From positions 1 through 43,140 of IMG/VR virus record IMGVR_UViG_3300044301_005092: a DNA stretch of 43,140 nucleotides; one strand, 5' to 3'. Each line of letters starts with the position of its first letter. Position 1 is the stretch's first letter. The notes under the pieces were generated by a model that did not search any database, was not told where the DNA came from, and worked only from the letters and a program-made list of their open reading frames with translations. Both the position numbers and the translations under genes were made by a program. Of this stretch, positions 1 to 43,140 are shown piece by piece. The DNA comes from a virus.

Positions 1-31
1 TAAGACGTCTTGCAAAACACTTTTTATACAT
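1..31 (-). CDS. Start of a small or truncated unidentified CDS (partial)
   Basis: An ATG at 31-29 opens a frame (M-Y-K-K-C-F-A-R-R-L) that runs off the left edge. It starts 10 nt after the stop of the MazG-like gene, which is the normal operon spacing here, and is preceded by A/T-rich sequence like other starts in the window. Only ten residues are visible, so no function can be given. Confidence 0.35.
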   Translation of the reverse strand, partial: MYKKCFARRL

Positions 32-40
32 TTATTTTAT

Positions 41-661
41 TTAATCACCAAAAGGTGCGTTATCAAAATCCTCTGCTGTTGAATCTTCTGTTGGTAATTC
101 TTCTTTTTTAAAGAATTGTTTTAAATTAGGTTTAAAATAATTAATTGATTTCATTACTTTTCTATCTCGTGAACGATAAACTACATATCTGTCTCCTATA
201 GCTTCATAATGACACTCTTCTTTTTGTTCATTGCTTCGAACTGTAACAGTATCTATTGCTTCTTGTTCTGTGGCGCATGATTTAGACATATTTGATGCTT
301 GGACTTCTTGGTAAGCATTCCAAATATGACCTTTTAAACCATGAAGCATAGTTCCATTTCCCAAAGAAACATAAGTAATATCACATAAAGCATCTAATAT
401 TTCTACTATATCTCCTTTTTCACAAGCTTCTTTATACTCTTGTAATTCCTCCATAATAAAATCATAAACAAACATCCATTCCTTTTTTTCAGGTATAGTA
501 GGTTTATAATTATTAGGTTTACCCATTGTAGAATTAAATTCTTCTACTTCATTTACAAAAGGTACTGTCCAATATTTAGGACCTAGTGGGTGTTTTTGTT
601 TTATTTCTATTATTTCTAAATCTTCTTGATTTTCTTTAAATTCTGTTTTATTATTTGTCAT
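41..661 (-). CDS. MazG-like all-alpha NTP pyrophosphohydrolase
   Basis: A 206-aa protein with a MazG/PRA-PH type signature: acidic helices E72-L-Q-E75 and E87-I-L-D90 spaced as in the EExxE...ExxD metal site, followed by D-I-T-Y-V. Members of this superfamily hydrolyse (d)NTPs or related nucleotides to monophosphate and pyrophosphate in the cytoplasm; phage copies are thought to tune nucleotide pools. About 110 N-terminal residues carry the family; the C-terminal part (about 120-206) is charged and unassigned. It lies 5 nt downstream of folE in the same operon, so a role in clearing unwanted nucleotides around deazaguanine synthesis is possible but is inference. The exact substrate cannot be read from sequence. 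Confidence 0.75.
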   Translation of the reverse strand: MTNNKTEFKENQEDLEIIEIKQKHPLGPKYWTVPFVNEVEEFNSTMGKPNNYKPTIPEKKEWMFVYDFIMEELQEYKEACEKGDIVEILDALCDITYVSLGNGTMLHGLKGHIWNAYQEVQASNMSKSCATEQEAIDTVTVRSNEQKEECHYEAIGDRYVVYRSRDRKVMKSINYFKPNLKQFFKKEELPTEDSTAEDFDNAPFGD

Positions 662-666
662 AATTT

Positions 667-1356
667 TTAAATTTGATGTCCTCCGTTATTAATTTTTATT
701 GAATCAAAAAACTCTTTTCGAGATAAATTGTCATTTTCTCTAAATACTCCTGATGCTTTAGTTGTGACCATACTAGCTCCACTATGTTTTACTCCTCTAC
801 AACTAACACAATTATGTGTTGCTACTATAGTTACAATAACACCTTTATTACCTTCAGTAATTTTAGATACAGCATTATGGATAGCTGATGTTAATTGTTC
901 TTGTATGGCTCCTCTACGTCCAAATAGTTCTACTATTCTATTTAATTTACTTAATCCAACTACTTGACCTTTTTCTCCTGCTACATAACCAATATGTACT
1001 ACACCTTTAATTGTTTGATGATGGTGTGAACACATTGATGTTAAAGGTATATTTCTTTCTATTACAATACCATCATAACCATCTGATGGAAAAGAAGTAA
1101 TAGGTGACATAGCTGTATATCTACCTGCCCATAAATCATTTACATATGCTTTAGCTACACGTCTTGGGGTATCAGATGAATTAGGATCATTTTTCCAATC
1201 ACATTTTAAAGCGTCTAAAAACTTACCATAAGCTTTTTCAGCTTTATCAATCATTTTATTTTTTTCTTTGTCCGTAAGAGGAAAACCTTCAGCTACACCA
1301 TTAGCAAAACCTACTTTTACAACCTCTAAATCTATATCTTTGTTTTTTTCTTTCAT
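667..1356 (-). CDS. folE: GTP cyclohydrolase I (FolE)
   Basis: A 229-aa enzyme of normal family length that converts GTP to 7,8-dihydroneopterin triphosphate, the first step toward 7-deazaguanines (and folate). Visible signatures are S-M-C-S-H-H-H (zinc Cys and His), G-L-S-K-L-N-R-I-V, Q-E-Q-L-T, and T-H-N-C-V-S-C-R-G-V with the second zinc Cys. The ATG overlaps the stop of the upstream phosphoribosyltransferase by 4 nt, implying coupled translation. Because queD, queE, queC and a dpdA-like gene lie in the same transcription unit, the product most likely feeds 7-deazaguanine synthesis, not folate synthesis. Confidence 0.95.
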   Translation of the reverse strand: MKEKNKDIDLEVVKVGFANGVAEGFPLTDKEKNKMIDKAEKAYGKFLDALKCDWKNDPNSSDTPRRVAKAYVNDLWAGRYTAMSPITSFPSDGYDGIVIERNIPLTSMCSHHHQTIKGVVHIGYVAGEKGQVVGLSKLNRIVELFGRRGAIQEQLTSAIHNAVSKITEGNKGVIVTIVATHNCVSCRGVKHSGASMVTTKASGVFRENDNLSRKEFFDSIKINNGGHQI

Positions 1357-1880
1357 ATTTTATAAATTTCTTCTAAATTTCTATTAAAACCTTTATCATC
1401 ATCCATCCCATATCCTACATACCAATCATCTAAATTTTCCACATCGAATATACGAAGAGTATCAGAAAAATCCACATTTTGTTTATAAATAGCTGTTATA
1501 GTATTTATACTTTTTATATCAGTTTCAGTTCCATCTCTTAGGGGTTGATTTAAATATTCTACTATAGCTTTCATAGTATTTCCTGAGTCTAATATATCAT
1601 CCACTATGTAGATATGTTTTTTATCTGGATTTTCCCATATTCCTTGGCTTACTCCTACTTTTTCAACTTGAAATCTACCTTTATAGGAAGAACAACGAAG
1701 AAAATCTATCTCTATGTCTACTTTTATTTCTTTTAATAAATCACTAAAAAACATAAAACCTCCTCGTAAAACACATATCATTAGTATAGGAGTTGGGTCA
1801 TCTTTATGTTTTTCATTAATTGTATTAGCAATTTTTGTAATACCTTCTTTAATTTGATTTTTTGTTAAAACTATTTCCAT
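1353..1880 (-). CDS. Purine (hypoxanthine/guanine-type) phosphoribosyltransferase
   Basis: A 175-aa type I phosphoribosyltransferase. The PRPP-binding motif is V-D-D-I-L-D-S-G-N-T at residues 93-102, preceded by the V-L-R-G-G-F loop (38-42) that binds pyrophosphate. Near the C-terminus W-Y-V-G-Y-G-M-D-D-D matches the purine-stacking and Asp region of hypoxanthine/guanine enzymes. The family joins a purine base to PRPP to give the nucleoside monophosphate. The gene is translationally coupled to folE and to the SNase gene (1-nt overlap). Salvage of purines released from degraded host DNA is the simple reading; action on a deazapurine base is an untested alternative raised by the operon. Confidence 0.85.
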   Translation of the reverse strand: MEIVLTKNQIKEGITKIANTINEKHKDDPTPILMICVLRGGFMFFSDLLKEIKVDIEIDFLRCSSYKGRFQVEKVGVSQGIWENPDKKHIYIVDDILDSGNTMKAIVEYLNQPLRDGTETDIKSINTITAIYKQNVDFSDTLRIFDVENLDDWYVGYGMDDDKGFNRNLEEIYKI

Positions 1881-2269
1881 TATTTTTTAAAAACTTTTTT
1901 CTTTCCTCCATCATAAGTGTAAGCATGACCTTCGGATATTAATGTTTCATTTATATTATATTGTTTTCCTTCTTTATCAGTAATAAAAATTTCACCTAAA
2001 ACTCTTCCATATTTTCCAACACCATAAGATTTTAATCTAAAATATCCTGATTTAGAACTAATTTCCATTAATAATTCTTTATTTCTAGCTTTAGCTTCAA
2101 GACCTTTTGCTTTTTCTTCAAGATCTCTTGTTCTACTTTCCCAAGTATCAATTCCACTATATCTAATTCGTTTTTTAACCCAGATGTTGAACCCAACATC
2201 AATAAGAGCATCAATAGTATCACCATCAACTACTCTTTCTAGTTTACCTCTGTAAATGTATTTATCCAT
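1880..2269 (-). CDS. Staphylococcal nuclease-like (thermonuclease) nuclease
   Basis: A 129-aa SNase-fold nuclease without signal peptide, so probably intracellular. It begins with the OB-fold motif V-V-D-G-D-T, then R36-Y-S-G-I-D41-T-W-E44 matching catalytic Arg35, Asp40 and Glu43 of micrococcal nuclease, and G-K-Y-G-R89-V matching Arg87. All key catalytic residues are therefore present. The family cleaves DNA and RNA to 3'-phosphate products with calcium. Start and stop overlap neighbours by one base (TAATG), placing it in the same unit as folE and queE. Degradation of host DNA is a plausible role; protection of phage DNA by modified G is inference. Confidence 0.88.
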   Translation of the reverse strand: MDKYIYRGKLERVVDGDTIDALIDVGFNIWVKKRIRYSGIDTWESRTRDLEEKAKGLEAKARNKELLMEISSKSGYFRLKSYGVGKYGRVLGEIFITDKEGKQYNINETLISEGHAYTYDGGKKKVFKK

Positions 2270-2397
2270 TATTTTTCTTTTATTATTTTTCTTAATTTAT
2301 CTATTAATTCTAGAACCTCATCAGGTTCCATAGTTACAGCACAACAAACACTAACATTATCTTCTATTTCTTGTAATATTTCTAATGCTTCATCCAT
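2269..2397 (-). CDS. Small acidic protein of unknown function (42 aa)
   Basis: An open frame of 42 codons (M-D-E-A-L-E-I-L-Q-E ... K-I-I-K-E-K) fills the gap between queE and the SNase gene. Its ATG overlaps the queE stop by one base (TAATG) and its own stop overlaps the SNase start in the same way, which is strong support for translation. It is rich in Glu/Ile/Leu, has a C-C pair at residues 18-19 and is predicted as two short helices. No family recognised. Confidence 0.7.
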   Translation of the reverse strand: MDEALEILQEIEDNVSVCCAVTMEPDEVLELIDKLRKIIKEK

Positions 2398-3203
2398 TAC
2401 ACACCTCTTTCTGTATCGTACGCTATAATGTGATCTCTACCTGTCATATTGTAACCATGTTCTGCTACCATTTCAAATACTTTTGGATACATTTCAGTTA
2501 ATGTTTCTCTAGTATCTCCTGCGGGCATAACATATGTTTTATCTTTAGGAACACCCAATTCAATTCTATATGCTTCAATTTCTTTTAAATTTTCATCTGT
2601 TCCATCCCATACAGGTTTAAAATGGTAATCGTCATGATATTCAATCATTTTTTTAATTGCATCTGTATTTTGTCTTTTCCTATTATGAATTTTAATCATT
2701 CTTTCGTCAACAACTTTTCCAGCAGGTGTAATAGCCCCAATAACAGGCACGGAATTGCTAAACTTAGGACTAATAGAAAGAAGCCCAATGGGAAAATCAG
2801 TTTCAATATAATGAGATCCTTCAGTCTCAATAGTAATAAGTATATTTCTTTCATTTGCAAATATTGTTAATTCATTAACTAAAGCAGGATGCATTGTTGG
2901 TGATCCACCTGTTAACATCATTTCTTTTACATGGGGATTTTCATCATAGATTTTTATAATATCATTAAATGAAAATGTTCCTTTTTCTGGGTGGATACTT
3001 GTATACCAAGAATCACACCAACCTCCTTCTCCAAAGAAACATCTATGTGTACATCCTGTTGTTCTAACAGCAATAGTAGGTCTTCCAAATCTACTGCCTT
3101 CAGATTGTACACATCTATAAACTTCTAATATAGGGAGAATTTTATCGTAGTCTTCTATTCTTTTACGCATATTGTTAATTTTTTTAAGTGGTTTTACAGT
3201 CAC
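2397..3203 (-). CDS. queE: 7-carboxy-7-deazaguanine synthase (QueE, radical SAM)
   Basis: A 268-aa radical SAM enzyme of the QueE type, which converts 6-carboxytetrahydropterin to 7-carboxy-7-deazaguanine with SAM, a 4Fe-4S cluster and magnesium. Visible are Q-S-E-G (33-36), the cysteine cluster C51-x3-C55-x7-C63 followed by D-S-W-Y, and T-G-G-S-P (SAM-binding GGE/GGS region). The spacing before the third Cys differs from the classical CxxxCxxC by a few inserted residues; QueE enzymes are known to vary here. M12 is an alternative start. It overlaps the following 42-aa gene by one base, within the operon that also holds queD, queC, folE and the dpdA-like gene. Confidence 0.88.
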   Translation of the reverse strand: MTVKPLKKINNMRKRIEDYDKILPILEVYRCVQSEGSRFGRPTIAVRTTGCTHRCFFGEGGWCDSWYTSIHPEKGTFSFNDIIKIYDENPHVKEMMLTGGSPTMHPALVNELTIFANERNILITIETEGSHYIETDFPIGLLSISPKFSNSVPVIGAITPAGKVVDERMIKIHNRKRQNTDAIKKMIEYHDDYHFKPVWDGTDENLKEIEAYRIELGVPKDKTYVMPAGDTRETLTEMYPKVFEMVAEHGYNMTGRDHIIAYDTERGV

Positions 3204-3215
3204 TATTTATTATAA

Positions 3216-3449
3216 CTATTTACCTTTTTTGTTTTTACCTCTTTTTTTCTTTTTTATTTCTCTTTGAACTTCAATTTGAGGGTTATCTATTTTATATTGA
3301 ATTCTAGCTCTTTGTTTTTTAGCCCCTATACCTTTACCTAAACGCTTATCTAAATCAGCTATTTGTTGTTCAGGAGTTAGTTGAGCCCAATATTCATTTC
3401 GTGCTATTGCTTCTGTATTTTTATTTTTTGTGTATTTTATATCACTCAT
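3216..3449 (-). CDS. Small basic protein of unknown function
   Basis: A 77-aa protein, strongly basic at its C-terminus (a run of Lys/Arg with Gly and Asn from residue 63 on). The middle (residues 18-45) looks helical and contains L-T-P-E-Q-Q-I. The tail suggests nucleic acid contact but no family is recognised. It sits between queE (12-nt gap) and a gene flanked by an 18-nt inverted repeat. Confidence 0.6.
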   Translation of the reverse strand: MSDIKYTKNKNTEAIARNEYWAQLTPEQQIADLDKRLGKGIGAKKQRARIQYKIDNPQIEVQREIKKKKRGKNKKGK

Positions 3450-3452
3450 ATA

Positions 3453-3470
3453 ATAATTTTTAGACCATTA
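3453..3470. repeat. Left arm of an 18-nt inverted repeat
   Basis: ATAATTTTTAGACCATTA is an exact reverse complement of 3801-3818. The two arms flank the 103-aa gene at 3477-3788 and lie just outside its stop and start. Confidence 0.85.
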
Positions 3471-3476
3471 AGTAAA

Positions 3477-3788
3477 TTATTTATTCTTTTTTATTAATTT
3501 AACTTGTTCATGTATAGCTCTAAATACTTCTTCTTCTTTTTTATTCATTTTACGATGAACTCTATCAAACCTGGTATCTAGATCTCTTAGAACTTTATCT
3601 AATTCAACTTCTTGTTCTCTAACTTGGTGATTTATTTCAGTGTGAATACCACCTATTTCTAAAGATAAAGAACCTACTTTACCTCTCAAATTACGAACAG
3701 TAGAAACTAAATACACAAGTGTACTTAAAGTCCCTACGGATAATATCGTAATCAGCACTGTTTTTAAAATTTCATTTTCCATAAGCAT
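3477..3788 (-). CDS. Membrane-anchored coiled-coil protein of unknown function
   Basis: A 103-aa protein with one N-terminal membrane segment (about residues 8-28, I-L-K-T-V-L-I-T-I-L) followed by a long charged helix with heptad character (about 35-100). This layout fits an inner-membrane anchor with a cytoplasmic coiled coil. M3 is an alternative start. The gene is bracketed by a perfect 18-nt inverted repeat (3453-3470 and 3801-3818), unlike the tight gene junctions on either side, which could mean it is a separately acquired unit or that its transcript ends are regulated. No family recognised. Confidence 0.65.
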   Translation of the reverse strand: MLMENEILKTVLITILSVGTLSTLVYLVSTVRNLRGKVGSLSLEIGGIHTEINHQVREQEVELDKVLRDLDTRFDRVHRKMNKKEEEVFRAIHEQVKLIKKNK

Positions 3789-3800
3789 TTTTTTTATACC

Positions 3801-3818
3801 TAATGGTCTAAAAATTAT
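3801..3818. repeat. Right arm of an 18-nt inverted repeat
   Basis: TAATGGTCTAAAAATTAT, the exact reverse complement of 3453-3470. It lies upstream of the start of the 103-aa gene and downstream of the queD stop. Confidence 0.85.
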
Positions 3819-3829
3819 ATTTTTTCATA

Positions 3830-4321
3830 TTATATTTCTGTATAAATTGATGAATTTCTGTCAGCTTCCCAACATTCTACTTTTACTACCTTTACTCTAC
3901 CGCCACCTGTCAATGCTAGTCGTTTATTGAAATGATCAAAAACTAATTTTGCACAAGCTTCAGCACCCATTTTATCCATTACTCTTAAATGACATATACC
4001 TAATTCTTCCAACATTTGAAATGATTCTAATTGAGGATCATCTTTTTCAATTAATGTGGTATGATCCCACATATAATTCATCCAATCTTTTAATCCATTT
4101 CCTGGTGTTGGTTCTGCATCTGTTGATTTAAATCCACCATAGTCCATTATCCAATTCATTTCATCCAATTGTTTTTCTTCTAATGGTTCTACTGATTCAA
4201 ACCACACTTTAAATTTTAATGCATACCCATGCAATAATTCACAATGAGAATGAGCTGCTTTCCATTGTCTTAATGCTACTGAGTAATTATCAAATAATTT
4301 TGTTGATTGATATTTTGCCAT
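3830..4321 (-). CDS. queD: 6-carboxy-tetrahydropterin synthase-like protein (QueD)
   Basis: A 163-aa member of the 6-pyruvoyl/6-carboxy-tetrahydropterin synthase family, second step of 7-deazaguanine synthesis (dihydroneopterin triphosphate to 6-carboxytetrahydropterin). Seen: A-A-H24-S-H-C27-E-L-L-H31-G-Y33, the M-D-Y-G-G-F-K strand, W-D-H-T-T-L (catalytic Asp-His) and V-E-C-W-E-A with the substrate-binding Glu. The usual H-G-H zinc motif reads H-G-Y here, so one of the three zinc His ligands is replaced by Tyr33; H26 could substitute. It is 6 nt upstream of the thioredoxin junction in the operon. Family membership is firm; activity of this variant is inferred. Confidence 0.87.
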   Translation of the reverse strand: MAKYQSTKLFDNYSVALRQWKAAHSHCELLHGYALKFKVWFESVEPLEEKQLDEMNWIMDYGGFKSTDAEPTPGNGLKDWMNYMWDHTTLIEKDDPQLESFQMLEELGICHLRVMDKMGAEACAKLVFDHFNKRLALTGGGRVKVVKVECWEADRNSSIYTEI

Positions 4322-4327
4322 ATTTAT

Positions 4328-4582
4328 TTATCCTATAAAATTTGTAACAGTATTCATATCGTGTTTACCCACTAACCTATTTAACTCATTTCCATTGTTA
4401 TCTGTTAATACTATAGTAGGAACACTTTTAACATTATATTGCCCAACAAAAGATGTATCATAATCAATATTTATTTTTCTAACAGGGATACCTTTTTGTG
4501 CTGCTACCGAATCAACAATAGGTCCAAATAATTTACAAGGTTCGCACCAGGGTGCACTAAAATATAAAATTCCTTTATTCAT
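4328..4582 (-). CDS. Thioredoxin
   Basis: An 84-aa, slightly short cytoplasmic thioredoxin. The active site is A-P-W-C13-E-P-C16, and the cis-proline loop is S-V-P-T-I-V-L. It would reduce disulfides, and the class Ia ribonucleotide reductase elsewhere in the window (C-terminal CxxC in NrdA) is the obvious client. It sits 6 nt upstream of queD. No signal peptide, in contrast to the second thioredoxin-like protein at 20095-20421, which has one and lacks the cysteines. Confidence 0.9.
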   Translation of the reverse strand: MNKGILYFSAPWCEPCKLFGPIVDSVAAQKGIPVRKINIDYDTSFVGQYNVKSVPTIVLTDNNGNELNRLVGKHDMNTVTNFIG

Positions 4583-4604
4583 AATAATTTTTTTTTTAAT
4601 TTAT

Positions 4605-4847
4605 TTATACTAATTCTTCAATTATACCTACAAGTTCACTTAAAACTAATACAATAGTAGCAGAAATAAGATCTATAGGTATTAAAACATAACCAGCAAT
4701 TCTAATTGTTGATTTTATAAAACTAATAATTCGATGCCATTTTTGATTTGGGGCACCTTCCATTTCACTTTTTACTTCTTCTAGTCTTGCTAGAATTTTA
4801 TTTTGATCTCCAAATCCTTTGGCTTCCATAATTTCTTTACTTGACAT
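4605..4847 (-). CDS. Small membrane-associated protein of unknown function
   Basis: An 80-aa protein: charged helical N-terminal half (residues 1-40), then a hydrophobic stretch of about 30 residues (I-A-G-Y-V-L-I-P-I-D-L-I-S-A-T) that could be one membrane segment or an amphipathic hairpin. Its start lies 2 nt past the queC stop, so it is probably co-translated. No family recognised. Confidence 0.6.
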   Translation of the reverse strand: MSSKEIMEAKGFGDQNKILARLEEVKSEMEGAPNQKWHRIISFIKSTIRIAGYVLIPIDLISATIVLVLSELVGIIEELV

Positions 4848-4849
4848 AT

Positions 4850-5695
4850 TTAATAATTTTTTAATAATTTTTCTACATGATTTTTAGCTACATCCCAACC
4901 ATCTATGTATGTTACAGGATCTTTTCTTCCTAATTTTAAAAATGCTTCTATTCTTTCTACAGAAGATGCTGACTTATAATCAGAGTGTCCTTCTAAATTA
5001 GGTTTATATGATGTGTTAGTTCTTTTATAAACTTCATTAAAATCTACACCTAACTGCTTACAACAATGTTCACCATCTAATAATATATCAAATTTATCTC
5101 CATTTAAATAAGGAGTATAATATGTTACTTTATCAGCATCCCAGTTACCCTCTAAAAATGCTTTATAATCTGCATCTCTAAATTCTTGTCTACAATCAGG
5201 ATAAATTGCATGATCCCCTGCATGAATACCCATTGCAATTTTTACTTCACAATTCATTTCATTTGCAATTGATAAAGCTATAGATTGGACAATAGATGAA
5301 AACATTTTATTTCTATTAGGTACAACAGTATCTTTCATATTTTCTTCTTCATAATGACCTTCAGGAACTTCATCACCTCCATCAACTAAATTAGAACTAA
5401 TCATATCTTTTAATCCTATCATTGTTATACATTGGCGTCTAATTCTACCTTTATATCCATTTTCATTCAAGTATTCTACTAATTCAGCTGCTCTTAATAA
5501 TTCAACATTATGTTTTTGACCATAATCAAAACTTATAGCTGTTACTTGATAACCTTCATTTAATAAACGCAATAATACAGTAGAACTATCCATACCACCT
5601 GATAGGGATATTACTGCTTGTTTATGACCTGATAATCTTGGGTGTTCATTTACATCGTGATTATTTGCTTCTTCAAAATTAAATTTTAATTGCAT
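4850..5695 (-). CDS. queC: QueC-like PP-loop ATPase (preQ0 synthase family) lacking zinc cysteines
   Basis: A 281-aa member of the QueC family, which uses ATP and ammonia to turn 7-carboxy-7-deazaguanine into 7-amido-7-deazaguanine and then preQ0. The PP-loop S-G-G-M-D-S is at residues 32-37, followed by I-S-F-D-Y-G-Q-K-H and, downstream, V-P-N-R-N and M-G-I-H-A-G-D. In ordinary QueC the C-terminal part has four zinc Cys (T-x-S-C-Y ... CGxCxxC). Here the matching stretch (residues 226-252, beginning T-N-T-S-Y-K-P-N) contains no Cys, although the flanking V-E-R-I-E-A-F and K-D-P-V-T-Y are kept. No glutamine amidotransferase domain is fused. The end product may therefore be preQ0 or an intermediate such as the amide. 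Confidence 0.88.
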   Translation of the reverse strand: MQLKFNFEEANNHDVNEHPRLSGHKQAVISLSGGMDSSTVLLRLLNEGYQVTAISFDYGQKHNVELLRAAELVEYLNENGYKGRIRRQCITMIGLKDMISSNLVDGGDEVPEGHYEEENMKDTVVPNRNKMFSSIVQSIALSIANEMNCEVKIAMGIHAGDHAIYPDCRQEFRDADYKAFLEGNWDADKVTYYTPYLNGDKFDILLDGEHCCKQLGVDFNEVYKRTNTSYKPNLEGHSDYKSASSVERIEAFLKLGRKDPVTYIDGWDVAKNHVEKLLKNY

Positions 5696-5704
5696 ATTTT
5701 TTTA

Positions 5705-6493
5705 TTATTTTAAATTATTTATTTTTCTAAACATAGATACATTCCAATCTAATGTATCAGGATGAATATTTTCACCTCCTTCTACATTATCTCTCATATT
5801 TGCTGTTGGTTTTGAAAATAAACCATGTTCATCATACCACACTTTTTCTAAAGCTGCCATAATTGGATTTGATGTGTCTAATGATTCTATACATTTAATC
5901 CCCCTATACCAACTAAATTCTTGGGGAACAGAACATCCTAAAAGATGTACTCTATCGTTTTCTGTTAGAGCTTTTTGATTATATAATGTAGTTATTACAT
6001 ATAATCTACCTAAAGCTTTACCTAAATCTTTATTAGGATGGGGACATATATCATTATAATAAGAAGCTCCATATGAATAAGCTATTTTTTTATAACCTAA
6101 TTTTTTATATTCTTCTGTGCATATAAATGCCTCATTTAATGTTTTTGCTTGTATAACAGCAACTTTTTCTACACCCTCAGGCAATTTTACATTAACCCAT
6201 TCTTTTGCATTATTAATACTACCTTCCATATCTTCCCAAACATCTGGAACTATAAATTCGTTAGGATTTAACATTTGTATCCAATACATTAACCTATCTG
6301 TGTCATAAGCTTTACCTAATTCATGTAATGAGTTGTCCATTATAGTATATCTACTCATAGCATCAGCGGATAAAAAATAATGTTTATAATCTTCATTTTC
6401 ATCTAAAAGATGAGGTAAACAATAATCATAATCATTAAATAATTTACTTTTTTCTAGAAGATTAATTGGAACTTCATGACTTACTTTTATCAT
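5705..6493 (-). CDS. dpdA: DpdA-like 7-deazaguanine DNA transglycosylase
   Basis: With the start at 6493 the protein is 262 aa. It looks like a compact tRNA-guanine transglycosylase paralogue (DpdA type), a TIM barrel that swaps guanine in DNA for a 7-deazaguanine base. Candidate catalytic residues are D53 in I-M-D-N-S, D84 in I-V-P-D-V-W, and D206 in E-S-L-D-T-S-N-P, matching the TGT nucleophile Asp near its C-terminal end; H-L-L-G-C-S-V-P resembles the G-V-G-x-P loop. The TGT zinc-binding CxCxxC domain is absent, as expected for DpdA. A longer frame reaches 6547 but its first 18 codons run through a hairpin. It lies directly upstream of queC, in an operon with queD, queE and folE, which strongly supports the call. 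Confidence 0.78.
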   Translation of the reverse strand: MIKVSHEVPINLLEKSKLFNDYDYCLPHLLDENEDYKHYFLSADAMSRYTIMDNSLHELGKAYDTDRLMYWIQMLNPNEFIVPDVWEDMEGSINNAKEWVNVKLPEGVEKVAVIQAKTLNEAFICTEEYKKLGYKKIAYSYGASYYNDICPHPNKDLGKALGRLYVITTLYNQKALTENDRVHLLGCSVPQEFSWYRGIKCIESLDTSNPIMAALEKVWYDEHGLFSKPTANMRDNVEGGENIHPDTLDWNVSMFRKINNLK

Positions 6494-6623
6494 AACTTTG
6501 TATTTTAAATTTAATATAATAAAAAGCCTGACGGAAGCCAAGCCCACCTAAAAGGACTGTAAAGATGTTTGGGTGCCAAGCATCACCGCAAAATCCTAAA
6601 GCATGTTTCAAAAATTCAATCAT
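6474..6623 (-). CDS. Small conserved-looking phage protein (49 aa)
   Basis: A 49-codon frame starts at 6623, overlapping the stop of the HNH gene by 8 nt (ATGATTGA), and ends 20 nt inside dpdA. The protein reads M-I-E-F-L-K-H-A-L-G-F-C-G-D-A-W-H-P-N-I-F and then a hydrophobic G-G-L-G-F segment that could enter a membrane. From memory, tiny proteins with K-H-A-L-G-x-C-G-x-x-W-H-P are common in marine phages, but none has a known function. Codons 26-35 also spell the terminator-like hairpin at 6524-6545, so the DNA appears to carry two signals. Confidence 0.6.
   Translation of the reverse strand: MIEFLKHALGFCGDAWHPNIFTVLLGGLGFRQAFYYIKFKIQSYDKSKS
6520..6545 (-). terminator. Rho-independent terminator-like hairpin upstream of dpdA
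   Basis: On the minus strand GGGCTTG, GC, loop TTCC, GT, CAGGCTT forms a stem of about 9 pairs (with G-U pairs) followed by five T and A/T-rich DNA. Its core is nearly the same as the hairpin at 42465-42488. It could end or attenuate transcripts coming from the ligase/HNH genes before dpdA. Confidence 0.6.
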
Positions 6624-7125
6624 TGTGTTTATTTAATTTATCTTTTCTTATTTTAATATTACGAATAATTTCAAAAAAATCCAAATCAAGTAGATTTTTC
6701 TTTTCTAATTCTTTATACTTATCATATTTTTTATTATAATAATCTTGATTCATAATTGATTTAGCTCCATGACAAGATTTACATAATAATTGATAATTAT
6801 CAGGATGTTCTGCATTACCTTGTTTATTCTTTTTAGCTTTAATGTGATCTACATCATATAACATAAGAAATCTACTACCTGGTAATTCTGGGTATTCTTT
6901 TTTACAATTTCTATTACAACGTTCACAAACAACAGGCTTACCACTTAAATACTTTTCCCATTTATATAATTTATGAAACCACCCATTTCTAACTGCCATT
7001 CTAAGACCACCAGTACAAATGGAATTATGATCTATACATAAATCACTCCACTGACCATTAGTATTTTTAGAAATTGGTTTATTACACCAAGGTATTTTAC
7101 ATATTTCTTTTTCCCTCATATACAT
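6616..7125 (-). CDS. HNH endonuclease
   Basis: A 169-aa protein. The HNH core is in the middle: C-E-R-C-N zinc pair, L-Y-D-V-D-H-I-K (the first His), N-Y-Q-L-L-C-K-S-C-H (Asn, second zinc pair and last His). An N-terminal Cys-rich part (C-K-I-P-W-C ... C-I-D-H) may be another small zinc site. HNH enzymes cut DNA; free-standing phage copies are often homing endonucleases or act in packaging. It begins inside the 3' end of the ligase gene (29-nt overlap), which may mark an invasion next to a host gene. M3 is an equally good start. Target unknown. Confidence 0.85.
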   Translation of the reverse strand: MYMREKEICKIPWCNKPISKNTNGQWSDLCIDHNSICTGGLRMAVRNGWFHKLYKWEKYLSGKPVVCERCNRNCKKEYPELPGSRFLMLYDVDHIKAKKNKQGNAEHPDNYQLLCKSCHGAKSIMNQDYYNKKYDKYKELEKKNLLDLDFFEIIRNIKIRKDKLNKHND

Positions 7126-8359
7126 GTTTTACAGTTGGAAATCTTAATGATATACCCCCTTTATCGTTTTTAGTTTCTTCAAAGTACTGTACAGTAATTA
7201 ATTTACCAACAATAGATCCATCCATATATTGTAATCTTTGTTCTTGGGTCCAACCACTGCCAACTTTTACTCTATGACCTTTATGTTCAATCCATACTTG
7301 TGATAACATTTCAATAGTTTCTGATTTACCATCTCTAACTACTTCATGATTATCAACATCATAATCTACAACTATATATTCTGCGTCAAAAAATTTTTTA
7401 ACTTTAACTAAATTTTTACTACGTTTACCTTCATAACCTACATCTTTTCTTAACATAAATCCTTCCCAATCATTTTCAGCAGACATTTTACCCCAATATT
7501 CAAAATGATCATCACCTGTTATTTGGAATTGATCTAAACGACGTATAATTTCCATATTAACAGTGCTACCATTGTACCAACTTCTTAATGTATGTAATCT
7601 TTCTGATAAGATTTCATTACCTTTATTACTATCAAAATCAGGTTTATGAATCATATCAAATACTACAAATACAGGATTTTTAATTTGATGATCTTTACGT
7701 CTAAGTTGTTTCATTATACCTTGAAAGTCTTCATTACCCTCTTCATCCATTAGACAAACCTCACCATCAAATACAGTATTAATTATATTTGTAGCTTCAA
7801 TAGCTTTTTTTACTTTATTTAATGTAGTTAATTCTTTACCCATTCTAGAATAAAGTGTACATTTACCTTCTTCATCTACAACAGCCAAACATCTAACTCC
7901 ATCCAATTTTCTAGATGCATACCAACCATCATTCCAATCACATTTACCTTTATATTCTTGGGCTAATGCTACATTAAATTCTGGAATTAAACCTGGGAAT
8001 GCTTTATTAATTACTTTAGCACCTGTTCTAATTTTAAGATCTTTATCTATAATATCATAAATAACATCCCAATCAACATTTTTAGATGCAAACCTATTAA
8101 TCATTTTAATAGCATCATGACCTGTGGCTTTTCTATTAGTTAAAATATCTAATAAACCAAACAAAGTATGATTACAATGACTATGTAAATGAATATTTTT
8201 CTTACATGTTTTACTTGTAACATGATATTGCTTATAAGGATTATAAGTATACTCAAGTACTTGTTTAATAAAATCTGATTGTTGTTTAAGTATTTCTACT
8301 TTTTCATTGCTACTAGATGTAGCTCTCATTTGTTCTACAAAATCTTTTACTTCTTTCAT
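7097..8359 (-). CDS. ATP-dependent DNA ligase
   Basis: A 420-aa nucleotidyltransferase-fold DNA ligase. The adenylated Lys is K151 in S-R-K-L-D-G-V-R (motif I); Y-S-R-M-G (motif III area), F-D-G-E-V (motif IIIa/IV area), E-G-F-M-L-R-K (motif IV) and L-V-K-V-K-K-F (motif V) follow in order. The last 100 residues form the OB domain. The N-terminal 120 residues resemble the accessory domain of T4-type ligases. It would seal nicks during replication, recombination and repair. It lies 5 nt after the UV endonuclease gene, so the two are likely co-transcribed. Start ATG is preceded by AATAAAGGTT. Confidence 0.92.
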   Translation of the reverse strand: MKEVKDFVEQMRATSSSNEKVEILKQQSDFIKQVLEYTYNPYKQYHVTSKTCKKNIHLHSHCNHTLFGLLDILTNRKATGHDAIKMINRFASKNVDWDVIYDIIDKDLKIRTGAKVINKAFPGLIPEFNVALAQEYKGKCDWNDGWYASRKLDGVRCLAVVDEEGKCTLYSRMGKELTTLNKVKKAIEATNIINTVFDGEVCLMDEEGNEDFQGIMKQLRRKDHQIKNPVFVVFDMIHKPDFDSNKGNEILSERLHTLRSWYNGSTVNMEIIRRLDQFQITGDDHFEYWGKMSAENDWEGFMLRKDVGYEGKRSKNLVKVKKFFDAEYIVVDYDVDNHEVVRDGKSETIEMLSQVWIEHKGHRVKVGSGWTQEQRLQYMDGSIVGKLITVQYFEETKNDKGGISLRFPTVKHVYEGKRNM

Positions 8360-8364
8360 AACCT

Positions 8365-9273
8365 TTATTTTATAATTTGTTTACCGTAATTAAAAATAGC
8401 CTGTTCTTTTAATTTTGCTTCGATTACAATGTCAGGCTCTAAACCATATGTATCGATTTTATCATAAATAATATCTGAATGCGCTTGTGGACGAATTGAT
8501 TCATCTAATTTTTCTTTTCTACGACTTTCTGAATAATGACAACATTGTGTGACACCTTCAGGCCAAGTTCGTGCAGCCATTTTTAGTGCTTCTTCCTCAG
8601 TCAAGTTACCAGTGTTAAATTTATGGTGAAAATAATCAAATGTAATAGGAATACCAATTTCCTTATAAACTCCATGATATAAATCATAAACGGAGTATTC
8701 ATTTGGACTATCATCATTTTCAATAACTAAACGTTTTTGAGTATCATCACGAAGTGAATAAAAATTCATACAAAAACGTTCTAATGTTGATTCTTTATCA
8801 CCATACGCACCTCCAACATGAATATTAATTTTATTGTAAGGTGATGGTTCAAAGCCCATCATATTAAATTGCTCACTATGACAATTTAATTCACGAATAG
8901 TCTTTTCAACAACTTTTTGATTAGGGGAAGCTAAACAGTTATAAGGACCTGGGTGCATTGTGAGACGTTGTCCTGCTTGTGTAGCAATATTTCCTATATG
9001 AAACATTCTATCACAAATTTCATCATTATCCTTTAAATCAGACAATTTATAATCATCAGACCAAGGAAATATTTGTGATGATAACCGAAATAATTTAATA
9101 CGGTGTTCATTATTCCATTTAACAATTGTTTCAAGATCTTTAACATTAGCAAGGGCTAATTCAGAAACATAATCTAAACCTTTTGCTTCGAATGTTTTTC
9201 GACGCATAGTTCGATTTGTCATAATTCTATTTGCACTAAGTCCTGTATTAATACATGCGTAACCTAAATTCAT
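8365..9273 (-). CDS. uvsE: UV DNA damage endonuclease (UvdE/UvsE family)
   Basis: A 302-aa TIM-barrel endonuclease that nicks 5' of UV photoproducts. Typical features: N-terminal L-G-Y-A-C-I-N, R-L-S-S-Q-I-F-P-W, L-T-M-H-P-G-P-Y (metal His), I-N-I-H-V-G-G-A-Y-G-D-K, L-V-I-E-N-D-D and I-T-F-D-Y-F-H-H-K-F, C-H-Y-S-E-S, which carry the metal-binding His, Glu and Asp. Length is normal. Together with the ligase just downstream it forms a simple photodamage repair pair, sensible for a phage of surface water. It is the second gene behind the promoter at 9500-9529. Confidence 0.93.
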   Translation of the reverse strand: MNLGYACINTGLSANRIMTNRTMRRKTFEAKGLDYVSELALANVKDLETIVKWNNEHRIKLFRLSSQIFPWSDDYKLSDLKDNDEICDRMFHIGNIATQAGQRLTMHPGPYNCLASPNQKVVEKTIRELNCHSEQFNMMGFEPSPYNKINIHVGGAYGDKESTLERFCMNFYSLRDDTQKRLVIENDDSPNEYSVYDLYHGVYKEIGIPITFDYFHHKFNTGNLTEEEALKMAARTWPEGVTQCCHYSESRRKEKLDESIRPQAHSDIIYDKIDTYGLEPDIVIEAKLKEQAIFNYGKQIIK

Positions 9274-9293
9274 ATAATTTTATTTAATTTTAT

Positions 9294-9473
9294 TTACCAA
9301 TTTTGTACTCCATTATAAATTTTAACTCCAATCCACCACATTATCAAGAAACAACCAACTTTTGGGTTTGCCAAAAAACAAAAAACAATAATTGCTAAAG
9401 TAGCGATTGTGTAATTTTTGAAGATATTATTTAATCCATAAAGAATACCTGCTATTGCTATCCATGTTATCAT
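9294..9473 (-). CDS. Small membrane protein of unknown function (59 aa)
   Basis: A 59-codon frame beginning M-I-T-W-I-A-I-A-G-I and ending V-Q-N-W, with two or three hydrophobic segments (residues 2-15, 22-35, 40-52), so very probably an inner-membrane protein. It is the first gene after promoter 9500-9529: the ATG is about 17 nt from the expected transcription start. Its stop is 20 nt before the UV endonuclease start. No family recognised. Confidence 0.7.
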   Translation of the reverse strand: MITWIAIAGILYGLNNIFKNYTIATLAIIVFCFLANPKVGCFLIMWWIGVKIYNGVQNW

Positions 9474-9499
9474 AACCTTAATTTTTTATTTATACCATG

Positions 9500-9529
9500 A
9501 ATATACGAAAGATATTTCAGGGAGCCAAA
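9500..9529 (-). promoter_or_regulatory. Promoter of Bacteroidetes type driving the repair/modification operon
   Basis: On the minus strand TTTG (9529-9526), 20 bp, then TATATT (9505-9500), the Bacteroidetes -33/-7 arrangement. The -7 box sits in TTTCGTATATTCATGG, shared with the site at 12785-12814. It points at the 59-aa gene and could serve the whole segment down to folE. Confidence 0.75.
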
Positions 9530-9549
9530 TTTTCTTATGGGAATCTTTA

Positions 9550-10149
9550 TTAAATTGCAGGGACTCCTGCCATTATTTTTGTTAGTCTTTTACCACCAAT
9601 AGTTCTAGTATACCAACCATTTCCTGCTTTTGAAGGATCATCAGGGTGTTTACCATGCCATTCTAGTTTTGCAGATTTAGTAGGACCAATTATAGTACGA
9701 ACTGTTTCTTCGTCATTAACTGTAGGTGCACCACCTACTTCTACATAAGCTCTATGAGCTGGGCCTGATACTTCTACATAATTTCCTGTTATATTTAATT
9801 CTGCTGTTTTTTTAGATAGTAAATTTTTAATGTTACTTTTTACCCCATCATGTCCTATTCCAGTATGTTTAGTTCCAAATTGGGTTTCTTTACCAAAAGA
9901 AGCTACATCTAACTCAGGATCATCATCTATATCAGCTACTGCCCAATAAGTTAATGAAGGATCTAAAATATCATCTGCTGATTGGATTTTAACATTGCCC
10001 CCTATAGACTCATAAGCGTTTTTAATTAAAGTGTAGATATTATCTTTTACTGCTTCTAATTCTGCTTTATTAGTGATTTCAATGTATTTACCTTTAGGGT
10101 ATTTAACATCTTCATCATTTTCTAATAATATGTCTATTAATTTAATCAT
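9550..10149 (-). CDS. Conserved phage protein, possibly GNAT-like
   Basis: A 199-aa protein with the start taken at 10149 (M-I-K-L-I-D-I-L-L): this ATG lies one base past the upstream stop and matches the start of the neighbouring gene product at 11605 (M-I-K-L-L), whereas the longer frame to 10206 would overlap the upstream gene by 56 nt. Internal stretches such as Y-W-A-V-A-D-I-D-D-D-P, G-I-G-H-D-G and the C-terminal W-Y-T-R-T-I-G-G recall marine-phage proteins sometimes labelled N-acetyltransferase-like, but I cannot confirm an acetyl-CoA site. It is the last gene before promoter 9500-9529. Confidence 0.7.
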   Translation of the reverse strand: MIKLIDILLENDEDVKYPKGKYIEITNKAELEAVKDNIYTLIKNAYESIGGNVKIQSADDILDPSLTYWAVADIDDDPELDVASFGKETQFGTKHTGIGHDGVKSNIKNLLSKKTAELNITGNYVEVSGPAHRAYVEVGGAPTVNDEETVRTIIGPTKSAKLEWHGKHPDDPSKAGNGWYTRTIGGKRLTKIMAGVPAI

Positions 10150-10150
10150 G

Positions 10151-11260
10151 TTACCACTTTCTACAAGACCAATATCTAGCTTTAGTTTTAGGTCCTGGGT
10201 TATCACAATTATGTCTTGCGCGGAATGCTTTTCTTCTTTTAGGGTTATTTTTCTTTATATTCATTCCTTTAGCCCCAAATTCTACTTTTTTAACTTTAAT
10301 AGTTCCATCTGCATTTTTCTTACCAGAATTTACATATACCTTAAACTTTTTACTATCACCTCTCATAGGTTTATTTAATGTAACTGTTCTACCTTGGTAT
10401 TTAGCTTCTTGAATATTTTCAGGTATACATGTTTCTCTTAAATAATTTGCAAATTCTTTTAAATCGCTTTCTCTTACTATTTCAACTATTCCTTCTTCAA
10501 ACCTTGTGTTATCTCTTTGAAGATGAACACCATATTCAACTCTATCACCGTCTTCTTTTTCTAATTTTTCTGCATGAGCTTTTGCTCTATCTTTAGGTGT
10601 TTCATAATCACCATAAGATACCATAAATTCTCTTCCTTTAGTCCATCCTCCTTTTTTAACTGCTTCTGGGGCAAACGCTGGGTACTCAGGATCAAATCCT
10701 CTTTTCTTTAAATCTTCAGCATCTTTTCGTCTCCACATAACAATAAATCTATCTTCATTTAATTGATCTTCTTTAACAGACACAAATTGTTTTCCCTTTT
10801 TACTACCTCTTGTTTTTTTAGCCACAGTAGCTTTTCTTTCAGCTTTAGTCATATTATTAGCTTTAGCTCTAGGTAAACATCTAGTAGTAGCTTTACCTTT
10901 TTTCATAGTACCACATTCACCTGATATATTTCCAGATGTGTTTATTCTTACCCAATCTTCTTTTTTAAACCAATCTCTTAAAGATTCATCAATTGCTTTA
11001 GAAATTTTGTCTCTTTTATTTTTTAAGTACTTATCTGTTTTATCTACTTTACCATCATTATTAATATCTTCATCTTCTTTTCCTACAGGATCTAATGCTT
11101 CTCCTTTCATTTGTCCTTTACACACTTTAACTGCCCTTCCAGAAAGATAAGCTGATGATTTTTCACCTGCTCTTTTACGTTTAGCTATATAATTTTTACC
11201 TTTTTTGCATAGTTTTTCTACTATTGCATCTACACGTTTTAATGATTTTGATAACTCCAT
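10151..11260 (-). CDS. Lys-rich protein with EF-hand-like loop and phage-conserved C-terminus
   Basis: A 369-aa basic protein built of several short modules: a Lys/Arg-rich N-terminus with [10 protein letters not shown] (37-46); a calcium loop-like D65-I-N67-N-D69-G-K-V-D73, as in EF-hand or dockerin loops; a DUF5872-like module around [16 protein letters not shown] (about 103-118) with T-K-A-E-R-K-A; and a C-terminal module [21 protein letters not shown] (about 346-366). From memory the last module recurs in marine T4-type phages near structural genes, so a virion-associated or scaffold role is possible. Function not established. Confidence 0.7.
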
Positions 11261-11266
11261 TGTATA

Positions 11267-11605
11267 TTATTTTAAAGTAATTTTATGACTAGGAGAATTT
11301 TCTCCTCCCATTGTAAATATTAAATTGTCTTTAGCCATCATAAAGGCTAAATCTTTACCAAATTTTTGTCTATCTTCTATTCTAGAAAATGATTCATTTC
11401 CTGTTCTATCAGCCCAAATTTGCCACCATCTAGTTACTATTTCCCACATTTTACCCGGACTATCCATTACTGGTAGTATTTCTTTTTTATAACGACCTCT
11501 GTGTTTATATGCCCATTTTTTATAATCTAAATAAGCAAATTCATTTGGTGAATCTTGAGGAAATGCTATGCCTGAGTCTTTAAACAATTCTAATAATTTA
11601 ATCAT
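11267..11605 (-). CDS. Hypothetical phage protein (112 aa)
   Basis: A 112-aa soluble protein starting M-I-K-L-L-E-L-F-K-D, similar in its opening to the product at 10149. It has a Trp-rich helix (M-W-E-I-V-T-R-W-W-Q-I-W) near residues 55-66. Its ATG overlaps the stop of the 41-aa gene (ATGA), so translation is coupled. No family recognised. Confidence 0.65.
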   Translation of the reverse strand: MIKLLELFKDSGIAFPQDSPNEFAYLDYKKWAYKHRGRYKKEILPVMDSPGKMWEIVTRWWQIWADRTGNESFSRIEDRQKFGKDLAFMMAKDNLIFTMGGENSPSHKITLK

Positions 11606-11727
11606 GCTTTATTTATATGTATGTCCTGAATTAGCATTTCTAGCTCTAATTTAGCTGTTCCTATAGAACCATCTTCTAAATACTCTTGAATATATCTTAA
11701 TTTATTGTATAATTCTTCTCTACTCAT
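11602..11727 (-). CDS. Small protein of unknown function (41 aa)
   Basis: A 41-codon frame, M-S-R-E-E-L-Y-N-K-L-R-Y ... H-I-N-K-A, that overlaps both neighbours: its ATG lies 8 nt inside the preceding gene and its TGA overlaps the next ATG (ATGA). This chain of overlaps and the even helical composition support a real gene. No family recognised. Confidence 0.7.
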   Translation of the reverse strand: MSREELYNKLRYIQEYLEDGSIGTAKLELEMLIQDIHINKA

Positions 11728-11923
11728 ATTCTTTTTTCATTTCTTGAAGAATTTTTTCTACTAATTCTTCTTTATTTAATCCTTCATTAAAAGGATTGTA
11801 CTTGGCTGCTGTTTTTTTTACCCATTTTTTTGCAGCTTTCCAAGCTTGACATCCAAGTCCACAAATACCCTCATTTATAATTTTATCAAGTCTTTGTTCT
11901 TGGAATTTATTTAATTTGCTCAT
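11720..11923 (-). CDS. Small Lys-rich protein of unknown function
   Basis: Start taken at 11923 (M-S-K-L-N-K-F-Q-E-Q), giving 67 aa; a longer frame to 11953 would overlap the esterase gene by 47 nt instead of 17. It has a short G-I-C-G-L-G-C motif (about residues 19-25) followed by a Lys/Trp/Ala helix (W-K-A-A-K-K-W-V-K-K) and a C-terminal acidic/basic helix. The Cys pair and amphipathic helix are notable, but no family is recognised. Confidence 0.6.
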   Translation of the reverse strand: MSKLNKFQEQRLDKIINEGICGLGCQAWKAAKKWVKKTAAKYNPFNEGLNKEELVEKILQEMKKEYE

Positions 11924-12398
11924 TAGAAGACATTTTGTTATACATATCAACAAAAACGTCTAAAGGCACCCTATGACCCATATTTTTTTCAACAACAATT
12001 TCTAAATCATTCCAATCACCTTTTAACATTTGAAGAGTAAGATCAGGAACAATAACATCATCTTTTTTACCTAAAACAACTAATCCTTTTAATTTTTCTG
12101 TGCCTGATCCTAGCCCATCTATTTCAATAGATCTACTATGAATAGCAGGATTAAAAACTAAAACAGGAATTCCAGTATGAGTTGACAATGCCATAGCGAA
12201 ATAACCACCCATACTAGATCCTATTAATAAATCAGGTTCTTCAGTTTTAACATAATCTAACCACTCTTCAAATATATCTTTTTGAGTGTAATCCATAGTA
12301 GGAGCTTCTAGAAAATCAACTTCTTGATCTAAAAACTCCACTTTAATCCCCCCTTGGGGGGATTCTAATCCGTGGAAATATATTACTGATTTTACCAT
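11907..12398 (-). CDS. Alpha/beta-hydrolase, YqiA-like esterase
   Basis: A 163-aa alpha/beta-hydrolase of the small YqiA/UPF0227 type. Seen: Y-F-H-G-L-E-S-P (oxyanion region, 7-14), the nucleophile elbow G-S-S-M-G-G with the catalytic Ser near residue 62, K-K-D-D-V-I-V-P with the acid, and M-G-H-R-V-P with the catalytic His near residue 143. It has no signal peptide, so it would act on small esters or thioesters in the cytoplasm; the substrate is unknown. Codons 12-18 contain an unusually G/C-rich palindrome (12345-12364). It follows the 117-aa gene by 2 nt. Confidence 0.85.
   Translation of the reverse strand: MVKSVIYFHGLESPQGGIKVEFLDQEVDFLEAPTMDYTQKDIFEEWLDYVKTEEPDLLIGSSMGGYFAMALSTHTGIPVLVFNPAIHSRSIEIDGLGSGTEKLKGLVVLGKKDDVIVPDLTLQMLKGDWNDLEIVVEKNMGHRVPLDVFVDMYNKMSSNEQIK
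12345..12364. repeat. 20-nt G/C-rich palindrome inside the esterase start region
   Basis: AATCCCCCC (12345-12353), TT, GGGGGGATT (12356-12364) is a 9-bp inverted repeat with a 2-nt centre. Runs of six C and six G stand out in this A/T-rich genome and lie 35 to 55 nt inside the gene. Confidence 0.8.
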
Positions 12399-12400
12399 AT

Positions 12401-12754
12401 TTACTTTTTTATTAATAAACCTGGTGAGACATTGTATTTTCTATCCATTGAACCTAATCCATCTAATCCTTTAACTACAATATTTTTATTATTAATTTTT
12501 ATAACTTCAAATTGATCATTAGGATCAACTTTTGGGGATTTAATTCCAACTATATCACCTACATTAAAATCATTTTTACTTAATCTAGGAGTAGCTTTAC
12601 CTACTCTAGCTGTTAATTTAGTTCTTAATTCACTAGAATCATATCTAACATTACCTAAACTAATAGTAATACCATACTTCTCTTGAAGTGGTGCTAATAA
12701 ATCTTGAATTTCACTATGAATTGATTGAACTGTTTGTCTATTTAACTCTGTCAT
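12401..12754 (-). CDS. Hypothetical phage protein (117 aa)
   Basis: A 117-aa soluble protein. The N-terminal 30 residues look helical (S-I-H-S-E-I-Q-D-L-L-A-P-L); the second half is beta-rich, with F-N-V-G-D-I-V-G-I-K-S-P resembling a KOW/SH3-type barrel strand. It is the first gene after the promoter at 12785-12814. No named family recognised. Confidence 0.65.
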   Translation of the reverse strand: MTELNRQTVQSIHSEIQDLLAPLQEKYGITISLGNVRYDSSELRTKLTARVGKATPRLSKNDFNVGDIVGIKSPKVDPNDQFEVIKINNKNIVVKGLDGLGSMDRKYNVSPGLLIKK

Positions 12755-12784
12755 AACCTTTATTATTTTTAATATTATGCCATG

Positions 12785-12814
12785 AATATACGAAAGGGAT
12801 CCTGGGTAGCCAAA
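12785..12814 (-). promoter_or_regulatory. Promoter of Bacteroidetes type
   Basis: On the minus strand TTTG (12814-12811), 20 bp, TATATT (12790-12785), followed by CATGGC. The last 8 bp of the spacer plus -7 box (CTTTCGTATATTCATGG) are the same as at 9500-9529. It drives the 117-aa gene and probably the cluster down to 9550. Confidence 0.75.
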
Positions 12815-12829
12815 TTTTTTTGCAGAAAT

Positions 12830-13885
12830 CTACCAATATCTTATACTTCCTCCATCAGGAGCTGGTTTTTCTTTTTTGTTTTGTGACTTCCATGCTAAAT
12901 TATCTATAGGTTTTTTTTCAATTATTGATTTTTTATTATCAACCCCTTCATTTAAATCTTTTTGAATTTCTTTTTTAGTTATTAAAGGTTTTTTTTCTTT
13001 TTTATTATTTTTTAAAGTTTTTTTTTCCTCTTTATTTTTAATTTTTCTTGTAATTTTTAACAGTTCTTGTTTAGGAGATTTATTTAATTGGGCAAAAGCA
13101 AAATTAGCAGCTACTACTAAAGCAATTGCTAAAGGGTCAAATACAAATATAATAGTTATTAATAACCAATTAATTATTTTATCCATAGGAGTTCCAGTTA
13201 ACCCTGCTAAATATTTTAATGGTCCTAATTCTCCTGATATATTTGACGAATTTGATACTTCTACTATTTCAGTTTCATAATCAAATAATTGTGAATTTAA
13301 CTCATCTAATTTAGTATTAACTACTGTTTGTCTTTCAATAGTTTGATCTAATTGAGATGTTAAAGCTTTACGTGTTGATGAAGATTGAGTTGTAATTACA
13401 TTACCTAAAGTGTCAGTATATTGTATTACATTGTTGCTTAAACCATTTCTTAAACCTGTTATGGATTCGTTAATACTAGTTTTTTCTTCATTATATACTA
13501 TTATTTGTTCTTTTATATTATCTCTTTTAGTTACAATTAATGCAATTTGGGCATCTATATTACCGGCTAATGCTGCTGTTTCTTGGTAAGCTGCACTTAA
13601 AAATCCATAAATCCCCATTGAAGTTATAAGAATTAATACTATACAAGCCGTAGTAAGATATATTTTTAACAAAAAGGGTAGTGTTTTTCTATATTGATAT
13701 AATAAAGATGCAATTACTAATTTAGCAATTTCTAAAGAAGCTGCCATTATAATAACTGCAAAAGTAGCTCCTGCAAATAATTTACTAAGACCACTAACGG
13801 AATAGAATGCTGCTGACCCTGATACAGCTAAAGCCGAAAGAGCTATTATAAAGGGAAATACTCTTTCTTGTATTTTTTTCCACAT
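12830..13885 (-). CDS. Four-helix membrane protein with periplasmic coiled coil
   Basis: A 351-aa integral membrane protein. Hydrophobic segments at about 9-31, 36-62, 70-96 and 236-268 predict four transmembrane helices. Between the third and fourth is a 130-residue charged, heptad-like region (about 105-230), and the last 80 residues are a Lys-rich cytoplasmic tail ending P-D-G-G-S-I-R-Y-W. From memory, proteins of this build occur in many marine T4-type phages without known function. It follows the lytic enzyme gene by 17 nt, so a role in lysis timing (spanin or antiholin-like) or in superinfection control is possible, but is inference. Confidence 0.72.
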   Translation of the reverse strand: MWKKIQERVFPFIIALSALAVSGSAAFYSVSGLSKLFAGATFAVIIMAASLEIAKLVIASLLYQYRKTLPFLLKIYLTTACIVLILITSMGIYGFLSAAYQETAALAGNIDAQIALIVTKRDNIKEQIIVYNEEKTSINESITGLRNGLSNNVIQYTDTLGNVITTQSSSTRKALTSQLDQTIERQTVVNTKLDELNSQLFDYETEIVEVSNSSNISGELGPLKYLAGLTGTPMDKIINWLLITIIFVFDPLAIALVVAANFAFAQLNKSPKQELLKITRKIKNKEEKKTLKNNKKEKKPLITKKEIQKDLNEGVDNKKSIIEKKPIDNLAWKSQNKKEKPAPDGGSIRYW

Positions 13886-13902
13886 AACTTTTTTTAATTT
13901 AA

Positions 13903-14505
13903 TTAAACAATATCCTTAGACTCTAAAAGAGTATAAGTAAAATTATTCCCCCATAAATCTCTAGCTTGACGACAAATTTTCATAAATACAGCCCAATCAT
14001 CATTAGCTGCTATTACTTGACATCCTGCAGACCATTTATCTACTTGTGAAGATTTTTTACCTTCCCATTTAGTAGCTCTATGAATGTTAATTCCAAATAA
14101 TCCTTCTTGTACTGATTCTTCTAATAAATCATATTTGTCATCACGATTATTATCTCTATAAACTTTTACAGGTCTTTGTTGTCCTAATGCTTCATATTTA
14201 CCAGCATGTAATCTTATTTTATGTGAACGTCTATATTGACCTGGTTTAAGTATTGCTACTCCTTCTTTTCTCATTATATTTTCAACCCAATGAGTTCCTG
14301 GGTCTGTTGTACAGTCAAAGCAATGAAAACACCACTCACCATCTACTTTGTAAGATAGTGTAAGCTTGTCATCAAAAGCATTTGTTACTTTATCAGCAGT
14401 CTCACAATTTCGGACACCTACGATATTTACATCATAGTCCCCACCATCAAACCAAACATAATTTTTGGCTTTTACTGCTTCTTCAATTTGTTCTCTAGTA
14501 TACAT
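13903..14505 (-). CDS. L,D-transpeptidase-like protein, candidate lytic enzyme
   Basis: A 200-aa protein whose C-terminal half shows G-I-N-I-H142 ... W-S-A-G-C162-Q-V, the His and Cys spacing of the YkuD/L,D-transpeptidase catalytic motif (H ... S-x-G-C). Upstream are T-D-P-G-T-H-W and I-L-K-P-G-Q-Y-R, which fit a beta-rich fold cutting or exchanging peptidoglycan stem peptides. It has no signal peptide, so export would depend on a holin, and a two-helix holin-like gene lies directly upstream. This makes it the best endolysin candidate in the window. A transpeptidase that alters the wall without lysing it is the alternative. Confidence 0.68.
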   Translation of the reverse strand: MYTREQIEEAVKAKNYVWFDGGDYDVNIVGVRNCETADKVTNAFDDKLTLSYKVDGEWCFHCFDCTTDPGTHWVENIMRKEGVAILKPGQYRRSHKIRLHAGKYEALGQQRPVKVYRDNNRDDKYDLLEESVQEGLFGINIHRATKWEGKKSSQVDKWSAGCQVIAANDDWAVFMKICRQARDLWGNNFTYTLLESKDIV

Positions 14506-14564
14506 TTTTGTTAATAGATTATTTATTTATAATTTCTCCTTATCGGTTAGGAGCCCAACCTTAT

Positions 14565-14783
14565 TTATTTTCTATTTGCAAATTTTTCTAAACCAGCAAT
14601 ACCGAAACAACCCAGTACTACCATTACAAATGAGTTATATATACTATCATTTATTACTAAATCTCTACCTGCCCATCCTGTTATTACATCAGCTAGCATT
14701 ACTATTACCATTATTAAAAAAGCACAAAATCCTATTATACTTTTTTCATTATACTTATTATCATCTTTAAATATATCCCACAT
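14565..14783 (-). CDS. Holin-like small membrane protein
   Basis: A 72-aa protein with two hydrophobic helices (about 15-33 and 47-66), a charged N-terminus (M-W-D-I-F-K-D-D-N-K) and a short basic C-terminus (F-A-N-R-K). This is the usual build of class II-type holins, which form lesions in the inner membrane at lysis. It directly precedes the L,D-transpeptidase-like gene and follows the 1572-aa secreted protein gene by 2 nt. Holins are too diverse for a sequence match alone; the call rests on topology and position. Confidence 0.65.
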   Translation of the reverse strand: MWDIFKDDNKYNEKSIIGFCAFLIMVIVMLADVITGWAGRDLVINDSIYNSFVMVVLGCFGIAGLEKFANRK

Positions 14784-14785
14784 TT

Positions 14786-17700
14786 TTATTGTTTTAAAAT
14801 TGTTGTATTTATTATTTCATCTTCAAAACTTATAATCATATTATACATACCCGAAGGGTAATTAGACATATTAATTTGTTTAGCGTCCTCCTGTGATATT
14901 ACTAACTTACCCATCATATCATATATTTTAACATTTACTTCTTTTATACTTTGAATATTTAAAATATCTATAATAGGATTTGGATAAACTAATAATTCAT
15001 TTGAATTTTCAATTAAATCAATAGGCCATCCTAAATCACAATAATTATATAATTCAACACAATATGAATCCCATTCTCCTTCACAACATTCAGTATCAAT
15101 TGATATTACCCAAGCAAAGCATTCATTAGGTAGCCAATATGGTTCTCCTGGTCCTCCACTACAACCAGCATCATAAACACAACTTCCATCATCTGTATTT
15201 GCTGTTAAACTATAATTGTAAGCACTTACATCTGTACATCCAGTTAATACATCTATACATCCTCCTGAGTCTGTATTTGCTAGTGGATCATAATTTATTG
15301 CTTCTTCATCCATACATCCTATTACAACGTCTATACATGAGAAATCTTCAACATTTGCATCTGCATTATAGTTAAATGCTGCTGGATCAGTACAACCTTC
15401 AACTATCTCAATACATGAATCATTATCAACATTTGCTTCTTCATCATAATTTAATGCTGTAGGATCTGTGCAACCATAAACTATTAATATACATGAACCA
15501 TCATCTGTATTTGCTAATTCATTGTAATTAACTGCTAAATTATTTGTACAACCATAAATAAATGGCTCACATGTTCCATTATCTGTATTAGCATCAGAAT
15601 CATAGTTCCACGCAGTTGAGTCAGTACAACCATAGATAAATGGTATACACGAACCATTTTCAACATTTGCATTTTCGTTATAATTTAATGCCGTGCTATC
15701 AGTACATCCATACACAAATGGTTCACAAGTTCCATTATCTGTATTAGCTAAAGGGTTATAATTAAATTGTGTATCATCTGTACACCCATAAATAAAAGCA
15801 ATACAAGAACCATTATCTGTATTTGCATTTTCATTGTAGTTAAATGCAGCTGCATCTGTACAACCATAAATAAGTGGTATACATGAACCATCATCTGTAT
15901 TAGCAGTTGAATCATAATTGAATGCTTCTTCATCCGTACAACCATATAAATAAGGTACGCAACCATTATTAGTATTTGCTAACGCATTATAATTAAGAGC
16001 TGTATCATCCATACAACCAATTACAACTGGGATGCAACTTTCATCATCTGTGTTTGCATTTAGATCATAATTAAATGCTTCAGGATCTGTACAACCATAA
16101 ATGTAAGGAATGCAACCTGAGTTAGTGTTTGCTGTCTCATCATAATTTAATGCAGTATCATCTGTACATCCAATAACCACAGCTTCACATGTGCCATCAT
16201 CAGTGTTAGCATTAGAATTATAATTAAATGCTGTTTCATCAGTACAACCTAATATTGGATAAACACATCCAGAATTTGTATTGGCTTCTTCATTATAATT
16301 AAGTGCTGTATCGTCTGTACAACCAATAACTACTTCTTCACATGTCCCGTCATCTACATTTGCATTAATATTAAAATTAAAAGCATCTGGATTAGTGCAT
16401 CCTAATACTGGATAAATACAACCTGAGTTAGTATTTGCGGTTTCGTCGTAATTGTTTGCGGTATCATCTGTACAACCTATCACTACTACCTCACATGTAT
16501 TATCTTCTGTATTAGCTTGTGGATTGTAGTTAAAAGCTTCTGGGTCTGTACATCCATATACAAATGAAATGCAACCAACATTAGTATTTGCTAGTTCATC
16601 ATAATTAAATGCTTCTGGGTCAGTACATCCATATACATATTCTATACAACTACCATCATCTGTGTTAGCATTAATATCAAAATTGAATTGAGTTGGGTCC
16701 ATACAACCATATACAAATGGTTCACATGGATTATTTTCATCTGCTGTATTTGCTTCAGCATTGTAATTAAATGCTGTCTCATCTAAACAACCATAAATAA
16801 ATGGTTCACATAAATTATTATTTGTGTTAACATCTACACCATTTATTCCTGTTAGTGGATTTCCTACTCCATCATTATCATAATCATTATAAGTATATGA
16901 ATTAGGATTCAAACAACCATATACAAAAGGATAACAAGAACCATCATCTGTATTTGCATCTGAATTATAGTTAAATTGATTTGTTTGTGTACATCCTTCT
17001 ATTACTGGTATACATGAATCATCATCTACATTTGCTTCTATATCATAATTAAAGGCATCATCTTCCGTACAACCATAAACTACTTCAATACAAGAATCAT
17101 TGTTTGAATTGGCAGATGAATCATAATTAAATGCTAATTCGTCTGTACATCCATAAATAAATGGTTCACATATTAATCCATCAAAATCAAAATTAGCTAT
17201 TGGATCATAATTAAATGCAGTTCCATCTGTACATCCTAATATATAAGGTACACAAGGATCAGTAAGATCTCCAATTGCTGTTCCATTAACTGTTGCAGTA
17301 TAATCAAAATTAAATGCATCTTCATCCATACAACCAAATACTGCAAATTCATCACATGAACCATCATCATAATCTGCTTCTACTCCATATTCATCAATAT
17401 AAGTATAATATTCTGTATAAGCTTCATTATTACAACCTGGATTATAATAACATGAACCATCCGTTGTATTTGCTGTTGCTATATAATTGATAGCTTCTTC
17501 ATCTAAACAACCATAAACTTTTGGTATACAACTATTACCACATTTAGCTTCTGCTTTGTAAATAAACCCATATTGGTTATAAGATAATATTGGATTTGTA
17601 TATGGATTTGTTCCTCCATTTGTTATTACTAATCCTACTGGATTTGTTATTTCAAACTTACATTGTTCTGCTGTTTGTTGTGAATTTCCAAATGAATAAA

Positions 17701-19504
17701 AATAAGTATTTATCATTTCAGATGTATTCAAATCTAAAACTGTATCTAATTGTAATTGATCTGGTTCTAATGTAAAGGGTCCCCACCAATTATCACCTTG
17801 TGTTACTACTAGAAATGATCCAGCCCAACCATTATCTCCCCAATCTTGTAATGTTAATGTGTTATTACAATTTGGAGTATCTAACATTGATGTTGCTTCT
17901 TCATCATAATTAAAGGCATCTATATCTGTACAACCATAAACATTTGGAGTTAAACATGAACCATCATCTTCAGTTGCGTAAACATCATATTCTACATAAT
18001 CTGAATCTGTACAACCTTGTATTATATCATCAATACATTCTTGAACAAAAATATTTTCTTGAAATATAGGACCAAAATTACCTCCACCTGTTGAAAGTGT
18101 ATCACATGGAGTATATACTATCCAAGATCCATCTATACCTCCCCATATTGAACCAGCTAAACCATCACCATAAGTATCTGTTATGCTAAATAAAACTGAA
18201 GTTCCATTATCGATACAAACTTGTTTTTCAACAACACCATAATCAGGAATATCACTGTATGTTCCTGGTTCTACTAAATCTAATACAGTTCCACCTCCAT
18301 CATATATTGCCCAACCTGTTTCTCCTTGATATTGATCTAATGTTATTTCTACTGTTACTACTGTCTTTCCTGGAGAACAAGATATATCAGTTCCATCACA
18401 AGAACCATCGTCTATAGTAGCAGCTGGGTTATACATGTTTGATGTTGGATTTGTACAACCTGGTATATTAATACAAGATCCATCATTTACTCCTGCTTCA
18501 GGATTATAATTTAATGCATTTTCATCTGTACAACCATAAATAAATGTACATGGATCCATGTACCAATATTCACCTACTACTGCATTAACATTTAATCCTG
18601 GTGAAAATGTTCCTAAATTTCCATCTGCTTCTGCTTCTGTATAGCATACATAAATTAATACTGCTGGTGCATTACAGTTACCTTGAACTTCTGCAACAAA
18701 ATCTACATAAAAAGTATTTTCACCTATGTATAATTTATTTCCAACTTCAAATATATCTTGATTGCCGTTAAAGTAAAAATCGGGATCTACCCCGAAATAA
18801 TTTTGTCCCCATACTTCAGTATTACAACTACCACCTGGAAAAATTAATCCTGATGGGAAAACTGCTGCTTCAGGGTCATAATTAGAAGCTAATTCATTTG
18901 TACATCCTTCTAAAAACTCACAAGAACCATCATCAAAAAAGGCATTTTCATCAAAATTAATTGCCATTTCATCTGTACATCCATTTGATGGAGGAGCGCA
19001 AGGTGCTATTGTTAATGTTTCTACTAATTCTGTGGCATATGAATCCATCCAACCTATTGTGTCTGATTCTATAATTTCATCATATGTGTATTCCCCAAAA
19101 GGTCCTTCATGATAAAATAAATCTTCACATGTATTATATATTTCAACCCACCCATCTTGCCATAAACCATCTCCCCATGTATCATATATAAAATAATAAT
19201 ATTCTCCTGAGTTTAATTCTATAAGTTCTTCATGTAAAGTAAGTCCATCTTCATATGGTCCCCCAAATGCTATAATAGAATCATTTTCATTTAATAATTC
19301 CCAACTAGTTTCTTCAGGCCATTCATCTGTAAATACTACTATATTAATCCAAGAATCATATAATGATATTGTATCAGTTGTTAATGTATCTATTAATTCT
19401 TCCCCATAATCTGGTGGTGGAGGAGGGGGAGGAGGATTAACAATTGTATCTTGTGTAAAAACCAATAATGGTAAAAGCAAGAATGTTAAAAGTATGTTTT
19501 TCAT
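14786..19504 (-). CDS. Giant secreted Cys-repeat protein with T9SS C-terminal sorting domain
   Basis: A 1572-aa exported protein. N-terminus: signal peptide (M-K-N-I-L-L-T-F-L-L) then a poly-Pro stretch. Next come beta-sandwich segments of the kind found in Bacteroidetes surface proteins (three stretches with E-T-S-W-E-L or E-T-G-W-A-I and D-T-W/Y-G-D-G-L). The bulk is about 35 copies of a roughly 26-residue repeat, consensus G-C-T-D-x-x-A-x-N-Y-x-x-x-A-N-x-D-D-G-S-C, with paired Cys and acidic loops like calcium-binding thrombospondin-3 repeats. The last 72 residues begin L-L-V-Y-P-N-P and contain V-K-I-Y-D-M-M-G-K, the type A sorting domain of the type IX secretion system (TIGR04183-type). 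The host would export it across both membranes and anchor or release it. Its start overlaps the lipoprotein gene stop (ATGA). An adhesin or cell-surface decoy is plausible; function unproven. Confidence 0.88.
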   Translation of the reverse strand: MKNILLTFLLLPLLVFTQDTIVNPPPPPPPPDYGEELIDTLTTDTISLYDSWINIVVFTDEWPEETSWELLNENDSIIAFGGPYEDGLTLHEELIELNSGEYYYFIYDTWGDGLWQDGWVEIYNTCEDLFYHEGPFGEYTYDEIIESDTIGWMDSYATELVETLTIAPCAPPSNGCTDEMAINFDENAFFDDGSCEFLEGCTNELASNYDPEAAVFPSGLIFPGGSCNTEVWGQNYFGVDPDFYFNGNQDIFEVGNKLYIGENTFYVDFVAEVQGNCNAPAVLIYVCYTEAEADGNLGTFSPGLNVNAVVGEYWYMDPCTFIYGCTDENALNYNPEAGVNDGSCINIPGCTNPTSNMYNPAATIDDGSCDGTDISCSPGKTVVTVEITLDQYQGETGWAIYDGGGTVLDLVEPGTYSDIPDYGVVEKQVCIDNGTSVLFSITDTYGDGLAGSIWGGIDGSWIVYTPCDTLSTGGGNFGPIFQENIFVQECIDDIIQGCTDSDYVEYDVYATEDDGSCLTPNVYGCTDIDAFNYDEEATSMLDTPNCNNTLTLQDWGDNGWAGSFLVVTQGDNWWGPFTLEPDQLQLDTVLDLNTSEMINTYFYSFGNSQQTAEQCKFEITNPVGLVITNGGTNPYTNPILSYNQYGFIYKAEAKCGNSCIPKVYGCLDEEAINYIATANTTDGSCYYNPGCNNEAYTEYYTYIDEYGVEADYDDGSCDEFAVFGCMDEDAFNFDYTATVNGTAIGDLTDPCVPYILGCTDGTAFNYDPIANFDFDGLICEPFIYGCTDELAFNYDSSANSNNDSCIEVVYGCTEDDAFNYDIEANVDDDSCIPVIEGCTQTNQFNYNSDANTDDGSCYPFVYGCLNPNSYTYNDYDNDGVGNPLTGINGVDVNTNNNLCEPFIYGCLDETAFNYNAEANTADENNPCEPFVYGCMDPTQFNFDINANTDDGSCIEYVYGCTDPEAFNYDELANTNVGCISFVYGCTDPEAFNYNPQANTEDNTCEVVVIGCTDDTANNYDETANTNSGCIYPVLGCTNPDAFNFNINANVDDGTCEEVVIGCTDDTALNYNEEANTNSGCVYPILGCTDETAFNYNSNANTDDGTCEAVVIGCTDDTALNYDETANTNSGCIPYIYGCTDPEAFNYDLNANTDDESCIPVVIGCMDDTALNYNALANTNNGCVPYLYGCTDEEAFNYDSTANTDDGSCIPLIYGCTDAAAFNYNENANTDNGSCIAFIYGCTDDTQFNYNPLANTDNGTCEPFVYGCTDSTALNYNENANVENGSCIPFIYGCTDSTAWNYDSDANTDNGTCEPFIYGCTNNLAVNYNELANTDDGSCILIVYGCTDPTALNYDEEANVDNDSCIEIVEGCTDPAAFNYNADANVEDFSCIDVVIGCMDEEAINYDPLANTDSGGCIDVLTGCTDVSAYNYSLTANTDDGSCVYDAGCSGGPGEPYWLPNECFAWVISIDTECCEGEWDSYCVELYNYCDLGWPIDLIENSNELLVYPNPIIDILNIQSIKEVNVKIYDMMGKLVISQEDAKQINMSNYPSGMYNMIISFEDEIINTTILKQ
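15175..17516 (-). repeat. Tandem coding repeat array (about 78-bp units)
   Basis: About 29 near-contiguous units encoding G-C-T-D..A-x-N-Y...A-N repeats. Most units are 26 codons; a subset is 25 codons and ends A-N-T-N-S-G-C, lacking one Ser. Adjacent copies vary at synonymous positions, so the array is not a very recent duplication. Less regular copies continue to about 19000. Confidence 0.85.
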
Positions 19505-20091
19505 CTTTTTCTATTTTTAGGTCTATTTACTTGTTTATTATTTGATCTATTTTTATTAGTATTCCTAATATTATTAGACTTATTATTAATTTTATTAACA
19601 TTTGAGTTATTTAAATTAAATGTTCTATCATAATTTATCTTGTTAATATTATACTTAACATTATTTTGTTTATTATTTCTAGTTGAATTATGTGATTTCC
19701 AATCTCTAGGAAAAACAAATGACTTATCTTTATCATTTCTTACTTTAACTGTTGGGGTAAATTTTCCATGATTAATTTTACAATCAGGTCCTGTATTATG
19801 GAATTTAGGTCCTCTATGACCATATACATAATGTCCTGGTTTACAGTCTATAATAATGTGAGTATGTATGTGATAATGATAAGGAGGAATAAGTTGGTAA
19901 TAATACCACCATGGGTAAAAGTGAGGTATTCCATAATAATAATAAAATCCAGTATGATATCCCCAATAAACATCTATTCCATTATAATAAACTTCTGTCG
20001 AATGTGGGTGATCTTCATAAATAGGATCGTAAGCATATTGTGTTAGGGTACAACTACTTAATAATATTAATATAACTAAAATTTTTTTCAT
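19501..20091 (-). CDS. His/Tyr-rich predicted lipoprotein
   Basis: A 196-aa protein with a lipoprotein signal: M-K-K-I-L-V-I-L-I-L-L-S-S-C14, the Cys being the likely lipidation site. Residues 20-85 are extremely rich in Tyr and His (Y-W-G-Y-H-T-G-F-Y-Y-Y-Y, P-P-Y-H-Y-H-I-H-T-H), which could bind metal. A middle part has C-K-P-G-H-Y-V-Y-G-H-R-G-P and the C-terminal 60 residues are Asn/Lys-rich low complexity. It is co-translated with the T9SS protein (ATGA overlap). Probably an outer-membrane lipoprotein made during infection; no family recognised. Confidence 0.7.
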   Translation of the reverse strand: MKKILVILILLSSCTLTQYAYDPIYEDHPHSTEVYYNGIDVYWGYHTGFYYYYGIPHFYPWWYYYQLIPPYHYHIHTHIIIDCKPGHYVYGHRGPKFHNTGPDCKINHGKFTPTVKVRNDKDKSFVFPRDWKSHNSTRNNKQNNVKYNINKINYDRTFNLNNSNVNKINNKSNNIRNTNKNRSNNKQVNRPKNRKR

Positions 20092-20094
20092 AAT

Positions 20095-20421
20095 TTAAAA
20101 TTGGTCCATTACTATTTCGTCTATAACTTCTTGTATTTCTTTTTTTGTTGCTTGCATACTAAATGAAATATCCGCTTCATATCTTTCTTCTTCTTCACCA
20201 TCAACTAGTACTAATATTGTAGGAACAACTGTTATTTTATGGTCTGTTGCAGCTTGAGAATCTGTTGCAATGTCAATATTTTTAATTTTACAATCAGTCA
20301 AATCACTTACCCATTTCACATCATTAGCAGCATTCCAATTTGCATTAAAATGAATTACTTGTATTTGTGAATATGTTATTCCTGATATCAATAATAATAT
20401 TAGTAATAATATTTTTTTCAT
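20095..20421 (-). CDS. Exported thioredoxin-like protein without the CxxC site
   Basis: A 108-aa protein with a signal peptide (M-K-K-I-L-L-L-I-L-L-L-I-S-G-I-T-Y-S). The mature part follows the thioredoxin fold: beta strand V-I-H-F-N-A-N-W, helix, beta strand I-K-N-I-D-I-A, and the cis-Pro loop V-V-P-T-I-L-V-L. The active site that would read W-C-x-x-C is W-N-A-A-N here, so redox chemistry is not expected; one Cys (D-C-K) remains. It may act as a binding or chaperone module in the periplasm. Lies 3 nt before the lipoprotein gene. Confidence 0.75.
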   Translation of the reverse strand: MKKILLLILLLISGITYSQIQVIHFNANWNAANDVKWVSDLTDCKIKNIDIATDSQAATDHKITVVPTILVLVDGEEEERYEADISFSMQATKKEIQEVIDEIVMDQF

Positions 20422-20426
20422 AATTT

Positions 20427-20717
20427 TTATTTTAATCGATCTATTTTTTCCTCAATACGTTTTAGATCTTCTTTAATCTCTTCAACATCATCTTGAGTAT
20501 TTTGTATAGTTAATCGAATGTTTTTATCTTTCATATCAAATTCCATCCGTGTTACATCTGGTGGTGGAATCTCTATTACTGGTAGTTCTTTAGCTTCTGC
20601 TATGTCTGCTTGAAGTGCAAACCACATCCCAACAACTGTTGTTATTGCTGCCCCTATTGCAACTAAGGTTTTTATACTTACTTTAAAACTTGTATCTTCG
20701 TTTAATTCTTTTGCCAT
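20427..20717 (-). CDS. Membrane-anchored coiled-coil protein
   Basis: A 96-aa protein with one transmembrane segment (about 15-35, V-A-I-G-A-A-I-T-T-V-V-G-M-W-F) after a charged N-terminus, a short Pro-rich linker (E-I-P-P-P-D-V) and a C-terminal heptad helix (about 60-96). Similar in build to the 103-aa protein at 3477-3788. Sits between the exported thioredoxin-like and barrel-like genes. Function unknown. Confidence 0.62.
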   Translation of the reverse strand: MAKELNEDTSFKVSIKTLVAIGAAITTVVGMWFALQADIAEAKELPVIEIPPPDVTRMEFDMKDKNIRLTIQNTQDDVEEIKEDLKRIEEKIDRLK

Positions 20718-20719
20718 TT

Positions 20720-21781
20720 TTAAAATATTTTATAATTGACACCAAAGCTAAAATTGTGCCATTCTCTATTCCAATACTTATTATATTTACCTTCTATAAA
20801 TATTCCCATATTTTTGTTAAACCAATATCCAAATATTAATCCACCTGAGTAGTCTACCCATTGACCACCATTAAATGTATCGTATGAATATTCATTATTA
20901 CTTAACCAATGTAATGGTAAAACATTACCCCAAGCATGTAGCCAATAATCTTTTTTATAACTGTAATAGTCAAATCCTACAATTATTGAATAATTCCATA
21001 CATTTGGTAATTTATTTTTTTCATTTATTACATAATCGTCTAACATTTGTGGTATAACAACTTCTTCCCACACTTCATTTGAGTTTGCAACTACATTACC
21101 ATTTGGATCTGTGTAGATTTCATTAAATGGATCTATTTGATATCCTTCTTGTAATGCTAAATATGTGTAATGTAAATTACCATTTTCTAATATCCATTCA
21201 TCTAAAGGGTTAAAACCATAAGGTTCAGATAATCTTTGAGCTGTTCCTATATTAAATGATAATTTTCTATTAATTTTTTGTCTATATCTTAATGATGCTT
21301 CAAAGTATTCTATATCAGCAAAACCATCTTTTAAAAATTCAGCTTTAGTCATCCATCTATCTGCTACATATCTTAGGAAATGGTGTTGATCAAAAAATGT
21401 TAATCCTTGTTGTCTTTTATATTCTCCTTGAAATAAAAATTCAAACCCAGAAACTTTACCTACTGTTGCAGCATCTGAAAATGAATTTTCTGTTCCTTTT
21501 TTAAATGCTTCTTTAGGTAAATAACCAAATCTAGCAATTTTTCTCACCCCAAATATTACTGAGTAATCAAATGGTGTTTCTATAATATTTTGATTTAATG
21601 TTCCTGTTGTTATAGAATAGATATCATCATCAGCTAAAGATGTACCTCCATTTACCCCACCATAAAATGTTGAAAATTTAGTGAATTTTTTAAATTCTGC
21701 TTTAAAATCGAATGATTTTTTTTCATTTTGACCAAACATAAAAAAAGGAATGATCAATAGCGAAACTAATAGTTTTTTCAT
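20720..21781 (-). CDS. Outer-membrane beta-barrel-like exported protein
   Basis: A 353-aa protein with a signal peptide (M-K-K-L-L-V-S-L-L-I-I-P-F-F-M-F-G-Q). The mature part is made of alternating aromatic/hydrophobic strands (for example W-V-D-Y-S-G-G-L-I-F-G-Y-W-F, W-H-N-F-S-F-G-V-N-Y-K-I-F) and ends in Phe after a strand, the usual mark of an outer-membrane barrel recognised by the BAM machinery. An outer-membrane protein made by a phage could alter receptor access or aid release. I cannot name a family. It belongs to a run of at least four exported proteins. Confidence 0.7.
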   Translation of the reverse strand: MKKLLVSLLIIPFFMFGQNEKKSFDFKAEFKKFTKFSTFYGGVNGGTSLADDDIYSITTGTLNQNIIETPFDYSVIFGVRKIARFGYLPKEAFKKGTENSFSDAATVGKVSGFEFLFQGEYKRQQGLTFFDQHHFLRYVADRWMTKAEFLKDGFADIEYFEASLRYRQKINRKLSFNIGTAQRLSEPYGFNPLDEWILENGNLHYTYLALQEGYQIDPFNEIYTDPNGNVVANSNEVWEEVVIPQMLDDYVINEKNKLPNVWNYSIIVGFDYYSYKKDYWLHAWGNVLPLHWLSNNEYSYDTFNGGQWVDYSGGLIFGYWFNKNMGIFIEGKYNKYWNREWHNFSFGVNYKIF

Positions 21782-21784
21782 TTG

Positions 21785-22024
21785 TTATTTTTTGTTTTTT
21801 TTCTTTTTTCTACCTCTCCTTTTTTTACCTTTTGTTGCTTCTCCTACATCTTTTAATTGTGATGCAAAATTTTTAGCGGCTTTTTTGACATCTTTAAATT
21901 CTTTGTTTATTTCCTTAGCTCTGCTTTTAGCTTCTTTGTAAACATCAATAGCTTTTTCATCTAATGTTGTTTTGCTTCTAAGCCAAAACCAAAACCTATT
22001 TAGTAGAGATTTTATTTTTTTCAT
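21785..22024 (-). CDS. Small Lys-rich protein of unknown function
   Basis: A 79-aa protein: N-terminal M-K-K-I-K-S-L-L-N-R-F-W-F-W-L-R could be a short amphipathic membrane-binding helix, the middle is a charged helix, and the last 16 residues are almost all Lys/Arg/Gly. It starts the exported-protein cluster 3 nt ahead of the barrel-like gene. A TATTTAT motif lies about 20 nt upstream. No family recognised. Confidence 0.6.
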   Translation of the reverse strand: MKKIKSLLNRFWFWLRSKTTLDEKAIDVYKEAKSRAKEINKEFKDVKKAAKNFASQLKDVGEATKGKKRRGRKKKKNKK

Positions 22025-22060
22025 GACTAATTATTTTATTGATAAATATATAGAAAAAAA

Positions 22061-23770
22061 CTATCCATCGCAACTTACACATTCGGCTGTTCTAGATCCT
22101 AAATCTCCTTTTATTACTGAATCTGTTCTTAAATAATATAATGTTTTTATACCTAATTTCCATGCTTCCAAGTGAACTTGATTTATCCATCTAGGGGTAT
22201 CTGTAGGTGGAAAGCATAAATTTAAAGATTGAGTTTGATCTATATATTTTTGTCTAACAGCAGCTTGTTGTACTAATCCTAATTGATTAATTTCAGCAAA
22301 TGTTAAAAATACTTCTTTTTCTTCTTCAGATAATATATCTTCTGGTAGGTTTTGAACAGAACCATCATCAGCCAAAATTTGATCCCATACTTTATTATTA
22401 TTTTGTTTTTTATTTGTTAATAAATTTTCTAATTCTTTATTTTTAACAATAAAAGTTCCTTTAGCTCCATTAAATGTATAAACATTTGCGGGTTCTGGTT
22501 CTATACCTGCGGAACACCCATTAATTCTAGAATTAGATACTGTTGGTGCTATAGCTAATAAATGAGTATTTCTCATACCTGTACCTTTACACCATAAGGG
22601 TTCTCCATATTCTTCAGCTAATTTTCTACTTGCTGCTTCAGCTTCATTTCTAACTTGAGACATAATTGTATGAGTCCAAGCTGTTGATGCTATAGAATTA
22701 AATGGTAGGTTTTTCTTTTGTAAAAAAGTATGCCAACCCATCACACCTAAACCTAATGCCCTTCCTTTTTTAGCATGTTTATGTGTTCTCTTCATAGATG
22801 ACTTACCATTAGTTTTATCTATAAATTCTTGCATTACTCCATCTAAAAAATAAATAGATGTTTCTATTAAATCTGTATCTTTCCATTCATCATATTTCGC
22901 TAAATTAACTGAACTTAGACAACAAATAAAGCTATGTTCTTCATCTGTATGTAATGTAATTTCTGTACATATATTTGTCATAGACACATTAAGATTATTC
23001 ATCATATAACCTAATGGATTGTCTTTATTTACATTATCTTCAAACATTATATATGGTTCACCTGTTTCTACTCTTGACTTTAAAATTTCTAGCCAAAGAT
23101 CCATTGCCTCTTGATTTCTATCATTTAACTTCCTCATAAAATTATCATCAACTACAACACATTGATGTAAGTTTAAACATTGTCTGTTAGGATCACCTTT
23201 AGGTCTACGAATTTGTAAAAATTCATCAATGTCAGGATGATTTATATTACAGTTTACTGATGCTGCTCCTCTTCTTACATTACCTTGATTAGTTGCTATA
23301 ATAGCTGAGTCATATATTTTACACCAAGGTACTACCCCTTCACTTTTTCCATTTCCTCTAATTTCTTCACCTCTAGGTCTAATTCTACTAACACCAACTC
23401 CAACTCCACCTCCTGCTGCTGTTAATTTCATTAATTCAGCATTAGTTAATCCTATTCCTCTAATAGAATCGGGGGTATCAACTCCAAAACATGAAATAGG
23501 TAAACCTCTATCTGTACCTGTATTTGATATAACCGGTGAAGCTAATCCTAACCAACCATTCCAAATATATTTAAAAAATTTAGTTACTAATTCAGGTTTT
23601 CCTAAACGTTCAGCTATTGCTGATGCAACTCTTCTATATGCTTTTCTAGGGGTTTCTCCTGGTAGAAGATAACCTTTTGATATTGTTGATAAGGCAACTT
23701 CTGACATCCATTCAGGATAATCTTTACCTTTTTCCCATTTTGTATAATCTGCTATTAAATTATTATCCAT
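22061..23770 (-). CDS. nrdA: Ribonucleotide reductase class Ia, large subunit
   Basis: A 569-aa catalytic subunit that reduces NDPs to dNDPs. Seen: C94 in L-P-I-S-C-F-G and C284 in C-L-S-S-V-N-L (the active-site disulfide pair), and N266-I-C268-T-E270 (radical Cys with Asn and Glu). The C-terminus ends A-E-C564-V-S-C567-D-G, the swinging CxxC that is re-reduced by thioredoxin. It is shorter than cellular NrdA because the N-terminal ATP-cone is missing, so allosteric shut-off by dATP is probably lost, which is common in phages. It follows nrdB by 2 nt. Confidence 0.95.
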   Translation of the reverse strand: MDNNLIADYTKWEKGKDYPEWMSEVALSTISKGYLLPGETPRKAYRRVASAIAERLGKPELVTKFFKYIWNGWLGLASPVISNTGTDRGLPISCFGVDTPDSIRGIGLTNAELMKLTAAGGGVGVGVSRIRPRGEEIRGNGKSEGVVPWCKIYDSAIIATNQGNVRRGAASVNCNINHPDIDEFLQIRRPKGDPNRQCLNLHQCVVVDDNFMRKLNDRNQEAMDLWLEILKSRVETGEPYIMFEDNVNKDNPLGYMMNNLNVSMTNICTEITLHTDEEHSFICCLSSVNLAKYDEWKDTDLIETSIYFLDGVMQEFIDKTNGKSSMKRTHKHAKKGRALGLGVMGWHTFLQKKNLPFNSIASTAWTHTIMSQVRNEAEAASRKLAEEYGEPLWCKGTGMRNTHLLAIAPTVSNSRINGCSAGIEPEPANVYTFNGAKGTFIVKNKELENLLTNKKQNNNKVWDQILADDGSVQNLPEDILSEEEKEVFLTFAEINQLGLVQQAAVRQKYIDQTQSLNLCFPPTDTPRWINQVHLEAWKLGIKTLYYLRTDSVIKGDLGSRTAECVSCDG

Positions 23771-23772
23771 TT

Positions 23773-24759
23773 TTAAAATATTTTAGCTGAATCCCACTCT
23801 ATATGTCCTTTACTATAATTTGTTACTCTATTTGCAAAAAAATCAGTATGTTGTTTCCCTGCTGATAAATGGTCAAACCACTTCATTCTTTCTACTGCAT
23901 TTACATCTATACCATTTACTATAGGTCTATAACCTAAATCACCCATTTTTGTATTTACTCTATGTTTAATAAATGATATTAAATCATCTTTACTACAACC
24001 TTCTAAATCACCCATTTCATAAACTTTATCTATAAAATTTAATTCTAATTGTAATGAAAGTAAAGCAGCTTCATTAATAGCAGCCTCTAATTCAGGTGTT
24101 TTTAATTCAGGTTTTTCCTCTAGAAGTGTTCTAAATAACCAACAACCAGCATCTGAATGCATTGACTCATCTCTTATGCTCCATTCTACTATTTGCCCTA
24201 CTCCTTTTAACTTATTTCTTAATTTAAATGATAATAAAACAGCAAATGATGAAAATAAATTTACTCCTTCAGTAAAAGCTGAAAATATTGCTAATGATTT
24301 AGCTATTTCATGCCAATCTTTTTCTCCTTCAAAACTATCTCTAACATTCATTAAATTTTCTATTTTAGCCATTGTGGTTTCATCTTCTAGAAATTCACTA
24401 AAATCATCTAATCCTAATTCTTCATTTAATAAACTATAAGCTTCAGCATGAATAGTTTCAAAACATCCAAAAGTTACTGCCATTGCTATAATTTCTGGTT
24501 TTCTAAACCATTTTGTTACTAAAGTTGACCAATAATCATTTACTACTGTTTCTGTTTGAGCAAACCCTTTTAATATAGAACCTATAATATTTTTTTCTGA
24601 TTCTGTTAAATTTTGTTTCCAATCGTTAACATCAGCCATCATTGGAACTTCTGTCCATAACCAATGTGCTTGTTGTTGTTTCATATAAAAATCAAAAGCC
24701 TTTGGATATTCAAAGGGCTTATAAATGATACGTTCTTTAGTAATGTCTTTTTTTGCCAT
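23773..24759 (-). CDS. nrdB: Ribonucleotide reductase class Ia, small subunit
   Basis: A 328-aa ferritin-like subunit that generates the tyrosyl radical for NrdA. Iron ligands and radical Tyr are visible: C-F-E-T-I-H-A-E-A-Y (Glu, His and the radical Tyr in the E-x-x-H-x-x-x-Y spacing), F-T-E-G-V-N (Glu), and E-W-S-I-R-D-E-S-M-H (Glu and His). Normal length. It is adjacent to nrdA in the usual phage order (nrdB upstream here) and 18 nt downstream of the helicase gene, so nucleotide supply is made with the replication proteins. Confidence 0.95.
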   Translation of the reverse strand: MAKKDITKERIIYKPFEYPKAFDFYMKQQQAHWLWTEVPMMADVNDWKQNLTESEKNIIGSILKGFAQTETVVNDYWSTLVTKWFRKPEIIAMAVTFGCFETIHAEAYSLLNEELGLDDFSEFLEDETTMAKIENLMNVRDSFEGEKDWHEIAKSLAIFSAFTEGVNLFSSFAVLLSFKLRNKLKGVGQIVEWSIRDESMHSDAGCWLFRTLLEEKPELKTPELEAAINEAALLSLQLELNFIDKVYEMGDLEGCSKDDLISFIKHRVNTKMGDLGYRPIVNGIDVNAVERMKWFDHLSAGKQHTDFFANRVTNYSKGHIEWDSAKIF

Positions 24760-24777
24760 TTAATTAAATTTTAATAG

Positions 24778-26142
24778 TTAAGAATTGAGTTCAAAAAACT
24801 TTTTTTGAAGTGATGATTTATCGAATTTATCTATACCACTATCAAAATTATTTTGTGGGGTTTGTTGGGGTGATTCTTCTTCAACATAAAGATCATTAGA
24901 TACATCAAAATGTCCTGTGGAAGTATTTGCTTTTACCCCAAATGTCAAACCATCCATACCATATCTGTTTTTCATAATGTGAAATCTACCAGTACCTTCT
25001 ACTTTATCTTTACGTTGACGTGAAAGAGAAATACAAACATCAGTTATCATCATTTTATCATAAGATCCTGCTGCTTTATCTCCTTCTACAATATTATCTT
25101 TAGCTCCTGCACGATTTACTTGAGAAACACTCCAAATAGGAATATTTAATTCTCTAGCTAATCCTTTAGTGCTGCTATAAATATCATCAATTTCACTTTT
25201 ACGATCGATTGTTTTTCTTTTTGATGAAAGAAGATCAACATAATCAATAATTACTAAATCAGGTTCAATTCCTAAATCTTTTACTTTTTGAATATGTGAT
25301 TCTACTGTAGTCATAGTTGCTCTACCTGTAGGGAATTCTTTTATAATTAAATTTCCTTTTAAATCACCAATTAAATTTTCAATTTTGTCTTTTTGGGATG
25401 TTAATTTATCAACTGGGATTTGTGAGAAAAAAGCATCATATCTTCTTCCTACATAATCTTCTCCTAATTCTAAAGTATAATGTAAAACATTATAACCTAA
25501 TTTAACAGCAAATCCTCCTAAAGCTACTAATGACCAAGATTTACCACCTCCCGGATTACCAAATATGAGACCAAAATCTCCATTTCCCAATCCACCTTGT
25601 AATAGGGTATTAATTTTTTCCCAAGGAGTTGGAATTGTAACTCTATGATTTTCTCTGTAACGTGCTTCCACGTCTTTATTATATTCATGTCCTATGTTTT
25701 TATCTTGCCCTGCTTTAATAGCATTATTTATTAATTCACGAATTGATTCAAAATCACCTCCTTTTAAAAGATCAACACTATTTAATAATGCTTTTCTTAA
25801 TTGTTGATTTTTACAAAAATTTGAAAATTCTTCTTCTACATATTTTAAATCCTCATCAGATGCTTTATAAGCTTCCTTTAATTGTTCTTTAACTGATATT
25901 TGAAGTACTTCATTTTCTATTTTTTGTAATTCTACTTTAAGTATCTCCATTGAAGGGGTTGTATGATACTTATCATAATACTTTAAAATATTTTTTATAA
26001 CCCATTTATGTGCTTGATTATCCCAATATTCTTCACTTAAAATATCATGGATATTTGTTAAAAAACCTTTATGAGTTAATAATGAAGAAAGAACTTTTAT
26101 TTGAAAAGGTTTACCATATTGATTTAAATTTGTAAGGGTCAT
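24778..26142 (-). CDS. Replicative DNA helicase (DnaB/T4 gp41-like)
   Basis: A 454-aa RecA-fold hexameric helicase. Walker A is G-N-P-G-G-G-K-S at residues 195-202, Walker B is V-I-I-D-Y-V-D around residue 300, followed by S-V-S-Q-V-N-R and later S-L-S-R-Q-R-K-D-K, the arginine-rich region. The N-terminal 150 residues form the helical domain of DnaB-type helicases. It would unwind the fork with the polymerase and SSB encoded upstream. No primase gene is visible in the window. Lies 5 nt downstream of the exonuclease gene. Confidence 0.92.
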   Translation of the reverse strand: MTLTNLNQYGKPFQIKVLSSLLTHKGFLTNIHDILSEEYWDNQAHKWVIKNILKYYDKYHTTPSMEILKVELQKIENEVLQISVKEQLKEAYKASDEDLKYVEEEFSNFCKNQQLRKALLNSVDLLKGGDFESIRELINNAIKAGQDKNIGHEYNKDVEARYRENHRVTIPTPWEKINTLLQGGLGNGDFGLIFGNPGGGKSWSLVALGGFAVKLGYNVLHYTLELGEDYVGRRYDAFFSQIPVDKLTSQKDKIENLIGDLKGNLIIKEFPTGRATMTTVESHIQKVKDLGIEPDLVIIDYVDLLSSKRKTIDRKSEIDDIYSSTKGLARELNIPIWSVSQVNRAGAKDNIVEGDKAAGSYDKMMITDVCISLSRQRKDKVEGTGRFHIMKNRYGMDGLTFGVKANTSTGHFDVSNDLYVEEESPQQTPQNNFDSGIDKFDKSSLQKKFFELNS

Positions 26143-26147
26143 ATAAC

Positions 26148-27179
26148 TTATTTTTTAATAACTAAATTTGCAAAAACATCTTTTATCCAAAACTCTACAT
26201 TTCTAATCAACCCTCCTAATTGATCTTCATTGTACATTGCTATGAATTCGTCGGGATGATAATGAAGTTCTTTAGATTCAACAAACTTATTTAAATAATT
26301 TTTTTCTTCTTTACTTAACATTGGGTTACTTAAATCCATTACAGAGTAATTTTTTTCCAATTCTTCTTGACCATGAATTACTCTAGCATAAACAACATGT
26401 TCTTTCATCTTTGATTCACATATATCTAAAATATCATCCCAAACTAAATTACGTTCTACTAATTCTGGGAATTTTTTAAATAAACCTTTTTTACCTAATC
26501 CTTTTACTCCTTTAATTTTATCTGAATTGTCACCTAGTAATGTTTTATATAAAATAAAATTTTCAGGAGAAATATTAAACTTTTCAACTACAGTTTCTTT
26601 AGTATAATATTCTTTTTCAATAGGACGATACACAATAACTTTTTCACTAACTAATTGTATAAAATCTTTATCAGATGAAACAATAAAAGCTTTATCTTTA
26701 GGACCTTGAGGAATTACTTCACTTAAGTAAGCAATAATATCATCAGCTTCTACTTTATCAATAGTAATTGTTTTAACAGGCAATGCTTTTAAATATTGAA
26801 TAATTCTGACCATTTGATCTACTTTAGCATCATGTTCATCATCTAAATCATCAAATGCTTCCCAATTAGTAATACGTTGTAAATCTCTACCTGATTTATA
26901 TTCTGGTATTAAATTTTTTCTATTATTGGCCGATCCTGCTCCATCAAATACTACATAAACTTGAGTTGGGTTAATTTGTCTTATTAAAGCTCCTAATGAT
27001 CTAAAAAATCCACCTAACCCACCAATATGAACCCCTTGAGGATTTACCATATTAAGCATAGCAAAATTTCTAAAAAATAAATTTAAACCATCTATTAATA
27101 ATACTCTTTCTCCTGTTTGTATAATTTCTCCTTCTTCTGTAATATTATCTAGAAGTTTAAATAATTCTTTTTGTTTCAT
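26148..27179 (-). CDS. 5'-3' exonuclease / RNase H (FEN-like)
   Basis: A 343-aa flap/5' nuclease of the T4 RNase H and T5 exonuclease superfamily. Metal-binding acidic residues appear in order: L-L-I-D-G-L-N (first Asp), V-F-D-G, V-E-A-D-D-I-I-A-Y, S-S-D-K-D-F, and G-D-N-S-D-K-I, followed by the H3TH element G-V-K-G-L-G-K-K-G. It would remove RNA primers and flaps on the lagging strand. It is the first gene after the promoter at 27199-27227, 12 nt or so from the expected transcript start. Confidence 0.92.
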   Translation of the reverse strand: MKQKELFKLLDNITEEGEIIQTGERVLLIDGLNLFFRNFAMLNMVNPQGVHIGGLGGFFRSLGALIRQINPTQVYVVFDGAGSANNRKNLIPEYKSGRDLQRITNWEAFDDLDDEHDAKVDQMVRIIQYLKALPVKTITIDKVEADDIIAYLSEVIPQGPKDKAFIVSSDKDFIQLVSEKVIVYRPIEKEYYTKETVVEKFNISPENFILYKTLLGDNSDKIKGVKGLGKKGLFKKFPELVERNLVWDDILDICESKMKEHVVYARVIHGQEELEKNYSVMDLSNPMLSKEEKNYLNKFVESKELHYHPDEFIAMYNEDQLGGLIRNVEFWIKDVFANLVIKK

Positions 27180-27198
27180 ATATTAAGTTTTATACGGG

Positions 27199-27227
27199 AA
27201 TATACGAAAAGAAAATGGGGAATCAAA
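27199..27227 (-). promoter_or_regulatory. Promoter of Bacteroidetes type
   Basis: On the minus strand TTTG (27227-27224), 19 bp, TATATT (27204-27199), within CTTTTCGTATATTC as at 9500 and 12785. It drives the exonuclease, helicase and nrdBA genes. Confidence 0.72.
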
Positions 27228-27229
27228 AT

Positions 27230-28306
27230 TTATTCGGGTTCTTTTCCGAAAGATGTTATGTCAGAATACGCTTGATCTTCTTCAACTACTCTAAAATCAC
27301 CACCACCTAAAATAGCAGCCCAATCATCTTTTCTAGCTTCTTTATATTCTTTTAATTCTCTATCATTGTCATTAATAAAACCATGAGGAGTCATAACAAT
27401 TTTACCTCTAGTAGTAACACCATTAATATGATTTTTATCAATTTGAATATTTACACGTTTAGCAAATTCTACTTGTTTACCATCTTTAATTGCTTTAATT
27501 TTAGATGTTCCAGCAGACATTATATTACCAAATGTAACTACAAATGTTGAATCAAACCACATAGCATAACCTCCTTTATTCATTAATTTAGGTTTACCCA
27601 TTGGAGATTCTGGTTTTAAAGTCCATACTTTATTAATACATAACAAAGTATTAGTATATGGAGATGACTCTTTACGTGACAGCGTTATACGTTGATTAAC
27701 ATTATTCCCAAATTGAGTAGACATAGCTCCTGCATTCCATTCATTATTATTTTTATTAGATTTTAATGACATTTCGCAAGGTACTGATCCTATAGAATCC
27801 CATAAGAATAATAAATCATAAGGTAAATTGCCCTTCTTTTGTTCATCAATTAAATCTAAAATAAATGCAGCTACGTCTTCAATAGAATTAATAGTTTCTC
27901 TATCTGTGTAGATAAATTGACCTTCATAATTTAAAACTTCATTTGTTTTTTCATCACGAATTTCTTTTATATCCATACCCATTTGTTGAGCATGTTCCCA
28001 ATTCCATTTCATTTCTGTAATAATGAATACAGGTAGTATACCTCTTTTTTGAGCTGACACTGCAGCTTCAATTAAACCTGTTGTTTTACCTGTATCGGAA
28101 TGACCTCTAAGAAGAACAATATGACCCATAGGAATTCCAGGAATTGATGTTACATCCTGGAATGCCTTGGATAAAGGGATCCATTCTTGATCCTTAAATT
28201 TAATATTTTGTTTTAAACCTTTTTTTTCTTTAAAAGAATTTAAACTAAAATTTGCCTTAATTTCTTTAGAGGCTGCAGCCGTTAATGATCTTTTTTTTCT
28301 CGACAT
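27230..28306 (-). CDS. uvsX: UvsX-like RecA recombinase
   Basis: A 358-aa RecA/UvsX strand-exchange ATPase. Walker A is G-H-S-D-T-G-K-T at residues 68-75; Walker B lies in D-L-L-F-L-W-D-S-I-G-S. The rest has the RecA core with the N-Q-R loop and a C-terminal region that ends in F-G-K-E-P-E. In T4-type phages UvsX with gp32 starts recombination-dependent replication and repairs breaks. It follows the SSB gene by 10 nt and ends just before the next promoter. Confidence 0.92.
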   Translation of the reverse strand: MSRKKRSLTAAASKEIKANFSLNSFKEKKGLKQNIKFKDQEWIPLSKAFQDVTSIPGIPMGHIVLLRGHSDTGKTTGLIEAAVSAQKRGILPVFIITEMKWNWEHAQQMGMDIKEIRDEKTNEVLNYEGQFIYTDRETINSIEDVAAFILDLIDEQKKGNLPYDLLFLWDSIGSVPCEMSLKSNKNNNEWNAGAMSTQFGNNVNQRITLSRKESSPYTNTLLCINKVWTLKPESPMGKPKLMNKGGYAMWFDSTFVVTFGNIMSAGTSKIKAIKDGKQVEFAKRVNIQIDKNHINGVTTRGKIVMTPHGFINDNDRELKEYKEARKDDWAAILGGGDFRVVEEDQAYSDITSFGKEPE

Positions 28307-28316
28307 ACTTACTTAA

Positions 28317-29156
28317 TTAAAATGGTAAAGGATCAGCATCAGAAGTATTTGAATTTTTCTCATCAAATAAATCATCAAATTGCTCTGACTTTGATTTTTT
28401 AACATTTGTATCAAGTGAGTAATTACCAGATTTTGTATCTCCATCAAATGCTACAGCAGGTTCTTTAATAATATCACCTTCTTTTTCTTCATCTTCAGGA
28501 GTTAAAAATTCTTGTAATGCTTCTTTAACTTCATCAAAAGTATAACGTTTAAAAATTTTCATTGGATCAGGTTGATCTTCTAAAAATTTACTAACTTCAT
28601 CTTTATCTTTTGATATTGGAGAAGTTTTTAACGAAGGTCCAATTGAAGTTTTATTATAAGGAGTTCCTGTAGTTTCAGGTCCTACTGTTGTTAGCTTAAT
28701 ATCTCTACCTTGAGCAATATCAGTATAATCACCAATTTCTTCATCAGCAGCCATATTTAAAAATTCTTGATAAACTTCTTTACCAAATTGCCACAGCCTA
28801 ACACCTTCAGATTCTTCACCTCTTACTACAACAGGTGCAAAAATTCTAGTTTTAGCATCTAATTTTTTAGCTAATCTCCAATTTTCTTTATCATTACTTG
28901 TTCGTAATTTTTTACAAAATTCTTGAATTGGGTCTTTTTCTTTCCAATTTAAAGGAGAAGCCATAACTCTCTTACCTATACCATAATAAAACATCATTTC
29001 AGTAAAAGGAAAATCTTTATTATATTTGTTAGGTACTACTCTAACAACTTGTTTACCAACTGAGGGTTTCCAAAATAAATTTTTACCTTCACCTTTTTTG
29101 TAGTTTGATTGATTTTGAAGGGAGTTTAATTTGTTTTTGATTTTTTGTAAATCCAT
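28317..29156 (-). CDS. 32: Single-stranded DNA-binding protein (T4 gp32-like)
   Basis: A 279-aa SSB of the gp32 type. The N-terminal part has L-F-W-K-P-S-V-G-K-Q-V-V-R-V-V-P, the start of the OB-fold core; the C-terminal 60 residues are acidic and end D-A-D-P-L-P-F, the tail that binds partner proteins. The zinc cluster typical of T4 gp32 is not evident (only one Cys, C81, in E-F-C-K). Position beside uvsX matches T4-type modules. A promoter at 29191-29220 lies directly upstream. Confidence 0.88.
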   Translation of the reverse strand: MDLQKIKNKLNSLQNQSNYKKGEGKNLFWKPSVGKQVVRVVPNKYNKDFPFTEMMFYYGIGKRVMASPLNWKEKDPIQEFCKKLRTSNDKENWRLAKKLDAKTRIFAPVVVRGEESEGVRLWQFGKEVYQEFLNMAADEEIGDYTDIAQGRDIKLTTVGPETTGTPYNKTSIGPSLKTSPISKDKDEVSKFLEDQPDPMKIFKRYTFDEVKEALQEFLTPEDEEKEGDIIKEPAVAFDGDTKSGNYSLDTNVKKSKSEQFDDLFDEKNSNTSDADPLPF

Positions 29157-29190
29157 GTTTATAACTTTTTATTTAATTTATAACTCTATT

Positions 29191-29220
29191 AATGTAAAAA
29201 ATATTCTTAAGATAACCAAA
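29191..29220 (-). promoter_or_regulatory. Promoter-like site upstream of the SSB gene
   Basis: On the minus strand TTTG (29220-29217), 20 bp, TACATT (29196-29191). It has the same box spacing as the other promoters but lacks their TTTCG spacer end, so it may be read differently. The start of the gp32-like gene is 35 nt downstream. Confidence 0.6.
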
Positions 29221-29694
29221 CTAAAGTTCAATAATCTTATGAATTTTTGTTTTTAATTGTTTTAACTCATCATGTTGAGTTAATAGTATTGTATTTCTAT
29301 AATGCTCCCAAGTAATTGGAAATTTAGTATCAACTACTCCTCCATTTAACTTTTTTATTAATTCATTTAAAGCATTAATTGTATACAACGTATTTGTTTC
29401 TTTTTTTCTATGAACTAATATAGTACTATCTGGTAAATTATTTACATTACCTTGGTCTATATTATATGTACAAACATATTCGTCATTGCTTTTTATATGC
29501 AAAACAAATATTTTATTATACATTATATTATATCTGCTAGTTATAGAATTTAAAATTGTTTCTAATTCATCTAATGTAGTAAAAGTACAGAATAACTTGT
29601 TATTCAAATCTCCAAAGTTTTGGTTCGTAAAGTCAACGAAATCGTCTATACTATACATATTGTGGGTTTTATCTAAAATCGTAGGTGTTTCCAT
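29221..29694 (-). CDS. Hypothetical phage protein next to the polymerase
   Basis: A 157-aa soluble protein with no recognised family. It overlaps the 3' end of the polymerase gene by 26 nt, so translation is likely coupled. N-terminal residues 15-50 look helical; a central stretch (Y-T-I-N-A-L-N-E-L-I-K-K-L-N-G-G) and W-E-H-Y-R-N-T-I-L-L may be conserved in marine phages. A polymerase accessory factor is possible from position only. Confidence 0.65.
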   Translation of the reverse strand: METPTILDKTHNMYSIDDFVDFTNQNFGDLNNKLFCTFTTLDELETILNSITSRYNIMYNKIFVLHIKSNDEYVCTYNIDQGNVNNLPDSTILVHRKKETNTLYTINALNELIKKLNGGVVDTKFPITWEHYRNTILLTQHDELKQLKTKIHKIIEL

Positions 29695-30928
29695 AACTTA
29701 TTTTTATTTGTAATTTATACTGTTTAAATAATTCTTTTATTTTTATTAAAACTTCTTTTTCTTCTTTACACACATCGAATAAAAATGAATCATAAGTATA
29801 TAAAATTAATTTAGTTTTTTTATTTTTTAATAATCTAAATATGTCATACATTATACAAACATTAACTGATGTCTCCAAATTTTGTAGTAAATAATTTAAA
29901 AGTTTTTGGGGCTTCATATTATCTAATTTATCTTTTTCAAATCGATGATTTGAAATAGGACATTCTATAAAACCTTCATTTTGAAATTTATACCACATCT
30001 CATCAGTATATATTTGGACTCTTTTAAAAAACTCTAAGTCTTTATACTGTTTAAATATTCCTCCATATAATTGTTTAAATGTCAGTTCTTTTGCTTTTTG
30101 ATAATCCACTCCATACATGTCAGCAAAGGATTGATGAATATCTTTTTTATCCCACTTCCAATGAATGAGCTTACCCAAAAGAGTAGGATGATAAGCGCCA
30201 ATATCAAGCTCGCAAAGGATATCATTACGAGTGTTAAAACTTCTTCTAGAATTGTTGTCTTTGTTAAGTGCTGCATAATTTACTCCTTTAAATTTATTTG
30301 ATGGTCTTTTTGTGAGGGTTTTGAAGTTGTATTGTGTGTATGTGTAGTCGGAATCGATACTATGAAAATTCTGTTCGAATTGTGATCTATCAATTCGTAA
30401 TCCACTTCTCTCCACGGCGTTGAAAACCACCGAGCATTTGTTGTTGTAGAATTCGTTGATTGGCTCATTTATTTTTTCTTTTAAATTATTAAATATATTT
30501 TCACAATACTCATAATGTTTTACAATAGGGATTATTCTATTAATATCTTTTTTATTAGGATATCTCCTCATAAATATTTCATGAGTTTGTGTAAATTCTT
30601 GTATATACGGAGGTGAATTGAGTGTTATGTCAAAGAGATTTTTTAGTGGAAAATAATGTAAAAATTCTTTTTTATCTCTAACATATATGGTATTTATCTT
30701 TGATAATAACAATATAATACCGTCTATATTAATATTAGTTGTTTCACTATGGGAAATGGGTATTATAAATCCTTTAGTTGTTACTAACGGTCTAATGTAG
30801 ACAGCACACACATTATTTTGAACAGGATGTATTTTACTATTATAAGGAATTACTTCAACAAAAACTTCTTTATAATTAGCATTAGAAAACTGCTCAAATT
30901 GAACTTTATTTTCAACTAACCAAAACAT
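29669..30928 (-). CDS. Compact, divergent family A DNA polymerase
   Basis: A 419-aa protein with the three polymerase motifs of family A in order: motif A L-D242-I-G-A-Y-H-P, motif B K-A-K-E-L-T-F-K-Q-L-Y-G-G (278-290), L-L-N-Y-L-L-Q-N-L-E-T (343-353, the Q-helix), and motif C Y-T-Y-D380-S-F-L-F-D. R-S-G-L-R-I-D (174-180) is the pre-palm motif. It is far smaller than T7 polymerase or a Klenow fragment. The first 110 residues resemble an exonuclease-domain remnant: the D-x-E motif is not seen, so proofreading is doubtful. This is the only replicative polymerase visible. The promoter at 30942-30971 precedes it. Confidence 0.82.
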   Translation of the reverse strand: MFWLVENKVQFEQFSNANYKEVFVEVIPYNSKIHPVQNNVCAVYIRPLVTTKGFIIPISHSETTNINIDGIILLLSKINTIYVRDKKEFLHYFPLKNLFDITLNSPPYIQEFTQTHEIFMRRYPNKKDINRIIPIVKHYEYCENIFNNLKEKINEPINEFYNNKCSVVFNAVERSGLRIDRSQFEQNFHSIDSDYTYTQYNFKTLTKRPSNKFKGVNYAALNKDNNSRRSFNTRNDILCELDIGAYHPTLLGKLIHWKWDKKDIHQSFADMYGVDYQKAKELTFKQLYGGIFKQYKDLEFFKRVQIYTDEMWYKFQNEGFIECPISNHRFEKDKLDNMKPQKLLNYLLQNLETSVNVCIMYDIFRLLKNKKTKLILYTYDSFLFDVCKEEKEVLIKIKELFKQYKLQIKISYGNTYDFR

Positions 30929-30941
30929 AACTTTTATTTTT

Positions 30942-30971
30942 AAAATACGAAAAATATTTTAAATATCCAAA
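30942..30971 (-). promoter_or_regulatory. Promoter of Bacteroidetes type upstream of the polymerase
   Basis: On the minus strand TTTG (30971-30968), 20 bp, TATTTT (30947-30942), with TTTTTCG at the spacer end as in the sites at 9500, 12785 and 27199. It separates the tail module from the replication module. Confidence 0.68.
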
Positions 30972-30972
30972 T

Positions 30973-32079
30973 TTAATAGGTACTTCCAGGAGAACGTGAT
31001 TGTCCCCTACTTGGTGTTGGTGATTCAGGAGCTTCCATTGATGCATTATTACCATAAGCTTGATTAGAAGTGTTTTTAGCTTGTCGTGCTTGTATACCTC
31101 TTATAATTCCTTCTTTTGATGGTGAAAAATCTGGAACCCGTCTTTGGGATGATGCTTTTTCTTCAGGGTGAACATTACTCCATGACGCACACCAATAATC
31201 TGTTTTTATTCTTGCATTTTTCCATTTTTGACAATGATTTTGTTTATTAAAAACACAATTACCACAATTCTGAAGTGTGTTTTGTGGATAACCATAAGCT
31301 GGGGGTAAGTCTGTAGGAACTAATTCTTCCGATTGTGGGTAATATCTATCATCTAACTCTCCATCATATCTGAAGTAATTACTATATACGAATTTTAAAT
31401 AACGGTCAAAACCTATTCTATTATTTCTTATTTGATATAATTCAGTTAAATTACGATTTGTTGAATATACTTCTCCTATCTTTCCTATTAATACCCAATC
31501 TATCATAAAAGGTTCCCAATAACTCCAAATTATAGAAGGATCTCGATTGAGAATTTTATCATAAGTTTCTTTTGAAATTTCTTTATATATATTTTCATTA
31601 GTTTTTACACAAAAATATCTTTTGAAATTTCCTTTTTTATAATTATCTTCAGTTGGTTTAGTTACAAAAACTTGTGGGAGTTGGGGATAGTTTGGAGTTG
31701 TAAGAACTGGATCATATCCTTCTCTTATACTTAAATAATCACTCATTACATTTGTTTGCTGAAACTCATTTCCTCCATTATAAACACCATTATCCCCTGG
31801 AATAGGTCCATCCCACCCATCATCTATTCTTTCTTGAGAATTATACCACAAATTTACAGTTAAAGTTTCTCCTGAGAATTTTTCATCGAGAGTAACTGGA
31901 GGTAATTCTAATCTGTCATTAGGTGGATCTTCTGGAGTTTTTCCTGTCCACATTTCTCCATTTGATAATTTATAATAATAACCTCTATAAGCTACACCTT
32001 TTTGGGGGCCATCAGCATAAGTAAGTTCTGTCCCATCTGTGTATATATTTGTTTGTATTTGAGATTTAGGATAATACAT
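30973..32079 (-). CDS. Baseplate-region protein with HiPIP-like four-Cys cluster
   Basis: A 368-aa protein beginning M-Y-Y-P-K-S-Q-I-Q-T-N. The N-terminal 250 residues are Tyr/Pro-rich and look beta-rich, typical of virion proteins. Residues 272-300 hold C272-G-N-C275, C283-Q-K-W and Y-W-C297-A-S-W. This spacing and the W-C-x-x-W end resemble high-potential iron-sulfur proteins, with Tyr where their signature has Gly. The last 65 residues are a Ser/Pro/Gln-rich tail. It follows the giant baseplate protein by 2 nt, so a tail-tip role with a bound metal or Fe-S cluster is proposed. Confidence 0.7.
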   Translation of the reverse strand: MYYPKSQIQTNIYTDGTELTYADGPQKGVAYRGYYYKLSNGEMWTGKTPEDPPNDRLELPPVTLDEKFSGETLTVNLWYNSQERIDDGWDGPIPGDNGVYNGGNEFQQTNVMSDYLSIREGYDPVLTTPNYPQLPQVFVTKPTEDNYKKGNFKRYFCVKTNENIYKEISKETYDKILNRDPSIIWSYWEPFMIDWVLIGKIGEVYSTNRNLTELYQIRNNRIGFDRYLKFVYSNYFRYDGELDDRYYPQSEELVPTDLPPAYGYPQNTLQNCGNCVFNKQNHCQKWKNARIKTDYWCASWSNVHPEEKASSQRRVPDFSPSKEGIIRGIQARQAKNTSNQAYGNNASMEAPESPTPSRGQSRSPGSTY

Positions 32080-32081
32080 AA

Positions 32082-35000
32082 TTATATATCATTAGGGTTC
32101 CATCTTGTTCCTGATTTATTTACATCATCCCCTTGTGTACCCGCTGCTATGTAAGCTAAATCGTTATCTTTAAAATATTTTTCAGCCATATCCTTTTGGG
32201 TATCATCTTTAAAATATAAAGATTGATAATTTGGGCCTTCAGAATTAACCCACTTTTTAGGAATACCATTATTTTTTTCACCTTTATAACCCTCAGGTGA
32301 ATCTGAATAAACTCCTGGAGATGTTTCTAATCTTATATCTAAAAAGAAACCAATACTATTTTTTTCATGTATTTCATCCCAATTAAAAAATCTTCTTATC
32401 ATACTCATAGCTTGAAGAGACTCTTTCATTGCTGATTTTGTATATCCTTTTTCTAAATATTTAGAAGGCATTTTACCTTGATCTGGTCCTCTATTGTTAA
32501 TTGCTTCTGGGGTTGCTGTTCCTTTTGGGTTATCCCTTGTTAGTTGATGAGTGTTAAAAGCAAATCCCATACCTATACATCCTTTTAACCAATCTACAGC
32601 ATAAAAACATCTATGGATTAATATATATTTTCTTTTATAACCACCATATCGTATATCTCCGGCTGCTGGTGAAGACAGACCCCCAGTATTTTTCCATGTA
32701 GAATCTTTTTTACCCCAATTATCTGATTCTCTTCCCATTAAAATAAAACATTTACCGTGTTTTTTATTACTACTATGATATCTAGTTCTAACCCAATATC
32801 TTCCAGGTGGAACACAACTTACATCATTTTTATTATTTAACCAAGGCAATTCATTAGTAGCTAAACGAAAGACTGTTGTTTTTTCATCTTCAGCAATAAG
32901 TTCCATTACTCCCAATGTTTGCCTTCCATCATCCATAACCCGTGTTACTCTCATTCTTAATTTAGCATCTTCAACAGATCCTTCTGTTGGGACTTCTGAA
33001 GTTTCTAATTCTTCTTCTTCATATAATTCTTCTACTTTTTCTCTTTCTTTTTCAGTTTCTTTTTTATCTTCTTCTTCTTGTTTTTTTACATCTTCAACAT
33101 CATGAGATGGTACAGAAATTGTTTCTAATTTAGTTGTCCATCCTGTAGGGTCAATTGCATGATTTATTGCTTTTACAATAATATCAACTCCACCTTTTGT
33201 GTATGAAGGAGGGAGTATATTATCATTCATCTTAAATTTTTCATACATTCTTATTCCAGATATTCCATCTAAATCTAATTGTAAGTTAAAAGGTATAAAG
33301 AAAGGAGCTGCTAGTTTCTTTTTATTTTCTGTCATTATTCCTTGCAATAATTGAACATGAGTTGTCATATGATTTACAAAATCTTTTATATAATCATCAG
33401 TCCACTGATAACCATCTCCACCTCTACCATAAACTCTTGATAATAATGCTTTTGTCCCATTTTTAATCTGATTATTGACAGCACCTAAATTTATATTATT
33501 ATCCCAATTTTCAACTAATAATTCTTCATGGGATTTTTCAGGATCATCTGCATCTTTATTTGCTGTGTGGTAATCTAGTTTATCGGGAAGCATTCTATCT
33601 TCTAATCCTTTATTATACATTGAAAAAGAAGTAGCATTACCATTTAGTTGATTACCAGAAGCTTGGGCACCAATAGCTATCATAGATGCAAATTCATCAC
33701 TTAATTCAGCATTTAAATTTACTGCTTTAACAAAACTTCCTTCTACTCCAGGTTTTAACCCAAAAGTATTTATTTTGCAAATTTCATCTCCTAATTTTCC
33801 AATATTAGTTTTATATGTAGGGGGTATATCATCATATATTTTAATTTTACCTGTACCTTCATCATACATCATTGTAAAACTATTTATACTCCCCATTGCT
33901 TCTGAAATTCCATCTAATATTTCTTGAATAAAATCAAATATAGATATAGAACCATCATCATTTCTATCCATATTAGTTAATTTTTCAGATATATAATTTA
34001 AATTAACCATTACATTTGCCATTCTTCCTAAATATGGTTCTGAGCTAATAAGAAAATTTGTTTTACTAAGGAATGTTTTTTGAATAGTATAACCATCTGA
34101 AAATGGATACTTAACTTTACCCATTCCTCCTATATTCATAGCTTTCCAATCTACCATACAAACATTAGGATCTGCTGATAAATTATTAGGAATATAAAGC
34201 ATATAATTTCTATCTCTTCTCATTAATTTATTTTTACCTCTTCCTTTTCTACTACCTTCTTTGGTATTTCCTCCTACTTTTTTAGGTATTCCATCTTCTT
34301 CATCATCTTTTGAGGCACAATGCATTCCCTCATATTTAAAGTCAAATGCTATTAAAGGTACTTTTCCTTTTGATGTAGTAGTAAACGCACCACATTTACC
34401 TTCTATAAAAGCTAATAAAGCTCCTAATTTCATAAAATATTGAAATCCTGATATCTTTCCTGCTTCTGTTACATTATTAACTCCATTATTAGGATGAGTG
34501 CATGATACTATTCCTGCCCCATTAGGTACCCTAAGTTTTGTACCTTTAGGATTTCCATCATAGTAACAATCATTAAGATATAAATCCCAAGATGATGACC
34601 ATGCATAACCCTCCGAATCTTTTCCATCTTTAGCTTCTTTAATAGCATGTTTATGTAATGATGCTGCTAAATCATAAATATATTTATTAAGAAATGTTAA
34701 ATTTTTAGAGGTCATTAAGGGTGTTGCAGGATTTTCTTTATCCTCTTCTTGTTCATTTTCTTCAGTTGGAGCAGCTACATTCATCTTTAAACCTTGAATT
34801 ACACTACCCATTCCAATCATTTCCATTATAATATCATAACTTCCATCAGGGTTAAATGTCCAACTAAATTTAGATACTTTTCCATATACAGCATCATAAT
34901 TACCATACATTAATTTTCTACTTGCTTCAATTTTAGCTCCTATAGCATATTGACCATATTGTCCTGATGTTGTTTTGGGGTTAAATAAATAATTAAAAGC

Positions 35001-35648
35001 TTTAGTGTTAATCATATCTTTTGTTTCAAATCCCCCATCATTATTTAAATAAGATGACCATCCCCATTCTAACAAAGATGTATAACCAGGTCTTAAAAAT
35101 AATATATCAATTATTGAAAATTGTAAAGTTGAATAACATTTTATATTTACTGTTGTTTTTGTTAAAGCACCATCACTAAAATAATCTATAGAAGCATTAG
35201 TAATGCCTGGTGGAGGTACATAACCTCTTTCTTTTATTCCTCCCCAACCATAAGTTCCATTAAATATATTATTTCCCTGAACTAGCCCACCAGCAGGTTT
35301 TTGCCAAGTATTTTTTTCAAATGTTTCTGAAGGACTTCCAGGAACAGGATCACCTTTTTTAAAATATTGTAAAGGAGTTCCTTGAAGAACAAAATTTCTT
35401 GCTAAACTAGAACCTGCAAAATCAGATTTTAATGTTTCTTCAGGTAGTATTGCTCTTAACTTATTATACGCTGTTCCTTTTCTTGTTCCTACTAAATCCA
35501 CAGCACTAGCTAATCGAATCCATGGAGCTTTAGTTGTTCTATATTTTAAATCAGCTTGTGTAGGTTGTATTTTAGATAAAGATTTTTGTCTTGCTTGAAT
35601 CTGTTTTGTTACATACTCACTAAAAGCTTCTCCTATTATATTACTCAT
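32082..35648 (-). CDS. Large baseplate protein with DUF5675-like domain
   Basis: A 1188-aa virion protein. The first 840 residues form an extended structural part with many short motifs (for example G-Y-T-S-L-L-E-W-G-W-S, seen in phage hub proteins). A Glu/Lys-rich linker follows (about 850-890). Then about 895-1030 resembles DUF5675: C-V-P-P-G-R-Y-W-V, R-K-Y-I-L-I-H-R and W-L-K-G-C-I-G-M-G, with conserved His and Cys that could serve peptidoglycan cleavage. A hub carrying a wall-degrading domain would parallel T4 gp5. It precedes the HiPIP-like gene and follows the gp53-like gene by 9 nt. Confidence 0.75.
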   Translation of the reverse strand: MSNIIGEAFSEYVTKQIQARQKSLSKIQPTQADLKYRTTKAPWIRLASAVDLVGTRKGTAYNKLRAILPEETLKSDFAGSSLARNFVLQGTPLQYFKKGDPVPGSPSETFEKNTWQKPAGGLVQGNNIFNGTYGWGGIKERGYVPPPGITNASIDYFSDGALTKTTVNIKCYSTLQFSIIDILFLRPGYTSLLEWGWSSYLNNDGGFETKDMINTKAFNYLFNPKTTSGQYGQYAIGAKIEASRKLMYGNYDAVYGKVSKFSWTFNPDGSYDIIMEMIGMGSVIQGLKMNVAAPTEENEQEEDKENPATPLMTSKNLTFLNKYIYDLAASLHKHAIKEAKDGKDSEGYAWSSSWDLYLNDCYYDGNPKGTKLRVPNGAGIVSCTHPNNGVNNVTEAGKISGFQYFMKLGALLAFIEGKCGAFTTTSKGKVPLIAFDFKYEGMHCASKDDEEDGIPKKVGGNTKEGSRKGRGKNKLMRRDRNYMLYIPNNLSADPNVCMVDWKAMNIGGMGKVKYPFSDGYTIQKTFLSKTNFLISSEPYLGRMANVMVNLNYISEKLTNMDRNDDGSISIFDFIQEILDGISEAMGSINSFTMMYDEGTGKIKIYDDIPPTYKTNIGKLGDEICKINTFGLKPGVEGSFVKAVNLNAELSDEFASMIAIGAQASGNQLNGNATSFSMYNKGLEDRMLPDKLDYHTANKDADDPEKSHEELLVENWDNNINLGAVNNQIKNGTKALLSRVYGRGGDGYQWTDDYIKDFVNHMTTHVQLLQGIMTENKKKLAAPFFIPFNLQLDLDGISGIRMYEKFKMNDNILPPSYTKGGVDIIVKAINHAIDPTGWTTKLETISVPSHDVEDVKKQEEEDKKETEKEREKVEELYEEEELETSEVPTEGSVEDAKLRMRVTRVMDDGRQTLGVMELIAEDEKTTVFRLATNELPWLNNKNDVSCVPPGRYWVRTRYHSSNKKHGKCFILMGRESDNWGKKDSTWKNTGGLSSPAAGDIRYGGYKRKYILIHRCFYAVDWLKGCIGMGFAFNTHQLTRDNPKGTATPEAINNRGPDQGKMPSKYLEKGYTKSAMKESLQAMSMIRRFFNWDEIHEKNSIGFFLDIRLETSPGVYSDSPEGYKGEKNNGIPKKWVNSEGPNYQSLYFKDDTQKDMAEKYFKDNDLAYIAAGTQGDDVNKSGTRWNPNDI

Positions 35649-35657
35649 AACTTTATT

Positions 35658-35993
35658 TTATATTATTTGATTTAATTCATTGTATGAATCTTTTATATCT
35701 GTAATGTCTTGGGGTAATCTAAGTTGAGCCCCTACAGGTGGAAAATATGAACCAAAATTTAATTTATTTGGATTAGCTGCTACAATTATCCAATACAATT
35801 TAATGTCATTATAAAATTGATGAGCTAAATTATCAAGTCGATCTCCCCATTCTGTTATTATATACACATCAGTATCTTTTTTTTGAATTTCAGGATATTT
35901 AACTACAGGAAGATAATTAGTTCCTTTATTTCTAAACTGATCTGTTAGAGTTGTTAAAGGAGTTAAATCTGAATATCTACTATTTGTTGGCAT
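35658..35993 (-). CDS. Baseplate wedge protein, gp53/LysM-like
   Basis: A 111-aa protein with a LysM-type core, as in the T4 baseplate wedge protein gp53 and the tail proteins gpX: V-Y-I-I-T-E-W-G-D-R-L-D-N-L-A, then Y-W-I-I-V-A-A-N-P and a final Q-L-R-L-P strand. It would link wedge or hub parts in the baseplate. Lies between two large tail proteins, 11 nt after the 640-aa gene. Confidence 0.8.
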   Translation of the reverse strand: MPTNSRYSDLTPLTTLTDQFRNKGTNYLPVVKYPEIQKKDTDVYIITEWGDRLDNLAHQFYNDIKLYWIIVAANPNKLNFGSYFPPVGAQLRLPQDITDIKDSYNELNQII

Positions 35994-36004
35994 ATTATTT
36001 TATT

Positions 36005-37927
36005 TTAATCAATTGGTGGTATGTCCTCCCATTCTTCTTCAAATTCTCCATCATCCCAATCATTAAAGTCATCCCACTCTTCTTCTTCTGGTGTTACAGG
36101 TTCTACTGGGTTATTATCTACTATTTCTTCTTCATTTAAATCATCTTCAGCAAACTCTTGTTGAGCTGCATATTGTTTATAACTTCCAAATTTAGCATAT
36201 AATGAATCTTTTAATCCACCATCTCCACTTTGTAAGCTAATAAATCTTGCTGATGGTTTTTGGAAGTTTTTATTTCTTTCTACTAAGAATTCATGAACTG
36301 GGGTAAATTGCATTTTTACTACTATACCATGAGGAAGTTCTGCTACAGATGAGTCTTTATTTCCATCAGCATCTATAGCTATTTCCCACCCACTCTCCAT
36401 ACTAATGTTATATGATAAATTTTGTATAATACCAGGAACTTCATATAAATAACCTCCAACTGTTATTCTATGCATATTACCTTTCATAAATCCATTATCT
36501 CCATAATCTGGTGCTAAAGTTGAAGCTAAATAATTTAATTTTCTATACATTGGAACTAATTCTGCTTTTGAAGTTGCATGCACTGTAAATCCGATATCCA
36601 TTGTTCTTTCAAATGCACTATAATTATACAATTGCTCTGCTCTACCAACATAAGTTATAGGATTCCACGTAGCTGTGTAATTATCTGAAAAATCATCTAA
36701 ATACGCTCTAAAATGCATATAAACCGCATTTTTCCCCGTTGTATCTGTTTCATCATTAAATATAGCAGCTATTCTAAATTGTACTAAATCATTAACTGCT
36801 TTTGTATTATCAACAGCAGAACCTGTATACATGGGTTGTGCTGTTATTTTATCTAAGGCGTTCATCAAAGAAGCTGTATAACCATAATCATATACATTCT
36901 TTGTTAATCCATAAGTTATATTATTTTTACTTCCTGGATCCCCTAAATTTGTACGAACATGTCTGTTTTTAGTTCTATAACCTGGGGATTTTGATATTAC
37001 TTGATCGTTAGTAACAACTACATCATCTGTTGCATCTCCATGTTCATATTTATCTAAATTACGTTGTTTTAATATATTTTTTCTAAAATCTGTAGGAAAA
37101 TCATGACCACTTATTCCTCTTTTCCAAAAATAAGTAGCATGCCAATTCAAAACATATTGATCCATTAAGTTTTTAGGTATAACCCCATGACCCATTGTAG
37201 ACCTAATGGCATTAAAATAATCATTGTATCTAAAAATTTTAGTATTTCCAATTCCTAAAATAGCACCAGGACCTCCTGAATATTTAAATAATAATTGACT
37301 AGCTAAATCAACACCATATTTAATTCTATATATTCCTTCAGAAGCACCATCAGATACTGGGAAGCCTTTTCTACCGTTCCAATATTCTTTATTTGTTACT
37401 CCTAATCCTCTACCATTATATGAATTTAATTGTAATCTAGTTAATCTATTCCATGCTTTTTGTTCATTTATAGGATTAATAACTTGTGAATATTCTTTTA
37501 ATGCTATTTTTTTTATTAATCCTGTAGGGTCTAATCCTTTTTCATTTAAATGTATGCCTGCCCATCCTGTTCCTGCTTGCATTAAAGTACTTAGAGGTGT
37601 ATAAACTCCTTGATTTATAAGACCTCCTACAGTTCCAGCACCCCAAGATGTTTGTGTTTGTACTGATGTTCTAGATAATACATTTTGCTTGACAGCAAAA
37701 AGTATTCCTCTCATTGTTCCAAAAAATTTAGCTAATCTTTTTACGTCAGTAAAAGCTGATACAGGTGCTAAAAAACCATTTCTTAATATAAAATCAGGAC
37801 CTGACTTTACTGGTCTTTGATTTGGGATTTCTTTTCTTATAAAAGGTTCTTTACTACTACCTCCATAAGGCATATCTCTTCCAAATCCTAATCCTTTTAA
37901 ATTTGTTTGAAAATCTATTAAAGGCAT
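36005..37927 (-). CDS. Large tail/baseplate protein of unknown role
   Basis: A 640-aa virion-type protein. No membrane segments or signal peptide. The sequence is rich in Asn, Gly and Tyr with motifs such as V-G-R-A-E-Q-L-Y-N-Y and S-M-E-S-G-W-E-I-A, and it ends in an acidic tail (about 585-640, mostly Glu/Asp/Trp). Located between tape measure and baseplate genes, so it is most likely a baseplate or tail-tip component. No T4 counterpart assigned. Confidence 0.68.
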   Translation of the reverse strand: MPLIDFQTNLKGLGFGRDMPYGGSSKEPFIRKEIPNQRPVKSGPDFILRNGFLAPVSAFTDVKRLAKFFGTMRGILFAVKQNVLSRTSVQTQTSWGAGTVGGLINQGVYTPLSTLMQAGTGWAGIHLNEKGLDPTGLIKKIALKEYSQVINPINEQKAWNRLTRLQLNSYNGRGLGVTNKEYWNGRKGFPVSDGASEGIYRIKYGVDLASQLLFKYSGGPGAILGIGNTKIFRYNDYFNAIRSTMGHGVIPKNLMDQYVLNWHATYFWKRGISGHDFPTDFRKNILKQRNLDKYEHGDATDDVVVTNDQVISKSPGYRTKNRHVRTNLGDPGSKNNITYGLTKNVYDYGYTASLMNALDKITAQPMYTGSAVDNTKAVNDLVQFRIAAIFNDETDTTGKNAVYMHFRAYLDDFSDNYTATWNPITYVGRAEQLYNYSAFERTMDIGFTVHATSKAELVPMYRKLNYLASTLAPDYGDNGFMKGNMHRITVGGYLYEVPGIIQNLSYNISMESGWEIAIDADGNKDSSVAELPHGIVVKMQFTPVHEFLVERNKNFQKPSARFISLQSGDGGLKDSLYAKFGSYKQYAAQQEFAEDDLNEEEIVDNNPVEPVTPEEEEWDDFNDWDDGEFEEEWEDIPPID

Positions 37928-37938
37928 ACGCTAAAATT

Positions 37939-38406
37939 TTATAAAGGTTGATTATTAGCTATCCAATCAGTCCAAGGCATTGGAGGTGTTAAATCATCTA
38001 ATCTAGATGCTCCTCCTTCATATTGTCCTGATATAGGTGTTGCAAACGTTACTCCCCCAATATAACTACCTTCCGTAGGTGAAATCATACCAAGATTTGA
38101 TGTTGTTGAATCATTTAACATCATATCTTCTAATCTAGAAACAGGACTAGCTGCTTCTACTTCTACATGTTCTGTATATGGTAAGGGTGTTCCCGTAAAT
38201 TTTATTTGTCCATTCCAATTACCATGATTACTTATCTCAATCGAATCTAAATTAAGATCTGTTGGCATTGCTGGTAATCCACCTTGATTTACATAAAGCA
38301 TTTCTAGAATAGGTAAAGCTATTCCTACAGGTTCTAATAAAGTACTATATTGAGAACCATCACCTTCTAGTATTTGATATAATGTTCCAAATTGTGGGTC
38401 TGGCAT
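37939..38406 (-). CDS. Small virion-type protein of unknown function
   Basis: A 155-aa soluble protein, Pro/Gly/Leu-rich, beginning M-P-D-P-Q-F-G-T-L-Y-Q-I-L-E-G-D-G-S. Similar in composition and opening pattern (L-x-x-D-G-S) to the next gene, suggesting related or interacting parts of the tail. It is 12 nt from each neighbour. No family recognised. Confidence 0.62.
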   Translation of the reverse strand: MPDPQFGTLYQILEGDGSQYSTLLEPVGIALPILEMLYVNQGGLPAMPTDLNLDSIEISNHGNWNGQIKFTGTPLPYTEHVEVEAASPVSRLEDMMLNDSTTSNLGMISPTEGSYIGGVTFATPISGQYEGGASRLDDLTPPMPWTDWIANNQPL

Positions 38407-38418
38407 AATATATTAATT

Positions 38419-38778
38419 TTATTGTTCTCCTAAATCAAAAGTACCTAATTCTTCAGTATTATCAAATGAAAGACCCGATATAAATGTGCCTGGTGTGTAA
38501 GATAAACCTGTTATACCTTCTACATTTGAGGGTGCTGTGTTAGGGCCTTGCATTAACGATAAAGTTAAAGGTAAAAAACCCATTGCTCCATTAGGACTTA
38601 CACTAGTATTATCCATATCTAAAAATGATGGTTCAGGCATTCCTAATACTTCAGGTTCACCTGTAATAGAATATGTATCATGTAATTTTGATCCTTCAAA
38701 ATTTGGAATGTCTGGTTCATTTCCATTAAATGACAATCCAGATCCATCTGTTTGTAATTTTTGTAATAATGTTGACAT
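38419..38778 (-). CDS. Small virion-type protein of unknown function
   Basis: A 119-aa protein opening M-S-T-L-L-Q-K-L-Q-T-D-G-S-G-L-S, rich in Gly, Ser, Pro and Leu with few charged residues, typical of small structural proteins. It is the first gene after the tape measure and is preceded by a TATAAATA/TATTTATA sequence at 38800-38807. No family recognised. Confidence 0.62.
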   Translation of the reverse strand: MSTLLQKLQTDGSGLSFNGNEPDIPNFEGSKLHDTYSITGEPEVLGMPEPSFLDMDNTSVSPNGAMGFLPLTLSLMQGPNTAPSNVEGITGLSYTPGTFISGLSFDNTEELGTFDLGEQ

Positions 38779-38799
38779 AATTTTATTTTTTATTTTATT

Positions 38800-38807
38800 T
38801 ATAAATA
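38800..38807 (-). promoter_or_regulatory. Possible late promoter motif
   Basis: On the minus strand AATATTTATAAATAAAAT, with TATTTATA at 38807-38800 and an overlapping T4-late-like TATAAATA. It lies 22 nt upstream of the 119-aa virion gene. Similar A/T motifs precede the tape measure, chaperone and tail tube genes; chance is possible in such A/T-rich DNA. Confidence 0.35.
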
Positions 38808-38810
38808 TTG

Positions 38811-41342
38811 TTACATTCTAGAAGTTACTAAAGATAGCATTTTTCCCACTTTACTTCCATTCATACTAATGCTTGTATCTTTTCCAGCTATCTTTTTTAA
38901 TAATCCTATTATTGCCGCCATAAATTTTGGGTCTCCCCCAAATCCCATTTCTCCTGCTTTACTTAATGGTATAACAGCTTCAGGTTCTCCTCCTTCACCA
39001 ATTAAGGCTGTTGTAGGTGTATCAACTATACCACCCTCAGCTAATCCAACCATTCCTGCTAAATCAACACTTGGAATTAATCCAATTCCCCATCCTAAAG
39101 GATCTAAGAAGAAATTAATTCCTTCAATTAACCAGTTTATACCTGTTATAATACCATTTATAACTGCATTAAAAGGTGCTATCATATATCCTAAAATACC
39201 TTCTCCAATCATTTGTAATCCTTCTAATATATCACCATTTAAAATTTTTCCAACTCCTTTAAACATTTTTCCAATAGATTCTACTACTGGTAGTATATAA
39301 TTTAAGACATTATTTAAAACAAATTCTAATGGTCGTTTAATAGCCCACCCAATAATTTCACCAATAGTTCCAAATACGTCTGCTGTGCCTTCTGCTGTTC
39401 CAAATATTTCATTAAAAGTATCACTTATTGATTGAAATACTTGATTCCAAGCATCTATTATTTCTCCTATTACTGCAAATATGGGTCTCATAATACCTGA
39501 TAAAACTTGTCCAACAGCATCAAAAATTGGTTGCATTTCTCTTATCATAGGCATTATAGTTTCTCCCAATAAATTAGCTATATATTCAAAAGCTGGCATT
39601 AAAGGTTCTACCATAGCTACAAATAATGACTGCATTTGCTCTGTTATAGCTGCCATTCTATCTTGTATACTTGCTGATTCTAATTGATTTGCTAATGCTT
39701 CATCCCCCAATTCTTTTGCTGCTGCTTCAGCTGATAGTCCCTCTGCTCTTAAAGCATTATATTTTGCTTGAGCTTGAGACATTGTAGTAATTGCCTCACC
39801 ATTTTCATCTGTGTGTCCCTTAAAAGCTTCTGCTAATGCTTCTGCTTGTTCTTGAGCATACAACATTTCTGACATTTCTTCACGTGACATACCTAATGAT
39901 GCTGCTAATGCTTGTTGTTGAATAACATTCATTTCACCAAATTCAGCAGCTGTCCCTATTTCTTTTCTTATTTCTTCTGCTAATTTTCCTATCTTTCCTT
40001 CTAAAGCATATTGTCTTGCTTTTTCTAAATTAAGTTGTTTTCCTGTTAATAACTCAGCTTTCATTTCTGCTTCTATAGATGATTGAAAATCAAGTAAATT
40101 TCCTCCTATACTTTCTAATTGTTGTTGAGAAGCTCCTAACATTTTTTGTTGAAATACCATATTAGCCATTGATTGGCCTTGGGCTTTCATAGTTAATAAA
40201 GTAGCTTTTGATGAACTTGCTATTCCTTCTTGGACTTCTTTAAAACTTAAATTTAATCCTGTTTGATGGTTTAACTCCATTGTTTGGAGAGAAATATCAT
40301 TAAGTAGAGATTTTTGAGATTTACCCGTTATAATCATTTGTTGAGCAAAAAACTTTTGAGCATCAGCACTAAGACCTGAGTATTTTGCTATTTCAGCAGT
40401 TTCTCCTGCCATTTGTGATGTAAAGTTAACTGATGTTCCTAAAAGTGAATTAAGGGATGTTTGTCCCTTTATAAAGTCTTTTTGAGTTACTAAAACATTA
40501 CCATATTCTACTGCTTGTAGTCTTGCTTGTTTAGCAACTTCTCTACCTTCTGCTGCTGATATACCAAAGTTTTTAGCTATTTCTGCTCCTGCTCCATCAA
40601 GGAATTTAAATGCTTCTACTAATTTTTGAACTAAAGCCAGTATCGCTCCTACCCAACCAAATGATTTAAGTAGGTTTTTACCTAATCCTTTAGCAAAGTG
40701 AGACATAGACTTAAATTTACTAACACCTCCACCTGCGCCTTTTACCATATCTTGGGTACTTTTTAACGCATCTTTCATACCCATTCTATCTGCTAATTTC
40801 CCACCACCCATTTTTCTAAAAATACCATCAACTGCACCTGCGGCATCACCTAACAACCCTGTTGATTGTTCTAGCATTTTTTCATTCTTTGCAGCTTTAC
40901 CTATAGAAGCTGTTATCTGGCCAAATAATCCATCAGTTTTACCTAAAATACCTGTTATATTTTCTAATGTAATTAATTCTTTTTGGGAAGCTTTTCCCAT
41001 ATCTGCTTTTGAAGAAAGTAATCTTTGAGATTCTATTAAATTTTTCTTTTCAGCTTGTGCTTTTTGAAGAAGTGTCTTTAGATCTTTAGAACTAGTTTGA
41101 GAAATATCATCTGTAGCATCTTTAACTTTTCCTAAAATTCCAGATAAATTAGTTACTGCTTTTTTTGCTAAACTATATCCCTGAGCTTGACCTGTTATTT
41201 CATCTGTTATAGACTGTAGGCCACTAAACATATCGTCAACATCAGATTTTGTTGAACCAAATGTTCCTTGGAGTTGTTTTGCGGCTTTTGCCGCTCTCTC
41301 CATATTATCTGCGTATTGTTTTGCTTTTTTAGGATCTAACAT
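38811..41342 (-). CDS. Tail tape measure protein
   Basis: An 843-aa protein that sets tail length and is ejected with DNA. The first 200 residues are coiled-coil-like, rich in Lys/Ala/Gln; about 225-245 and about 640-765 hold hydrophobic membrane-like segments; near the C-terminus is A-L-I-G-E-G-G-E-P-E-A-V-I-P-L-S, a pattern common at the end of tape measure proteins. Position immediately after the frameshifted tail chaperone is the classical one. Length of 843 residues would suit a tail of roughly 120 nm by the usual 0.15 nm per residue rule, which is inference. Confidence 0.88.
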   Translation of the reverse strand: MLDPKKAKQYADNMERAAKAAKQLQGTFGSTKSDVDDMFSGLQSITDEITGQAQGYSLAKKAVTNLSGILGKVKDATDDISQTSSKDLKTLLQKAQAEKKNLIESQRLLSSKADMGKASQKELITLENITGILGKTDGLFGQITASIGKAAKNEKMLEQSTGLLGDAAGAVDGIFRKMGGGKLADRMGMKDALKSTQDMVKGAGGGVSKFKSMSHFAKGLGKNLLKSFGWVGAILALVQKLVEAFKFLDGAGAEIAKNFGISAAEGREVAKQARLQAVEYGNVLVTQKDFIKGQTSLNSLLGTSVNFTSQMAGETAEIAKYSGLSADAQKFFAQQMIITGKSQKSLLNDISLQTMELNHQTGLNLSFKEVQEGIASSSKATLLTMKAQGQSMANMVFQQKMLGASQQQLESIGGNLLDFQSSIEAEMKAELLTGKQLNLEKARQYALEGKIGKLAEEIRKEIGTAAEFGEMNVIQQQALAASLGMSREEMSEMLYAQEQAEALAEAFKGHTDENGEAITTMSQAQAKYNALRAEGLSAEAAAKELGDEALANQLESASIQDRMAAITEQMQSLFVAMVEPLMPAFEYIANLLGETIMPMIREMQPIFDAVGQVLSGIMRPIFAVIGEIIDAWNQVFQSISDTFNEIFGTAEGTADVFGTIGEIIGWAIKRPLEFVLNNVLNYILPVVESIGKMFKGVGKILNGDILEGLQMIGEGILGYMIAPFNAVINGIITGINWLIEGINFFLDPLGWGIGLIPSVDLAGMVGLAEGGIVDTPTTALIGEGGEPEAVIPLSKAGEMGFGGDPKFMAAIIGLLKKIAGKDTSISMNGSKVGKMLSLVTSRM

Positions 41343-41355
41343 TTAATGTTTTGGT

Positions 41356-41363
41356 TATAAATA
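41356..41363 (-). promoter_or_regulatory. Possible late promoter motif upstream of tape measure
   Basis: Minus-strand AATATTTATAACC, containing TATTTATA (41363-41356), 14 nt from the tape measure ATG. Same core as at 38800, 42444 and 43034. Weak evidence on its own. Confidence 0.3.
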
Positions 41364-41370
41364 TTAAATA

Positions 41371-41688
41371 TTAACGTTTTTTCATCGAAGATTTAGATAC
41401 ATAATGTGGTCTTTTTGGCATTTTCTTTTTATCTGCCATATTAGCCAAGTCTATATTAGTAGTACTTTTATTTCTACCTTTTCCTTTTGACTTATTACCT
41501 GCATTTTTGTAAGCTTCTGCTTCTTCTTCTTTAGCATCTCTTATCCGAGTATATGTTAATTTTCTTAACCATATAGGCATTGAATATACATCATACCAAG
41601 TAAATCCACCACCTCCATGGTAAACTATATCGTGGATAGATTCAAATAATTGTTTTCGATACTGCCCAACTAAATGTCGGGCCAGAAA
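41371..41688 (-). CDS. -1 frame extension of the tail assembly chaperone (frameshift product)
   Basis: In the -1 frame after the slippery site at 41694-41688 an open frame of 105 codons runs to 41371. It reads F-L-A-R-H-L-V-G-Q-Y-R-K-Q-L-F-E-S-I-H and then H-G-G-G-G-F-T-W-Y, and M-P-I-W-L-R-K, with a Lys-rich C-terminus. There is no ATG in the part before residue 37, although the sequence there is clearly protein-like, so translation most likely enters by frameshift from the 246-aa gene, giving a 346-aa fusion. The arrangement matches the gpG/gpGT pair of lambda. A separate 69-aa product from the internal ATG at 41580 is the alternative. Confidence 0.75.
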   Translation of the reverse strand, partial: FLARHLVGQYRKQLFESIHDIVYHGGGGFTWYDVYSMPIWLRKLTYTRIRDAKEEEAEAYKNAGNKSKGKGRNKSTTNIDLANMADKKKMPKRPHYVSKSSMKKR

Positions 41689-42410
41689 AAATTTGCTCCA
41701 ATTGGGATGCTTACTTCTTTTTCTGAATCTTCAGGAGTAAATGTTAAGTCTATGTTAGGTTGAGTTGCAGTTAAATGATCTCTAAGGGCTTTAGAATCTC
41801 GAGCTAAAAAATAAGTATCTACAAATTCTCTAATTGCTTTTTTATCTCCATTACCATCAATTGATGTAAGCATATATTTCCATCTTGTTGATAATTCTGG
41901 GGATGCATTTTTGTTTATTTTTTGTAAACCTTTAATTTCTTGTTTAATTGCTTTATCATCTTTACCTGTTAAAAGTTTATATGTAACTTTAGCTTCAGTT
42001 GTAGGTAATTTAAATGAAAAATTATTTACACCTTTTTGTTCTAAATGTTCTTCATTTAAGTATCTAGATTCAATTTTTGATAAATCAACTGTTACTTCTT
42101 TATCACCATATTTAAAATTATAATCTTTTCCATAACCTAATATTCTTGCTGCGACCATAATTGCATTTTTATCTCCTACTATTAAGTCATCATAATTAAC
42201 ACCAGGTGTAACTATAAGTGCTTGTAATAATCTATCTAAAACACTTCCGTCTTTAATGTAATTTTGATTAGTTAAAATATCTTCTTCTTTAGCAGTCATA
42301 TATTTCATTTCTACTTCTCCTTTTGAAAGAGGATTTTCTTCAGGATATATTAATCCTTTACTGGGTAATTCTACTATTTCTGTAGGGAATTTAAATTTAG
42401 CTGTATCCAT
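41670..42410 (-). CDS. Tail assembly chaperone (zero-frame product), T4 baseplate-protein-like
   Basis: A 246-aa protein containing V-E-L-P-S-K-G-L-I-Y-P-E near residue 15 and Y-M-T-A-K-E-E-D-I-L-T, features I associate with the T4 gp26-type baseplate assembly family (PF12322), and ending F-F-W-P-D-I. It lies between the tail tube and tape measure genes, where tail chaperones sit. Near its end the in-frame heptamer A-AAT-TTT (41694-41688) permits a -1 shift into the 41371-41688 frame, so most ribosomes would make 246 aa and some 346 aa. A terminator hairpin (42465-42488) separates it from the tail tube gene. Confidence 0.8.
   Translation of the reverse strand: MDTAKFKFPTEIVELPSKGLIYPEENPLSKGEVEMKYMTAKEEDILTNQNYIKDGSVLDRLLQALIVTPGVNYDDLIVGDKNAIMVAARILGYGKDYNFKYGDKEVTVDLSKIESRYLNEEHLEQKGVNNFSFKLPTTEAKVTYKLLTGKDDKAIKQEIKGLQKINKNASPELSTRWKYMLTSIDGNGDKKAIREFVDTYFLARDSKALRDHLTATQPNIDLTFTPEDSEKEVSIPIGANFFWPDI
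41688..41694 (-). promoter_or_regulatory. Slippery heptamer for programmed -1 ribosomal frameshift
   Basis: On the minus strand A-AAT-TTT, in zero frame, followed by TTC-TGG. It fits the canonical X-XXY-YYZ rule and is placed five codons before the zero-frame stop. The -1 frame downstream is open and protein-like for 105 codons. Confidence 0.75.
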
Positions 42411-42443
42411 AGTTTTTATTTGTTAATAACTTTATTTTATGTG

Positions 42444-42451
42444 TATAAATA
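42444..42451 (-). promoter_or_regulatory. Possible late promoter motif upstream of tail chaperone
   Basis: Minus-strand ATATATTTATACACATAAAA, containing TATTTATA (42451-42444), 34 nt from the ATG and immediately after a terminator hairpin, so a new transcript start here would make sense. Motif alone is weak. Confidence 0.35.
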
Positions 42452-42459
42452 TATATAAT

Positions 42460-42488
42460 ACAAAAGAGCTTGACGAAAGCCAAGCTCT
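42460..42488 (-). terminator. Rho-independent terminator after the tail tube gene
   Basis: Minus-strand AGAGCTTG, GC, loop TTTC, GT, CAAGCTCT followed by TTTTG: a 10-bp stem, then T-rich DNA. It lies 28 nt past the tail tube stop. The core GCTTGGCTTTCGTCAAGC is nearly identical to the hairpin before dpdA. A-rich DNA on the other side could also allow function in reverse. Confidence 0.8.
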
Positions 42489-42515
42489 ATTTAAAAATAA
42501 TATAAAAAAGTATAT

Positions 42516-43004
42516 TTAGAAATTTAATATACAGTAATCCATTCCAATTACAATAGATAAATTTATGGCAGTTGTATCTTCATCCCAATTGTAATCGCCA
42601 AATGTTGATGATTTTATGAATGCCCCTTTAACAATCCACTCAGATACGATATCTCCTACTGGTCCTAAAACATCAATAGTTAAATCTTTCTTGTAAAAAT
42701 CTGAGTAACCATCTCTACCTGTAACAGATTCATGGTGTAATCTTGTCCATTCCATTACAGCTTGTGCACCTGATGGTGTAATTGGATCAAATAATGTTAA
42801 GGTTAAATCATTCCATCTTAATTTACCTTTTATTTTTCTATAAACATTGATATGATTTAATACGATTTCTTCTTGAGAAAAACCCATACCACTTACACCT
42901 TTAATAACATAAGAAGGTATTCCATCTACATATAGAATAAATCTATTTGCTTGTTTGGGTTCAAACGCCGTAAAAAATATTTCATTTGGGTCTAATACTG
43001 CCAT
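42516..43004 (-). CDS. 19: Tail tube protein (T4 gp19-like)
   Basis: A 162-aa protein of normal gp19 length. It contains K-Q-A-N-R-F-I-L-Y-V-D-G-I-P-S-Y and K-G-V-S-G-M-G-F near the N-terminus, L-T-L-F-D-P-I-T-P-S-G-A-Q-A-V in the middle and W-I-V-K-G-A-F-I-K-S-S near the end, the typical tube fold. Stacked hexamers form the inner tube of a contractile tail; the sheath C-terminus lies just upstream, in the usual sheath-tube order. Single-gene transcript levels may be set high by the terminator right after it. Confidence 0.92.
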   Translation of the reverse strand: MAVLDPNEIFFTAFEPKQANRFILYVDGIPSYVIKGVSGMGFSQEEIVLNHINVYRKIKGKLRWNDLTLTLFDPITPSGAQAVMEWTRLHHESVTGRDGYSDFYKKDLTIDVLGPVGDIVSEWIVKGAFIKSSTFGDYNWDEDTTAINLSIVIGMDYCILNF

Positions 43005-43033
43005 TTTTATTTTATTTTTATTTTGTTATCATT

Positions 43034-43041
43034 TATAAATA
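43034..43041 (-). promoter_or_regulatory. Possible late promoter motif upstream of tail tube
   Basis: Minus-strand TTAATATTTATAAATGATAAC, containing TATTTATA (43041-43034), 30 nt from the tail tube ATG, in the gap after the sheath stop. Same core as three other virion gene leaders. Confidence 0.35.
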
Positions 43042-43057
43042 TTAATCTTTTCAACTT

Positions 43058-43140
43058 TTATGCCGGGAATGTTGCTCCTGTTGGTAAAATATTGAAATCT
43101 AAGTAAATAAATTCAGCTGTTTTAGTAGGTTGTAAATAAA
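43058..43140 (-). CDS. Tail sheath protein, C-terminal end (partial)
   Basis: The last 26 codons of a gene that enters from the right edge: Y-L-Q-P-T-K-T-A-E-F-I-Y-L-D-F, then P-T-G-A-T-F-P-A and a stop. The pattern P-T/A-x-x-A-E-F-I-x-L-x-F is the conserved final strand of contractile tail sheath proteins. The following tail tube gene supports this. Only the extreme C-terminus can be seen. Confidence 0.75.
   Translation of the reverse strand, partial: YLQPTKTAEFIYLDFNILPTGATFPA

Follow-up and report, generated by a model that had tools for sequence, protein, structure and literature searches.

The locus described here raises one main question: Why would a phage carry a very long, cysteine-rich protein that appears to be addressed to the type IX secretion system (T9SS) of its host, and is this gene a lone acquisition or part of something larger? 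To answer this question we analyzed a stretch of 43,140 nucleotides (hereafter the window), positions 1 to 43,140 of the IMG/VR virus record IMGVR_UViG_3300044301_005092. The gene product is called the cargo below, and its parts lie as follows.

14786–19504, minus strand: the whole cargo gene (ATG start), coding a T9SS-tailed, Cys-rich GCTD-repeat protein of 1572 aa
19454–19504, minus strand: signal peptide, approximately residues 1–17, from the sequence and a crude rule
15167–18982, minus strand: 35 GC[TLMNS] repeats, residues 175–1446
15038–15139, minus strand: Cys module of 34 residues directly ahead of the tail, with C/W/CC/W/C/Y/C invariant
14789–14989, minus strand: type A T9SS C-terminal sorting domain, residues 1506–1572 (PF18962 and TIGR04183)

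Inspection by eye and a crude hydrophobicity rule both assign a Sec signal peptide to the N-terminus. At the opposite end, the Por_Secre_tail model (PF18962) matched residues 1506–1562 with 43.3 bits (cut-off 27, E 4.7e-11), and TIGR04183 matched residues 1506–1572 with 36.9 bits (cut-off 23), reaching the last of the 1572 residues. The type B model CHU_C gave 17.6 bits, under its cut-off of 27. Both signals had been proposed in a preliminary description of this gene, made from the sequence, and both are borne out. Their presence within a phage contig indicates that the cargo is very probably directed to export by the host T9SS, as that description held.

The region between these signals is highly repetitive. 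We counted 88 Cys residues and 36 GC[TLMNS] motifs, and put the number of repeats at about 35, in agreement with the earlier estimate of Cys-paired GCTD repeats, because the final motif, at residue 1447, is atypical. The layout consists of three pairs separated by three longer unnamed stretches, followed by 29 repeats nearly in tandem; 26 of the 35 spacings between motifs measure 25–26 residues. A strict 10-residue form of the motif occurs 34 times in the cargo against a mean of 0.005 (maximum 1) over 1000 shuffles, and was found in none of the 48 other ORFs of the window. The best DNA identity of each copy to any other is 0.56–0.77 (26 copies). Since the copies differ at the DNA level, being at most 77% alike, the array is unlikely to be a simple assembly artefact.

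Does the gene really belong to a phage? Around it lie genes for RNR, a DnaB helicase, an exonuclease, a UvsX-like recombinase, SSB, a tape measure protein and a baseplate hub, together with an endolysin-like gene. Two loci, L006 and L007, whose metagenome identifiers differ from each other, carry both flanks and both gene ends at 99.5–100% protein identity, each of these contigs ending inside the cargo gene. The whole gene, adjoining its cassette partners, is present in L002 (86% identity) and L003 (81%). A chimera with host DNA, which the preliminary description had named as a danger, or host contamination of the window is unlikely given these flanks and whole genes.

Judged from sequence comparison, the cargo is a member of a conserved phage cassette and not a lone captured gene. 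Alongside the tailed repeat protein, the cassette encodes a signal-peptide protein that models as an outer-membrane (OM) barrel, a thioredoxin-like protein lacking CxxC, and a protein with a single membrane span. The barrel gene of the window lies upstream of the cargo gene, three other genes separating the two. The neighbours of the cargo gene are:

20720–21781, minus strand: 353-aa signal-peptide protein, OMP, modelled as an OM beta-barrel with about 12 long strands (AlphaFold2, Foldseek, VIA)
20427–20717, minus strand: 96-aa protein TM96, one N-terminal membrane span and then a coiled coil (by eye)
20095–20421, minus strand: 108-aa signal-peptide thioredoxin-like protein without CxxC (Pfam Thioredoxin below cut-off)
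19501–20091, minus strand: 196-aa predicted lipoprotein, lipobox LLSSC by eye, with a homologue in L003
14565–14783, minus strand: 72-aa two-span protein, holin-like by eye, with similar proteins (by eye) in L002 and L005
13903–14505, minus strand: 200-aa endolysin-like protein (phrog_33083, endolysin, E 2.5e-13; phrog_3000, function unknown, E 7.1e-34)
12830–13885, minus strand: 351-aa membrane protein with no assigned role, kept near the cassette in L192

The lipoprotein gene stands outside the core cassette. A 4-nt overlap between its stop and the cargo start makes translational coupling, the co-translation suggested earlier, plausible. The suggested position in a lysis/envelope cluster is correct for the window, where the cassette adjoins the holin-like and endolysin-like genes (similar genes were recognised by eye in L192), but perhaps not in general, as uncharacterised genes surround the cassette of the 58-kb phage G091. 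The preliminary description did not mention the conserved partners, chief among them the OM barrel, or the second tail type described below.

The 353-aa protein models as an OM beta-barrel. Its AlphaFold2 model has pLDDT 81 and pTM 0.72 (an earlier model from 6 sequences, with pLDDT 52.6, was set aside as poor), and Foldseek and VIA place it chiefly next to OM barrels, with VIA Z of 8.5–10.7 among the matches listed. FadL chains appear among the matches listed at Z 8.6–8.8, amid many unrelated barrels, and the model has about 12 long strands. Neither VIA nor Foldseek named a close relative, and a shared fold shows no function; the top viral structure match is the unnamed protein A0A516LKJ4. 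Pfam and NCBIfam both hold a PorP/SprF model. Membership in that family was rejected, since none of the 76 barrel sequences lists it in either library at E ≤ 1. The profile names that did appear among these 76 are scattered: FtsH_ext in six (best E 0.0016), a metallo-beta-lactamase model in two (2.9e-5) and YfaZ in two (0.066). Mean column identity over the same sequences is 57%, a strong conservation. Crude dN/dS is 0.23 for the barrel and 0.52, only moderate, for the cargo tail, values that give weak support as the pairs are non-independent and partly saturated. We found no barrel homologue in 50,697 public phage records at E ≤ 0.01, and no TM96 in public phage records at E ≤ 0.1. The 108-aa protein reached 20.8 bits with Pfam Thioredoxin (cut-off 23.5); CxxC, absent from the window protein, occurs in only 2 of its 137 homologues. 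None of seven proteins compared with defence systems gave a match.

How widely is this arrangement distributed? With the barrel as bait, 71 of the 80 viral loci found contain a tailed protein, and all 55 with a visible N-terminus pass the signal-peptide rule. Of 79 distinct viral records retrieved with the barrel, not the tail, as bait, 69 have a tail that scores above the cut-off of Pfam (two sets, 37/40 and 33/40 with tail, G021 being common to both). Among the ten records without a Pfam tail, L059, L069 and L085 have the second tail; in six others the barrel gene lies less than 2 kb from a contig end, and the L097 contig ends inside TM96. Over the whole cargo family, 127 of 128 members with a visible N-terminus pass the crude signal-peptide rule.

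Barrel and cargo lie on the same strand in all 143 loci showing both. Of the 77 loci whose cargo is upstream, 51 have no more than 20 nt between its stop and the barrel start (40 overlap); of the 66 whose barrel is upstream, none has the cargo start so near the barrel stop. Some records with the cassette have T4-like Gp23, and one has terminase, portal and capsid genes of other families. Only 7 of the 48 long records match Gp23, so that the cassette extends beyond the Gp23 kind. Matches to phrog_2 (10/48 long records) were not counted, since this family also matches in 11 of 14 control genomes. The cassette is carried by many uncultured phages, whose hosts are probably Bacteroidota.

The tails themselves are of two types. 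Each of the 148 proteins that have the Cys module ahead of the tail closes with either the type A tail (104) or a shorter second tail (44). A PNP motif stands within the last 85 residues in 99 of the 104, and the second-tail signature, written after reading these proteins, is present in all 44. Pfam recognises no second tail and NCBIfam matched 1 of 36 members (E 0.27), while a second-tail profile matched the type A tail weakly (E 0.0064, probability 5.9%). The tail profile leaves out L052, L070 and L166 with their odd tail coordinates, and the Cys-module alignment (A7) holds 36 proteins after eleven off the strict pattern and near-duplicates were dropped. The second tail is also found at the end of many bacterial proteins: of 18 MAG or single-cell genomes, 13 give 3–35 matches each and five give none; in 13 of 13 inspected cases the match lies 0–2 residues from the stop. 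This points to a further C-terminal tail type, missed by family libraries, in some Flavobacteriales. We found no report in the literature of the cassette or of its two tails. A tail-like match midway in a 1424-aa protein of G007/G008 (13.6 bits) was below the cut-off and was not counted.

Could the cassette be a captured piece of host genome, as was suggested for the cargo gene earlier? The barrel and Cys module were found in 1 of 296 Flavobacteriales genomes, and there on a phage-like contig, which speaks against host contamination and makes capture at best an old event; this search scored at most seven barrel candidates per genome after a loose first pass and can miss copies. A Sphingobacteriales MAG outside this sample also holds the cassette (L204). 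Since 17 of 18 ORFs in L204 and 23 of 23 in L192 match ORFs of viral loci, both look like phage contigs. SprA was found in none of 18 phage records. Among 9 bacterial genomes with the second tail or with a cassette contig in the bin, 8 have SprA_N.

If the cassette belongs to the phage, then we can ask: What does it do for it? The best explanation as a whole, to which we give an even chance, is a phage-owned surface-display cassette producing a coat that blocks adsorption. Sec would carry the cargo into the periplasm and the host SprA translocon would take it across the outer membrane, so that its long rod of Cys-rich repeats would end on the surface of the infected cell. Less certainly, the phage barrel may help to hold or direct the cargo, by analogy with PorP/SprF and the host type B adhesins. 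The coat and the new barrel might then alter the envelope so that further virions, and released virions meeting debris, fail to adsorb. Adsorption blocking as the main role of the cassette has somewhat less than an even chance, and the barrel as anchor or shuttle for the cargo is a tentative suggestion, a little weaker still. PorP/SprF barrels serve type B tails and the window cargo has a type A tail, an observation against a PorP/SprF-like role, as are the missing family match of the 76 barrels and the three genes between barrel and cargo in the window. A more ambitious and rather doubtful version is a self-contained T9SS display kit, in which the phage's own barrel would anchor or shuttle the cargo, a redox-dead thioredoxin-like chaperone and the membrane coiled-coil protein would assist, and the tail would be exchanged per host lineage, as the type A or the shorter form. 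If that is true, the phage would re-program the sorting of the host surface and not just borrow the T9SS.

There are also rival readings. The exported protein may be an adhesin, with the barrel as its anchor, that sticks infected cells to cells or particles and so brings hosts near or holds the cell until lysis. MAGs mostly titled Flavobacteriales own large GCTD-repeat proteins, several with T9SS-like endings by eye; F. johnsoniae type B substrates, often encoded beside OM barrels, are known or predicted adhesins (PMC12618676, PMC9143113, in the parts consulted); and the Flavobacterium phage vB_FspM_immuto has a C-type lectin and a T9SS-tailed cohesin protein near its RNR genes. However, Pfam matched the cargo with sorting-tail models alone and identified no ligand or binding domain, and no PDB relative of the repeats was found by sequence, so that we regard the adhesin as possible but on the unlikely side. 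A role in lysis, for example loading or weakening the outer membrane before release, is suggested by the adjoining holin-like and endolysin-like genes in the window and similar ones in L192, and TM96 with the lipoprotein could resemble a spanin pair; but no endolysin was recognised beside the cassette in L008, L010 and G091 by window-ORF comparison or a partial PHROG scan, and we consider this reading improbable.

GCTD repeats are also found elsewhere. Proteins with such repeats and without a signal peptide occur in a cyanophage and in some of the cassette phages; from the repeats, therefore, no single role can be read. Eleven of 164 loci (some on a shared contig) have the cassette together with a GCTD protein that lacks a signal peptide or starts outside the stretch read, and L011, with no cassette in the stretch read, has a 2886-aa GCTD protein matching a PHROG of virion structural proteins. 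These twelve and the strong conservation of the barrel would fit a reading in which the barrel is the active agent, through superinfection exclusion or a change in permeability. The T9SS protein would then be an accessory, or a decoy that bears the repeats of the phage's own virion proteins and masks the ligand these use. Against this reading, most cassettes seen keep the tailed cargo, which does not look dispensable, and only the smaller share of GCTD repeats lies outside the cargo, 7 of the 12 proteins being seen in part only; we consider it unlikely. Least probable is the cargo as a virion part, such as a fibre, with its tail a remnant. The L011 protein speaks for it, as does gp232 of Synechococcus phage S-CAM3, which has GCTD repeats and is annotated as a virion structural protein. 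Yet the signal-peptide rule passed by 127 of 128 members and a tail kept in 148 of 148 proteins are not what one expects if assembly takes place in the cytoplasm, and both tail types are found in bacterial genomes.

Whichever role applies, phage use of the T9SS here takes the form of a conserved module, shared by many contigs of uncultured phages that include at least two kinds differing in their capsid genes. A coat on infected cells, if the cassette makes one, would link phage infection to the system serving gliding, adhesion and polymer breakdown in Bacteroidota.

It remains to compare the cassette with known systems, as far as the consulted parts of the sources describe them. Phage use of the T9SS, taken as new in the preliminary description, had already been reported: sorting domains were found in crAss-like phage in 2019 (PMC6949934), and Cryophage, with three T9SS-tailed cargo genes and superinfection exclusion already suggested, was described in 2020 as a "unique occurrence" (Bellas et al. 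2020, PMC7468147). Like the window phage, Cryophage has proteins with type A sorting domains and predicted use of the host T9SS. In contrast, its cargos are an endoglucanase, a GH39 protein and a PA14 protein, varying between variants, and the consulted part of that report mentions neither GCTD repeats nor a partner set of barrel, thioredoxin and TM protein (PMC7468147). In the crAss-like phage, BACON ORFs lie near the sorting domains and one is itself tailed; these ORFs differ from the cassette in having other domains and adjoining head genes, with no role proposed in the part consulted (PMC6949934). The pairing of a T9SS cargo with an OM barrel, often as neighbours, resembles F. johnsoniae SprB-SprF and P. 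gingivalis PG1035-PorP-PorE, where the barrel carries or anchors the cargo and SprB is highly repetitive; unlike the cassette, these are host genes with type B tails (PMC12618676, PMC9143113), and PorP-like barrels are described as 14-stranded members of the FadL family (PMC9143113). The phage barrel lists no PorP/SprF model and has about 12 long strands in its own model. T5 Llp, a small periplasmic lipoprotein acting on FhuA, stops adsorption to infected cells and debris. As a phage protein in the host envelope that blocks adsorption it is like the function proposed here, and it differs in having no T9SS, barrel or repeat rod (PMC9586334, in the part consulted).

The closest isolate by RNR (71.6% identity) is immuto (NC_055915). 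No barrel homologue was found in it, gp013–gp020, gp022 and gp023 being also scanned with the profile, and gp017, CsgG-like by eye, is not claimed as such since Pfam found nothing. In PMC7077304 we found no mention of a secretion system, T9SS, lectin, cohesin, immuto or signal peptide. Immuto carries, two genes behind its RNR genes, a signal-peptide C-type lectin and the cohesin protein gp015. Like the cargo, gp015 has a T9SS tail above cut-off and stands close behind RNR genes, with cohesin in place of GCTD repeats, and this isolated phage gives a bench route to a phage T9SS cargo.

The cargo gene of the window lies on the minus strand together with the three genes that recur as its neighbours:

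14786-19504, minus strand: cargo, a 1572-aa Cys-rich GCTD-repeat protein with a T9SS tail
20095-20421, minus strand: TRX, a thioredoxin-like protein
20427-20717, minus strand: TM96, a 96-aa protein with one membrane span
20720-21781, minus strand: OMP, a 353-aa protein with a signal peptide

The cargo begins with a Sec-type signal peptide, judged by eye and by a crude rule, and ends with a type A T9SS sorting domain over the curated cut-offs of both Pfam (43.3 bits vs 27) and NCBIfam (36.9 bits vs 23). It has 88 Cys residues and 36 GC[TLMNS] motifs, 35 of which are repeats. In its strict form the repeat motif was counted 34 times; 1000 shuffles gave a mean of 0.005, and the 48 other ORFs of the window have none. 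In length, signal peptide, repeat number and tail the protein agrees with the preliminary description. The stop of a lipoprotein gene overlaps the cargo start by 4 nt.

The cargo is part of a conserved cassette. Comparison of an OMP alignment with viral contigs gave at least 566 relatives among the 600 candidates listed, and the best 80 loci, which were retained, included a tailed cargo in 71, TRX in 62 and TM96 in 61 cases. By Pfam's own model a T9SS tail exceeded the cut-off in 37/40 and 33/40 records of these best loci, or 69 of 79 distinct records, because one record (G021) is common to both sets. Among the other ten, three (L059, L069, L085) have the second tail type, six have the OMP gene less than 2 kb from the contig end, and the contig of L097 stops inside TM96. 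Across the full set of 164 viral loci (the window, L002-L011 and L023-L175, some on a common contig) we detected OMP in 157, the Cys module of the cargo in 148, TRX in 137 and TM96 in 132. Cargo and OMP share a strand in all 143 loci showing both. The most frequent of the main orders is OMP-TM96-TRX-cargo (64/143), followed by cargo-OMP-TM96-TRX (35/143) and TM96-TRX-cargo-OMP (21/143). Where the cargo is upstream, OMP starts at most 20 nt from the cargo stop in 51/77 loci; where OMP is upstream, the cargo starts this close to it in 0/66. Record G021 (245,646 bases) has barrel and T9SS cargo twice (L034, L065), with tails about 119 kb apart, which may be a real duplication or joined genomes.

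The OMP model, predicted from 76 sequences, has about 12 long strands (pLDDT 81, pTM 0.72), and its solved structural neighbours are mostly outer-membrane barrels, for example NanC, KdgM, OmpG, CymA and OMPLA. No explanatory family was found in Pfam or NCBIfam, where hits were scattered, and 50,697 public phage records gave no match at E<=0.01. TRX can be named thioredoxin-like only, because CxxC is absent in 135/137 and the score is under the thioredoxin cut-off.

The cargo gene is a phage gene, as had been proposed. Its contig, an IMG/VR virus record, has an endolysin-like gene, RNR, a phage replication block, and genes for tape measure and baseplate hub. The isolate nearest to it by RNR, Flavobacterium phage immuto, is 71.6% identical across 100% of that protein. 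The flanks and both gene ends were found again, at 99.5-100% protein identity, on two other contigs with different metagenome ids, both of which stop inside the gene; the whole gene lies next to cassette partners in two more distant relatives. OMP was present in 1/296 Flavobacteriales genomes, together with the Cys module, and there the contig (L192, NZWA01000061.1) is syntenic with the window, 23/23 of its ORFs matching viral-locus ORFs. Outside this sample, a Sphingobacteriales MAG has the cassette at L204 (JAAXIF010000025.1), where 17/18 ORFs match such ORFs. Both are phage-like cassette contigs binned into bacterial MAGs.

Elsewhere in the window, positions 29001-30000 have a GC of 0.222 (0.263-0.337 in other parts) and adjoin ORFs 29221-29694 and 29669-30928. 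GTP cyclohydrolase, QueE-like and QueC-like genes lie at 667-5695; immuto has the same genes and an annotated DpdA, so 7-deazaguanine DNA modification is possible.

How wide is the cassette among phages? It occurs in at least two kinds. T4-like Gp23 was detected in 7 of the 48 long records, and in the 58-kb record G091 we found matches to other PHROGs for terminase, portal and major head protein. The lysis/envelope setting described earlier holds for the window, where the cassette adjoins lysis genes, and by eye for L192; it was not recognised in G091 and L008/L010, where the neighbours are uncharacterised and fibre-like by eye, the two tested having no PHROG match. GCTD repeats without a signal peptide are found in some cassette phages and in cyanophage S-CAM3 (L008:93-4361, L011:1236-9896, L022:5806-7356). 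The last, S-CAM3 gp232, is annotated as a virion structural protein of a phage with a cyanobacterial host; for the L011 protein, with no cassette in the stretch read, the PHROG match is to virion structural proteins. According to PMC7468147, T9SS is confined to the Bacteroidetes superphylum. Por_Secre_tail also exceeds its cut-off in open frames of about 200 aa in two uncultured phage records of 635-642 kb (L258, LR745206 near 298.4 kb; L257, LR756502 near 325.9 kb).

All 148 Cys-module proteins end in a tail, of type A by profile in 104 and shorter in 44 (93 and 37 by distinct last 120 residues). On rechecking, the PNP motif lies within the last 85 residues of 99/104 type A proteins; the short-tail signature, composed after reading the same tails, is present in 44/44. 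The crude signal-peptide rule is passed by 127 of 128 members with a visible N-terminus, the lone exception having a short start call. Pfam gave no meaningful hit for the shorter tail, the NCBIfam type A model picked up only 1/36 (E 0.27), and the short-tail profile aligns weakly with the type A tail (E 0.0064, probability 5.9%). Among the 48 long records, all seven with Gp23 have type A tails, Gp23 occurs in 0/15 short-tail records, and 26/33 type A records are without it. Of 18 MAG or single-cell genomes picked as sources of GCTD loci, 13 have the shorter tail in 3 to 35 places each and five gave no match. The matches inspected there end 0-2 residues from the stop in 13/13, with a signal peptide by eye in seven, the other six being fragments. 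One end on many different proteins has the look of a sorting signal, and from sequence this tail is a candidate second one. Seen at L240, L245, L185 and L194 and in genomes G109-G125, it is common to phage cargos and MAG proteins (as many as 35 places in one MAG), and goes unrecognised by Pfam and NCBIfam.

The phage records tested carry T9SS cargo and lack the translocon gene: SprA_N (PF14349) was found in 0/18, which may be fragments, and in 8/9 bacterial genomes, the ninth (G112) maybe incomplete. Phage use of T9SS had been thought new; PMC7468147 and PMC6949934 already describe phage-encoded T9SS cargo, and the former names superinfection exclusion for it. In the literature listings searched, which exclude subscription journals and preprints, we found no report of a conserved phage cassette of outer-membrane barrel, thioredoxin-like protein and T9SS cargo.

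In hosts, according to PMC12618676 and PMC9143113, type A cargo passes via SprA and is then collected by PorV; for type B substrates, which are adhesins by evidence or prediction, an outer-membrane barrel often encoded alongside does the collecting and holding. The phage cargo has addressing signals and conserved partners, and would most likely exit via the host T9SS to be displayed on the infected cell, where the phage barrel, regularly paired with it, may serve as anchor or shuttle. The outcome would be a changed cell surface, unusable for other virions. A serious rival is that the cargo acts as an adhesin, an idea helped by an immuto island two genes after RNR, in which a C-type lectin gene accompanies one for a T9SS-tailed cohesin protein. 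In this isolated phage the genes (gp013-gp015, L247:10527-13422, NC_055915) are annotated merely as 'lectin' and 'cohesin', and the lectin has a signal peptide. For a surface closed to other virions, the Llp protein of phage T5, which stops adsorption to infected cells and debris (PMC9586334), is a precedent for the purpose proposed for the phage cassette, but not for its means.

Follow-up and report, generated by a model that had tools for sequence, protein, structure and literature searches.

For phage lambda gpG/gpGT, the slip site is GGGAAAG, and it is not known to be followed by a strong hairpin. A single lambda gene yields the short gpG and, when ribosomes shift to the -1 frame close to its 3' end, the long gpGT (Xu, Hendrix and Duda 2004; PMC5009743), and this gene is located between those for the tail tube and the tape measure protein. 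Frameshifting of this G-T kind is a conserved trait of phages with long tails, T4 excepted, the shift being -1, -2 or +1 depending on the phage (PMC5009743).

T4 gp26 and gp51 are listed as hub assembly chaperones (PMC3004832). As cited in PMC10885494 and PMC12846349, Vladimirov, Gautam and Davidson (2022; Virology 566:9) described the chaperones of T4-like phages as the products of a short gene and a longer fusion gene, and also reported poly-T -1 sites in T4-like phages; because these two papers cite that work for the assignment of gp26/gp51 as chaperones, we treat the assignment as known. Pseudomonas phage Adele, a myovirus, has a conserved poly-T -1 frameshift between the chaperone and the tape measure, but with an invariant GTTTTT motif, and the passages of PMC12846349 that describe it mention neither +1 relatives nor a hairpin. 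In the literature searched, where Vladimirov et al. 2022 is represented by citations of it, we found no report of a +1 type in this family, of a reversal of shift direction or of an accompanying hairpin.

The window analyzed here, a 43,140-base IMG/VR virus record from a marine T4-like phage, resembles lambda in that one gene, located between tail tube and tape measure, appears to give a short and a long product through a -1 shift close to its 3' end. It resembles Adele in the poly-T -1 site, and it shares with T4 the protein family (PF12322/phrog_150), within which gp51 carries an extra C-terminal domain. T4 differs in having two paralogous genes for the short and long products, as opposed to one apparently frameshifted gene in the window.

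Probable slip site, reading frames and predicted products in the window

In the window, AAATTTTTTC lies directly ahead of the stop codon of a T4 gp26-type gene, the 3' end of which reads GCA AAT TTT TTC TGG CCC GAC ATT TAG (Table 1). Two overlapping heptamers of the X_XXY_YYZ form typical of bacterial -1 signals, A_AAU_UUU and U_UUU_UUC, occur here in the correct frame, and slips at either one would produce the identical junction peptide GANFFLAR. The core TTTTTTCTGGCCNGAY is found once in the window and in none of 100 shuffles. Downstream of the site, the -1 frame is open for 104 sense codons followed by a stop codon, for a predicted fusion of 346 aa. In this frame, the ORF listing contains no ATG, GTG or TTG upstream of the conserved MPIW motif, and the earliest such codon, at 41580, is within the conserved block. 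The first-pass annotation had reported the in-frame A-AAT-TTT ahead of the zero-frame stop, a -1 frame open for 105 codons (the stop included), the lack of a usable early start, the fusion length and the junction peptide, and all of these hold.

Table 1. Features of the frameshift locus and its neighbors in the window
Feature	Position	Strand	Evidence or size
Tail tube protein, upstream neighbor	42516..43004	-	phrog_4542, E=1.8e-20
Zero-frame ORF, putative short form (TAC-N / gpG-like; T4 gp26 family)	41670..42410	-	246 aa
Slippery stretch A AAT TTT TTC	41685..41694	-	sequence; also present in the second -1 lineage
Heptamer A_AAU_UUU within the slippery stretch	41694-41688	-	sequence
Heptamer U_UUU_UUC, overlapping A_AAU_UUU	41691-41685	-	sequence
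Stem-loop GCCCGAC-AUUUA-GUUGGGC	41664..41682	-	predicted RNA fold; 7-bp stem, 5-nt loop
Zero-frame stop codon TAG	41670..41672	-	sequence
-1-frame extension (putative TAC-C / gpT-like; probably related to T4 gp51 C-terminus via jumbo-phage extensions)	41371..41685	-	104 aa + stop
Tail tape measure protein, downstream neighbor	38811..41342	-	phrog_1535, E=1.8e-15

The slippery stretch is followed by a predicted stem-loop that begins 2 nt past U_UUU_UUC or 5 nt past A_AAU_UUU, with the zero-frame stop codon straddling the junction between the loop and the 3' arm. The predicted fold, of the kind expected for a structure stimulating a -1 shift, reaches -13.6 kcal/mol over 50 nt (z -3.56), and none of 200 shuffles was equally good. 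The first pass had missed this hairpin as well as the +1-frame extension present in most relatives.

The 246-aa ORF matches the T4 gp26/gp51 family profile phrog_150, 'baseplate hub' (E=2.6e-8); the match to Pfam T4_baseplate (E=6e-4) is under the curated cut-off. PHROG matches to both neighbors (Table 1) back the position between tail tube and tape measure given in the first pass, and the same gene order is found, by position and annotation, in immuto, SP-15 and LIS04. When the AF2 model of the short protein (pLDDT 90.8) was compared to viral models, the matches were baseplate hub and hub-assembly proteins of T4-like phages, including SP-15 gp26 (E=1.9e-17). Among PDB folds, the match with the best probability was the HK97 tail assembly chaperone 2ob9, a weak one (rank 2, E=1.3, probability 0.38, TM 0.47 by target length), and a PDB sequence search with the short protein returned nothing relevant. 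The model of the extension (pLDDT 71) consists of two helices linked by a short one and a disordered tail, with no match in a PDB fold search. The extension also gives a sub-threshold match to DUF6760 (PF20546, E=0.09), a family of unknown function.

The gene order, the membership in the gp26/gp51 family and the conservation of the extension support the identification of the window gene as a T4 gp26-family tail assembly chaperone. The first-pass annotation also proposed a tail-chaperone function for the T4 gp26-type proteins of this phage group in general. The same observations support this proposal, but it is not new, the chaperone genes of T4-like phages having reportedly been described by Vladimirov et al. 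2022. The original finding is real, and its interpretation is mostly right and partly known.

Judging from the sequence, a -1 frameshift very probably gives rise to a short and a long form of the chaperone. Most ribosomes would terminate at the TAG codon, yielding the short 246-aa chaperone, and a minority, stalled by the downstream hairpin at AAATTTTTTC, would slip back by one base and produce the 346-aa protein, whose C-terminal domain is predicted to be helical. The example of lambda gpG/gpGT suggests that the short product might coat the tape measure protein and that tail tube subunits might be recruited by the long one. We infer the slippage of the ribosome, its frequency and the roles of both products; the conserved frame, site and hairpin, the lack of an independent start codon, the gene order and the family membership are directly supported.

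Two classes of putative shift sites among the relatives

Relatives were collected by protein-based scans of IMG/VR and GTDB genomes and a pattern scan, which resulted in 289 usable gp26-like loci; six loci from a second pattern scan, also -1, were kept apart. The extension could be recognized in 287 of the 289 loci, and in none of these does it share the frame of the short gene (265 loci have it in +1 and 22 in -1); it is conserved as a protein in more than 280 related loci. Clustering at 90% identity produced 161 representatives of the +1 class and 10 of the -1 class. Part of the -1 class was recruited by a pattern containing TTTTTTCTGGCC, which to some extent builds in the conservation of those bases; this does not apply to the frame, the hairpin or the upstream AA. 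A second -1 lineage, with about 50% identity to the window, shares the site, the frame and the downstream hairpin, and with this recurrence a programmed -1 frameshift in the tail assembly chaperone, as originally suggested, is the best reading of the locus.

According to the first-pass annotation, homologs with independently started genes and no conserved heptamer would count against frameshifting. Comparison across the relatives showed that the heptamer is absent from most of them, which instead carry the extension out of frame behind a conserved +1 site, and not as a separate gene; the -1 stretch recurs in the second lineage. Some phage records list a small ORF downstream as a gene of its own, for instance 'gp51' in cyanophage S-SCSM1, a 54-aa ORF that opens with ATG, and hypothetical ORFs in jumbo phages, as would be expected if the extension were a separate, translationally coupled gene rather than part of a fusion. 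This arrangement is improbable for the window, where the frame has no start codon ahead of MPIW, and an ATG ahead of the conserved block is likewise absent in 9 of the 10 -1 representatives and 130 of the 161 +1 representatives; moreover, a conserved slippery site lies in the overlap, accompanied in the -1 class by the hairpin.

Codon bias at the shift sites is strong relative to gene-wide usage. The consensus of the +1 class is nnV TTT YTT TGG CCT GAC (site TTT-YTT-TGG-CCT-GAC). CCT is used at this site in 159 of 161 representatives, compared to 40% of Pro codons gene-wide, and the following codon has C in the third position (GAC-type) in 143 of 161, compared to 21% GAC among Asp codons gene-wide. 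The pattern persists among representatives with less than 65% identity (CCT in 42/43 and YTT_T in 41/43). In YTT_T, re-pairing in the P site is possible one base forward, and the CTT variants correspond to the shift codon of prfB (CUU_UGA), where the P-site tRNA re-pairs in the same manner. The A-site codon is UGG (or UAC) in the +1-class relatives, whereas it is a stop codon both in prfB and in Listeria phage PSA (CCC_UGA); PSA further differs from these relatives in shifting on a proline codon, in capsid and tail structural proteins.

The base preceding TTT is T in only 4 of the 161 +1 representatives, compared to 39% of third bases, and because T is avoided in this position, the -1 heptamer is removed. 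In addition, CC-TGA-C places a -1-frame stop two codons past the +1 site in 151 of 161 representatives. We infer that this TGA is a selected safety stop; an alternative cause for the T in CC-TGA-C is Leu coding in the +1 frame. In the -1 class, the consensus, represented in 9 of the 10 representatives, is A AAT TTT TTC TGG CC[CG] GAY: TTC takes the place of YTT, and CCT is never used, so the -1 frame stays open.

The two classes also differ in the predicted RNA fold downstream of the site. Each of the 10 -1 representatives reaches a folding energy of -10 kcal/mol or lower (mean z -2.07), whereas there is, on average, no hairpin among the 161 +1 representatives (mean z 0.07; rank test p=5e-7, which ignores relatedness). 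In the L203-type hairpin, the 3' arm is formed by the rare Arg codon CGG, which accounts for none of the 54 Arg codons in -1-class gp26 genes outside the window lineage, and in L206 and L238 a comparable stem is formed by different bases. In L256, only U_UUU_UUU is present and the stem begins 5 nt after it. The spacing of the hairpin favors A_AAU_UUU as the slip site in the canonical -1 class, given that 2 nt would be short if U_UUU_UUC slipped, though either heptamer may be the one used.

Conserved T6-T7 runs in an AT-rich genome could also, in principle, produce mixed mRNAs by transcriptional slippage, with no slippage of the ribosome. This is highly improbable because the run of the -1 class is broken by C (T6C), part of the +1 class has TTT CTT TGG without a long run, and the hairpin accompanies the -1 class only. 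Specifically for the +1 frame, transcriptional slippage on T7 was excluded by immuto L003, L087, L113 and L126, which have TTT CTT TGG and no T7 run, and -2 slippage was excluded because CTT is unable to re-pair at -2.

A few loci depart from the ribosomal-shift patterns described above. Two members of the +1 class, L261 and L280, have AAT TTT TTT TGG CCA GAC, breaking both usual rules with T before TTT and with CCA, which leaves the -1 frame open over about 37 codons; these are possible intermediates able to slip both ways. In L145 (2767-3800), the gp26-like gene ends in FFWPDI with TTTTTTCTGG, yet the extension is in the +1 frame and holds an apparent second copy of the junction (YEFFGLTFEYN).

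Apparent reversal of shift direction

A quick gp26 tree, from which the C-terminal columns had been left out, nests the window in a +1 clade (SH-aLRT 99). No other member of that clade is of the -1 type, and the remaining -1 phages group apart. An AU test rejected the tree in which all -1 rows are held together, and with it one common origin of this type (p=0.007). Thus, by sequence comparison, the -1 type seems to have arisen independently at least twice within the phage group. Recombination is a less likely route: the extension of the window is closest to that of a +1 relative, with 55% identity to L299 versus at most 48% to the -1 phages, and the shape of the window hairpin, with its 5-nt loop, is unlike that of the other -1 phages.

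Where the +1 relative L018 has TAA-G-TATCGAAAA, the window has TAG-TTGGGCAG-TATCGAAAA, a net insertion of 7 nt that alters the frame and provides most of the 3' arm of the hairpin. The +1 site of the window was lost through the substitutions TTT to TTC and CCT to CCC, not through an indel, and the -1-frame TGA of the +1 class is missing.

As the sole -1 case in its clade, the window might be suspected of an assembly or sequencing error masking the +1 site of its relatives, and the first pass had named an error in the T6 run as a way in which its reading could fail. Such an error is unlikely because two further IMG/VR contigs from other samples (3300044305_003112 and 3300044270_003153) are 100% identical to the window across the locus. 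An error in the frame as a whole is barely credible considering, in addition, that the +1 site is broken by substitutions, that the -1-frame TGA is absent and that the hairpin is present.

With the -1 frame taken as genuine, a tentative scenario, which we put forward with less than even confidence, is that the ancestral state was a hairpin-free +1 shift and that the window lineage turned to -1. The 7-nt insertion, which resembles an inverted GCCCGAC, might have arisen by a template switch, moving the frame and building the hairpin together, and the two substitutions would have switched off the +1 site and the -1-frame stop. If this is true, the direction of frameshifting would be readily reversible, with selection keeping the product ratio constant. 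The apparent reversal among close relatives, with the coordinated changes in slip site, -1-frame stop and hairpin, is the part of these results worth pursuing: close +1/-1 pairs (about 70% identical) allow tests of the requirements for forward versus backward slips and of the conservation of the product ratio.

The wider family and its relationship to T4 gp26 and gp51

A +1-frame extension is present in Flavobacterium phage immuto and Microcystis phage Mel-JY01, and also in Bacillus phage SP-15, Listeria phage LIS04, Streptococcus phage GXN1, Rhodothermus phage RM378 and an uncultured 484-kb phage, the frame in these last five being assigned by eye or by one weak profile match. A -1-frame extension is found behind U_UUU_UUY in the jumbo phages GAP32, 121Q, Munch, RaK2, Atu_ph07 and Vibrio phage 2.275.O, as well as in the jumbo phages XaC1, CM1, PA5oct, XacN1 and Hallingskeid and in cyanophage S-CAM8; as independent -1 cases, these phages add support to a -1 frameshift in the window. 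In the large phages of Gram-negative bacteria, the codon preceding the site is AAT, CAT, CGT, TAT, AGT or GCT; because of these codons, most of the sites are unable to use A_AAU_UUU and fit U_UUU_UUY. A hairpin was considered as a general trait of the jumbo-phage -1 sites and rejected, the picture being mixed (mean z -0.87), with strong hairpins only in Atu_ph07, PA5oct, S-CAM8 and perhaps Vibrio 2.275.O.

No extension follows T4 gene 26. Both T4 gp26 (E=6.7e-71) and gp51 (E=2.6e-84) match phrog_150, and both match PF12322; in gp51 (PF12322, E=4e-52), phrog_634, 'baseplate hub assembly catalyst', covers an extra stretch at the C-terminus, and the 54-aa 'gp51' of the cyanophage consists of this stretch alone. 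Cyanophage gp51 has been described as reaching just some 20% of the full-length protein (Sullivan et al. 2010, PMC3037559). Direct comparison of the extension with the gp51 C-terminus was not significant (E=0.077), and bridging comparisons with hhalign connected the Bacteroidota-type extensions to the jumbo-phage extensions (E=1.2e-7) and the latter to gp51 (E=7.5e-5). Indirectly, via the jumbo-phage extensions, these matches suggest that the extension is homologous to the gp51 C-terminus.

One family in one genome position thus apparently obtains its short and long products by +1 slippage, by -1 slippage or by gene duplication as in T4. In most Bacteroidota-type relatives, +1 slippage would occur at TTT-YTT-T, with looser +1 sites in Thornevirus; the large phages of Gram-negative bacteria would use -1 slippage at U_UUU_UUY, and in T4, the paralogous genes 26 (short) and 51 (long) would yield both products. 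The fused second product is annotated in none of the records examined, and in many T4-like and jumbo phages the annotation of the 'baseplate hub' gene leaves out the C-terminal domain.

Several additional observations pertain to individual members of the family. T4 gp26 (L251:5803-6429) gives a weak match to phrog_1140, 'baseplate hub distal subunit' (E=9e-4), and gp28-type proteins may be related to gp26/gp51. In S-SCSM1 (L414:2188-2374), the +1-frame extension has its own ATG and is annotated as a separate gene 51, with TTT TTC nevertheless retained at the end of the short gene; in S-CAM8 (L415), the -1-frame extension is unannotated. For the Vi01-like phage May, no tape measure chaperone was detected (PMC6509524). 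In Serratia phage Kevin (Ackermannviridae; L417, 2150-2360), a gp26-family gene ends in CAG GTT TTC ATC TAA, with extension-like sequence in the -1 frame, and this gene family is a candidate for the tape measure chaperone of Vi01-like phages.
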